Origin: an uncultured Clostridia bacterium
GTDB taxonomy: Bacteria; Bacillota; Clostridia; Saccharofermentanales; Saccharofermentanaceae
Length of the DNA: 35,877 bases
NCBI GenBank assembly: GCA_947167045.1
Contig: CAMVGO010000023.1
Location: forward strand, 1-35,877
Direction: 5' to 3'
Shown: positions 1 to 35,877 of the stretch, in pieces
Position numbering within the stretch: the first letter of the stretch is position 1
Layout: each line of letters starts with the position of its first letter
Position numbers and translations under genes: made by a program
The notes under the pieces: model-generated
The model's database searches: none
What the model saw: the letters and a program-made list of their open reading frames with translations, nothing else
Told to the model about the DNA's origin: nothing

Positions 1-246
1 GTACATGTAGCGGCTTTACCGGAAACGGTAACTTCAGTATGTCCCTTTGCAGGGATTGTCTGCTGGGCTTTTGTAATTACTCCGCAGACAGAACACTTCT
101 TGCCGTCAGTAAGTCCTGAAGCGGTACATGTAGCGGCTTTACCGGAAACGGTAACTTCAGTATGTCCCTTTGCAGGGATCGTCTGCTGGGCTTTTATTAC
201 GGCTCCGCATTTCGAGCAATGGCTGCCTTCGGTCTTACCGGCCTTT
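1..246 (-). repeat. 123-bp in-frame tandem repeat (41 residues per unit)
   Basis: Two copies, 1-123 and 124-246, lie head to tail inside the BspA-like gene. Their first ~76 positions differ at about one base, and the remainder diverges. Each copy encodes one Cys-rich unit with the pattern CxxxGxxxGxxCxxCG. The array begins before the window, so the total copy number is unknown. Near identity at the DNA level suggests recent duplication. Confidence 0.85.
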
Positions 247-1280
247 GTGCATGTGGCAGCGACTGCCGCATCGGTGACAACTGTGTGGTTGCATGTAGAA
301 CCGCCGCCATTGTAGTTTATGTTCACGTTGCCGAGACCGCTCGATGAGCTGATGCTGATCTTCCTCCACTGATCCTGTGTGCCGGCGTAGTTGACTGTCT
401 TAAGAGCCTTGCAGTTCGTGAATGCACCCGATTCGATTGTCTTAACACTGGTCGGTATGTTTAATGTCGTAAGCGATGTGCAGTTCTCGAAAGCATCGTA
501 AGGGATCGTTTCGACATTTGAAGCGAAATTAACCGTCTTTACTCCGGAACCGGTAATGCCCATCAGCTGTGACTTTGGTACTGTGATAGTGGAGCATGCG
601 CAGTCTACCCAATAAAATTCAAGAGTGCTCGTCGGGAGCGTTACGTTCGTAAGGCTCGACATTCCCTTGAAGTGAATCCTCTCCATCGAGCTCGGGAACA
701 CGACAGTCTCAAGGCTGTTGCAGTTATATGCCGCGAACTTGCTGTTCGCCGTCCTGACCGTCGCGGTCGTGATGTAATAACAGTTGGAAAGCGCAAGGTT
801 ATAGATGGTGAGATTCTTCAGGAAATCGGTATTCTTTATCCTCGCGCCGTCGATCTGAAGAGTCTTGTACGTGATGTTCGAAGGGAGCGTGATGCTCTCG
901 ACTTTTGGATAAGCCGTTATCTGGAATGTCTCCACGGTTCCCGACTGGGCGCCGTATATGTTGATGGTCTTTGCGGCACAGTCAAAACCTGCGAGCTTAA
1001 AGTCGAGTTCATTCAGGCTCACGCCGGACATGTCGACGTTGACCTTCGTTATTTTCGTGAAATCCAGTTTCTCATCGCCGCAAACGAAGCCGAGGTTTAT
1101 CGTCTTGCCGTGGCATTTGAGATCCAGCGTTCCGTCGGAATAGAACGTATAGTTGAAATCAGAATCAGATCCCGAAGTGACGACACTGCCGCCTGCATTT
1201 ACGATCGCCGAGAAAGATGAGATGACAAAAATTGCTGCCAAAAGGGTTAAGAGTGTCTTGATCCGAGTACGCATCAGCAT
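1..1280 (-). CDS. BspA-like leucine-rich-repeat surface protein, 3' end outside window
   Basis: An open reading frame starts at ATG 1280 (minus) behind a GGAGG ribosome site and runs off the left edge, so about 426 codons are visible. Residues 1-27 form a signal peptide (basic MLMRTRIK start, hydrophobic core, cleavage near SAIVNA). Residues of roughly 30-330 carry irregular LRR_5/BspA-type repeats, for example FENCTSLTTLNIPTSVKTI and FTNCKALKTVNYAG followed by QWRKI. The visible C-terminal part changes to Cys-rich repeats of the type CTKAGKTEGSHCSKCG with an IPAKGHT end. BspA-like proteins are secreted adhesin-type proteins, and here the ligand is unknown. The fold resembles the N-terminal part of the LRR/choline-binding protein at 2791-4443, but no choline-binding repeats are visible before the window ends. 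An in-frame ATG two codons downstream (1274) is an alternative start. Confidence 0.9.
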   Translation of the reverse strand, partial: MLMRTRIKTLLTLLAAIFVISSFSAIVNAGGSVVTSGSDSDFNYTFYSDGTLDLKCHGKTINLGFVCGDEKLDFTKITKVNVDMSGVSLNELDFKLAGFDCAAKTINIYGAQSGTVETFQITAYPKVESITLPSNITYKTLQIDGARIKNTDFLKNLTIYNLALSNCYYITTATVRTANSKFAAYNCNSLETVVFPSSMERIHFKGMSSLTNVTLPTSTLEFYWVDCACSTITVPKSQLMGITGSGVKTVNFASNVETIPYDAFENCTSLTTLNIPTSVKTIESGAFTNCKALKTVNYAGTQDQWRKISISSSSGLGNVNINYNGGGSTCNHTVVTDAAVAATCTKAGKTEGSHCSKCGAVIKAQQTIPAKGHTEVTVSGKAATCTASGLTDGKKCSVCGVITKAQQTIPAKGHTEVTVSGKAATC

Positions 1281-1312
1281 ACCTCCATAAAATTATGCAC
1301 TCCGTTGATATT

Positions 1313-1356
1313 AAAAAAAGGACGCGCCCCCTGTCAAGACAACCGGGGGCACGTCC
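1313..1356 (-). terminator. Rho-independent terminator after the 1381-2436 gene
   Basis: On the minus strand a GC-rich stem (GGACG.GCCCCC at 1320-1331 pairing with GGGGGC.CGTCC at 1345-1356, one mismatch) is followed by seven T residues (1313-1319). It lies 25 bp past the stop codon of the choline-binding gene at 1381-2436, so it separates that gene from the BspA-like gene. Confidence 0.85.
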
Positions 1357-1380
1357 GCTTAAAAACGACAAAAAACAAGA

Positions 1381-2436
1381 TTAACTGATATATCCCTTCC
1401 AGACACCTGAATCGGAAAACAGATTCATCTTTCCGTCGATCTTTACCTTTCCGGTGGCCATCTCGCCGGAAGGCTTTAAGTAATACCAGTCATTTCCCTG
1501 CTTAAGCCATCCGGTCTTCATGGCACCTGAATACTCAAAGTAATACCACTTGCCGCCTGTCTGGAACCACCCGGTCACCATCTCGCCCGATGACTTAAAG
1601 TAATACCACTTATTGCTTATCTGCTTCCAGCCTGTGGCCATACTGCCGTCAGTATTGAAGTAATACCATTTATTGCCGAGCTGCTTCCAGCCCGTGACCA
1701 TGTCGCCCTTGGTGTTGAAGTAGTACCACTTGTTCGCGATCTTCTGCCAGCCTTTCTGCATAATGCCGCTGCTGTTAAAGAAATACCACTTCCCGCCGAT
1801 CTTTTCCCATCCGGAGATCATGGCGCCGTTGTCGGGATTTAAGTAATACCAGCTTCCGGAGAGCTCAAGCCAACGCTTCTGCATGCGTCCCTCGCTGTCG
1901 AAATGGTACCAGCCGCCCCTGTACTGCGCCCAGCCGTTCTTAACAAACTCACCGTTATCGTCGTGGAAATACCAGTTTCCGTCGATCTCCTTCCATCCCG
2001 GAACAAACGGATTGTCATCGCTCTTATAATTTACGAACCTGAACTTAAAGTCGCAGGATTTATACTGATCGGTAAAACCGGTAACAATATAGAGTTTCCC
2101 CGCTTCGAGCTCGATCGAGTCGTTGAAATTCTCCATTACCTTAAGCGAGTGGAAATAATTATCCTGGACATGAACAGAAGCTTTTCCCGTTCCACCCGTC
2201 TGGTATATCTGAAGATAGTATGTTCCGGTATACTCTGCCGTGAATGTGCAAGTATCGCACAGACGCTCGCCTTCCTTGAGCGATACACTAATGATCTGAT
2301 TGCTGTGCAACTCCTCATCGTAGTCATATATCATTAAATCCGGGTCATAAGGATCGATAATCTTGGCTGACACCTGCCCGCCGATTGCCGCCACCGTCAT
2401 GAGCGCTGCCGCTAATAATGCCTTGAACTTGTTCAT
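1381..2436 (-). CDS. secreted choline-binding protein, PPC-like N-terminal domain
   Basis: 351 residues. ATG 2436 follows an AAAGGGG ribosome site. Residues 1-24 are a signal peptide ending GGQVSA, nearly the same as in three paralogues upstream. Residues ~25-145 form a beta-rich domain (TGTYYLQIYQTGG, then an acidic GKLYIVTGF stretch) that resembles bacterial pre-peptidase C-terminal (PPC) sandwiches; this is a tentative likeness. From ~150 to the end there are ten ~20-residue cell-wall-binding repeats of the GWxxxxxKWYYFxxxGxM type, with the aromatic residues that bind choline in family members. The last repeat is degenerate and ends GVWKGYIS. No catalytic domain is visible. It should be exported and held non-covalently to phosphorylcholine-decorated wall polymer. 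It has its own promoter-like -10 and a terminator, so it is probably monocistronic. Confidence 0.92.
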   Translation of the reverse strand: MNKFKALLAAALMTVAAIGGQVSAKIIDPYDPDLMIYDYDEELHSNQIISVSLKEGERLCDTCTFTAEYTGTYYLQIYQTGGTGKASVHVQDNYFHSLKVMENFNDSIELEAGKLYIVTGFTDQYKSCDFKFRFVNYKSDDNPFVPGWKEIDGNWYFHDDNGEFVKNGWAQYRGGWYHFDSEGRMQKRWLELSGSWYYLNPDNGAMISGWEKIGGKWYFFNSSGIMQKGWQKIANKWYYFNTKGDMVTGWKQLGNKWYYFNTDGSMATGWKQISNKWYYFKSSGEMVTGWFQTGGKWYYFEYSGAMKTGWLKQGNDWYYLKPSGEMATGKVKIDGKMNLFSDSGVWKGYIS

Positions 2437-2464
2437 TTCGATATCCCCTTTTGTTTAATGGTTA

Positions 2465-2476
2465 AATCTTACTATA
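2465..2476 (-). promoter_or_regulatory. putative promoter -10 (TATAGTAAGAT) of the 1381-2436 gene
   Basis: TATAGT lies on the minus strand at 2471-2476, 40 bp before the ATG. Two paralogues carry almost the same motif at the same distance (TATATTAAAAT at 5563, TATAGTAAAAT at 6593). No convincing -35 is visible, so the assignment rests on conservation across paralogues. Confidence 0.45.
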
Positions 2477-2533
2477 CCTGTTCGGCGAAAAGCAAACACG
2501 TACCGCAGATAAACAGCCGGCTGATATTTATAT

Positions 2534-2753
2534 GTACACGTTAGAGCATGTTATTTTAAGAAAATCCGTACTTCGGAGTACACGTTAGAGTACGTTTTTT
2601 TCCGTAAAACCGCACTTCGGAGTACACGTTAGAGCACGTTATTTTCAGAAAATCCGCAATTCGGAGTACACGTTAGAGTACGTTTTTTTCCGAAAAACAG
2701 TACTCTGGAGTGCACATATATGCGAAAGTGTAAATTTGAGTACGGTTTTCGGC
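2534..2753. repeat. tandem array with 44-bp period upstream of a choline-binding gene
   Basis: The motif GTACACGTTAGAG starts at 2534, 2578, 2622 and 2666, exactly 44 bp apart. A degenerate fifth unit starts at 2710. Units 1 and 3 match each other better, as do units 2 and 4, giving an 88-bp higher-order period. Each junction holds a short palindrome around TTCGGA (GTACT/AGTAC in the best copy, 2568-2581). No coding potential is seen. The array fills most of the 354-bp gap between the genes at 1381-2436 and 2791-4443, just upstream of the former's promoter-like site. Confidence 0.9.
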
Positions 2754-2767
2754 TATTTTCCGTACTC
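2738..2767 (-). terminator. perfect 8-bp hairpin after the LRR/choline-binding gene
   Basis: GAGTACGG at 2738-2745 pairs with CCGTACTC at 2760-2767, 24 bp past the stop of the 2791-4443 gene. The 3' flank on the minus strand is only moderately T-rich. The arm sequence GAGTACG recurs in the neighbouring 44-bp array, so this may be a terminator or simply another array element. Confidence 0.4.
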
Positions 2768-2790
2768 TGACAAGCACATGTCTGTTGCTG

Positions 2791-4443
2791 TTAAGGATTT
2801 GTGCAGTAACCCGACTTATCGAAGTTATAATTCTTCCCGTCTATCTTCCATGTCTCGTTCTTTGCATACCAGCCGTTCGAGTCGCCATACCACCAGCCCT
2901 TGGAATCCTTCCTCCAGGTTGCTTTGTATTTGTAAGTCCACTTGCCGTCCGCATCGAGACGGTAACCGCCGCAGTATTCGTTAGCAGCCATCGTGCCGTT
3001 AGTCTTGAAGAAATAGTAAACTCCGCCTATCTCTTTCCAGCCCGTGACCATCGCGCCTGAAGTTTCGAAATAATACCAAACACCGGAGATCTGCTTCCAT
3101 CCGGTGACCATCGCTCCGTTGGACGCGAAATAGTACCACTTGCCTCCTATGGACTGCCAGCCGGTTGCCATCTCACCTGACGTCTTGAAGTAATACCAGA
3201 CGCCGCCGATCTGCTTCCAGCCAGTGACCATCGATCCGTTGGATGCGAAATAATACCACTTGCCGCCGACCCGAAGCCAACCTGTGGTCATCGCACCTGT
3301 AGAACCGAAGTAATACCATACGCCGTCTATCTGCTGCCAGCCGGTGACCGCTGTACCGTTATCGTAGTAATACCAGATGCCCGAGTCCTGGACCCAGCCG
3401 GTCTTATAGTTAAAATGGATCGTGGCATTCCCGAAAATATCACTCAGAGTCTTGTCCGTAGGCTCATCTGTCTTGATGTCCAAAACCTTTATCTGCTTCC
3501 ACTGTTCTTCAGAACCTGAATAGTAAACATCCTTCAGGCTATTCATCCACTGGAACGTGTCTTCATATACGGAAACGAGACTTTCCGGAATCGACATATC
3601 AGTCACACTCCGGCAGTTCTTAAATGCCTTCTTTCCGAGAGTCTGAAGGCTGGAAGGAAGATCGAGTTTTTCAAGTTCTGTACAATCCTGGAATGCCGAT
3701 TCACCGATCTCAACGACTGAATCCGGGATAGTGATCGACTCAAGTGAATAGCAGCCCATAAAAGAAAAATCCTTCAATTTTGTTACTCCGTCCGGCATAT
3801 TGACATCTGTAAGTGCCCAACAGTAATAGAAAATGAATTCTGTTGACGGAGACTCAATGGTGACCTCCTTAAGGTTCTTGTCTATCGACCAGGTGAAATA
3901 TTGAAGATCTGCGGGAGCAATAATGCCTGTAATGCCGTCAGAAATATAGTTTTCAGAACCTGTATAATTTAACCATGCCAGATCGACATCAGCGAGGAAA
4001 TCCAGTGAATTAACCGGCATACAATGCAACTCAAGCTGTGTAAGCTTCATACCCTTAGGAAGCGTTAGTGAATCATTCTTCTCGAATTTTCTGATGCTCA
4101 AAGTATCAAATTCGCAGTTTTCTCCGCCGGTAATCTGAATTGATTCTATATTGCTTTCGCAATCACTCAGATAGAGCGAGTTGATTTTGTTCTCTAACAA
4201 TCCGGAAATATCGACCGTCAGCTTTTTCGCTGCTTTCAGATTGTCGGCGCCGACATTTTTAAGTTCGACGTTTTCATATTTCGCGTTCACGAAAAGCTCT
4301 CCGTCTTCATAAAGGGTCCAGTCGTAATACGTCGTCGATCCCGAATCCGCGACCGCGCGGTCAGCTGACACAACGACGGGAAATGCAGAAAGGATAAACA
4401 CCACAGATATTAACGAGACCAACATTTTCAACTTTGAACTCAT
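2791..4443 (-). CDS. secreted LRR (BspA-like) / choline-binding fusion protein
   Basis: 550 residues, ATG 4443 behind an AGGAGG site. A signal peptide occupies ~1-27 (ends VVVSA). Residues ~40-330 contain BspA-type leucine-rich repeats, clearest as SFMGCYSLESITIPDSV, AFQDCTELEKLDLPSSL and AFKNCRSVTDMSIPESL, followed by a VYYSGSEEQWKQI unit. From ~345 there are seven choline-binding repeats (GWKQIGGVWYYFxTSGEM type). The C-terminus switches to a second module with EYCGGYRLDADGKWTY, KDSKGWWYGDSNGWYAKN and IDGKNYNFDKSGY elements, also found several times in the protein at 12739-15192. It looks like a wall-anchored adhesin: LRR domain outward, choline repeats on the wall. The LRR part is the same type as the adjacent 1-1280 gene, suggesting domain exchange. 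Confidence 0.92.
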   Translation of the reverse strand: MSSKLKMLVSLISVVFILSAFPVVVSADRAVADSGSTTYYDWTLYEDGELFVNAKYENVELKNVGADNLKAAKKLTVDISGLLENKINSLYLSDCESNIESIQITGGENCEFDTLSIRKFEKNDSLTLPKGMKLTQLELHCMPVNSLDFLADVDLAWLNYTGSENYISDGITGIIAPADLQYFTWSIDKNLKEVTIESPSTEFIFYYCWALTDVNMPDGVTKLKDFSFMGCYSLESITIPDSVVEIGESAFQDCTELEKLDLPSSLQTLGKKAFKNCRSVTDMSIPESLVSVYEDTFQWMNSLKDVYYSGSEEQWKQIKVLDIKTDEPTDKTLSDIFGNATIHFNYKTGWVQDSGIWYYYDNGTAVTGWQQIDGVWYYFGSTGAMTTGWLRVGGKWYYFASNGSMVTGWKQIGGVWYYFKTSGEMATGWQSIGGKWYYFASNGAMVTGWKQISGVWYYFETSGAMVTGWKEIGGVYYFFKTNGTMAANEYCGGYRLDADGKWTYKYKATWRKDSKGWWYGDSNGWYAKNETWKIDGKNYNFDKSGYCTNP

Positions 4444-4539
4444 ACAAGTCCTCCTAAACGCTTTATAAACTTACCTCAGCCGAGTATATTCCAGCTGTAA
4501 TATAAAATGACCTTAACCGATTCGGGCACCCGAACTATA

Positions 4540-5523
4540 TCAGGCCGCATAACCTTTCCATACACCGTTATTATCGAAGACATTCTTTCTTCCGTCGATA
4601 GTAACGGTACCGGTTGCCATCTCGCCGGATGCCTTCAGGTAATACCACTTACTGCCCTGCTGGAGCCAGCCGGTCTTCATGGCACCTGATGTCTCGAAAT
4701 AGTACCATTTGCCTCCGATAGACTGCCAATCTGTTACCATCTCGCCTGAAGGCTTGAAGTAATACCACTTCTTACTTATCTGCTGCCAGCCCGTGACCAT
4801 GGCACCCGAATTGTTGAAGAAATACCACTTGTTTCCGATCTTCTGCCAGCCGGTCTGCATTACACCGCTCTTATTGAAGTAATACCATTTGCCGCCGATC
4901 TTCTGCCAATCCGAGAACATGGCACCGTTGTCGGGATTTAAGTAATACCACTTGCCCGAGATGAGCTGCCAGCCGGTCATCATGCGGCCCTTGTCATCGA
5001 AATAATACCAGCCGCCCCTGTACTGTTCCCATCCGGTTACATTGACGCCGTCATCGTTACAGTAATGCCAGTAGCCGTCTATCTGTCTCCAGGTGGACTT
5101 ATAAGGATTTCCGTCACCGGAATAGCGGCCGATCTTGAAAAAGAACTCGCATGCAGAATCATCGTCGTTTCCGGCACTGAAATAATAGACTTTGCCTTCG
5201 GTCAGATCATAATAATCATTTATCCGGTGAACCAAAGAAAAATTTTCATCAAACACCATTACTCCGGTATCATAGCCCTTGTAACCGAGCATATCATAGA
5301 CAATGTAATATAAGCCTGTCGCCTTCGGAACAAATTTATAAAGGTCCTGCGCTTTTTCGCCTTCACAGATCAAAACGTGGACCTGCTGATCATAAAGAAG
5401 CGGCTCTGCCAGATTAGCAAAGTCCAGATCGGAATACGGATCCACATGTGTTGCGGATACCTGTCCGCCGATCATTGCCAACGACATAATTGCAGCAGCC
5501 ACAAGAGCAGTTAACTTTTTCAT
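4540..5523 (-). CDS. secreted choline-binding protein, PPC-like N-terminal domain
   Basis: 327 residues, ATG 5523 preceded by a GGGGGA ribosome site. The signal peptide (1-24) ends IGGQVSA. The N-terminal domain (~25-145) shares AEPLLYDQ, LYKFVPKATG and GDGNPYK motifs with the next gene and looks like a small secreted beta-sandwich of PPC type; its function is unknown. Nine choline-binding repeats follow, with the landmarks YRGGWYYFDDKGRM and WYYLNPDNGAMFS shared by all four paralogues. The end (IDGRKN, GVWKGYAA) matches the 1381-2436 protein and the truncated fragment at 7715-7917, whereas the two genes between end in NGVCQNP, so C-termini have been shuffled. No enzyme domain is present. Exported and wall-associated by choline binding is the inferred location. 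Confidence 0.92.
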   Translation of the reverse strand: MKKLTALVAAAIMSLAMIGGQVSATHVDPYSDLDFANLAEPLLYDQQVHVLICEGEKAQDLYKFVPKATGLYYIVYDMLGYKGYDTGVMVFDENFSLVHRINDYYDLTEGKVYYFSAGNDDDSACEFFFKIGRYSGDGNPYKSTWRQIDGYWHYCNDDGVNVTGWEQYRGGWYYFDDKGRMMTGWQLISGKWYYLNPDNGAMFSDWQKIGGKWYYFNKSGVMQTGWQKIGNKWYFFNNSGAMVTGWQQISKKWYYFKPSGEMVTDWQSIGGKWYYFETSGAMKTGWLQQGSKWYYLKASGEMATGTVTIDGRKNVFDNNGVWKGYAA

Positions 5524-5552
5524 ATAATTATCCCCCTTAAAGATTTAGCCGG

Positions 5553-5563
5553 ATTTTAATATA
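5553..5563 (-). promoter_or_regulatory. putative promoter -10 (TATATTAAAAT) of the 4540-5523 gene
   Basis: On the minus strand TATATT lies at 5558-5563 followed by AAAAT, 40 bp before the ATG. It is the counterpart of the motifs at 2476 and 6593. It overlaps the last codons of the upstream gene's region (stop at 5570 is only 46 bp from this ATG). Confidence 0.4.
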
Positions 5564-5569
5564 TGCGGA

Positions 5570-6550
5570 TCAAGGATTCTGGCAGACACCGTTCGTGCCA
5601 AAGTTATATGTCTTGCCGTTTATCTTTTTCGAACCCGTAACCATCGCGCCGTTTGTATCAAGGTAGTACCACTTACCGGAGAGCTTAAGCCATCCGGTCT
5701 TCATCGCACCTGAAGATTCAAGGTAATACCACTTACCGCCTATCTGCTGCCATCCTGTAGTCATCTCACCGGAGTTCTTGAAGTAATACCACTTCCCGCT
5801 TATAGGCTTCCATCCCGTTACCATGTCACCGCTGGTGTTAAAGAAATACCACTTATTTCCAATCTTCTGCCAGCCTGTCTGCATCACGCCGCTCTTGTTG
5901 AAGTAATACCACTTAGCGCCGATCTTTTCCCAGCCTGTGATCATGGCACCATTGTCGGGATTTAAGTAATACCACTTGCCGGAGAGGCTGAGCCATCCCT
6001 TCTGCATACGGCCTTCGGAATCGAAATAGTACCAGCCGCCTCTGTACTGCGCCCATCCGGTTACATTTATACCGGCCTCATTACAGTAATGCCAGTATCC
6101 GTCGATAAATCTCCAGGTATCCTTATAAGGATTTCCGTCACCGGAATAGTGACTGAACTTAAAATAAAACTCGCACGCAGAACAGTTTTCCTGTTCTCCG
6201 GCCCAAATATAATATGTTTTGTTTTCGACAAAATCGAAATACCCGTTTTTCAGCATGACCATATGATAATCTTCATCTAACACTGCTATGCCGGTTGTAT
6301 AATAATCACCTTTGATTATTTTATTTTCGAGTTCATAAGTACCTGTAGCTTTCGCAACGAATTTATAAAGATCCAGAGCGTTTTCACCTTCAGCAATCAC
6401 AACGTGGATTTCCTGATCATAAAGCATCGGTTCAGCCATATCATAAACACTCATACCGGTACCCGTTTTCACATGCGTTGCCGATACATGGCCGCCGATA
6501 ACTGCCACGGACATTACTGCAGCAGCCAAAAATGTGATCAACTTATTCAT
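5570..6550 (-). CDS. secreted choline-binding protein, PPC-like N-terminal domain
   Basis: 326 residues, ATG 6550 behind a GGGGGAATAGG site. The signal peptide (1-24, ending GGHVSA) is followed by a ~120-residue beta-rich domain closest to that of the 4540-5523 protein (shared AEPMLYDQEIHV, LYKFVAKATG and SACEFYFKF). Nine choline-binding repeats follow, of which the first (TWRFIDGYWHYCNEAG) is degenerate. The C-terminus ends INGKTYNFGTNGVCQNP, like the gene at 6670-7713. It is one member of a head-to-tail paralogous set, with 46 bp to the next gene. No catalytic motif is seen. By family knowledge it should attach to phosphorylcholine on teichoic acid or polysaccharide. Confidence 0.92.
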   Translation of the reverse strand: MNKLITFLAAAVMSVAVIGGHVSATHVKTGTGMSVYDMAEPMLYDQEIHVVIAEGENALDLYKFVAKATGTYELENKIIKGDYYTTGIAVLDEDYHMVMLKNGYFDFVENKTYYIWAGEQENCSACEFYFKFSHYSGDGNPYKDTWRFIDGYWHYCNEAGINVTGWAQYRGGWYYFDSEGRMQKGWLSLSGKWYYLNPDNGAMITGWEKIGAKWYYFNKSGVMQTGWQKIGNKWYFFNTSGDMVTGWKPISGKWYYFKNSGEMTTGWQQIGGKWYYLESSGAMKTGWLKLSGKWYYLDTNGAMVTGSKKINGKTYNFGTNGVCQNP

Positions 6551-6582
6551 TTCCTATTCCCCCGTTTAAACTTGTATTTGAG

Positions 6583-6593
6583 ATTTTACTATA
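6583..6593 (-). promoter_or_regulatory. putative promoter -10 (TATAGTAAAAT) of the 5570-6550 gene
   Basis: TATAGT on the minus strand at 6588-6593, 43 bp before the ATG, matches the motif at 2476 in ten of eleven positions. No clear -35 is visible. A 7-bp inverted repeat (TTCTCAC/GTGAGAA) in the gap just upstream could end transcription from the previous gene. Confidence 0.45.
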
Positions 6594-6669
6594 TGGTGAC
6601 GAATTCTCACACGGATCGTCCTTGTCTCGTGAGAAATTTTGGCACACATCAATTATCAGCACATGCAGT

Positions 6670-7713
6670 TTATGGATTCTGGCAGACGCCGTTCTTATCG
6701 AAGTTATAAGTCTTGCCGCCTATCTTTTTCGAACCGGTTACCATCGCGCCGTTTGTATCAAGGTAGTACCACTTGCCCGAGAGCGGAAGCCATCCTGTCT
6801 TCATGGCACCTGAAGATTCAAAGTAATACCACTTTCCGCCTATGGACTGCCAGCCTGTAAGCATCTCGCCTGATGTCTTGAAGTAATACCACTTCCCGCT
6901 TATATGCTGCCAGCCGGTCAACATCTCGCCTGAAGACTTGAAGTAGTACCATTTCTTGCTTATCTGCTTCCATCCCGTGACCATGTCGCCGCTGGTGTTG
7001 AAGAAATACCACTTATTTCCTAACTGCTGCCAGCCTGTGACCATGACACCCGAAGACTTTAAGTAATACCACTTTCCGCCGATCTTCTGCCAGCCCGAGA
7101 ACATGGCGCCGTTATCGGGATTCAGGTAATACCAATTACCGCCGATCTCCTGCCAGCCTTTCATCATGCGTCCCTGTTCGTCAAACCAGAACCAGCCGCC
7201 GCGGTACTCCGTCCAGCCAGTCATGAACTCAGCATTCTCATTACGGTAATACCAATAACCGTCCTTCTGCATCCATGTGGGTGTATAAGGATTTCCCTCG
7301 CCGTCAAACTTGATTATGGAGAGTGTATATTCGCACGAAGTATAATCCTCTGCGGTCCAGGCGGAAATGTAATACTTCTTTCCCTTTTCGGCATTAAACA
7401 TTCCAGTACGGTAATCGAAGTTCGGTATCACCACCTGATCGGAACCGAAGAGCTGAACTGCAGGTTTACCGGTGCCGCCTGTCTGTGTGACGGACATCTT
7501 GTACTTGCCTGTTGCGTTCGGAACAAACACATAGAGATCGACCAGATTATCCGAAGAACTCAGAGTTATCTGTCTCGGATCGTCAAAAGCTATGGGCGCC
7601 GCAGCATCAAAATCCACTTTGCCATACGGACTCATCATCGTGGCTGACACCTGTCCGCCGAAAAGTGCGGCCGTCATTACCGCAGCGGCAAAAACAGCCT
7701 TGATCTTTTTCAT
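6670..7713 (-). CDS. secreted choline-binding protein, PPC-like N-terminal domain
   Basis: I place the start at ATG 7713 (MKKIKAVFAAAVMT), with AAGGA ten bases upstream. The frame stays open to 7755, but that extension (MNSTVQECG...) is the antisense-free overlap of the truncated gene next door and would bury the signal peptide. 347 residues: signal peptide to ~24 (GGQVSA), a PPC-like beta domain (TGKYKMSVTQTGG, GKKYYISAW), then ten choline-binding repeats, several nearly identical (KWYYFKSSGEMLTGWQ, KWYYFKTSGEMLTGWQ), and the NGVCQNP end. Unlike its paralogues it lacks the conserved -10 motif 40 bp upstream, because the upstream DNA is the 3' end of the truncated relative at 7715-7917. Its expression may depend on readthrough or on an internal promoter. 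Confidence 0.9.
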   Translation of the reverse strand: MKKIKAVFAAAVMTAALFGGQVSATMMSPYGKVDFDAAAPIAFDDPRQITLSSSDNLVDLYVFVPNATGKYKMSVTQTGGTGKPAVQLFGSDQVVIPNFDYRTGMFNAEKGKKYYISAWTAEDYTSCEYTLSIIKFDGEGNPYTPTWMQKDGYWYYRNENAEFMTGWTEYRGGWFWFDEQGRMMKGWQEIGGNWYYLNPDNGAMFSGWQKIGGKWYYLKSSGVMVTGWQQLGNKWYFFNTSGDMVTGWKQISKKWYYFKSSGEMLTGWQHISGKWYYFKTSGEMLTGWQSIGGKWYYFESSGAMKTGWLPLSGKWYYLDTNGAMVTGSKKIGGKTYNFDKNGVCQNP

Positions 7714-7714
7714 A

Positions 7715-7917
7715 TCAAACATATCCTTTCCACACTCCTGAACTGTCGAATTCATTTTTCCTGCCGTCGATAGTCACGGTACCGGTAGCCATCTCACCGG
7801 AAGACTTAAGGTAATACCATTTGCTTCCCTGCTGCAGCCATCCAGTAGCCATCTTACCTGACTGCCCGAAATAATACCATTTTCCGCCTATGGACTGCCA
7901 GCCTGTGGCCATCTCAT
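7715..7917 (-). pseudogene. 3' fragment of a choline-binding protein gene
   Basis: About 65 codons survive, coding for three choline-binding repeats (GWQSIGGKWYYFGQSGKM, GWLQQGSKWYYLKSSGEM and a final IDGRKN... GVWKGYV). The signal peptide, N-terminal domain and at least five repeats expected from its paralogues are missing. Directly upstream of the first repeat (minus strand) the frame meets a TGA four codons before the ATG, and the sequence turns into intron-like RNA sequence. The stop codon lies one base before the ATG of the next choline-binding gene, so this end is also unusually tight. It is best read as the remnant of a deletion that joined an intron fragment to the middle of a choline-binding gene. 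Confidence 0.85.
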
Positions 7918-8084
7918 CCGCTCAATACGCCTTAATATCAGATTTCTGTCCGTCGAGCCACGGTTTCGCTATTGCTTCTTCTCGCCTGTACCTCACGATA
8001 CAAACCTTGCAAGTCGCTTTAAGGTTCGTCGGCAACTACGCCCCTCGGGACTTCCACCCGAGGTTCGGGACATGCCCGTCATAC
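7912..8084 (-). mobile_element. 5' remnant of a group II (IIC-like) intron
   Basis: Read on the minus strand from 8084, the sequence starts GTATGACGGGCATG, then shows CGGGTGGAAGTCCCGAG, CTTGCAAGG, GAGGTACAGGCG and CCGTGGCTCGACGG. These follow the order of landmarks in domain I of bacterial group IIC introns such as that of Oceanobacillus iheyensis (GUGYG start, GGGUGAGAGUCCC, GCAAGG, CCGUGGCGACAUGG), as I recall that sequence. It sits immediately 3' of the terminator hairpin of the transporter gene, the site type favoured by group IIC introns. Only about 170 nt remain, with no reverse transcriptase and no domain V or VI. It ends in the truncated choline-binding gene with a short GAGATGG microhomology, so the breakpoint is uncertain by several bases. 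Confidence 0.65.
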
Positions 8085-8089
8085 AACAA

Positions 8090-8115
8090 CATGCCGCTCC
8101 AAAAGGAACGGCATG
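8090..8115 (-). terminator. terminator hairpin of the BCCT transporter gene
   Basis: On the minus strand CATGCCGTTCC pairs with GGAGCGGCATG around a TTTT loop, 29 bp past the transporter stop codon. The 3' side reads TTGTTG rather than a clean T-run, possibly because the intron remnant begins there. Confidence 0.65.
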
Positions 8116-8144
8116 CTGCTTATTTTGGGGTTGTCAGTAACGAC

Positions 8145-9734
8145 TTATTTTTTCTTCTTTGCCTTGGCAGGCTTGGGTGACTCTGTGTCTACGACTTTAC
8201 CTTCAGCAAGGTAGTGCTTGGCATCCTTGATAAAGCTTCCGACGATGAGGATCATTACGATTCCGATCGGGAATGCTGCGATGATGGATACCGTCTGGAG
8301 GTTAGCCATAGTACCTTCGGAGAAGATGAGAGCGATAGGAAGCAGGATGAGGAGGATTGCCCAGAAGAGCTTCATCTTCTTGCTTGCCATCTCGTCACCT
8401 TCAATGTTCTTGTAGCTGTAGTTGGAAGCTACCATCGTGATGCTGTCGAAAGATGTTGCATAGAAAGCGAACATTGCGAGAGCGAGAACAACGAGGAATA
8501 CGGGAGCCAAAGGCAGCTGGTGGATGATGTCGATGATCGTCTGATAGAGGTCGTCGCCGTTAGCGTGATACTGTGCAACTGCATCGAACTTGCCGTGTAC
8601 CTTCATGCCGAGACCGAAGTTTCCGAGTACGATGAACGAGATGAGCGTGCTTGCAGTACCGAAGATGTAAGACCCCATGATGACCTGCTTGATCGTTCTG
8701 CCTCTAGAGATCATGCCCATGAAGAAAGGCGCTGCAACGCACCATACCATCCAGTATGCCCAGTAGAAGATCGTCCAGTTCTGTGCAAAGCCTGCTTCGG
8801 TTCTTGTTGCGTCTGTCCATGTGGAGAGCGTGAAGAAGTTCTGTGTCATGTTACCTAAAGATGTAACACCTGTCTCAATGGAGAACCTTGCCTCACCGCC
8901 GAGGATGAATACGAAAGCGAGGAGGAAACCGAAGAGGATCATGCAGATCTTGGAGAGCATGTTTACGCCCTTAAGACCGTTCATTACTGATGTTGTGTAG
9001 ATACCGCATACGACAACGAGGATGCCGATGGAAACATACTTTGAAGCGGCAAGACCGAAGAGGTCTGTAAGAACGCTTGAGAGCAGAGGTGTGGCGATGG
9101 AGAATGTGGTAGCAGTACCAGCGATGAGAGCGATAACTGCGAGGATGTCGATGACCTTGCCCAAAGGACCGTCTGTGTGCTTACCGAGCAAAGGTCTGCA
9201 GGACTCTGAATACTTCTGCTTGTGGCAGCCTCTTACATGGAGCATGAATCCGAAGGCAGCTGCGAGAACTGCATAGAAGCTCCACGGTATCAGTGACCAG
9301 TGATAAAGAGGATATGTCGGAGCCCATTCGTTGATGTCGCCGAGTCCGATAACATGTGCATCTTCATAGTAGTAGATCCATTCGCAGAACGAATAGAAAA
9401 GGATATCTGATGCAAGACCGCAGGTGAACACCATCGCACCCCAGGAGAAGAACCCGTACTTAGGCTTTTCGCCGGGCTTGCCGATCGTGATGTTTCCGAT
9501 CTTGGAGAATGCGAGCCATAAAGAAACGAGGAAGAATCCCAAACCGACTATGAGATAGTAAACACCGCACTTATCGCCGAGGAAGCTTCTGATCACCTCA
9601 AGCGTAGCAGTCGAATTCTCAGGTGCGAGAATGAAATACGCACAAAGAATAAGAATGCATCCGAAAGGCACGAATGTTGTAAAAGGGTCTATCTTCCTTT
9701 TACTGACTGTCTTACTTACGTCATTTGTTGCCAT
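8145..9734 (-). CDS. BCCT-family choline/betaine/carnitine transporter
   Basis: 529 residues, ATG 9734 behind AAAGGAG. About twelve hydrophobic segments are visible between residues ~20 and 505, with a Lys-rich cytoplasmic tail (KPAKAKKKK). Family landmarks are present: FFSWGAMVFTCGLASDILFY (TM3-like Gly-rich segment), YHWSLIPWSFYAV, and the BCCT signature region QNWTIFYWAYWMVWCVAAPF with the W-T-x-F-Y-W core. BCCT proteins move quaternary ammonium compounds by Na+ or H+ symport or exchange. It is the third gene of the lic operon, 18 bp after licC, so choline import for phosphorylcholine synthesis is the natural role. It takes the place that LicB, a different permease family, has in pneumococcus and Haemophilus. 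Betaine or carnitine as substrate cannot be excluded from sequence. Confidence 0.9.
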   Translation of the reverse strand: MATNDVSKTVSKRKIDPFTTFVPFGCILILCAYFILAPENSTATLEVIRSFLGDKCGVYYLIVGLGFFLVSLWLAFSKIGNITIGKPGEKPKYGFFSWGAMVFTCGLASDILFYSFCEWIYYYEDAHVIGLGDINEWAPTYPLYHWSLIPWSFYAVLAAAFGFMLHVRGCHKQKYSESCRPLLGKHTDGPLGKVIDILAVIALIAGTATTFSIATPLLSSVLTDLFGLAASKYVSIGILVVVCGIYTTSVMNGLKGVNMLSKICMILFGFLLAFVFILGGEARFSIETGVTSLGNMTQNFFTLSTWTDATRTEAGFAQNWTIFYWAYWMVWCVAAPFFMGMISRGRTIKQVIMGSYIFGTASTLISFIVLGNFGLGMKVHGKFDAVAQYHANGDDLYQTIIDIIHQLPLAPVFLVVLALAMFAFYATSFDSITMVASNYSYKNIEGDEMASKKMKLFWAILLILLPIALIFSEGTMANLQTVSIIAAFPIGIVMILIVGSFIKDAKHYLAEGKVVDTESPKPAKAKKKK

Positions 9735-9752
9735 AACAACACTCCTTTAACT

Positions 9753-10478
9753 TCAATTATTTATTTTCAAATAATTTGAATCGATCTTCTGCAGTTCTTC
9801 CAAACTGTCTATTTCCATGATATCTTCGCTGTTCATTATCCTTATTCCGAGCTTGAACCTGTCGGGGTGAAGGAACATCGGGATATCGTCCCAGTAAACG
9901 TCTTTTCTTTGATTCTTCTCGAACTCAAGTTCCAGAAGTTCTTTCAGCGTACGGCCGTCTTCACTGCTCCATCTCGAAACGCTGAAGAGCTGCCATCCGT
10001 GTGATCCGCCGGTTCTCGAGCAGGACTTGACTATGCCGTCTTCGACCTGCATCAGCCACTCGTCCGTCTCACCTTCACACCAGATTGCGTTATATCCGGA
10101 AAGCGTGAAATGAGGATCCAGGATCTTTGTCTTGTTGATTATCTGGTCGCCGTCCAATATGATGCTGTCCTCTAAATGCTCTCTGGCCGCATATAAAGAA
10201 CTGATGTTGTTGCATGTATCGAAATAAGGGTTCTCGATGACCGTTACGCCATCCTTATCCTTTGCCCAGTCGTAGAACTGCTCCTTGAGATAACCTACGA
10301 CCACATATATCTCGTTGATGCCGTTGGCCTTGAGACCGTCAACGACGGAATCAATCATGCGGATACCGTTTACCTTTACGAGCGGCTTGGGCGTGGTAAG
10401 CGTCAGTGGGTGCATCCTGTTGCCCATACCTGCTGCCATTATCACGGCGCGTCTTACTGTATGCGTTACTTCAGACAC
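9753..10478 (-). CDS. licC: LicC-like phosphocholine cytidylyltransferase
   Basis: I choose GTG 10478 as start: GGGAGG lies seven bases upstream and the codon overlaps the TGA of the previous gene. The frame is open to 10562, but the upstream part is the other gene's coding sequence. 241 residues, close to pneumococcal LicC (~229). The nucleotidyltransferase signature AAGMGNRMHPLTLTTPKP is at ~15-32, followed by VVVGYLKEQFYDW, the metal-site region ILDGDQI, DEWLMQVEDG, DVYWDDIPMF and the C-terminal MEIDSLEELQKID, each with a counterpart at the same place in LicC. The reaction would be CTP + phosphocholine to CDP-choline + PPi in the cytosol, feeding LicD. It is the second gene of the lic operon and duplicates the cytidylyltransferase module of the fusion upstream. 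Confidence 0.9.
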   Translation of the reverse strand: MSEVTHTVRRAVIMAAGMGNRMHPLTLTTPKPLVKVNGIRMIDSVVDGLKANGINEIYVVVGYLKEQFYDWAKDKDGVTVIENPYFDTCNNISSLYAAREHLEDSIILDGDQIINKTKILDPHFTLSGYNAIWCEGETDEWLMQVEDGIVKSCSRTGGSHGWQLFSVSRWSSEDGRTLKELLELEFEKNQRKDVYWDDIPMFLHPDRFKLGIRIMNSEDIMEIDSLEELQKIDSNYLKINN

Positions 10479-12243
10479 CTTCAGGCCTCCCATCAATGAG
10501 TTCTTTCGCGAACCTGTAGTAATCCTTCGCGAATCTGTACTGGCGGAGGCTGTATTCGCCAAACTCTACTCCGAGCTTGCGCTTGAACTCACACCAGTTC
10601 GACCATAAGAAACCGCACATCGAGATGTAACAGTATATCTTTGCTCTTGTGGTGTTGTCGCACTTGTTATCGAAATAGATGTCGATCAGATGATCGCACT
10701 GCTGTTTGCTGTAAAGGCTGTAGATGCAGAACATCGCAATATCTACGTGCGGATCCTGCATTCCTGAATATTCCCAGTCAGTAAGCTGGAGCTTTTCTTC
10801 AGTCTCACCTTCAGGTGTATAGAAAAGGAAGTTATCCGGAACAGCATCGATATGTGTGAGGCACCAATTCTTATCCAGTCCGTCAACGAATTCCTTAAGC
10901 GACAGAACGTGCTTTTTCGTCTCCTCATAATCTTGGAAAACTGAAGGTGTTCCTTCCCACAAAGATTCATAGAAATCCATCTGACCAAAGATGTCGAATG
11001 TGTGCGATACCTGGATGTTCATCTCGTGGAACTCACGGAGCTTTGCCATGCAGAGCTTGAGATCGTCGTCATTCTCACAGTCGCATACGCGTACGTTATC
11101 GAGGAACTTCGTGATCTTATATCCGTTCTCGGGATTGATATATACCGGATCGTCGCAAAGACCGAGACCTGAGATCTTTGCAAAAACCTCAGCCTCCTGC
11201 TTGCGGTTGATGAGCTGGTCCGTGCCCTCACCCGGTATTCTCATTATGTACTTCTTGCCCTTAACGGTGAACAGGAATGACCTGTTTGTCATGCCCTTCT
11301 TCAGCACATTGATATCAACGATATCTTTCTCTTTGCATCCGAAGATCTCAGTGATAACGCTGATAGCATCGGACTTGAGATGATTGGAATTTGAATCGAA
11401 ATCCCTGAGCTGCTCATATGTGTTGATCTCGATCACTTCTTCGCAGCTTACGACTCTGGACTGAACGATCATGCGGTCCTTCTTGATGAGAGTCGTTTCC
11501 CAGAAATCATCAACGTGATCCTCGTCATCAAAATCCCTGAGGCCTTCTCTTACGATGCCTGACTCAGGTTCGAGAAGATAAGAGATGCCTACCATCTGGT
11601 TACCATCTTCCTTCTTTCCAACGGAAACGAGCTCCATCTTCCTGTTGACTCTTACGCTGCTTTCTTCCTCGATAAGGTCGCTTACCATATACCAGGAATA
11701 GAGCTCAACGCTGTCGAAAGGATTATCCCTGCACCAAAGATCGCTGGGAACAATGTATGTGTTATGGATCCTGTCAGCAACAAGGTTCAGTGTATGAAGA
11801 TTGTTCCTGGCAGCATAATCTCTGTTGATAACGAGATCTACGCCGAAATCGTCGATAAGGTATTCGAAGCTTTCCTTCATGAATCCGACTACTACGGTGA
11901 TATCCTTTATCCCAGCCTCATGAAGCTGTCTGATAAGACGCTCGATGAGCTTCTCGCCGTTTACTTCGAGTAACCCCTTAGGTGTCGAAAGGTTTATGGG
12001 AACCATACGCATACCGAATCCGGCAGCAAGGATGATGGCATTCTTGGGAGATCTGTCGAAGATCTCAGCTTCAGCCTTCTTTGTTAATCTTACATTATTA
12101 TCTAAATAGCCCTCAGCCGTGAGGTTCTTGATCGATCTGTTTATGACACCGAGTGAATGTCCTGTAACATCAGACAATACACGCTGGTTTACGAAAGGCT
12201 TTTTGAACAATGTTCGCAAAACATCTGCTTCCTGTATGTTCAT
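10471..12243 (-). CDS. HTH - LicC-like nucleotidyltransferase - LicA-like choline kinase fusion
   Basis: 590 residues from ATG 12243, which has AGGAG eight bases upstream (ATG 12249 is only two bases from it, so less likely). Residues ~1-62 form a winged-helix DNA-binding domain (QRVLSDVTGHSLGVINRSIK, then KKAEAEIF). Residues ~66-285 are a nucleotidyltransferase with AAGFGMRMVPINLSTPKG, VVVGFMKESFEYL and a PSDLW metal-site region; the usual DxD is reduced to one Asp. Residues ~290-580 are a LicA/aminoglycoside-kinase-like domain with KKYIMRIPGEGTD (ATP-loop Lys region), LTHIDAVPDN (catalytic HxDxxxxN) and LTDWEYSGMQDP (metal-binding Asp). It should phosphorylate choline and possibly make CDP-choline, perhaps sensing substrate to control its own operon. 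It is the first gene of the lic operon. Confidence 0.92.
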   Translation of the reverse strand: MNIQEADVLRTLFKKPFVNQRVLSDVTGHSLGVINRSIKNLTAEGYLDNNVRLTKKAEAEIFDRSPKNAIILAAGFGMRMVPINLSTPKGLLEVNGEKLIERLIRQLHEAGIKDITVVVGFMKESFEYLIDDFGVDLVINRDYAARNNLHTLNLVADRIHNTYIVPSDLWCRDNPFDSVELYSWYMVSDLIEEESSVRVNRKMELVSVGKKEDGNQMVGISYLLEPESGIVREGLRDFDDEDHVDDFWETTLIKKDRMIVQSRVVSCEEVIEINTYEQLRDFDSNSNHLKSDAISVITEIFGCKEKDIVDINVLKKGMTNRSFLFTVKGKKYIMRIPGEGTDQLINRKQEAEVFAKISGLGLCDDPVYINPENGYKITKFLDNVRVCDCENDDDLKLCMAKLREFHEMNIQVSHTFDIFGQMDFYESLWEGTPSVFQDYEETKKHVLSLKEFVDGLDKNWCLTHIDAVPDNFLFYTPEGETEEKLQLTDWEYSGMQDPHVDIAMFCIYSLYSKQQCDHLIDIYFDNKCDNTTRAKIYCYISMCGFLWSNWCEFKRKLGVEFGEYSLRQYRFAKDYYRFAKELIDGRPEGV

Positions 12244-12280
12244 AAACATCACTCCTTTCTGTTTTCGTGAACAGGACTGT

Positions 12281-12305
12281 CAAAAAATTAGGTCTTTTCA
12301 GACCT
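12281..12305 (-). promoter_or_regulatory. hairpin/operator in the lic operon leader
   Basis: A perfect 6-bp palindrome (AGGTCT at 12290-12295, AGACCT at 12300-12305, 4-nt loop) lies between the lic promoter and the first gene. On the minus strand it is followed by TAATTTTTTG, so it could act as a weak intrinsic terminator (attenuator). As a palindrome just downstream of the start site it could equally be the operator of the fused winged-helix protein. Sequence alone does not decide. Confidence 0.55.
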
Positions 12306-12311
12306 GAACAT

Positions 12312-12340
12312 ATGAAAACACTAAATGTAAATACTGTCAA
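12312..12340 (-). promoter_or_regulatory. promoter of the lic operon
   Basis: A perfect -35 TTGACA (12335-12340, minus strand) is followed after 17 bp by TTTCAT (12312-12317) as a weak -10. It lies about 70 bp upstream of the fusion gene's ATG. A second TTGTCA occurs just upstream near 12350. The inverted-repeat element at 12392-12633 ends about 50 bp further upstream. Confidence 0.65.
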
Positions 12341-12391
12341 GCATGAAATTTGACAAAATCAAACGGGTACACGTCACAATTAAGAAGAGAT

Positions 12392-12633
12392 AATTCGGCA
12401 AAGATTCGGCTATACCGCATTTTTGCAAGATTTTTCCAATTTATAGCTCGAAAAATGCGGCAAACATATCGGCACAGCCGCATTATTGCCGAATAAAATA
12501 AAGCCAGATTGCACCTGCAGGCTCTCCATCAAGGCACCGGCTCCGCCTTGCCTTCGGCAGCCTTGACCGATCGCCTTAGCAGGTGCTGTTTTGTGGTCAA
12601 GAGTTGGGTTACCCCAACTCTCATCTTACGATG
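12392..12633. repeat. left ~242-bp inverted repeat copy bounding the esterase cassette
   Basis: The sequence 12392-12633 reappears in reverse complement at 16243-16485. By eye about 85 percent of positions match, with the outer ~44 bp and inner ~45 bp nearly perfect. Internally it is a chain of hairpins: AATTCGGCAA paired with TTGCCGAAT (outer), GCACCTGC/GCAGGTGC enclosing TCAAGGC/GCCTTGA (middle), and AGAGTTGGG/CCCAACTCT (inner), ending CATCTTACGATG. No open frame is apparent. The rest of the 12250-12738 gap holds the lic promoter and the terminator at 12703. Confidence 0.92.
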
Positions 12634-12702
12634 AGTCAAAAGATTATATAGTAATTAATAAGTCAACCTGCTATTAATGTCTTACTTAGACCAAAAGCAA
12701 GA

Positions 12703-12730
12703 GGCCTGAGTTGTTCTCATAACTCAGGCC
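12703..12730 (-). terminator. terminator of the Pce-like gene
   Basis: GGCCTGAGTT (12703-12712) pairs perfectly with AACTCAGGCC (12721-12730) over an 8-nt loop. On the minus strand a T-rich stretch (TCTTGCTTTT) follows. It lies 8 bp past the stop codon of the 12739-15192 gene. Confidence 0.85.
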
Positions 12731-12738
12731 CCAATTAA

Positions 12739-15192
12739 TTATTCTACTAAATAACCTTCCTTATCGAATGTATAATCCTTACCGTCTATCCGCAACGTCT
12801 GGTTCTTTGCATACCAACCTGACGTATCCTTATAGTACCATCCTTTATCATCCTGCTTCCAACTTGCTCTATCTTTATAAGTCCATGTACCGTCACTGTT
12901 CAACCAGTATCCGTTAATGTACTCTTTTGAAGCCATGGAACCGCCGGGTCTTAAGTAATATGTCTTTCCATCTATTTGGTTCCAACCGGTTGCCATAACA
13001 CAGTCATCATAGAAGTAAAACCAGCTGCCATCGATCTTTTTCCATCCGGTAACTGCTTTACCATCAGACAAACAGTAATACCATTTTCCATCCGCTTTCT
13101 GCCATCCAGTATCCATATAACCGGAAGACGAGAAATGATACAACTCTCCATCGATCCACAAGACCTGATTAGCAGGATACCAGCCGATCTGATTCTGATA
13201 GTAACGGCCTTTGCTGTTCTCTAACCATTCCGATTGAGGTTTATATGACCATTTACCATCGAAAGACAGCCAATAACCTTCGCAGAATTCACTGATAGCC
13301 ATAGAGCCATTATCTCCGAAGAAATAGTACTCATTATTGATTTTTTTCCATCCGGTTGCCATATAACCTTCATCATCAAAGTAATACTGCTCATCATCTA
13401 TCCAAAGATACTTTTCTTTTGCATACGTACCGTCAGACTGCAGATATCGCCAGCCCTTTGAATCCTTTTTCCAACTGGCTTTAGTTTGATTTACCCATTT
13501 TCCACTATATTCAAGCTTATAACCATTAACATATTCTTCAGATGCCATAGAACCATCAGAATAGAAGAAATACCAAACACCATCTATTTTTTGCCACCCG
13601 GTTACCCTGTAGCCATCATTATTAAAGTAATACCAATAATTATCTATATACAACCACTGATCCTTCGCATACCAGCCTGAAGTATCCTGATAGTACCATC
13701 CATAAGGATCCTGCTTCCAACTGGCTCTTGCTTCATAAGTCCATGTGCCGTCAGGATTTAACCAATACCCATCACAGTACTCATTATTTGCTCTGGACCC
13801 GTCAGGTTTTAAGAAATACAATTTGCCATCGATCTTATTCCAGGAAGTAAGCATTAGATAATCATCACCTAAGTAATACTTCTTTCCTTTCCAATCTACC
13901 CAACCTTTTGCCAAATGACCTTCGTCATTAATAAATACATATTTTTTACTAATAAAGATATTATCCGGTGCAAAGCAATCCATTGCATCATACCAGGACA
14001 CAAAACAATTTTTCTCAATCTTTATATCCATGGTCTTGGTATTATCTTTAAAAGACAGACTCTTTCCATCTTCTTTTGCATCAACAAATGATATTTTCCC
14101 GTTGTCATCTATTACCTGAACAATCGCTTTACCAGCAGAATCTTTGGTGTAGTATACAGTTTTATTATTTTCTTTCATGTATAAACAGAATGCAGCAGAA
14201 TGCTTCGGATACTTCTCAGTATCAAAGTCAGAAGCTTGAATGACTGCATACTCAGGGTCCAGCGTATCTATCAAACGCTTGCTCGTCGCATTGGAAGATC
14301 CGTGATGAGCTATCTTAACGACCTTTAAATTGTTTTGCGCTTTATCCTTTAATACTTCACCGATCTTATTTTCAGCATCATAAGTAACATCTAAATCACC
14401 TAAAAGTGCCGTTCCAACCGTTTCCTTCTCTAAATATGTAACAATGGAATTCGAATTTTCACTGATTCCTGATATGCAATAAAGATTAAAAAGATATATA
14501 TCAAACGATTCAAATTTAAAGCTTATGTAATTCTTCAATTTGGGATCAACATCCAATTCAGCATTATTTGTAAAAATATAGCCACTAATACTATTGGTTG
14601 TATAATCATCCAGATCAGCAGAAGAAACTTTGCTGACATCAAAGAGTTTGGCACCGGCATTATACATAGCTTGTGTTGCATTAGAACAGCAATCCGCATT
14701 ATTCCAGTCTTCAACAACATCTTCCATCTGAATAGGTGTGTATTCTTTATAAAAATACACTGTATTATTATCAACCAGTTTATGACCATCAGAACTATCA
14801 GCGATCACCGGCATACCACCGATATGATCAGAATGGGAATGTGTTGCAATTACAAAATCCAGGTGTTTGACACCTAAATCCAACAGATACTGTCTTACTG
14901 CTACTCCGGTTTCAGACTCTGGAATACTTTCACCATCTTCATCATTATTATCATATGCGGCATCAACCAACCCGAAATGTCCGTTACTCTCGATAACGAT
15001 AGCATCGCAATTTTTAGTATCCTCATCATACAGTTTAAGATAATGGATCCTGTCATCAGTTGCCGTGGTTTTCCCGCCGATCTCTGGGGTTTCATAGTCT
15101 TCTTTATCTTTCAATGTCCCTGGAACATTCAACGTAAAGATATTACCGAGAGGAATAAGAACAGCAAACAAGAGTGCAACGAACTTCAACAT
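12739..15192 (-). CDS. Pce/CbpE-like metallo-beta-lactamase-fold, choline-binding protein
   Basis: 817 residues, ATG 15192 with GAGGTGA upstream. The N-terminus is a signal peptide or uncleaved anchor (1-25). Residues ~45-380 are a metallo-beta-lactamase-fold hydrolase: THSHSDHIGG carries the HxHxDH zinc motif (H118, H120, D122, H123), and ENSNSIVTYL, ALLGDLD and KIAHHGSSNATSKRLI supply later metal and fold landmarks. These sit in the same order as in pneumococcal Pce (CbpE), which removes phosphorylcholine from teichoic acid, though the fold is also shared with ComEC-like hydrolases. From ~400 there are choline-binding repeats interleaved with three or more GYWLNSDGTWTY / GWYYKDTSGWYAKN modules. 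The DNA is visibly more A+T-rich than its neighbours, and with the 15292-16095 gene it lies between inverted repeats. Confidence 0.88.
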   Translation of the reverse strand: MLKFVALLFAVLIPLGNIFTLNVPGTLKDKEDYETPEIGGKTTATDDRIHYLKLYDEDTKNCDAIVIESNGHFGLVDAAYDNNDEDGESIPESETGVAVRQYLLDLGVKHLDFVIATHSHSDHIGGMPVIADSSDGHKLVDNNTVYFYKEYTPIQMEDVVEDWNNADCCSNATQAMYNAGAKLFDVSKVSSADLDDYTTNSISGYIFTNNAELDVDPKLKNYISFKFESFDIYLFNLYCISGISENSNSIVTYLEKETVGTALLGDLDVTYDAENKIGEVLKDKAQNNLKVVKIAHHGSSNATSKRLIDTLDPEYAVIQASDFDTEKYPKHSAAFCLYMKENNKTVYYTKDSAGKAIVQVIDDNGKISFVDAKEDGKSLSFKDNTKTMDIKIEKNCFVSWYDAMDCFAPDNIFISKKYVFINDEGHLAKGWVDWKGKKYYLGDDYLMLTSWNKIDGKLYFLKPDGSRANNEYCDGYWLNPDGTWTYEARASWKQDPYGWYYQDTSGWYAKDQWLYIDNYWYYFNNDGYRVTGWQKIDGVWYFFYSDGSMASEEYVNGYKLEYSGKWVNQTKASWKKDSKGWRYLQSDGTYAKEKYLWIDDEQYYFDDEGYMATGWKKINNEYYFFGDNGSMAISEFCEGYWLSFDGKWSYKPQSEWLENSKGRYYQNQIGWYPANQVLWIDGELYHFSSSGYMDTGWQKADGKWYYCLSDGKAVTGWKKIDGSWFYFYDDCVMATGWNQIDGKTYYLRPGGSMASKEYINGYWLNSDGTWTYKDRASWKQDDKGWYYKDTSGWYAKNQTLRIDGKDYTFDKEGYLVE

Positions 15193-15291
15193 ATTGTCAC
15201 CTCAGCCCTCAAATTAATTTAACATAAAAATTATAGGGAAATGACAATAAACAAGCAAGCACAAATAGCGATATATCTTAACACATACAGC

Positions 15292-16095
15292 TCATACAGC
15301 CTGTGATTTGCTGTCCCAGATCAATGCACTATCAGGGATCATGTCATCAAAAGCAGACAATATCTGACTTATGACATAATCAGCATCGAAGTTCTTTTTA
15401 TCATATAGGATTATATATATTACTTCACGGCCCGGTCTGTATCGTTCTTTAGAGAACCCGAGTATCTTGGTTGCGGTCTTTATCGAATAATCGATCTTCT
15501 CACTCATCCCCAATATCTCGACATAAGAACATCTGTCGATCTCATAGAAATTTACGAGATAATCAGGATCGATAGTTTCCTCTATTGAAGGAAGATATAA
15601 CTCGGTTTCATATTTAAACGGTATATCCATCAGCTTCAACAAGTCAGCAGTCATCTGTTCATTCTTCGACTTCAGATCACCATGTTCACTGACTGTCGGT
15701 GTTTTTGGAACATAGGATCCGCATTTGTCCTGACGGCTTTGAAAATATGCATTATTCATTTTATGCGGATCAAAGAACTGTACTATAGGAAAGTTTACTT
15801 TAGGCGGAGCAAATTTATATTTTGAGTTCCATTCTTGCAGAAGCATGTCATATTCAGCTTTGAGTTTAAAATAACTGTTAATGCCATCTACATACTTCTG
15901 TCCGAGCTTAGAAGAAACACTTAGTATTCGTGGACGTCTGGATGTGTACCTTTCCTCATCAGGATCATAAGTAATAACGACCTTATTTGTTCCTTTCTTT
16001 ACACAGAAATACCCATGAGGCAGTTCCTGAAGTTTAAGTCTTCTGTATTCAAGTTTTACTGCATGAACCTTCATAGGAAAAACAATATCTTTCAT
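15292..16095 (-). CDS. PD-(D/E)XK nuclease-like protein of unknown role
   Basis: 267 residues, ATG 16095 with AGGAAAGGAG upstream. No signal peptide or membrane segment. The N-terminal ~140 residues are basic and unrecognised (GYFCVKKGTNKVVITY, FAPPKVNFPIVQFF). Residues ~142-240 match the layout of PD-(D/E)XK-type domains seen in many Clostridia: SKNEQMTADLL (E146), DIPFKYETELYL, DPDYLVNF (D178), YVEILGMSEK (E193) and a late KTATKILGFS. The usual Lys of the ExK motif is replaced (EIL), as in the WEHLG-type variants, so nuclease activity is unproven. It lies 99 bp upstream of the Pce-like gene, in the same A+T-rich cassette and on the same strand. A link to cassette mobility is only a guess. 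Confidence 0.8.
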   Translation of the reverse strand: MKDIVFPMKVHAVKLEYRRLKLQELPHGYFCVKKGTNKVVITYDPDEERYTSRRPRILSVSSKLGQKYVDGINSYFKLKAEYDMLLQEWNSKYKFAPPKVNFPIVQFFDPHKMNNAYFQSRQDKCGSYVPKTPTVSEHGDLKSKNEQMTADLLKLMDIPFKYETELYLPSIEETIDPDYLVNFYEIDRCSYVEILGMSEKIDYSIKTATKILGFSKERYRPGREVIYIILYDKKNFDADYVISQILSAFDDMIPDSALIWDSKSQAV

Positions 16096-16187
16096 ATATA
16101 AAACTCCTTTCCTAAGATTGGGATTTCATTATACGAACCTGATTATTGTTTGTGTGGACTATTTGCTCCAAATGAAGAAAAAGGGCC

Positions 16188-16232
16188 GAAAATTGAGACT
16201 ATACGAAGGTCGTGAGACTAGTCTCAATTTTC
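16188..16232. promoter_or_regulatory. perfect 14-bp inverted repeat upstream of the nuclease-like gene
   Basis: GAAAATTGAGACTA (16188-16201) is repeated in reverse complement at 16219-16232 with 17 bp between. It lies about 92 bp upstream of the ATG at 16095 and 10 bp inside the right inverted-repeat element. It has no T-run, so it could be an operator or recombination site. The left end of the cassette has no equivalent. Confidence 0.6.
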
Positions 16233-16242
16233 TTGCAACATG

Positions 16243-16485
16243 CATCGTAAGATGAGAGTTGGGGTAACCCAACTCTTGACCACAAAACTGCACCTGCAAA
16301 GGCGATCGGTCAAGGCTGCCGGAGGCAAGGCGAAGCCGATGCCTTGACGGAGAAGCCTGCAGGTGCTATCTGCCCTCATTTTATTCGGCAAAGATAAGGC
16401 CGTGCCGAATCATTTGCCGTATTTTTCGCACATTAAATCATAAAAATCTTGCAAAAATGCGGCATAGCCGAATCTTTGCCGAATT
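16243..16485. repeat. right ~242-bp inverted repeat copy bounding the esterase cassette
   Basis: Reverse-complement partner of 12392-12633, with the same nested hairpins (GCACCTGC...GCAGGTGC, AGAGTTGGG...CCCAACTCT) and the same outer end (CTTTGCCGAATT). The copies point toward each other with CATCGTAAGATG innermost. It fills the 16096-16560 gap together with the 14-bp inverted repeat and the rmlA terminator. No target-site duplication is apparent at the outer edges. Confidence 0.92.
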
Positions 16486-16508
16486 TTTATTCATATCTGT
16501 CTATTAAC

Positions 16509-16539
16509 AAAAGAGTTGCGACAATGCCGCAACTCTTTT
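16509..16539 (-). terminator. terminator of the polysaccharide operon
   Basis: AAAAGAGTTGCG (16509-16520) pairs perfectly with CGCAACTCTTTT (16528-16539) across a 7-nt loop. It begins 21 bp past the rmlA stop codon. The symmetric A/T tails would allow it to work in both directions. Confidence 0.85.
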
Positions 16540-16560
16540 GCAATAACTTATTCTTTTATA

Positions 16561-17445
16561 TCAATACTTAACTTTACCTTCAGCCACAGCTCTCAGGTGC
16601 TCACCATAGGGGCTTTTGCCGTATGCCTTTGCGGATTCCATGAGCTTGTCCTTGTCGATAAAGCCGTTGATGTATGCGATCTCTTCGGGTGCACTGATCG
16701 TGATGCCCTGACGGTTCTGGACCATCTCGACAAACTCTGCTGCCTGGAGAAGACTCTGCATCGTGCCGGTGTCGAGCCATGCGAATCCTCTGCCCAAGAG
16801 CTGGACATCTAAAAGGCCGTCACTGAGATACATGTCGTTAAGAGTCGTAATCTCGTATTCGCCTCTTGCAGAAGGCTTAACCTGCTTTGCCATGTCGCTT
16901 ACGCCTGCAGGATAGAAATAAAGGCCTGTGACAGCATAGTTTGACTTGGGGACTGCAGGCTTTTCCTCAATACTCAGAGCCTTGCCGTTCTCATCGAACT
17001 CAACAACACCGAATCTCTCCGGATCGGGAACGTAATAGCCGAATACAGTTGCTCTTCCGGCTTCAGCATTTGCAACAGCGGCCTTGAGCATAGTCCTGAA
17101 ACCGTTGCCGTAGAAGATGTTGTCACCCAATACCATTGCGCCTGCTTCGCCAGCAAGGAATTCCTCGCCTAATGTGAAAGCCTGTGCAAGTCCGTCAGGA
17201 CTGGGCTGAACCTTATAAGACAAAGAGATGCCGAACTGTGATCCGTCACCCAGGAGCGCTTCAAATCTTGGAGTATCGACGGGTGTGCTTATTATGAGGA
17301 TCTCTTTTATTCCCGCCAGCATGAGTGTGGACAAGGGATAGTAGATCATGGGCTTGTCGTAGATCGGAAGGAGCTGCTTGGATGTTACCTTCGTGAGCGG
17401 GTAGAGCCTTGTGCCTGAACCGCCTGCCAAAATGATTCCCTTCAT
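16561..17445 (-). CDS. rmlA: glucose-1-phosphate thymidylyltransferase
   Basis: Start set at ATG 17445 ([18 protein letters not shown]) with GGAGG nine bases upstream; the open frame further upstream belongs to the preceding gene. 294 residues, the family's usual length. The signature [32 protein letters not shown], the catalytic-site [27 protein letters not shown] and FAWLDTGT are all present. It joins dTTP and glucose-1-phosphate to dTDP-glucose, the first step to dTDP-L-rhamnose. It is the last gene of the operon, 4 bp after the sulfotransferase-like gene. RmlC and RmlD are just upstream, but RmlB (the 4,6-dehydratase) is not in this window. Confidence 0.97.
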
Positions 17446-17449
17446 TTGA

Positions 17450-18478
17450 TTAACCTCCGTTCTTTGCAAATGCGTCAAAGTCGTATAAGTATTCTTTCAG
17501 TTCAGATTCTATGTATCTGATGTCTTCTTCGCAGCCGGGATAACGGCTGACGAGATTTGTGTTTTTGATCGATCTGGAAGGATCGAAGATCGTCTTCGGA
17601 TTAACGTGATGAGATGCATCTATTCCTGCAAAGTCGCAGAGTATCTGCTTGGTCTCATCGTACTTGTAGATCATGTCCTCGAAATTGATCCTCAATACCC
17701 TGCTGTGGTCTTCATCGACAGGATGACTGTACTTTCTCGTGATCTTAAACCACTCGACGTATTCCTTTACATCCTTGACGGGAAGCACGCCCCACTTCCA
17801 CTCGTATTTCTCGAGAAGGAAGATGTCTCTGGGATCTCTTTCCGTAGCGATTATCTTGCAGTCGTCGAAATATCTTAAGAAACGCTTCGTGTTAGTCGGC
17901 GGGACCATCTGGTCTACCATGACATAAGGAAGCTTGTTCTTGTTGGCAAAAGAAAGCAGCCTGTCGACGTATTTCCTTACGGCCTTGAGGAAGGTTTCTT
18001 CGTCAACTGCGGAATAGTAAGCAAGTTCGCGGTCTGTAAGAAGCGAATATCGGATCTCTGTCTTGAGCTCGTTCTTAAAGAGTCTCTTGAAGAACGAATA
18101 GACACGGTCGATAAAGCAGAACAACTGGCCGCGGTCTAAACGGTCCTTGTTCCACCATGTCTTTGCCTTGAGTTCGGTAATGTCATCGATGAATTCCTCA
18201 GTTGCCTTTTCGAATTCGTCTTCGAAGATGTCGTATCCGCCGTAGCCCAGTTTCTTCTGTGTGGCGGCGAATCTTATATATCTCTTTATCGCGTCACTCG
18301 TGTTATGTCTGTTGTTATTCTCTACTACGTTGTATTCCAGATCCGCGATCCCGTCAGGATCGTGCAGGAAACGGTATTCGTATTCACCGAGTGAAAAGAC
18401 GTTATCGAACTCCGAGAAGAAGTTCGTAACGGCTGAAGATCCGGTGCCGTAATAACTTGTGCAAGAAATAACCCTCAT
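17450..18478 (-). CDS. sulfotransferase-family protein
   Basis: 342 residues, ATG 18478. The N-terminus reads [20 protein letters not shown], a sulfotransferase-type 5'-phosphosulfate loop. The 3'-phosphate-binding region follows at [19 protein letters not shown], and the typical late segment [19 protein letters not shown] with CDFAGI. This layout is that of PAPS-dependent sulfotransferases; the internal Arg- and Trp-rich region is not one I recognise. No signal or membrane segment, so it would act in the cytosol on a sugar or lipid-linked precursor. It is inserted between rmlC and rmlA in the dTDP-rhamnose block, with 4 bp to rmlA. A sulfated rhamnose polymer is one reading. Members of the fold with other substrates exist, so the substrate is open. 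Confidence 0.75.
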
Positions 18479-18501
18479 TTATTCCCACTCCTAAACGATC
18501 G

Positions 18502-19068
18502 TCAGAGCCACTTGGCAGCCCAGGAGAAATCCTGATCCTTGAACGATTCGTGCTTCTCGTCTTTTTCGCTCGTCTTGTATTCACAGTCGAGTTTCGGCCA
18601 TTCTACATTAATCGACGCGTCATTCCAAGGAATGCCGCCCTCTGACTTCGGATCGTATACGTCAGTGCACTTATAGACGAACTCCGCAGTGTCCGAAAGC
18701 ACGAGGAATCCGTGCGCGAAACCTTCAGGGATATAGAACATGTTCTTCTTCTCGGAACTGAGCGTTACGCCAACCCACTGGCCAAAAGTCTCGGAACCCG
18801 GTCTTACGTCGACAGCGACGTCAAAGACCTCACCGTGGGTTACTCTTACGAGCTTGCCCTGCGTGTGGTCCTTCTGGAAATGAAGTCCTCTCAAAACGCC
18901 CTTTGTGGAAGAGCTCTCGTTATCCTGGACGAACTCCTTGTCGATGCCTGCAGCGGCATAATCGCCCTTCTTGTATGTCTCCATGAAGTATCCCCTGCTG
19001 TCGCCGAACACCTGGGGCTGGATGATTATTACTCCCGGAAGTCTTGTTTTCTCGAATGTGAATGCCAT
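18502..19068 (-). CDS. rmlC: dTDP-4-dehydrorhamnose 3,5-epimerase
   Basis: 188 residues, ATG 19068 overlapping the rmlD stop by one base (TAATG), so translation is probably coupled. Cupin-fold landmarks are GDSRGYFMETYKKGDY, the catalytic-base segment GVLRGLHFQKDHTQGKLVR, VFDVAVDVRPGSETFGQW and IPEGFAHGFLVLSD, with YKCTDVYDPKSEGGIPWND near the end. It epimerises dTDP-4-keto-6-deoxyglucose at C3 and C5. Length and motif order are standard. Confidence 0.97.
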   Translation of the reverse strand: MAFTFEKTRLPGVIIIQPQVFGDSRGYFMETYKKGDYAAAGIDKEFVQDNESSSTKGVLRGLHFQKDHTQGKLVRVTHGEVFDVAVDVRPGSETFGQWVGVTLSSEKKNMFYIPEGFAHGFLVLSDTAEFVYKCTDVYDPKSEGGIPWNDASINVEWPKLDCEYKTSEKDEKHESFKDQDFSWAAKWL

Positions 19069-19982
19069 TATAATTCTGCCTCCTGCAAATATCTCTTTAC
19101 CGCGTCTTTCCAGTCCGGCAAAGGTGTGAAGCCGCTTTCCGCGAGCTTTGATTTATCGAGTCTTGAATTGAACGGTCTTGCCGCCTTGGACAGGCCGTAC
19201 TCTGCAGTAGTTACGGGGATTACATTTGTGGCAAGCCCGTACTGCTTATAGAACTCAACACAGAAATCGTACCATGAGATGTAGCCGCCCTCATTTGTCG
19301 CGTGGTAGTAACCGTACCTGTCGGTCTCTATCATGTCCACAAGGAGCCTCGAAAGATCGAGCGTGTATGTGGGCGTGCCGATCTGGTCGTTTACGACTCT
19401 TACCGTGTCGTGAGTCTTGCCGACGTTGATCATGGTCTTTATGAAGTTCTTGCCGTTAAGACCGAAAACCCAGGCTATACGGACGATGAAAAACTTTTCC
19501 AGAGTCGTTGATACCGCAAGTTCTCCGTCGAGCTTGCTCTGACCGTATACGTTGAGCGGAGCATAGCACTTATCATCGGGTTCCCAGGGACGTTCTCCCT
19601 GCCCGTCGAAAACATAGTCCGTGGAGATATAGAGCATCTTGCAGTCGATCTCTTTGGCAGCTTCCGCAATATAGCGGGTTCCCTCTGCATTGATCTTGTG
19701 AACCTTTTCCCTGTTCTCCTCATCTTCAGCTGCATCAACGGCAGTCCATGCGGCGCAGTGGATTATTGCATCGGGCCTTATCTCTTCTATTGCGGCTTTT
19801 ACCGCATCCTTATCTGTTATGTCGAGCTGGACATAAGGTGCCGCGGTTACCGCACTGCCGTCCGCAACGCCTGAATAAACGGGCTGGATATCTGATCCGA
19901 CTGCTTCTATTTCTCTTGCAACTGCGTTGTTTACGACATCGTGTCCCAGTTGTCCGCATACGCCTGTAACGAAAATCTTCAT
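19068..19982 (-). CDS. rmlD: dTDP-4-dehydrorhamnose reductase
   Basis: 304 residues, ATG 19982. An extended SDR with the nucleotide-binding start MKIFVTGVCGQLGHDVVN, IIHCAAWTAVDAAEDEEN, the catalytic ISTDYVFDG and the YGQSKLDGE (YxxxK) motif, then RIAWVFGLNGKNFIKTM and GTPTYTLDL. It reduces the 4-keto sugar to dTDP-L-rhamnose with NAD(P)H. It lies 18 bp after licD and overlaps rmlC by one base. Confidence 0.97.
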   Translation of the reverse strand: MKIFVTGVCGQLGHDVVNNAVAREIEAVGSDIQPVYSGVADGSAVTAAPYVQLDITDKDAVKAAIEEIRPDAIIHCAAWTAVDAAEDEENREKVHKINAEGTRYIAEAAKEIDCKMLYISTDYVFDGQGERPWEPDDKCYAPLNVYGQSKLDGELAVSTTLEKFFIVRIAWVFGLNGKNFIKTMINVGKTHDTVRVVNDQIGTPTYTLDLSRLLVDMIETDRYGYYHATNEGGYISWYDFCVEFYKQYGLATNVIPVTTAEYGLSKAARPFNSRLDKSKLAESGFTPLPDWKDAVKRYLQEAEL

Positions 19983-20000
19983 GTTATCTCTCCTGCTCTT

Positions 20001-20825
20001 TTATGCTCTTCTCTCATCGTAATATGCAATCTTCTCGATGGAGTGCTGGTCTCTCTTATCCTTAGGCGGGAGATCGGTGTAATTGCCGTATATGGCCTTA
20101 CATACTTCTTCCGGATTGTTCGGACCCATAACGGTAAGGCCTTCGAATTGAATGCTCTTCAAAGGGAAAACGCAATCTGAAGGGATCTCATGATGCCACC
20201 AGCAGGCTTCGTAACCTTCGGTAAGCACTTTCTTTCCTTTGAAAAGGCTTATGAACTTAAATAACGGAATAAGGAAATACCGGCACAATCCGTAAGTGAA
20301 CGAAGACATGAAATTATTCTTTCCGAGATACATATTCTCATTGCGCCAGGTGATCTTATGGATAATGTGCTTTAAGCTCTTGCTGACACCAAATCCGTAT
20401 TGGAAAAGATCTATCTGAAGGCCTCTGTATTTTCTCTGATTGTGGACATATTCATCCTTGATATATTCGGACTTAAGATCACGTAATACTGCACACTGTC
20501 TGACAAAGCCCTTGTCATTCTTGTGTGTCTGGACAACAAAATCGTAATCGCCCGCATTAACGATCTTGGCAAGTCTGTTGATGTCACGTGCAGACAGAAA
20601 AACATCGATATCGTCATCCCAGGGGATGTATCCGCCGTGTCTTACGGCACCTAAGATAGTACCGTCTCCGATGAAATACTCTATCTTGTTTTCCCTGCAT
20701 ATCCTGTCAAGGAACTCGAGCATCTCGAGCATCCTGAGCTGTGCCCTGCGAAGGTCGCTGCCTTCAGGATTATATTCAGCCTTTAAGCTTTCGTCTGTCT
20801 CGCCTGTGTTATAAACCCGACTCAT
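20001..20825 (-). CDS. licD: LicD-family phosphocholine transferase
   Basis: 274 residues, ATG 20825 overlapping the wzx stop by 4 bp (ATGA). The LicD core is clear: YFIGDGTILGAVRHGGYIPWDDDIDVFL (metal-binding DDDID at ~70-74) and GLQIDLFQYG in the middle, with the C-terminal IYGNYTDLPPKDKRDQHS matching the family's YGDYMxLPP end. LicD moves phosphocholine from CDP-choline to a sugar of teichoic acid or polysaccharide at the inner membrane face. The lic operon at 12243-8145 would supply its donor. Placement between the flippase and the rhamnose genes implies that the polysaccharide unit made by this operon is the acceptor. Other LicD-fold members use other phospho-groups, so choline is strongly suggested by context but not shown by sequence. 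Confidence 0.9.
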   Translation of the reverse strand: MSRVYNTGETDESLKAEYNPEGSDLRRAQLRMLEMLEFLDRICRENKIEYFIGDGTILGAVRHGGYIPWDDDIDVFLSARDINRLAKIVNAGDYDFVVQTHKNDKGFVRQCAVLRDLKSEYIKDEYVHNQRKYRGLQIDLFQYGFGVSKSLKHIIHKITWRNENMYLGKNNFMSSFTYGLCRYFLIPLFKFISLFKGKKVLTEGYEACWWHHEIPSDCVFPLKSIQFEGLTVMGPNNPEEVCKAIYGNYTDLPPKDKRDQHSIEKIAYYDERRA

Positions 20826-22270
20826 TTTTTCTTTCCTTTGTTCTTAATTATTTCGATAACTTCTTTTCTGTAAAATACAAACAAGATCAACAGGTAATAT
20901 ACGATACAGAGTGCCACGGAAATTATCAACCCGAGCACTGCACCGCTTATTGCGTTGTTGATCCAATAGCAGATCCCGAAAATACCTGCACCGCCCAATG
21001 CACTGACACCGATCGGTTTCAATAATCCTTTGTAGTGTTTGTCTCTCGTCCAGAACCAGCCGAGTGCCACCATCAGCGTTTCTGCTATAAGTGTCGTAAC
21101 AGCAGCGGCATTCTCTGCGAAAAACGGGATAAATATGATGTTCAGGATAAGGTTTACCGCCGCACTTATGATCGTTGCGATCATGACCTGCTTTTCCATA
21201 CGGAGCGGGATCATGACTATGTTGATGAAGAAATTCGCGAGGAGCGCCGGAATAAGAGCAAACGCCAGGATCATGAGCGATGACTCCGCCCTCATGTATT
21301 CAGGCTTTGAGAAAACAAGGATAAGATTCTTTCTAATCATGACAAGACCTATGGCAGCAGGAACTGCGGCAATTATCGTAAAGTGCAGCACTTTCTCAAG
21401 ATGCGCCTGTGACTTTTTTCCGTCCTTTGCGATCTCATGGGAAATCCTGGGTATGAGCACGAGGAAAGCCGCAGCCACTACCTGCTTTATGAGCATATAG
21501 AACTTGACCGAAACTCCGTAGTAACCGACTACATCATTATCAAAGAAAATACCCAGAACTGTTACGTCTGAGTTGATATAGATGAACGTACCGATCGTGC
21601 ATGCAAAAAGATAAGCGATCGACTTGATGTGCTTTTTCAGCTCGTCGTTGATGACTATCCTGGGTGAGATACCATAGCTCTTTTTGATGTGGAATCTGTT
21701 TATGATGTTCGGAACGATGAATCCGAATGACGATACGAACGCATAAGCGACAACATCATCAGGATCCCTGACTATAATGAACAGTAGAACGACTGCCAAA
21801 GACTGGCAGACGATGTATCTTATCGTAACGAAAAGATAATCCTCAAAAGCTGTGTTGATCCAGTCCGCACCGAAGGTCGTAAAGATGACCTGCAGGCTCA
21901 GCATGAAGATTACCGGCGCATAGAAATGGAGTTTAGTCCAAAAGAGGACTAACAGCGCAAGTACCACAAACGCAAAAACGGTCGTGATCACATTGATCGT
22001 GAAGAGTTCGTTTACGAGCTTCTGGCACTTGAGCTTGTCATCCCTTACCCTGGCGCTCTCCCTTACCGCATAGCGGAGAATGCCCGCTGCGGCAAGATAC
22101 GAGATATAACTTATGATCGATGCGCTGAAAGTATAGATACCGTAATTATCAACGCCCAATGTCTTTAATGCATAAGGAAAAGTGATCATGGGGAAAAGGA
22201 TCGCCATGACTTCCTTGATACCGTTTAACACGGCGTTGAGCTTTACCGACTTTACAGTCTTACCTTCCAT
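20822..22270 (-). CDS. wzx: Wzx-type polysaccharide flippase
   Basis: 482 residues, ATG 22270. About 12-14 hydrophobic segments run through the protein, starting LNAVLNGIKEVMAILFPMITFPYALKTLG... (given here in part), a typical RfbX/Wzx opening with NYGIYTFSASIISY. Internal charged loops (ESARVRDDKLKCQK, PRISHEIAKDGKKSQAHLEK) fit the MOP flippase family. It should flip the undecaprenyl-diphosphate-linked repeat unit outward. It follows a GT2 gene by 4 bp and overlaps licD. Wzy lies two genes upstream, giving a Wzx/Wzy pathway. Confidence 0.9.
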   Translation of the reverse strand: MEGKTVKSVKLNAVLNGIKEVMAILFPMITFPYALKTLGVDNYGIYTFSASIISYISYLAAAGILRYAVRESARVRDDKLKCQKLVNELFTINVITTVFAFVVLALLVLFWTKLHFYAPVIFMLSLQVIFTTFGADWINTAFEDYLFVTIRYIVCQSLAVVLLFIIVRDPDDVVAYAFVSSFGFIVPNIINRFHIKKSYGISPRIVINDELKKHIKSIAYLFACTIGTFIYINSDVTVLGIFFDNDVVGYYGVSVKFYMLIKQVVAAAFLVLIPRISHEIAKDGKKSQAHLEKVLHFTIIAAVPAAIGLVMIRKNLILVFSKPEYMRAESSLMILAFALIPALLANFFINIVMIPLRMEKQVMIATIISAAVNLILNIIFIPFFAENAAAVTTLIAETLMVALGWFWTRDKHYKGLLKPIGVSALGGAGIFGICYWINNAISGAVLGLIISVALCIVYYLLILFVFYRKEVIEIIKNKGKKK

Positions 22271-22274
22271 TTAT

Positions 22275-23198
22275 TCAGCCTTTCTTTAACAGTTTCACTT
22301 TAATAAGATCGTGGAAGATGTAATATCCGAATTCCGTGATGCCGAATGATACATCGGACAGTCCCAGAAGGAAAAAGTTGGTCTTCTCGTATCTTTTGTA
22401 ATAATACTTCATGGATTTATGAAGTATCTTACGCATCTTCCTGTTATCGACGCCCTGGTGATTGTGGACGATCGTCATCTGAGGCAGATAGTACGTCGTA
22501 TATCCCTTGGCGAGCATCCTCTTGCTTATGATCATCTCTTCTGCATAAAGGAACGTATTCTCGTCGAAACATCCAACTTCATGGAACTTATCAGCCGCCG
22601 CGATCAGGAAGCATCCCGTAACCCAATCCGTATTGCCTTCCTTCGGATCTGGATCCAGGCAGTTGAGCTTATCGTTGAATTTGCAGTGGAACCATCTCGA
22701 GTTGAAATCTCCGGCGATCATCTGAGACCATATCCCTCTGAACTTTCTGGGGTTCTGCCTCTTCTGACCCATATAAAGAACATTGGGTCCGATAATGCCG
22801 ATCTCGGGATGCTCATGTATCGCACCGGAAACAAGACCCAGATCGATCTCTTCGGGGAAATCCAGATCGCTGTTTGAAAAGATATAAAACTCGCTCTTAA
22901 ACTTCTCTCTGGCATATGACGCACCGACGTTATTGCCGATCGCATAACCCGCATTTGCGGCATTATCGATAAGAACAAAATCAATGCCTTCATAAGTGAA
23001 TGTGTATACCAGTTTGCTGCCGAACGCACCGGGCGTATATTCGATGGAATTGTCGTAAAGATACTTTCTTCCGAATTCTTCCGCGCTGTTATCGACAATG
23101 ATATATGCTATCGGTTCATTGATCTTATTATTGAACCTTACGCACATATCAAGCGTTCTGGCTATGTTCTTATAATCAGTTAGTATTATCGAGTTCAT
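22275..23198 (-). CDS. GT2 glycosyltransferase, rhamnosyltransferase-like
   Basis: 307 residues, ATG 23198 lying 23 bp inside the end of wzy with GGAAAG upstream. Features of WbbL-type GT2 enzymes: YIIVDNSAEE, NAGYAIGNNVGASYAREK, the metal-site FSNSDLDFP, GIIGPNVLY, and DWVTGCFLIA with YAEEMIISKRMLAKGYTTYYLP and IVHNHQG. It is a soluble GT-A enzyme without clear membrane segments except a hydrophobic patch near the C-terminus. With dTDP-rhamnose genes in the same operon, transfer of rhamnose is plausible, but the donor cannot be read from sequence. Confidence 0.85.
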   Translation of the reverse strand: MNSIILTDYKNIARTLDMCVRFNNKINEPIAYIIVDNSAEEFGRKYLYDNSIEYTPGAFGSKLVYTFTYEGIDFVLIDNAANAGYAIGNNVGASYAREKFKSEFYIFSNSDLDFPEEIDLGLVSGAIHEHPEIGIIGPNVLYMGQKRQNPRKFRGIWSQMIAGDFNSRWFHCKFNDKLNCLDPDPKEGNTDWVTGCFLIAAADKFHEVGCFDENTFLYAEEMIISKRMLAKGYTTYYLPQMTIVHNHQGVDNRKMRKILHKSMKYYYKRYEKTNFFLLGLSDVSFGITEFGYYIFHDLIKVKLLKKG

Positions 23199-24450
23199 TT
23201 TCTTTCCACCGTTGGCATCTGTTTATATCGCATACAATAGCGGTAAGTACCAATGCCAGTAATCTTGTTCTGTCGAAATATGTGGTGATGATTGATGACA
23301 TTATCATTGAGATGACCAGTCCGAAAAGAAGAGCTTGATCCTGCTTTGCGTAAAGGAAGCACTTGATGACCCTTACCATAATGACGACATATACGATAAG
23401 ACCCGTTATTCCGAGCAGTGCGAAAAGTCCGATGAGTCCGACATCGTCAGGATAATAGATGCCTGAAATACCGCGCACGTAATTTGCGACCTCGCGGTTT
23501 GATTCATGGTCAGCCATGCCTATACCGAAAAAGAAGTGATCCAGACCGACATCGATATAGTGGCTTGCAGCGTTAACTCTCGCCATCCAGGAACCGGCTT
23601 TCTCCGCAATCGAAACAAATATCGAAGACATCTTTACGATTATCGCCACAACGCCGACTGCTATCGCGCCTGTTCCGATGAGGAGCTTTGCAACAGTCAC
23701 TTTCTTTATTGAACGGTATATCAGAATTGCGATCGAAGAGAACATCAACGTTACGAGATATGCTCTGGACTGATCGATCATGAGAACGGCAAGAACGATA
23801 GCAAAATACGAAATGATGTCGAGCCAGCATCCTCTGAACCTCTTTACGATTATCCTGTCGGCAATGATGAGTCCGAACACACGGAATAATCCGTCAAATA
23901 CGTTCCTTACTCGAAGACCCCATTCAGGATGTCTGATGCTGACATCGGAGATCATGCCGGGAAGTTTTAAGAATGTGGATTCAGAACCCGTATACAGGAT
24001 ATACTGCAGGATAAAGATCGCAGACATGAGAATCGCAAGGATCTCACCGATCACGATAAAACATTCCATAGTATCCTTGTCAGCCAGGTATTTGCGTCCC
24101 GGAAAATATAACAGAAGGATCAGGTAAGGGATTATTCCCCAAAGCACCTGGGTTATCGAGAAACCGAACTCAAACTTAGAAAGGACCGTCGATACAGCAA
24201 CCGACAGGAACGCAAAAATAATAGGCCATCCGAAGTATCCCAATCCAAGCTTTTTGTTCTTGAGAAGGAACAGTATAAAGAATCCAAAGCTGAACATGGC
24301 CAGCATCATCTTATTGGTACTTCCCGCAAAGATCTTATCGGGTAATGGCAGTAAGAAGAAAAACCTGAACTCACAAAGATAGAACAACGTGATGATTATC
24401 ACCGCTGCCCACATCTCAGGTCTTATCCTTTTAATTATTCCGCTTGTCAT
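23176..24450 (-). CDS. wzy: Wzy-type O-antigen/capsule polymerase
   Basis: 424 residues, ATG 24450 with GGAAAG upstream. Some ten to twelve transmembrane segments are spread over the protein, with one large extracytoplasmic loop around residues ~280-340 (SWMARVNAASHYIDVGLDHF, FFGIGMADHESN). The GIG-A motif before this loop and the overall shape fit the O-antigen ligase/polymerase family. The repeat unit's linkage cannot be predicted. The position among glycosyltransferases and before Wzx supports polymerase rather than ligase. Confidence 0.8.
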   Translation of the reverse strand: MTSGIIKRIRPEMWAAVIIITLFYLCEFRFFFLLPLPDKIFAGSTNKMMLAMFSFGFFILFLLKNKKLGLGYFGWPIIFAFLSVAVSTVLSKFEFGFSITQVLWGIIPYLILLLYFPGRKYLADKDTMECFIVIGEILAILMSAIFILQYILYTGSESTFLKLPGMISDVSIRHPEWGLRVRNVFDGLFRVFGLIIADRIIVKRFRGCWLDIISYFAIVLAVLMIDQSRAYLVTLMFSSIAILIYRSIKKVTVAKLLIGTGAIAVGVVAIIVKMSSIFVSIAEKAGSWMARVNAASHYIDVGLDHFFFGIGMADHESNREVANYVRGISGIYYPDDVGLIGLFALLGITGLIVYVVIMVRVIKCFLYAKQDQALLFGLVISMIMSSIITTYFDRTRLLALVLTAIVCDINRCQRWKENELDNTN

Positions 24451-24473
24451 CTGTTTTCTTTCCGTCCGGTTAT

Positions 24474-25457
24474 TTATAATTTCGACTTAACCTTATATTC
24501 CAATCCCGGAGAGATGGAGCATAAGAATGCCTGCATCGTCCATTTCACGTCGCCTTCAGATGAGAACATCGCCGGCCCAAGATTTTTTCTTATCTTGCTT
24601 ACAAGGTCTTTTTGCAGCTGCTTATCTTCGTAATTACACTCAAACATACGGTTGATGTAAAAAGAAGACGAAAGAGCGATCCTTGCACGGACTCTCTTTC
24701 TTGCATCCTTTGAATCACCCACTACGGAAAGAAGTTTCTCGAGTGAATAAACTTCTGTGATCCAGATCCTGTTGAATTCCTTTGCATGTACGGAAGCATA
24801 TCTGCTTCCGGTGGGATGAAGGATGTAATGGTAGTCAGCATACTTGGTGTTTATGCTGATCTTTCTGCATTTCTTCGTATATTCGCAGCAAAAGAGCAGA
24901 TCTTCAAAAATGGCTATATCCTTATCAAAAACGATCCCGTTTTCTCTTAACAGAGATGTGCGGAAAATTTTCGAGATCGGATATCCCTGAACGCCGCCGA
25001 GCGAGACGAGAACTTCAAGGCATCTGTCGACGCCGCAGGTCTCCTCCATGTCGACGCATCTGCCCCTGGTCTCCCCTTTCTCGGATTCCTTTACCCAGCC
25101 GCAGATGCCTAAGTCTATGCCTTCTTTCATGAGCGTTACGAGGTGCTCGACATAACCGCTTACGACATAGTCGTCGCAGTCGATGAATACGATGAATTCG
25201 CCCATCGCTTTGCTCATGCCGAGGTTTCTCGTATCAGATACACCAGTGTTTTCCTTTGTCTCTACATAGATGCGGTTATCTTTTGAAGCATAGTTCATGC
25301 AGATATTGAGCGACCCGTCTTTCGAGCCGTCATCAACAAGGATTATCTCGATGTGTGAGTACGTCTGGGCGATGACCGAATCGAGACATCTGCTCAGATA
25401 TTTTTCGCCGTTATATACCGGGATCACTATGCTCACAAGACCTTTCTGATAATCCAT
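24474..25457 (-). CDS. GT2 glycosyltransferase
   Basis: 327 residues, ATG 25457. A textbook GT-A start: VSIVIPVYNGEKYLSRCLDS, IEIILVDDGSKDGSL, VSDTRNLGMSKAMGEFIVF and the metal-binding DCDD. The second half (AIFEDLLFCCEYTKKCRKIS) carries the ED of the catalytic base region. It is a cytosolic enzyme adding a sugar to the lipid-linked unit; donor and acceptor are unknown. It follows the Stealth gene by 12 bp. Confidence 0.9.
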   Translation of the reverse strand: MDYQKGLVSIVIPVYNGEKYLSRCLDSVIAQTYSHIEIILVDDGSKDGSLNICMNYASKDNRIYVETKENTGVSDTRNLGMSKAMGEFIVFIDCDDYVVSGYVEHLVTLMKEGIDLGICGWVKESEKGETRGRCVDMEETCGVDRCLEVLVSLGGVQGYPISKIFRTSLLRENGIVFDKDIAIFEDLLFCCEYTKKCRKISINTKYADYHYILHPTGSRYASVHAKEFNRIWITEVYSLEKLLSVVGDSKDARKRVRARIALSSSFYINRMFECNYEDKQLQKDLVSKIRKNLGPAMFSSEGDVKWTMQAFLCSISPGLEYKVKSKL

Positions 25458-25469
25458 CTTCTTTACGCC

Positions 25470-26465
25470 CTACTTCTCGAAAATTGACTTCTCAGGAAGA
25501 AGTTCATCCAAAGCCTTGTTTACCAGTTCCTTGCATCTGTCGTAATCTTCGACGAGGGTCGAATCGTTGATGCATACCAGGCGCGTCTTGCCCGGATTCT
25601 TCAGGATGTTAGAAACGCCTTCCGTGTCGGAGCCGCGCATGTACAGTCCGAAGTCCCAGCGTCTGGGCTCGAACTTTCCGGACATCAGCTGCCACTGGCG
25701 CATGAGCCACTCGCTGACGTCGTCCCTTGTCCTGAACTTATTCTTTGAAGTGTTGTCCAGAACCTCAAATTCCTTTTCCCATACTTCCTCGAAAACAGAC
25801 TTATTGTAAGAGAAAGGGATATGGGGTTCAAACAGTCCGAGGATGCTCGAGAACCTGCTGAAGAGCATGGTCCTAACCATGAACTTGCCGTACTTTAACG
25901 TGTACCATTTCTTCTTGTTCTTCTTGACGTCCCCGACCGTGAAATAGTCGTTGATTATTCCGATGTTGTTGGTCTCGACATCGCAGATAACGTCCCTGAA
26001 TATAGGCGCCGGTGATAAGACCGCCATGTCTTTCGGAAGCCCGTTCTCGAAAAAGTCCTCAGGCACTGTCTTCTGGATGACGAACATGTCGTCGTTGAAG
26101 TTGATGAAGTGCTCGGAAAGACCCGGGATCCTGTGGATATTGATCTCAATAGCGCTTGAGTTGAATGTCGGAAGATATTCTTCAGGCATGAACTCGGTGT
26201 GCTTTACGACGTGAAGCTTCGGGCAATCCGTGTTGAGCCATGAAGGAAGATGTCCCACGGTTACGAAATGGACCTTGTCGACCCACGGCATGAACTTGTC
26301 TATTCCGCGGAAAACATACTGGAGATTATCCCAGTCGCGGTAATGCGTCGACCTGTTGCTCGACGTGTCGATGCCTTTTATCTTTCTCTCCCACTCGGCT
26401 TTTGAAGCGACCCATTCAGGATCGTTTCCGTCTACCCAGGTAAGTACAACATCTATCTTTTCCAT
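25470..26465 (-). CDS. Stealth-family sugar-1-phosphate transferase
   Basis: 331 residues, ATG 26465. All the early Stealth blocks are readable: CR1 KIDVVLTWVDGNDPEW; CR2 HYRDWDNLQYVFRGIDKFMP, then HFVTVGHLPSWLN, LPTFNSSAIEINIHRIPGLS and HFINFNDDMFV (with the NDD metal site); CR3 near FEPHIPFSYNKSVFEEVW. CR4 is represented by VCINDS. Stealth proteins transfer a hexose-1-phosphate to build phosphodiester-linked polysaccharides. Here it suggests a phosphodiester in the repeat unit besides the phosphocholine added by LicD. It lies 3 bp after the GT4 gene. Confidence 0.9.
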   Translation of the reverse strand: MEKIDVVLTWVDGNDPEWVASKAEWERKIKGIDTSSNRSTHYRDWDNLQYVFRGIDKFMPWVDKVHFVTVGHLPSWLNTDCPKLHVVKHTEFMPEEYLPTFNSSAIEINIHRIPGLSEHFINFNDDMFVIQKTVPEDFFENGLPKDMAVLSPAPIFRDVICDVETNNIGIINDYFTVGDVKKNKKKWYTLKYGKFMVRTMLFSRFSSILGLFEPHIPFSYNKSVFEEVWEKEFEVLDNTSKNKFRTRDDVSEWLMRQWQLMSGKFEPRRWDFGLYMRGSDTEGVSNILKNPGKTRLVCINDSTLVEDYDRCKELVNKALDELLPEKSIFEK

Positions 26466-26468
26466 TCT

Positions 26469-27659
26469 TTATTTCCCTATCGTGCTCTCATATATTGCCA
26501 TCAGCTGTCTGTAATTGTCTTCAGGCATATATTTGGTCTCATATTCTTTCCTTGCGTTAAGCCCCATGCTGCCGCATTTGTCAGGATCGTTCCAAAGGGC
26601 GTTTATCTTTCCGATGAATCCTTCGACGGATCCGAGCTTGAACTTGCTGCCGTTATAGTCTTCGGTTACTGCTTCTTCCGAAAAGCCCAGGTCTGTAGCG
26701 ACCAGAGCCTTTCCCAAAGACATGGTCTCAATCTCGACCATGGAGCATCCCTCATACCAGATGGAAGGAAATACGACGAACTCCGCGCCCTTAACGATCG
26801 ACAGGCACTTGTTATGCTCCGTGTAACCAAGATAGTAAACGTTATCCTTCGTTTCCGCCCATTTCGAGAACTCATCCTCAAGAGGGCCTCCGCCCATAAC
26901 TACGAGCGGAATGTCAGTTATCTTATCCCATGCCTTCATGAGGATCCTGACGCCCTTCTCCTCGCCTATACGGCCGTAGAAGACGACATATCTGTCAGGT
27001 ATTCCCTCGACTTTGACAGGCGTTGCGTTCGCCTCCGCGTCGGGCACGAAATTATACTTCTTCGTGATCTTGTTCTTATCGAATCCGATTTCTTCGAGGA
27101 GTCTTATCTGGTTGTCGTTCAGGCAGATATATCTGTCAATCTGATCGTAGAAACTCCTCTTCTTTCTGTGATAGTTGAAGATATTTGCCACTATAAGGCT
27201 CTGAGCCTTTGAGCCCTTAAAGCAGCCGTACTTGCACATGCGCATATAGTGTCCGTCGCCGCATTCGTTACAGAGCTCAGTGCCTCTTAATGAAGTCGCG
27301 CAGGGGCAGACGAATCTCGTGTCGTGGAGCGTTGCCACAACGGGAACGTCCAGTCTCTTAGCCGCGTAGAGCACGGAGGGCGAGAGCAGCGGGAAGAATG
27401 TGTGAACATGCACGACATCAGGCTTGGTCTCTTTTATCTTCTCCTGCACGGCATTGTAGTTCTTCTTTGACCAGAGCATGCCGAAAACCGCCTTGATCTT
27501 GCCTGCCGCGCCCGCGTTATCGAACTCGTCGTTTGATACGGAGTATCTGATCACCGTATTACCGTGGGATTCAAGGAGCGCAGTCTCGGACTTGAAGACC
27601 TGATCGTCTCCGCTGGCTGAACCTTTTCTATGGAAATTGTGAACCGCCAGTATCTTCAT
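26469..27659 (-). CDS. GT4 glycosyltransferase
   Basis: 396 residues, ATG 27659 overlapping the previous stop by 4 bp. The N-terminal Rossmann part contains VHNFHRKGSASGDDQVF, PDVVHVHTFFPLLSPSVLY and VPVVATLHDTRFVCP, with a four-Cys cluster (C115-region: CPCATSLRGTELCNECGDG). The C-terminal part has YGRIGEEKGVRILMKAWD, GGGPLEDEF, and PSIWYEGCSMVEIETMSLGK with the E-x7-E donor-binding motif. It is a GT-B retaining enzyme. The Cys cluster is common in O-antigen GT4 members. Substrate unknown. Confidence 0.92.
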   Translation of the reverse strand: MKILAVHNFHRKGSASGDDQVFKSETALLESHGNTVIRYSVSNDEFDNAGAAGKIKAVFGMLWSKKNYNAVQEKIKETKPDVVHVHTFFPLLSPSVLYAAKRLDVPVVATLHDTRFVCPCATSLRGTELCNECGDGHYMRMCKYGCFKGSKAQSLIVANIFNYHRKKRSFYDQIDRYICLNDNQIRLLEEIGFDKNKITKKYNFVPDAEANATPVKVEGIPDRYVVFYGRIGEEKGVRILMKAWDKITDIPLVVMGGGPLEDEFSKWAETKDNVYYLGYTEHNKCLSIVKGAEFVVFPSIWYEGCSMVEIETMSLGKALVATDLGFSEEAVTEDYNGSKFKLGSVEGFIGKINALWNDPDKCGSMGLNARKEYETKYMPEDNYRQLMAIYESTIGK

Positions 27660-28897
27660 GCCAGGAAGACTCTCTTATATTCGTCGCCTATGAACTGCCA
27701 GCTGTAAGCAGTCCTGATGCGCTCTTTGGCCTTGCTGCCAAACGCTTCTCTTGTCTTACCGTCCATCAGGTCAGCCTCGTCTATAAGCCTTGCGAGCTCG
27801 CCTTCACCGCTTCCCCAATAAAGGGCGGCATCCTGACCGACTTCGCGGTTGAATCCGACATCGATCAGAAGGTTTAAGTCTGTTGCTCCCAATGCCTCCA
27901 AAAGGCTGGGATTCGTGCCACCGACTGTATGGCCGTGGAAGTTTGCATATGCGTTCTCCCTGATCTTCTTCAGGAGCTCGGGATCGTAGACGGTACCAAC
28001 AAATTTGATGCGGCTGTCTGATCTCCAGTGGAGCTTCTGCTCGAGCTCTTCAAGGAGAGAATCGTTCTTGGTCGTGATGATGGCGAAATCCTTCGTGGAC
28101 TTCGATCTCATGAACTCACGGATCATGATCTCAAAGCTGTTCTCCGGAACGAACCTTCCGCAGCACATATAGTAGTTATCTTTGGAAAGGCCATGAGATG
28201 CGAGCCACTCTGTAAACTTCTGATCGTCGTCAGAGAGCGTGCTCTTCTTAAGGTCAGCGCCGTATGCGATGAATGTCGTTTTCGGGCTGTAGCCTGAGTA
28301 TTCTTCCCTGATGTATTTTTCGATATTGACAGAATCGCAGACCATGAGATCGGCGTGCTTTGTCATGAGACGCTCGGATTCCTTCCAGTACTTGCGAACG
28401 GGGCCGGACCATTTCGCCCTCTTCCACTCGTGTCCGTCAGGATTTACGAAAACCTTTGCACCGAGCTTGTGAGCCTTCTTTACGAGTCCGCCGAAAAAAG
28501 GTCCGATGCGGCATGCGAGCACATAAACGATCGCATCCCTGATATTGTTTTCGCTAATGTATCTGAGGCACCACTTGAATGCCTTTATGTCATATGCGAT
28601 CGCCTGTGCCGCACCTATCTGCGGAACCTTGATCTTAACCACGTTTGCATTGTGATATACGAAAGACTTTACGCTTCCGTCTTCTGCTTTTTCGATGCCG
28701 CTGACACCATTCAATTTTGTCTCGTCCATCGCGCCGTCACCGTTGGCTTTGGTGACGATGAAATACTTTATGGAAGTCTCATTCTGATGGGTCTCCGTGA
28801 GCTTATCGAGGAATGTCTCATAGCCGCCGTACTGACCGATGCACTTTGCACCGATGATAAAAACGGCTTTCGCATTTCCCGGTAAGATTCCGCTCAT
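27656..28897 (-). CDS. Cps2T-like rhamnosyltransferase (DUF1972 N-terminus)
   Basis: Start set at ATG 28897, which overlaps the upstream TGA (TGATG); the preceding GTG at 28900 is less likely. 413 residues. The N-terminus VFIIGAKCIGQYGGYETFLD is the DUF1972 signature of Cps2T-type enzymes, followed by VKIKVPQIGAAQAIAYDIKA, KVFVNPDGHEWKRAKWSGP and a GT-B donor half (CCGRFVPENSFEIMIREF, GHTVGGTNPSLLEALGA). Pneumococcal Cps2T adds the first rhamnose to the lipid-linked glucose. Its position right after the initiating transferase gene gives the same order here, so it is probably the second enzyme of unit assembly. Confidence 0.9.
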   Translation of the reverse strand: MSGILPGNAKAVFIIGAKCIGQYGGYETFLDKLTETHQNETSIKYFIVTKANGDGAMDETKLNGVSGIEKAEDGSVKSFVYHNANVVKIKVPQIGAAQAIAYDIKAFKWCLRYISENNIRDAIVYVLACRIGPFFGGLVKKAHKLGAKVFVNPDGHEWKRAKWSGPVRKYWKESERLMTKHADLMVCDSVNIEKYIREEYSGYSPKTTFIAYGADLKKSTLSDDDQKFTEWLASHGLSKDNYYMCCGRFVPENSFEIMIREFMRSKSTKDFAIITTKNDSLLEELEQKLHWRSDSRIKFVGTVYDPELLKKIRENAYANFHGHTVGGTNPSLLEALGATDLNLLIDVGFNREVGQDAALYWGSGEGELARLIDEADLMDGKTREAFGSKAKERIRTAYSWQFIGDEYKRVFLA

Positions 28898-30339
28898 CAC
28901 ATAGCTCCTTTATGAGTAAAGAGCACACCTATGGTCTTAAAGATGATCTTCAGGTCGAGCGTAAGGCTCCAGTTAGCGATATATTCGGTATCGAGCTTAA
29001 CGACTTCCTCGAAATCCGTGATCTCGGATCTTCCCGATACCTGCCACATCCCAGTGATGCCGGGTTTAACGGCCATTCTCGCACGGTGGTGGAAGTGATA
29101 TTTCTCATACTCGTCGAGCGTCGGAGGTCTTGTTCCGACAGTCGACATCGTACCCATGAGGACGTTAAAGAACTGAGGGAACTCGTCGAGGCTCGTCTTT
29201 CTGATGAACTCTCCGATACCCGTCTTCTTTGTTCCGTCGGGAAGGATCTTGTTGCCGATGATCCTCGGGTCGAAATCCATCTTGAACATCATGCCGTCCT
29301 TGACGCGGTTCTCTTCCATGAGTTCCTTCTTCATATCCTCCGCGTCCATTCTCATGGAACGGATCTTATAGATCTTGATGTGTCTGCCGTTCTTTCCGAT
29401 TCTCTCCTGCTTGAAAAGGATCGGGCCGGGAGACTGCATCTTTATGATGGGGCCGACAATAGCCATTATCAGAAGAGCCGCGATACTGCCGATGATTCCG
29501 GCGAAGATATCGAAGATCCTCTTGATAAGGGTCTGTACCGGAGTAGCATAATTGATCGCCGTCGTGAGCACCGTCGTTCCGCCGATCTTCTCGGAGAATC
29601 TCTTGACTCCGGAACGTGTCATGTAAGGAACGTGATAGTGCGTGGGAACTGCCATGACCGCACAGGCGTCCATGAGCTTTACGACCTTCTTGTCGTTGAT
29701 CGGAGCATCGATGTAGACTGAATCGATCCACTCCTCGGCGATGTACTTTGCGGCATTTCTCATCTCGGCTACAACAGGGATACCGTGTATGCTCTTATGG
29801 TTTGTCGTCTCGAGAAGGACAACGCCTACGATGGAATATCCTGCCTGCTTGTCACTAAGGAGCCTGCTGAGGATCATGTCAGCATTGGCCTCGGAAACAA
29901 CAACGAGCATGTTGTTCCTGTCTCTTCTGAAGCTCGTATGGCGAAGGATCCACTTCCATAAGATCCTCGCACAGTAGCCGAAGAGCAGATAGAAAACGAA
30001 GGTGATACCAAGTACGTATCTTGAATAGACCTCACCCAACTGGGACGAGAAGAAATAGACAAGTACGATGGCGAGCACATATACGCTGTGCCTGAGATGC
30101 TCGAAGATCTCCCTCAAATATCCGCGCTTGATAACGTCATGCAGAGAATTGTTTACGACTATGACCAGAACATCCGCGATAAAGAGCAAAAGACCCAAGG
30201 TCTTGTACTCGTGCATGGAATAGACCCATCCCTGCAGACGCAGATAGAAAGCAACCATATAGCAGAGCTGAAGCACAATAATATCAAGCACCATAAAGTC
30301 CAAGTGCTTTGACCACCCCTGTGCATTTCTCTTGTACAC
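28897..30339 (-). CDS. polyprenyl-phosphate sugar-1-phosphate transferase (CpsE/WbaP type)
   Basis: 480 residues. The start is GTG 30339 with GGGGGA nine bases upstream; no ATG fits. Four or five N-terminal transmembrane segments (residues ~12-130) precede a CoA-binding-like middle domain (MLVVVSEANADMILSRL, GIPVVAEM) and the C-terminal catalytic domain from ~270: KRIFDIFAGIIGSIAALLIM, GPILFKQERIGKNGRHIKIY, KIRSMRMDAE, the catalytic DE in KTSLDEFPQFFNVLMG and PGITGMWQVSGRSE. It transfers hexose-1-phosphate, probably glucose or galactose, to undecaprenyl phosphate and starts the repeat unit. First gene of the 13-gene operon. Confidence 0.93.
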   Translation of the reverse strand: MYKRNAQGWSKHLDFMVLDIIVLQLCYMVAFYLRLQGWVYSMHEYKTLGLLLFIADVLVIVVNNSLHDVIKRGYLREIFEHLRHSVYVLAIVLVYFFSSQLGEVYSRYVLGITFVFYLLFGYCARILWKWILRHTSFRRDRNNMLVVVSEANADMILSRLLSDKQAGYSIVGVVLLETTNHKSIHGIPVVAEMRNAAKYIAEEWIDSVYIDAPINDKKVVKLMDACAVMAVPTHYHVPYMTRSGVKRFSEKIGGTTVLTTAINYATPVQTLIKRIFDIFAGIIGSIAALLIMAIVGPIIKMQSPGPILFKQERIGKNGRHIKIYKIRSMRMDAEDMKKELMEENRVKDGMMFKMDFDPRIIGNKILPDGTKKTGIGEFIRKTSLDEFPQFFNVLMGTMSTVGTRPPTLDEYEKYHFHHRARMAVKPGITGMWQVSGRSEITDFEEVVKLDTEYIANWSLTLDLKIIFKTIGVLFTHKGAM

Positions 30340-30505
30340 TTCTTATTCCCCCAGTGTCATGTACTTACTTATGCCGGTGATATGCTGTAAGCCTTTGCGG
30401 CAGTATTCCGATTTGGCAGCATGCCGCTTCAGCAGTAATGCCCATCGCAACGTTCAAGTCCGTTGTGCAGCCGGTATTCCATCCACACGGACTTATGGAG
30501 TATAT
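30340..30505 (-). promoter_or_regulatory. extended -10 promoter and structured leader of the polysaccharide operon
   Basis: On the minus strand TGATATACT gives an extended -10 (TATACT at 30500-30505) without a clear -35. The ~155-nt leader then holds a strong stem-loop (AAGTCCGT/ACGGACTT at 30456-30463 and 30488-30495, with an inner GTG/CAC) and a second GCGGCA/TGCCGC stem near 30397-30427. It does not match any riboswitch consensus I can recall. Between 30506 and 30628 I see only A+T-rich sequence. Confidence 0.45.
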
Positions 30506-30628
30506 CACAGACTACATTTTACCATTATTCCTTAAAATATAATAAATAATAAATATGACATGCTCATTACGGCTTTTGGTGAAAGTGATAATTGAACGGG
30601 ATACTTGGGGACTCCCGGTCGAATGATA

Positions 30629-30888
30629 AGGAATTATCCCAAAGTTGTTGAAAACAGCTTCGTGGGATAAATTTTTCTTTGAGAATTATCCCGGAAGCGT
30701 GAAAAACCATTGTTTGGGATAAATATCCCTTTGAGAATTATCCCGGAAGCGTGAAAAGCCATTGTTTGGGATAAATATCCCTTTGAAAATTATCCCGTAA
30801 GCGCGAAAAAACATTGTTTGGGATAAATTTTCTTTTGAAAATTATCCCGCGGAAGCAATAATTCACGGGTTGGGATATAATCGCCTTT
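30629..30888. repeat. tandem palindromic array A, exact 52-bp period
   Basis: Five units start at 30629, 30681, 30733, 30785 and 30837. Each has GARAATTATCCC at its left and TTGGGATAA at its right, so TTATCCC and GGGATAA form an inverted pair in every unit. Units 2 and 3 differ at a single base; units 1 and 5 are the most diverged. The part between the arms (GGAAGCGTGAAAA) is conserved too. There is no coding function; an open frame over part of it is incidental. Confidence 0.93.
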
Positions 30889-30928
30889 GAATCCCAGCTC
30901 AAAAATATACCAAAATACCTTGCAAAGT

Positions 30929-31140
30929 CAGCTGATATCGTTTTCAAAGTCTTTTTCCCGAAAACGATATCGTGGTTCTTCAGCTGATATCGTTTTTGAA
31001 GTCTTTTTCCCAAAAACGATACTTTGCAAAGTCGGCTGATATCGTTTATTAAGACTTTTCCACAAAAACGATATCGTGGCTCTTCAGCTGATATCGTTTT
31101 TTAAGACTTTTCCACAAAAACGATATCGTGGTTCTTCAGC
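30929..31140. repeat. tandem palindromic array B, exact 52-bp period
   Basis: Units start at 30929, 30981, 31033 and 31085, with a partial unit at 31137. Each opens CAGCTGATATCGTTTT and later contains AAAACGATATC, an inverted pair spaced ~15 bp within the unit and ~14 bp across unit borders. The sequence is unrelated to array A, but the period is identical. A partial unit end (TTGCAAAGT) precedes 30929. The 30889-30928 stretch joins the arrays. Confidence 0.93.
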
Positions 31141-31205
31141 CGGTACCGGCGGACCGCCCCGGAACTAAAAAAGCTGACCAAAGACTAAATAAAGCAGCCC
31201 CCATC

Positions 31206-31237
31206 AAAAAAGCCGCAGCGGGAGCCACAGCTTTTTT
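31206..31237 (-). terminator. terminator of the diguanylate cyclase gene
   Basis: On the minus strand AAAAAAGC pairs with GCTTTTTT, and the stem continues inward with G-C and G-U pairs to a TCCC loop. It ends in six T residues and lies 40 bp past the stop codon at 31277. Confidence 0.85.
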
Positions 31238-31276
31238 GAAGTAATGATGAGCAAAATTACTTTATGTACTGTCCAT

Positions 31277-33112
31277 TTAAGTCCGGTTCTTTTTCTTGGC
31301 CTTCTTCTCAAGATACATGGCCTTGTCGGCTTTACTCATGCTCTCCATGAGATCCTTCCATTTTGTCAGTTCACAGGTGCCGATGCTCGAGCTCAGTTCG
31401 AATTCAAACTTGCCTTTCTTGTTGACCTCTTTGAGATTGTTCCTGACATTTCTGATGAACTGGCCTACCCTGCCGACGTCCGTCATGATGAGGACTGCCA
31501 CAAACTCGTCACCGCCCATTCTGGCGACGAACTCCTTTGATTTCAAGGCGTTGTAGATACACTTGGAAGTCTCCTTGATCGCTTCATCGCCAATGTTGTG
31601 GCCGAATGTATCGTTGATATACTTGAGGCCGTCCATGTCGATGGAGACGATGGCAAGATCGGTAACTGCCTTGCCGTTATCGTCGAAGAGCTTGGATATC
31701 TCTTTTTCAAAGCCGCGCCTGTTGAGTATGCCCGTCAGCGAGTCCTTAGTATAAAGGCTCATGATGTCGGCGATACCGAAATATTTCTGATAGAGTTCGA
31801 GTTTGTTTATTACCTGGCCGGTCTCCATGAGGATAAACTCGATCTTCTCGTTGATGAAGCCGTTTTCCTTAGTATCGACTATCAGCGCCGCATAACCGTA
31901 AACAACGTTCTTATTTGCGATCGGGAGAAAAATTATCGTGCCGGTCTTATCTTCCAGGAAACCTTCAGGAAGGAGCCTGTTGCTCGGGAACTCCCGGAAT
32001 TCGATAAATGTATTGCCCGAAGCATCGAAATATCCGCTCAGGACTCTGTCATTTTCACGGTATCTGCAGATGTAGCATTCCTTGATGCTGGACGCTTTCT
32101 TAAGTGAGTCGAGAGTAACCTGGATTGCGGCTTCACGCGTCAGCGCCTCCTCGAAATCAGTACTTACGAGAACGTATTCTCTCATGGCTTCAATGGAATT
32201 CGATTTGGCGACCTTGAGATCTCTCAATACCTTAAAGACATCTCTGCCGGGATCATCGTCACCGGTACTCTCGCGGATTACGATATTTCCCGAGACATTA
32301 ACGTAAAGGTCGGGATTTTCCTTGGCGTATATCTTTTCGAGCAGTTCCATCGCAGCATTGACAAGCGTCTCTTCCGAGATCTCGATCGTGGTAAGCGAAG
32401 GAATGTGATCTCCTGCTTCCGAAATGTTATCGATGCCGCTGATGATGGTATCGCCCGGAATGTTGAAGCCCCGCTGGATCAGTTCATCGATGAGAGTAAT
32501 GGCTTCGTAGTCGTTCGAACAGATTATCGCTTCAGGGAGCGTGCCGTCGGGCTTAGTAAAGAAATCAGCCTGCTCGGGGCCCTGGGTTATCCAGTAGTTG
32601 CCGTGGAAGACCATGTCTTCGGAAACTTCGTATCCTGCTTCTCGCATGGCATCTTCGAAGCCTGCTCTTCTCTCCGCAGAGTCGAGAAGGTCGTCTCTGC
32701 CGGTGACAAAACCGATGTCGCCGGACTTGCACTTGGAGATTACATATTTCGCGACCTCGTGCATTATCGCCCTGTTGTCGGGAACGACGTTAAAGAAACC
32801 GTTGATCTCGGCTCTGATGCATACTACGGGCGGTACATCGGGATTTGACAGGAGTTCTTCGATAAGGTCCTTGGAAAGGCCTGCCTGATCGACCGTGTCG
32901 GCACAAAGAATTATGCCGTCATAGTCATTGAGGCGGGGCAGCGAAAGAATGCTCTTGTATCCGATAACCTGCAGAGGGTTATTGCTGGGAACGGAGCAGT
33001 TTCCGTAAACATCAACCCTATGCCCTTTCGCACGGGCAAAGGCATCGATACTTCTGATGATGGACGCGGAGTAGTCCCTGTACATATCTCCGACGAAAGC
33101 ACATATCTTCAT
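31277..33112 (-). CDS. LacI-type sensor / GAF-like / GGDEF diguanylate cyclase
   Basis: 611 residues, ATG 33112. Residues ~1-280 are a periplasmic-binding-protein-like sensor of LacI type (KICAFVGDMYRDYSASIIRS, YDGIILCADTV, DNRAIMHEVAKYV, GDIGFVTGRDDLLDSAERRAG, IICSNDYEAITLIDEL, SGIDNISEA) without the DNA-binding helix-turn-helix. Residues ~310-450 look like a GAF-type domain. The GGDEF domain starts at DSLTGILNRRGFEKE and holds IVSIDMDGLKYINDTFGHNIGD and ARMGGDEFVAVL. The inhibitory RxxD site expected just before GGDEF reads KSKE, so product inhibition may be absent. No signal or membrane segment: it should make c-di-GMP in the cytosol in response to a small ligand, perhaps a sugar. It lies between two sets of polysaccharide genes. 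Confidence 0.9.
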   Translation of the reverse strand: MKICAFVGDMYRDYSASIIRSIDAFARAKGHRVDVYGNCSVPSNNPLQVIGYKSILSLPRLNDYDGIILCADTVDQAGLSKDLIEELLSNPDVPPVVCIRAEINGFFNVVPDNRAIMHEVAKYVISKCKSGDIGFVTGRDDLLDSAERRAGFEDAMREAGYEVSEDMVFHGNYWITQGPEQADFFTKPDGTLPEAIICSNDYEAITLIDELIQRGFNIPGDTIISGIDNISEAGDHIPSLTTIEISEETLVNAAMELLEKIYAKENPDLYVNVSGNIVIRESTGDDDPGRDVFKVLRDLKVAKSNSIEAMREYVLVSTDFEEALTREAAIQVTLDSLKKASSIKECYICRYRENDRVLSGYFDASGNTFIEFREFPSNRLLPEGFLEDKTGTIIFLPIANKNVVYGYAALIVDTKENGFINEKIEFILMETGQVINKLELYQKYFGIADIMSLYTKDSLTGILNRRGFEKEISKLFDDNGKAVTDLAIVSIDMDGLKYINDTFGHNIGDEAIKETSKCIYNALKSKEFVARMGGDEFVAVLIMTDVGRVGQFIRNVRNNLKEVNKKGKFEFELSSSIGTCELTKWKDLMESMSKADKAMYLEKKAKKKNRT

Positions 33113-33118
33113 ACCCCG

Positions 33119-33124
33119 ATTATA
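33119..33124 (-). promoter_or_regulatory. TATAAT box just upstream of the diguanylate cyclase start
   Basis: A perfect TATAAT on the minus strand lies only 6 bp before the ATG at 33112, with GGGG but no proper ribosome site between. The -35 region is weak. If used, transcription would begin at or next to the start codon, giving a leaderless message. Confidence 0.35.
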
Positions 33125-33204
33125 GAAAATTAATGTTAGTCATCGAAGACGATTTCATAAACAAAGTATGAAATCTTATGAATAAAAAAATTTAAGGAGA
33201 AATA

Positions 33205-33927
33205 TCACCCGCGGAAAACAGCTCCAACCGTCTTGAAAAGGACGCCGATATCCTTGAAGAAACCAAAATTCCTGACCGAATCCAGATTGTATTTCATCTT
33301 GTCGGGAAGAATCTCGTTAACATAGACTTCATCGGCATCTTCGGCCTTTTCCAGGAGCTCGGCCTCGTCTTTGTATTCAATACTCGCGATCGATGTGATG
33401 CCGGCCGGCATGAGGAGCGTGGCCTTCATCTCGTCGGTATATCTGTTGACGTATTTCATGACCTCGGGTCTGGTGCCGACAAAGCTCATGTTGCCTGCGA
33501 GAACGTCGAAGACCTGAGGGAATTCGTCGAGTCTGTGATTTCTTAATTTCGAGCCCGCCTTCGTGATCCTCACGTCGTTATCAACGGTGACGCTGGTCCC
33601 CTGCTTTTCGGCATTGTTGACCATGGTCCTGAACTTATGGATCCTAAATACCACGCCGTAAGCGGCTGCCCTTTCCTGTCTGAAGAAGACCGGACCTTTG
33701 GAATCGCACTTGATGATGATGGCGATAACGAGCATCGGAATGCCGAGAAGGATTATCAGCAAAAGCGAAGCGATGACATCAAAAACACGCTTGAAGAAAA
33801 GACCTGCCTTGTGCTTTGAAAGCGCGTCGTAGTAAGGCTTTACGGCATCAGTCCGCATATCGGAAGGAAGCTCCTCCCACTTAGGAAGGATGAACCATCT
33901 TTTCGGATTCAGTCGCTTTTCCTGCAT
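33205..33927 (-). CDS. small monotopic sugar-phosphate transferase (PglC-like)
   Basis: 240 residues, ATG 33927. A soluble ~40-residue lead is followed by one membrane segment (FFKRVFDVIASLLLIILLGI) and the catalytic core of the bacterial sugar transferase family: GPVFFRQERAAAYGVVFRIH, KFRTMVNNAE, KLRNHRLDEFPQVFDVLAG with the catalytic Asp-Glu, and NMSFVGTRPE. It lacks the N-terminal four-helix part of the 28897-30339 protein. It would move a sugar-1-phosphate to undecaprenyl phosphate. It follows the PglF-like gene by 17 bp, so an acetamido-dideoxy sugar is the likely substrate. The C-terminal ~60 residues are longer than in minimal PglC. Confidence 0.88.
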   Translation of the reverse strand: MQEKRLNPKRWFILPKWEELPSDMRTDAVKPYYDALSKHKAGLFFKRVFDVIASLLLIILLGIPMLVIAIIIKCDSKGPVFFRQERAAAYGVVFRIHKFRTMVNNAEKQGTSVTVDNDVRITKAGSKLRNHRLDEFPQVFDVLAGNMSFVGTRPEVMKYVNRYTDEMKATLLMPAGITSIASIEYKDEAELLEKAEDADEVYVNEILPDKMKYNLDSVRNFGFFKDIGVLFKTVGAVFRG

Positions 33928-33944
33928 ATTACGGACCTTGCTCT

Positions 33945-35876
33945 TTACTCGGGTTTCTTGTCGGGATCGTATGTCTTTACGATCTTCGCGACGATGTATC
34001 TTATGTCTTCACGTTCGGATTTTGCGGCAGCGTCAAGTTCGATGAGAGCTTTCTCGAATTCCGCGTCGTCCATCGGGATAGGCTGGGCTATCGAGATATC
34101 CTTGTTCTCATCGGTCTCCCTCAAGCCTTCCTCGTCCATAAGGCGCTCCTCATAGAGCTTCTCGCCGGGTCTTAAACCGGTATAGACGATCTTGATGTCG
34201 ACATCGGGAGTCAGGCCTGAGAGCTGTATCATCTTGCGCGCGACATCGTCGATCTTGACAGGCTCGCCCATGTTGAGAACGAAGATCTCGCCGCCTCTTG
34301 CATACGCGCCTGATTCCATGACGAGCATGACGGCTTCGGGGATCGTCATGAAGTAACGTATGATGCGCTTATCCGTAACAGTTACGGGACCGCCCGCTGC
34401 GATCTGCTTTTCGAAAATCTTTAATACGGAGCCGTTCGATCCCAGTACGTTACCGAACCTGACCGCTGAGAACGTGGTCCTGACTTCGATGTCGCCGTTT
34501 TCGAACATCGCCTGTGCCTTGCGGTCCATCATCTGGATGACCATCTCGCAGATCCTCTTGGAAGCGCCCATTATGTTCGTGGGGTTGACCGCCTTGTCAG
34601 TCGATATGAGAACGAAACGCTTAACGCCGTATTTTATTGCCGCCTGGGCCATCTTGTACGTGCCGCCGACATTGTTTTTTATCGCTTCGTTCGGCGAGCC
34701 TTCCATGAGCGGAACGTGCTTGTGTGCAGCCGCGTGGAAGATTATCTCGGGGCGGTATTTTTCGAGCACCCAGTGTACCCTGTTGGTATTCCTGACAGAG
34801 CCTATCAGCGCGACCAGATTAAGGTTGTCGCCGTATTTCTCCCTGAGTTCCTTCTCGATCCAGAATGTGTTGTTCTCGTAGATGTCGAAAATGATGAGCA
34901 GCTTTGGCTTTGCCATGGCGATCTGCCTGCAGAGTTCGGAACCTATGGATCCGCCGCCACCCGTGACCATGACGGTCTTACCGGTGATGTACTGTCTGAT
35001 GCTGTCGATATTCGCCTTTACGGGGTCTCTGCCGAGAAGGTCTTCGATCTGGACGCTCCTGATAGTGTTTACAGTGACAGAACCGTCGATCATCTGGTAA
35101 ATTCCCGGGATGATCCTGACCTCGCATTCGGTCGTCGAGCAGATAGCGAGGATGTCCTTGCGGTCGATTCCGCGGGCATCCGGGATAGCAAAGATAATCT
35201 CGTCGATGTTATATTTTTCGGCCATCTTCGGGATGTCTTTCCTGGTGCCGACGATCGGAACTCCGTCTATCTCCCTGCCTATCTTTACGGGGTTGTCGTC
35301 AATCGCGCAGCAGACCCTGGCATCGACATGCTGGCTCATGACTATCTCGTGGATGACGTCCTTTCCGCAGGCGCCCGCGCCGATGATCATGATGTTCTTG
35401 CAGTCTTTGGTGACGGACCTGTCCTTGTTCATGAAGTTTATGAACCTGAAGCCGAACCTGAGTGCGGTCGTGGTGACAAAACCGAACACGATCGCCATTA
35501 TCCACACTGATACCGGAAGCAGTCTCTTTCCGGCAAAAAAGTCACTGACGAGGAGGCAGATGCCGACCACGACAGCGAAGCATATCCACGCCTCCACAAT
35601 CCTCACAAATTCGGAGAACGAGGCAAAACGCCATATGCTGCTGTACATCTTGAAGATACCGAACAGCATTATGATCAGCAAAGCGCTGACCGGTGCCAGC
35701 ATTAATACGTTGTTGAAATATTCGGGATCGATCTGAGAGAATCTGAAGTCGAACCTTATGAGAATGGCCGCGGCAAAACTCAGAGCGATCATGAGGAAGT
35801 CCAAAGCGGCAAAAGCGAGTGCCCTGTACACCCAATGCCTGCTTATGGACGGCTTTTTCTTTGAATCCTCAGCCAA
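33945..35876 (-). CDS. PglF/CapD-type UDP-N-acetylhexosamine 4,6-dehydratase, 5' end at window edge
   Basis: At least 643 residues. The visible frame opens with TTG at 35876, one base from the window edge, so the true start may lie outside. Four transmembrane segments (residues ~15-130) precede a nucleotide-binding domain (IIGAGACGKDVIHEIV) and an extended SDR domain from ~290: VTGGGGSIGSELCRQIA, FHAAAHKHVPLMEG, ISTDKAVNPTNIMGASKR (Met in place of the usual Tyr, as is normal in this family) and TFSAVRFGNVLGSNGSV. The product would be a UDP-4-keto-6-deoxy-N-acetylhexosamine. An aminotransferase to complete an amino sugar is not in this window. Confidence 0.92.
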   Translation of the reverse strand: MAEDSKKKPSISRHWVYRALAFAALDFLMIALSFAAAILIRFDFRFSQIDPEYFNNVLMLAPVSALLIIMLFGIFKMYSSIWRFASFSEFVRIVEAWICFAVVVGICLLVSDFFAGKRLLPVSVWIMAIVFGFVTTTALRFGFRFINFMNKDRSVTKDCKNIMIIGAGACGKDVIHEIVMSQHVDARVCCAIDDNPVKIGREIDGVPIVGTRKDIPKMAEKYNIDEIIFAIPDARGIDRKDILAICSTTECEVRIIPGIYQMIDGSVTVNTIRSVQIEDLLGRDPVKANIDSIRQYITGKTVMVTGGGGSIGSELCRQIAMAKPKLLIIFDIYENNTFWIEKELREKYGDNLNLVALIGSVRNTNRVHWVLEKYRPEIIFHAAAHKHVPLMEGSPNEAIKNNVGGTYKMAQAAIKYGVKRFVLISTDKAVNPTNIMGASKRICEMVIQMMDRKAQAMFENGDIEVRTTFSAVRFGNVLGSNGSVLKIFEKQIAAGGPVTVTDKRIIRYFMTIPEAVMLVMESGAYARGGEIFVLNMGEPVKIDDVARKMIQLSGLTPDVDIKIVYTGLRPGEKLYEERLMDEEGLRETDENKDISIAQPIPMDDAEFEKALIELDAAAKSEREDIRYIVAKIVKTYDPDKKPE

Positions 35877-35877
35877 T

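What the first reader, a model, noticed from the sequence alone, without database searches (positions are those of the whole stretch)
8145..20825. Complete import-write-read-erase phosphorylcholine system outside the classic lic layout
Within ~20 kb the window has a BCCT importer, a LicA-type kinase, two LicC-type cytidylyltransferases, LicD inside a Wzx/Wzy polysaccharide operon, at least five choline-binding proteins (1381-7713 and 12739-15192) and a Pce-like esterase. Single parts are known from pneumococcus (established knowledge). Their grouping in one stretch of a clostridial-type genome with a BCCT transporter in place of LicB suggests a self-contained PCho capsule module, with proteins that dock on it and one that may strip it.
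Basis: partly seen in the sequence, partly recalled or inferred. Interest (0 to 1): 0.8.

Follow-up and report, generated by a model that had tools for sequence, protein, structure and literature searches.

The report
Self-regulating choline-decoration gene cassette
This bacterial genome, probably from the rumen, carries a gene cassette predicted to take up choline and help attach phosphorylcholine to the cell surface, where at least 59 of its own proteins with choline-binding repeats would dock; the predicted choline kinase is fused to a predicted DNA-binding domain, and its gene begins at paired palindrome-like sites through which it likely switches itself off.

Summary
In detail: the window encodes a BCCT transporter, a stand-alone LicC, an HTH-LicC-LicA fusion, a LicD in a Wzx/Wzy operon, six choline-binding proteins, one of them with a Pce-like hydrolase domain. 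The conserved unit is the cassette fusion > LicC > BCCT: 18 of 115 genomes of the family have fusion or BCCT, 16 both; of 80 named loci BCCT is in 63, LicC in 61. Capsule, LicD and Pce are not fixed parts: no LicD found in 7 of 18 carriers; the nearest relative has the same capsule operon without LicD; a strong Pce match in 2 of 115. Choline-type repeats track the cassette (3 or more copies: 12 of 18 carriers, 4 of 97 others); this genome holds at least 59 such ORFs. New here: the fusion has NadR-like architecture (HTH + nucleotidyltransferase + kinase), and a 12-bp palindrome of the TGTTCRYGAACA type sits at its gene start, in some loci paired 24-25 bp apart, as in the window. Most likely a PCho surface-decoration system run by a self-repressing kinase; PCho, enzyme activities and repression are untested.

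The parts
1381..2436 (-). choline-binding protein (6 strict GW-x6-WY repeats)
   Evidence: Choline_bind_1/3 above cut-off; repeat count
2791..4443 (-). leucine-rich (BspA-type LRR_5) choline-binding protein
4540..5523 (-). choline-binding protein
5570..6550 (-). choline-binding protein
6670..7755 (-). choline-binding protein
8145..9734 (-). BCCT transporter, predicted choline importer; Asp110 and three Trp conserved in cassette BCCTs
9753..10493 (-). stand-alone LicC, predicted CTP:phosphocholine cytidylyltransferase
   Evidence: 1jyk E 2.4e-33; both choline-selectivity Asp present
10471..12243 (-). HTH - LicC-like nucleotidyltransferase - LicA choline kinase fusion (start most likely ATG at 12243-12241; ORF listed to 12252)
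12262..12273 (-). upstream palindrome-like site TGTTCACGAAAA, just before the ribosome-binding site
12237..12248 (-). second palindrome-like site TGTTTATGAACA, over the start codon, 25 bp from the first
12701..12732 (-). terminator-like hairpin (12 pairs) between the Pce-like gene and the cassette
12739..15192 (-). Pce-like metallo-hydrolase with C-terminal choline-binding repeats
16561..17478 (-). RmlA-like gene (name by inspection, not scanned)
18502..19982 (-). RmlC- and RmlD-like genes (names by inspection, not scanned)
20001..20825 (-). LicD family protein, candidate PCho transferase
   Evidence: PF04991; tree
20822..22270 (-). Wzx-type flippase
   Evidence: PF01943
23176..24450 (-). Wzy-type polymerase
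   Evidence: PF04932
24474..30339 (-). glycosyltransferases, Stealth protein and initiating sugar transferase of the polysaccharide operon

Best explanation
The window encodes a three-gene cassette (HTH-LicC-LicA fusion, LicC, BCCT) predicted to import choline, phosphorylate it and activate it to CDP-choline, so that a LicD-type enzyme likely puts phosphorylcholine (PCho) on a surface polysaccharide on which the cell's choline-binding proteins would dock and from which a Pce-like hydrolase likely strips it. The BCCT would bring choline in; the LicA domain would phosphorylate it; the stand-alone LicC, which here has both choline-selectivity aspartates, would make CDP-choline. In this species the best-supported writer is the LicD inside the Wzx/Wzy operon, but the acceptor polymer is not proven. 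The first enzyme likely also works as the switch: its N-terminal winged helix would bind the two 12-bp palindrome-like sites that bracket its own ribosome-binding site, the second over the start codon, 25 bp apart, and repress the cassette in response to choline, PCho or CDP-choline, as NadR does for NAD. Shown here: gene content, conservation, co-occurrence, residues, the palindromes. Inferred: all activities, PCho on the surface, repression and its signal.
Against: No chemistry: I found no report of PCho in this genus. 6 of 18 carriers have no strict choline repeat and 7 of 18 no LicD found. Six more genomes (G013, G024, G030, G031, G046, G052) have full-length fusion relatives of only 30-35% identity and no BCCT match; I did not count them as carriers. 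G055 has 250 strict repeats but no close fusion or BCCT found (76% complete). The K-type control pattern is also somewhat commoner in carriers (13 of 18 against 41 of 97, p 0.02). The co-occurrence test is not corrected for kinship. One search kept only LicC genes scoring like the window's; of 21 further LicC- or fusion-like genes near a fusion that it dropped, none has the Asp105/Asp192 pair (Ser, Gly or Cys; mostly Glu), and these include the LicC-like genes of L162, L165 and G060, so the Asp pair is not general. The nearest relative's capsule operon lacks LicD, and this genome has three other LicDs in tandem at C2. Half of the start-codon palindrome is also coding; no DNA binding was tested. 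BCCT's closest solved relative is DddT (a DMSP transporter, recalled).
Confidence: 0.7

Rival explanations
1. PCho goes mainly onto a teichoic-acid-like polymer made by TagF-like and YidC-sulfatase proteins, not onto the capsule; the capsule operon beside the cassette is a recent or incidental neighbour.
For: YidC-sulfatase genes lie in the fetched cassette stretch of 8 of 18 carriers (G010, G011, G053, G060, G063, G069, G070, G076), and G035 has a TagF-like neighbour. In G011 and G063 a LicD with IspD-type and epimerase-like genes lies next to that array (Pfam scanned for G063 only). G008 has 252 strict repeats and no LicD in its capsule operon. G000 has its own TagF-like/YidC-sulfatase array at C19.
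Against: YidC-sulfatase is in 97 of 115 genomes, most of them without the cassette. Identity to the G063 copy is 51-59% in G010, G011, G079, G069 and also in the non-carrier G058, and 48% or less in other genomes as listed, cassette-side copies of G053, G070 and G076 included. LicDs beside IspD-type genes may carry a polyol phosphate, not PCho (inference). The window's own LicD type recurs with the cassette in other families.
Confidence: 0.3
2. The HTH and the palindrome are unrelated to feedback: the fusion is an ordinary two-activity enzyme with a vestigial HTH, and some other regulator binds the palindrome.
For: No binding data; the catalytic Lys and Arg of the fused nucleotidyltransferase are kept in 92 of 93 fusions, so that domain may well be active; 47 of 89 fusions have no strictly upstream site with at most one mismatch.
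Against: Exact sites are nearly confined to the fusion's own start (3 elsewhere in 1.30 Mb; 1 in 342 kb of this genome, the cassette's own). In G053 the nucleotidyltransferase motif is changed (Lys to Ala, Arg to Lys) while kinase motif, HTH and an exact palindrome remain.
Confidence: 0.27
3. The cassette makes CDP-choline for membrane phosphatidylcholine rather than for a surface polymer.
For: The LicDs scanned match only the Mf1 lipid cholinephosphotransferase model in NCBIfam, all below its cut-off (61.9 to 97.7 of 225 bits, 10 of 10 proteins); six carriers have no strict choline repeat.
Against: Association with choline-binding repeats and polysaccharide genes; no lipid phosphotransferase among the 20 window proteins scanned with Pfam. 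Lipid synthases elsewhere in the genome were not searched.
Confidence: 0.09
4. The LicC-like enzymes activate 2-aminoethylphosphonate (PntC), not PCho.
For: PEP mutase family matches are in 16 of the 19 genomes searched (11 of 14 control genomes match too, and the Ppm motif was not checked); in G060 one lies 7 kb from the fusion. The fused domain has Glu at the Asp192 position, as PntC does.
Against: No match in this genome (79% complete); phosphonate needs no choline-type kinase or importer; the window's stand-alone LicC has the choline-type Asp pair.
Confidence: 0.04
5. The repeats are cell-wall or glucan/CROP-type modules that do not bind choline.
For: The best-scoring PDB chains by total bits are clostridial toxin CROP regions, which are long and repetitive.
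Against: The repeats carry the W of the GW-x6-WYYF type, rare outside carriers, whereas the K type is spread widely; CbpF, CbpJ, LytA and Pce modules also match. That this W marks choline binding is recalled.
Confidence: 0.07

Closest known systems
Lic-1 pathway (licABCD) of Haemophilus, pneumococcus, commensal Neisseria
   Same: choline kinase, PCho cytidylyltransferase and LicD logic
   Different: BCCT in the LicB place; kinase fused to HTH and a second, altered nucleotidyltransferase; LicD outside the cassette. A 2023 survey of 26 PCho-expressing species (PMC10434233; abstract, outline, passages and part 1 of 7 read) names LicB as the importer; its species table lists no Lachnospiraceae or Saccharofermentans, and 'BetT' does not occur in its text.
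Erysipelothrix rhusiopathiae PCho capsule with SpaA and other choline-binding proteins
   Same: PCho-bearing capsule thought to anchor choline-binding proteins (PMC7083082 passages; table of PMC10434233)
   Different: here a Pce-like enzyme lies beside the cassette, the genome has at least 59 choline-binding ORFs, and the fusion gene has the palindromes; the Erysipelothrix genome was not compared here and a capsule acceptor is not proven
Pce/CbpE of pneumococcus
   Same: metallo-beta-lactamase fold, HxHxDH, GDLD and HH motifs, C-terminal choline-binding repeats
   Different: about 24% identity; activity untested
NadR of Enterobacterales
   Same: HTH + nucleotidyltransferase + kinase in one chain; NadR represses NAD genes (PMC12421817 passages)
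   Different: other substrates and other catalytic domain families (LicC/LicA type here); the palindromes sit at its own cassette; repression not shown
PntC phosphonate cytidylyltransferases
   Same: LicC-like domain; in G060 an HTH-LicC-like gene lies near a PEP mutase match
   Different: no kinase or BCCT; AEP substrate (PMC6697681 passages)

Membership tests
Lic-1 pathway | LicA choline kinase with choline pocket | tested here: met
   PF01633 67.4 bits (cut-off 29); 7 of 8 pocket residues present
Lic-1 pathway | LicB permease in the operon | tested here: not met
   BCCT sits in its place; LicB elsewhere in the genome was not searched
Lic-1 pathway | LicC with choline-type selectivity residues | tested here: met
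   window's stand-alone LicC has both Asp; the fused domain has Pro and Glu, and 21 other LicC-like genes near fusions in related loci lack the pair
Lic-1 pathway | LicD that transfers PCho | not testable with these tools
   family match met; substrate unknown; no LicD found in 7 of 18 carriers
Choline-binding proteins | Choline_bind_1/3 repeats above cut-off with GW...WY pattern | tested here: met
Choline-binding proteins | binding to choline | not testable with these tools
   needs protein
Pce/CbpE | fold and metal-ligand motifs of Pce | tested here: met
Pce/CbpE | phosphorylcholine esterase activity | not testable with these tools
   needs enzyme assay
BCCT | family model above cut-off | tested here: met
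   TIGR00842 414.6 against 407.55; PF02028 425.2 against 27
BCCT | choline as substrate | not testable with these tools
   Asp at the BetT position in 79 of 79; that this Asp marks choline transport is recalled
NadR-type trigger enzyme (works like) | HTH, nucleotidyltransferase and kinase in one chain | tested here: met
   NadR layout from PMC12421817 passages
NadR-type trigger enzyme (works like) | binds operators of its own pathway | tested here: inconclusive
   palindromes found at its own start; binding not tested
NadR family (member of) | homology to NadR | tested here: inconclusive
   NadR is not among the 25 of 29 NCBIfam matches shown

The most novel reading that the evidence does not exclude
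The HTH-LicC-LicA fusion is a trigger enzyme: the kinase of the pathway is also its repressor, its nucleotidyltransferase domain has turned from catalyst into a PCho or CDP-choline sensor, and it shuts off choline import and activation by gripping palindromes at its own ribosome-binding site and start codon. Thousands of gut bacteria would then gate PCho decoration, and in species like this one an anchoring system for dozens of surface proteins, by one NadR-like protein.
Probability: 0.35. Interest if true: 0.8.

Novelty: new variant of a known kind. Interest (0 to 1): 0.64.

Why it matters
PCho on bacteria is a host-mimicking antigen known mostly from airway pathogens. A widespread cassette in gut and rumen Firmicutes would give a genetic source of PCho in commensals, make its loss testable gene by gene, and tie it to an anchoring scheme in which dozens of surface proteins depend on choline supply. 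A kinase that represses its own pathway would be another natural case of the HTH-nucleotidyltransferase-kinase design known from NadR.

Tried and rejected
Unknown gene 15292-16095: no Pfam or NCBIfam match, model poor (mean pLDDT 52.7); left open. Literature, open-licence PMC only: BCCT with licC and phosphorylcholine, 0 papers; three of choline-binding, phosphocholine, Lachnospiraceae, licD, 14 papers, by their titles streptococcal, review or phosphonate papers; choline kinase, BCCT, cytidylyltransferase and gut, 0; phosphorylcholine, choline-binding proteins, Firmicutes, teichoic, 4; Saccharofermentans with choline-binding, 0; licA, licC and Lachnospiraceae, 0; Erysipelothrix terms, 40 papers, 15 listed; YidC with sulfatase domain, lipoteichoic acid synthase and fusion, 0; trigger enzyme/NadR terms, 27, 8 listed; choline kinase and PCho cytidylyltransferase with helix-turn-helix or autorepression, 1 paper, unrelated by its title. 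I considered calling the fused LicC domain dead because Asn stands for Asp at one metal position in 84 of 93; dropped, because a related enzyme (GlmU, recalled) uses Asn there, and Lys and Arg are kept in 92 of 93. No Pce-like gene was found in the flanks held for the 80 named loci. A quick tree of the fusion (90 rows) has families interspersed, which suggests but does not prove transfer. On rechecking I found that one search had left out 21 weaker LicC-like genes; I lowered the best explanation from 0.72 to 0.70 and the novel case from 0.40 to 0.35 for it.
Full report
What is in the window. The window is the whole contig C23 of a 79% complete, 104-contig genome. The genes named here lie on the - strand. 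Read in that direction: a polysaccharide operon with sugar transferases, Wzy, Wzx, LicD and RmlD/C/A-like genes; a gene without family (15292-16095); a metallo-hydrolase with choline-binding repeats; then the cassette fusion > LicC > BCCT; then five choline-binding proteins. Fusion and LicC overlap by about 23 bases; 18 bases separate LicC and BCCT. A 12-pair terminator-like hairpin lies between the hydrolase gene and the cassette.

The cassette is the conserved unit. Among 115 genomes of the family, a fusion of 53% identity or more is in 17, a BCCT match in 17, both in 16 (Fisher p 2e-17, uncorrected for kinship). G016 has BCCT and a LicC cut by its contig end; in G079 the fusion is cut by its contig end. 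Six further genomes have full-length relatives of 30-35% identity without a BCCT match; I left them out of the carriers. Record titles include Lachnospiraceae, Oscillospiraceae, Erysipelotrichaceae, Coriobacteriales, Treponema and Streptococcus porci. At least 7,995 database proteins match the fusion at E 1e-30 or better (candidate cap reached).

Residues. In the LicA part the choline-contact residues reported for pneumococcal LicA (PMC4364537 passages) are present at 7 of 8 places. Six of these are unchanged in every one of 93 fusions that has a letter there, Val178 is kept in 85 of 93, and Glu213 is Tyr in all 93. The window-type stand-alone LicC has the two aspartates reported to give room for PCho (PMC6697681 passages) in 60 of 64 and 61 of 63 rows. 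The fused domain does not: Pro in 92 and Gln in 1 of 93, and Glu in 93 of 93; its catalytic Lys and Arg are kept in 92 of 93. So in the window the two LicC-like domains are not duplicates. Against a general rule: one search kept only genes scoring like the window's LicC. Of 21 other LicC- or fusion-like genes near a fusion that it dropped, none has the pair (Ser, Gly or Cys at the first place; 16 Glu at the second); they include the LicC-like genes of L162, L165 and G060. Either those enzymes manage without the pair or they do something else. BCCT has the Asp that BetT has at the same place in 79 of 79. Four rows in each set are second copies of one contig.

The palindrome. K-mers upstream of 89 fusion genes pointed to GTTCACGAAA (11 of 89, at most 4 in shuffles) and its reverse. 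The element is TGTTCRYGAACA. In the region around the start 20 of 89 have it exactly and 47 with at most one mismatch; shuffles give 0.0 and 0.3, random places in the same loci 0.8 and 1.9. Because ATG/GTG AAC is coding, I counted again strictly upstream of the start, allowing A or C at position 11: 42 of 89 with at most one mismatch, shuffles 0.28 on average (largest 2 of 50). The 10 neighbouring pairs in that scan were 24 or 25 bp apart; L134 has one pair 60 bp apart outside it. Exact sites elsewhere in the same loci: 3 in 1.30 Mb on one strand. After clustering fusions at 70% identity, 38 of 65 with at most one mismatch, shuffles 0.37; this count includes sites over the start codon. In the window one exact copy of the A-or-C form (12262-12273) precedes the ribosome-binding site and a one-mismatch copy (12237-12248) covers the start codon, 25 bp apart; the whole window has 5 matches with at most one mismatch, counting both strands, against 1.6 expected. 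In 342 kb of this genome the exact form was found once, at the cassette, so I see no sign that choline-binding genes share it. In G053 the fused nucleotidyltransferase has Ala for Lys and Lys for Arg, but the kinase motif and an exact palindrome remain. Together with NadR's layout (PMC12421817 passages) this suggests an enzyme that represses its own cassette; binding is untested.

Readers. The DNA pattern for GW-x6-WY[YF] occurs 201 times in this genome, 252 in G008, 250 in G055, and in 20 of 115 genomes at all. Three or more copies: 12 of 18 carriers, 4 of 97 others (p 4e-9); 20 or more: 9 of 18 and 1 of 97. The same pattern with Lys in place of Trp is in 54 of 115: 13 of 18 carriers and 41 of 97 others (p 0.02). 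Against a strict link: six carriers have none, and G055 has 250 with no close fusion or BCCT found (76% complete). In stretches holding 188 of the 201 copies I count 59 choline-binding ORFs, a few cut by stretch ends; leucine-rich, CAP and InlB-type partner domains appear in the four from outside the window that I scanned. Pneumococcus has roughly 10-16 (recalled).

Writer and acceptor. LicD does not track the cassette: 78 of 115 genomes have it, and none was found in 7 of 18 carriers, of which G035, G053 and G079 are 68-85% complete. G008, the nearest relative, has the same operon without LicD, and its LicDs lie on other contigs. Its C32 LicDs lie near a PEP mutase match; three in tandem on C1 correspond by position to three on C2 here and to three in G055. 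On the other side, the window's LicD groups 100/100 with two LicDs, up to 56% identical, from other families that lie about 7 kb from a cassette in the order LicD - choline-binding proteins - fusion - LicC-like - BCCT; one of them has a Wzx end before it. The LicDs from outside the genus in that 32-row tree were all taken from cassette loci, which biases this comparison. In 8 of 18 carriers YidC-sulfatase genes lie beside the cassette. I therefore keep the capsule as the likely acceptor here, and a teichoic-acid-like polymer as the main rival.

Known or new. PCho surface systems, choline-binding proteins, Pce and BCCT are known kinds, and a PCho capsule thought to anchor choline-binding proteins is known in Erysipelothrix. 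The ten searches listed under Tried and rejected showed me no paper on this cassette in open-licence PMC; that is not proof of absence. New to me are the cassette's make-up and spread, the residue split between the window's two LicC-like domains, and the palindromes at the fusion's start.

Noticed in passing
window 15292-16095: Protein without Pfam or NCBIfam match, kept near the cassette in G008, G064 and G071 (62-71% identity).
   Followed up: partly
window 17450-18478: Weak sulfotransferase-like protein (below cut-off) overlapping the listed start of the RmlA-like gene; relatives in G008, G071 and five named cassette loci.
   Followed up: no
window 25470-26465: Stealth protein (CR1-CR3 above cut-off) in the polysaccharide operon, a likely sugar-phosphate transferase.
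   Followed up: no
window 31277-33112: Protein with a GGDEF motif between two sugar-transferase genes (read by eye).
   Followed up: no
window 3-1280: Leucine-rich (BspA-like, by eye) secreted protein cut by the contig end; no choline-binding repeat in the part present (by eye).
   Followed up: no
L080 12967-15723; G000:C19:7452-19963: YidC (60KD_IMP) fused to a sulfatase domain, in arrays with TagF-like proteins; matches in 97 of 115 genomes of the family.
   Followed up: partly
L078 14520-15425: HTH fused to a LicC-like domain without a kinase, in a stretch of G060 with a PEP mutase match: perhaps a self-regulating phosphonate version of the same design.
   Followed up: partly
L162 9753-10631; L165 9753-10631; L078 6240-7154: A longer LicC-like type (about 290 aa) next to some fusions that lacks the choline-selectivity Asp pair.
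   Followed up: partly
L225 4872-7535; L223 6174-8840; L227; L228: LicD clade linked to IspD-type cytidylyltransferase and epimerase genes (Pfam scanned in L225), so LicD here may also transfer a polyol phosphate.
   Followed up: partly
G055: 250 strict choline repeats but no cassette found; the genome is 76% complete, so a gap may explain it.
   Followed up: no
L165 2449-2460; L100 6805-6816: Exact palindromes away from the fusion start in two loci, with no gene start found within 400 bases downstream.
   Followed up: partly
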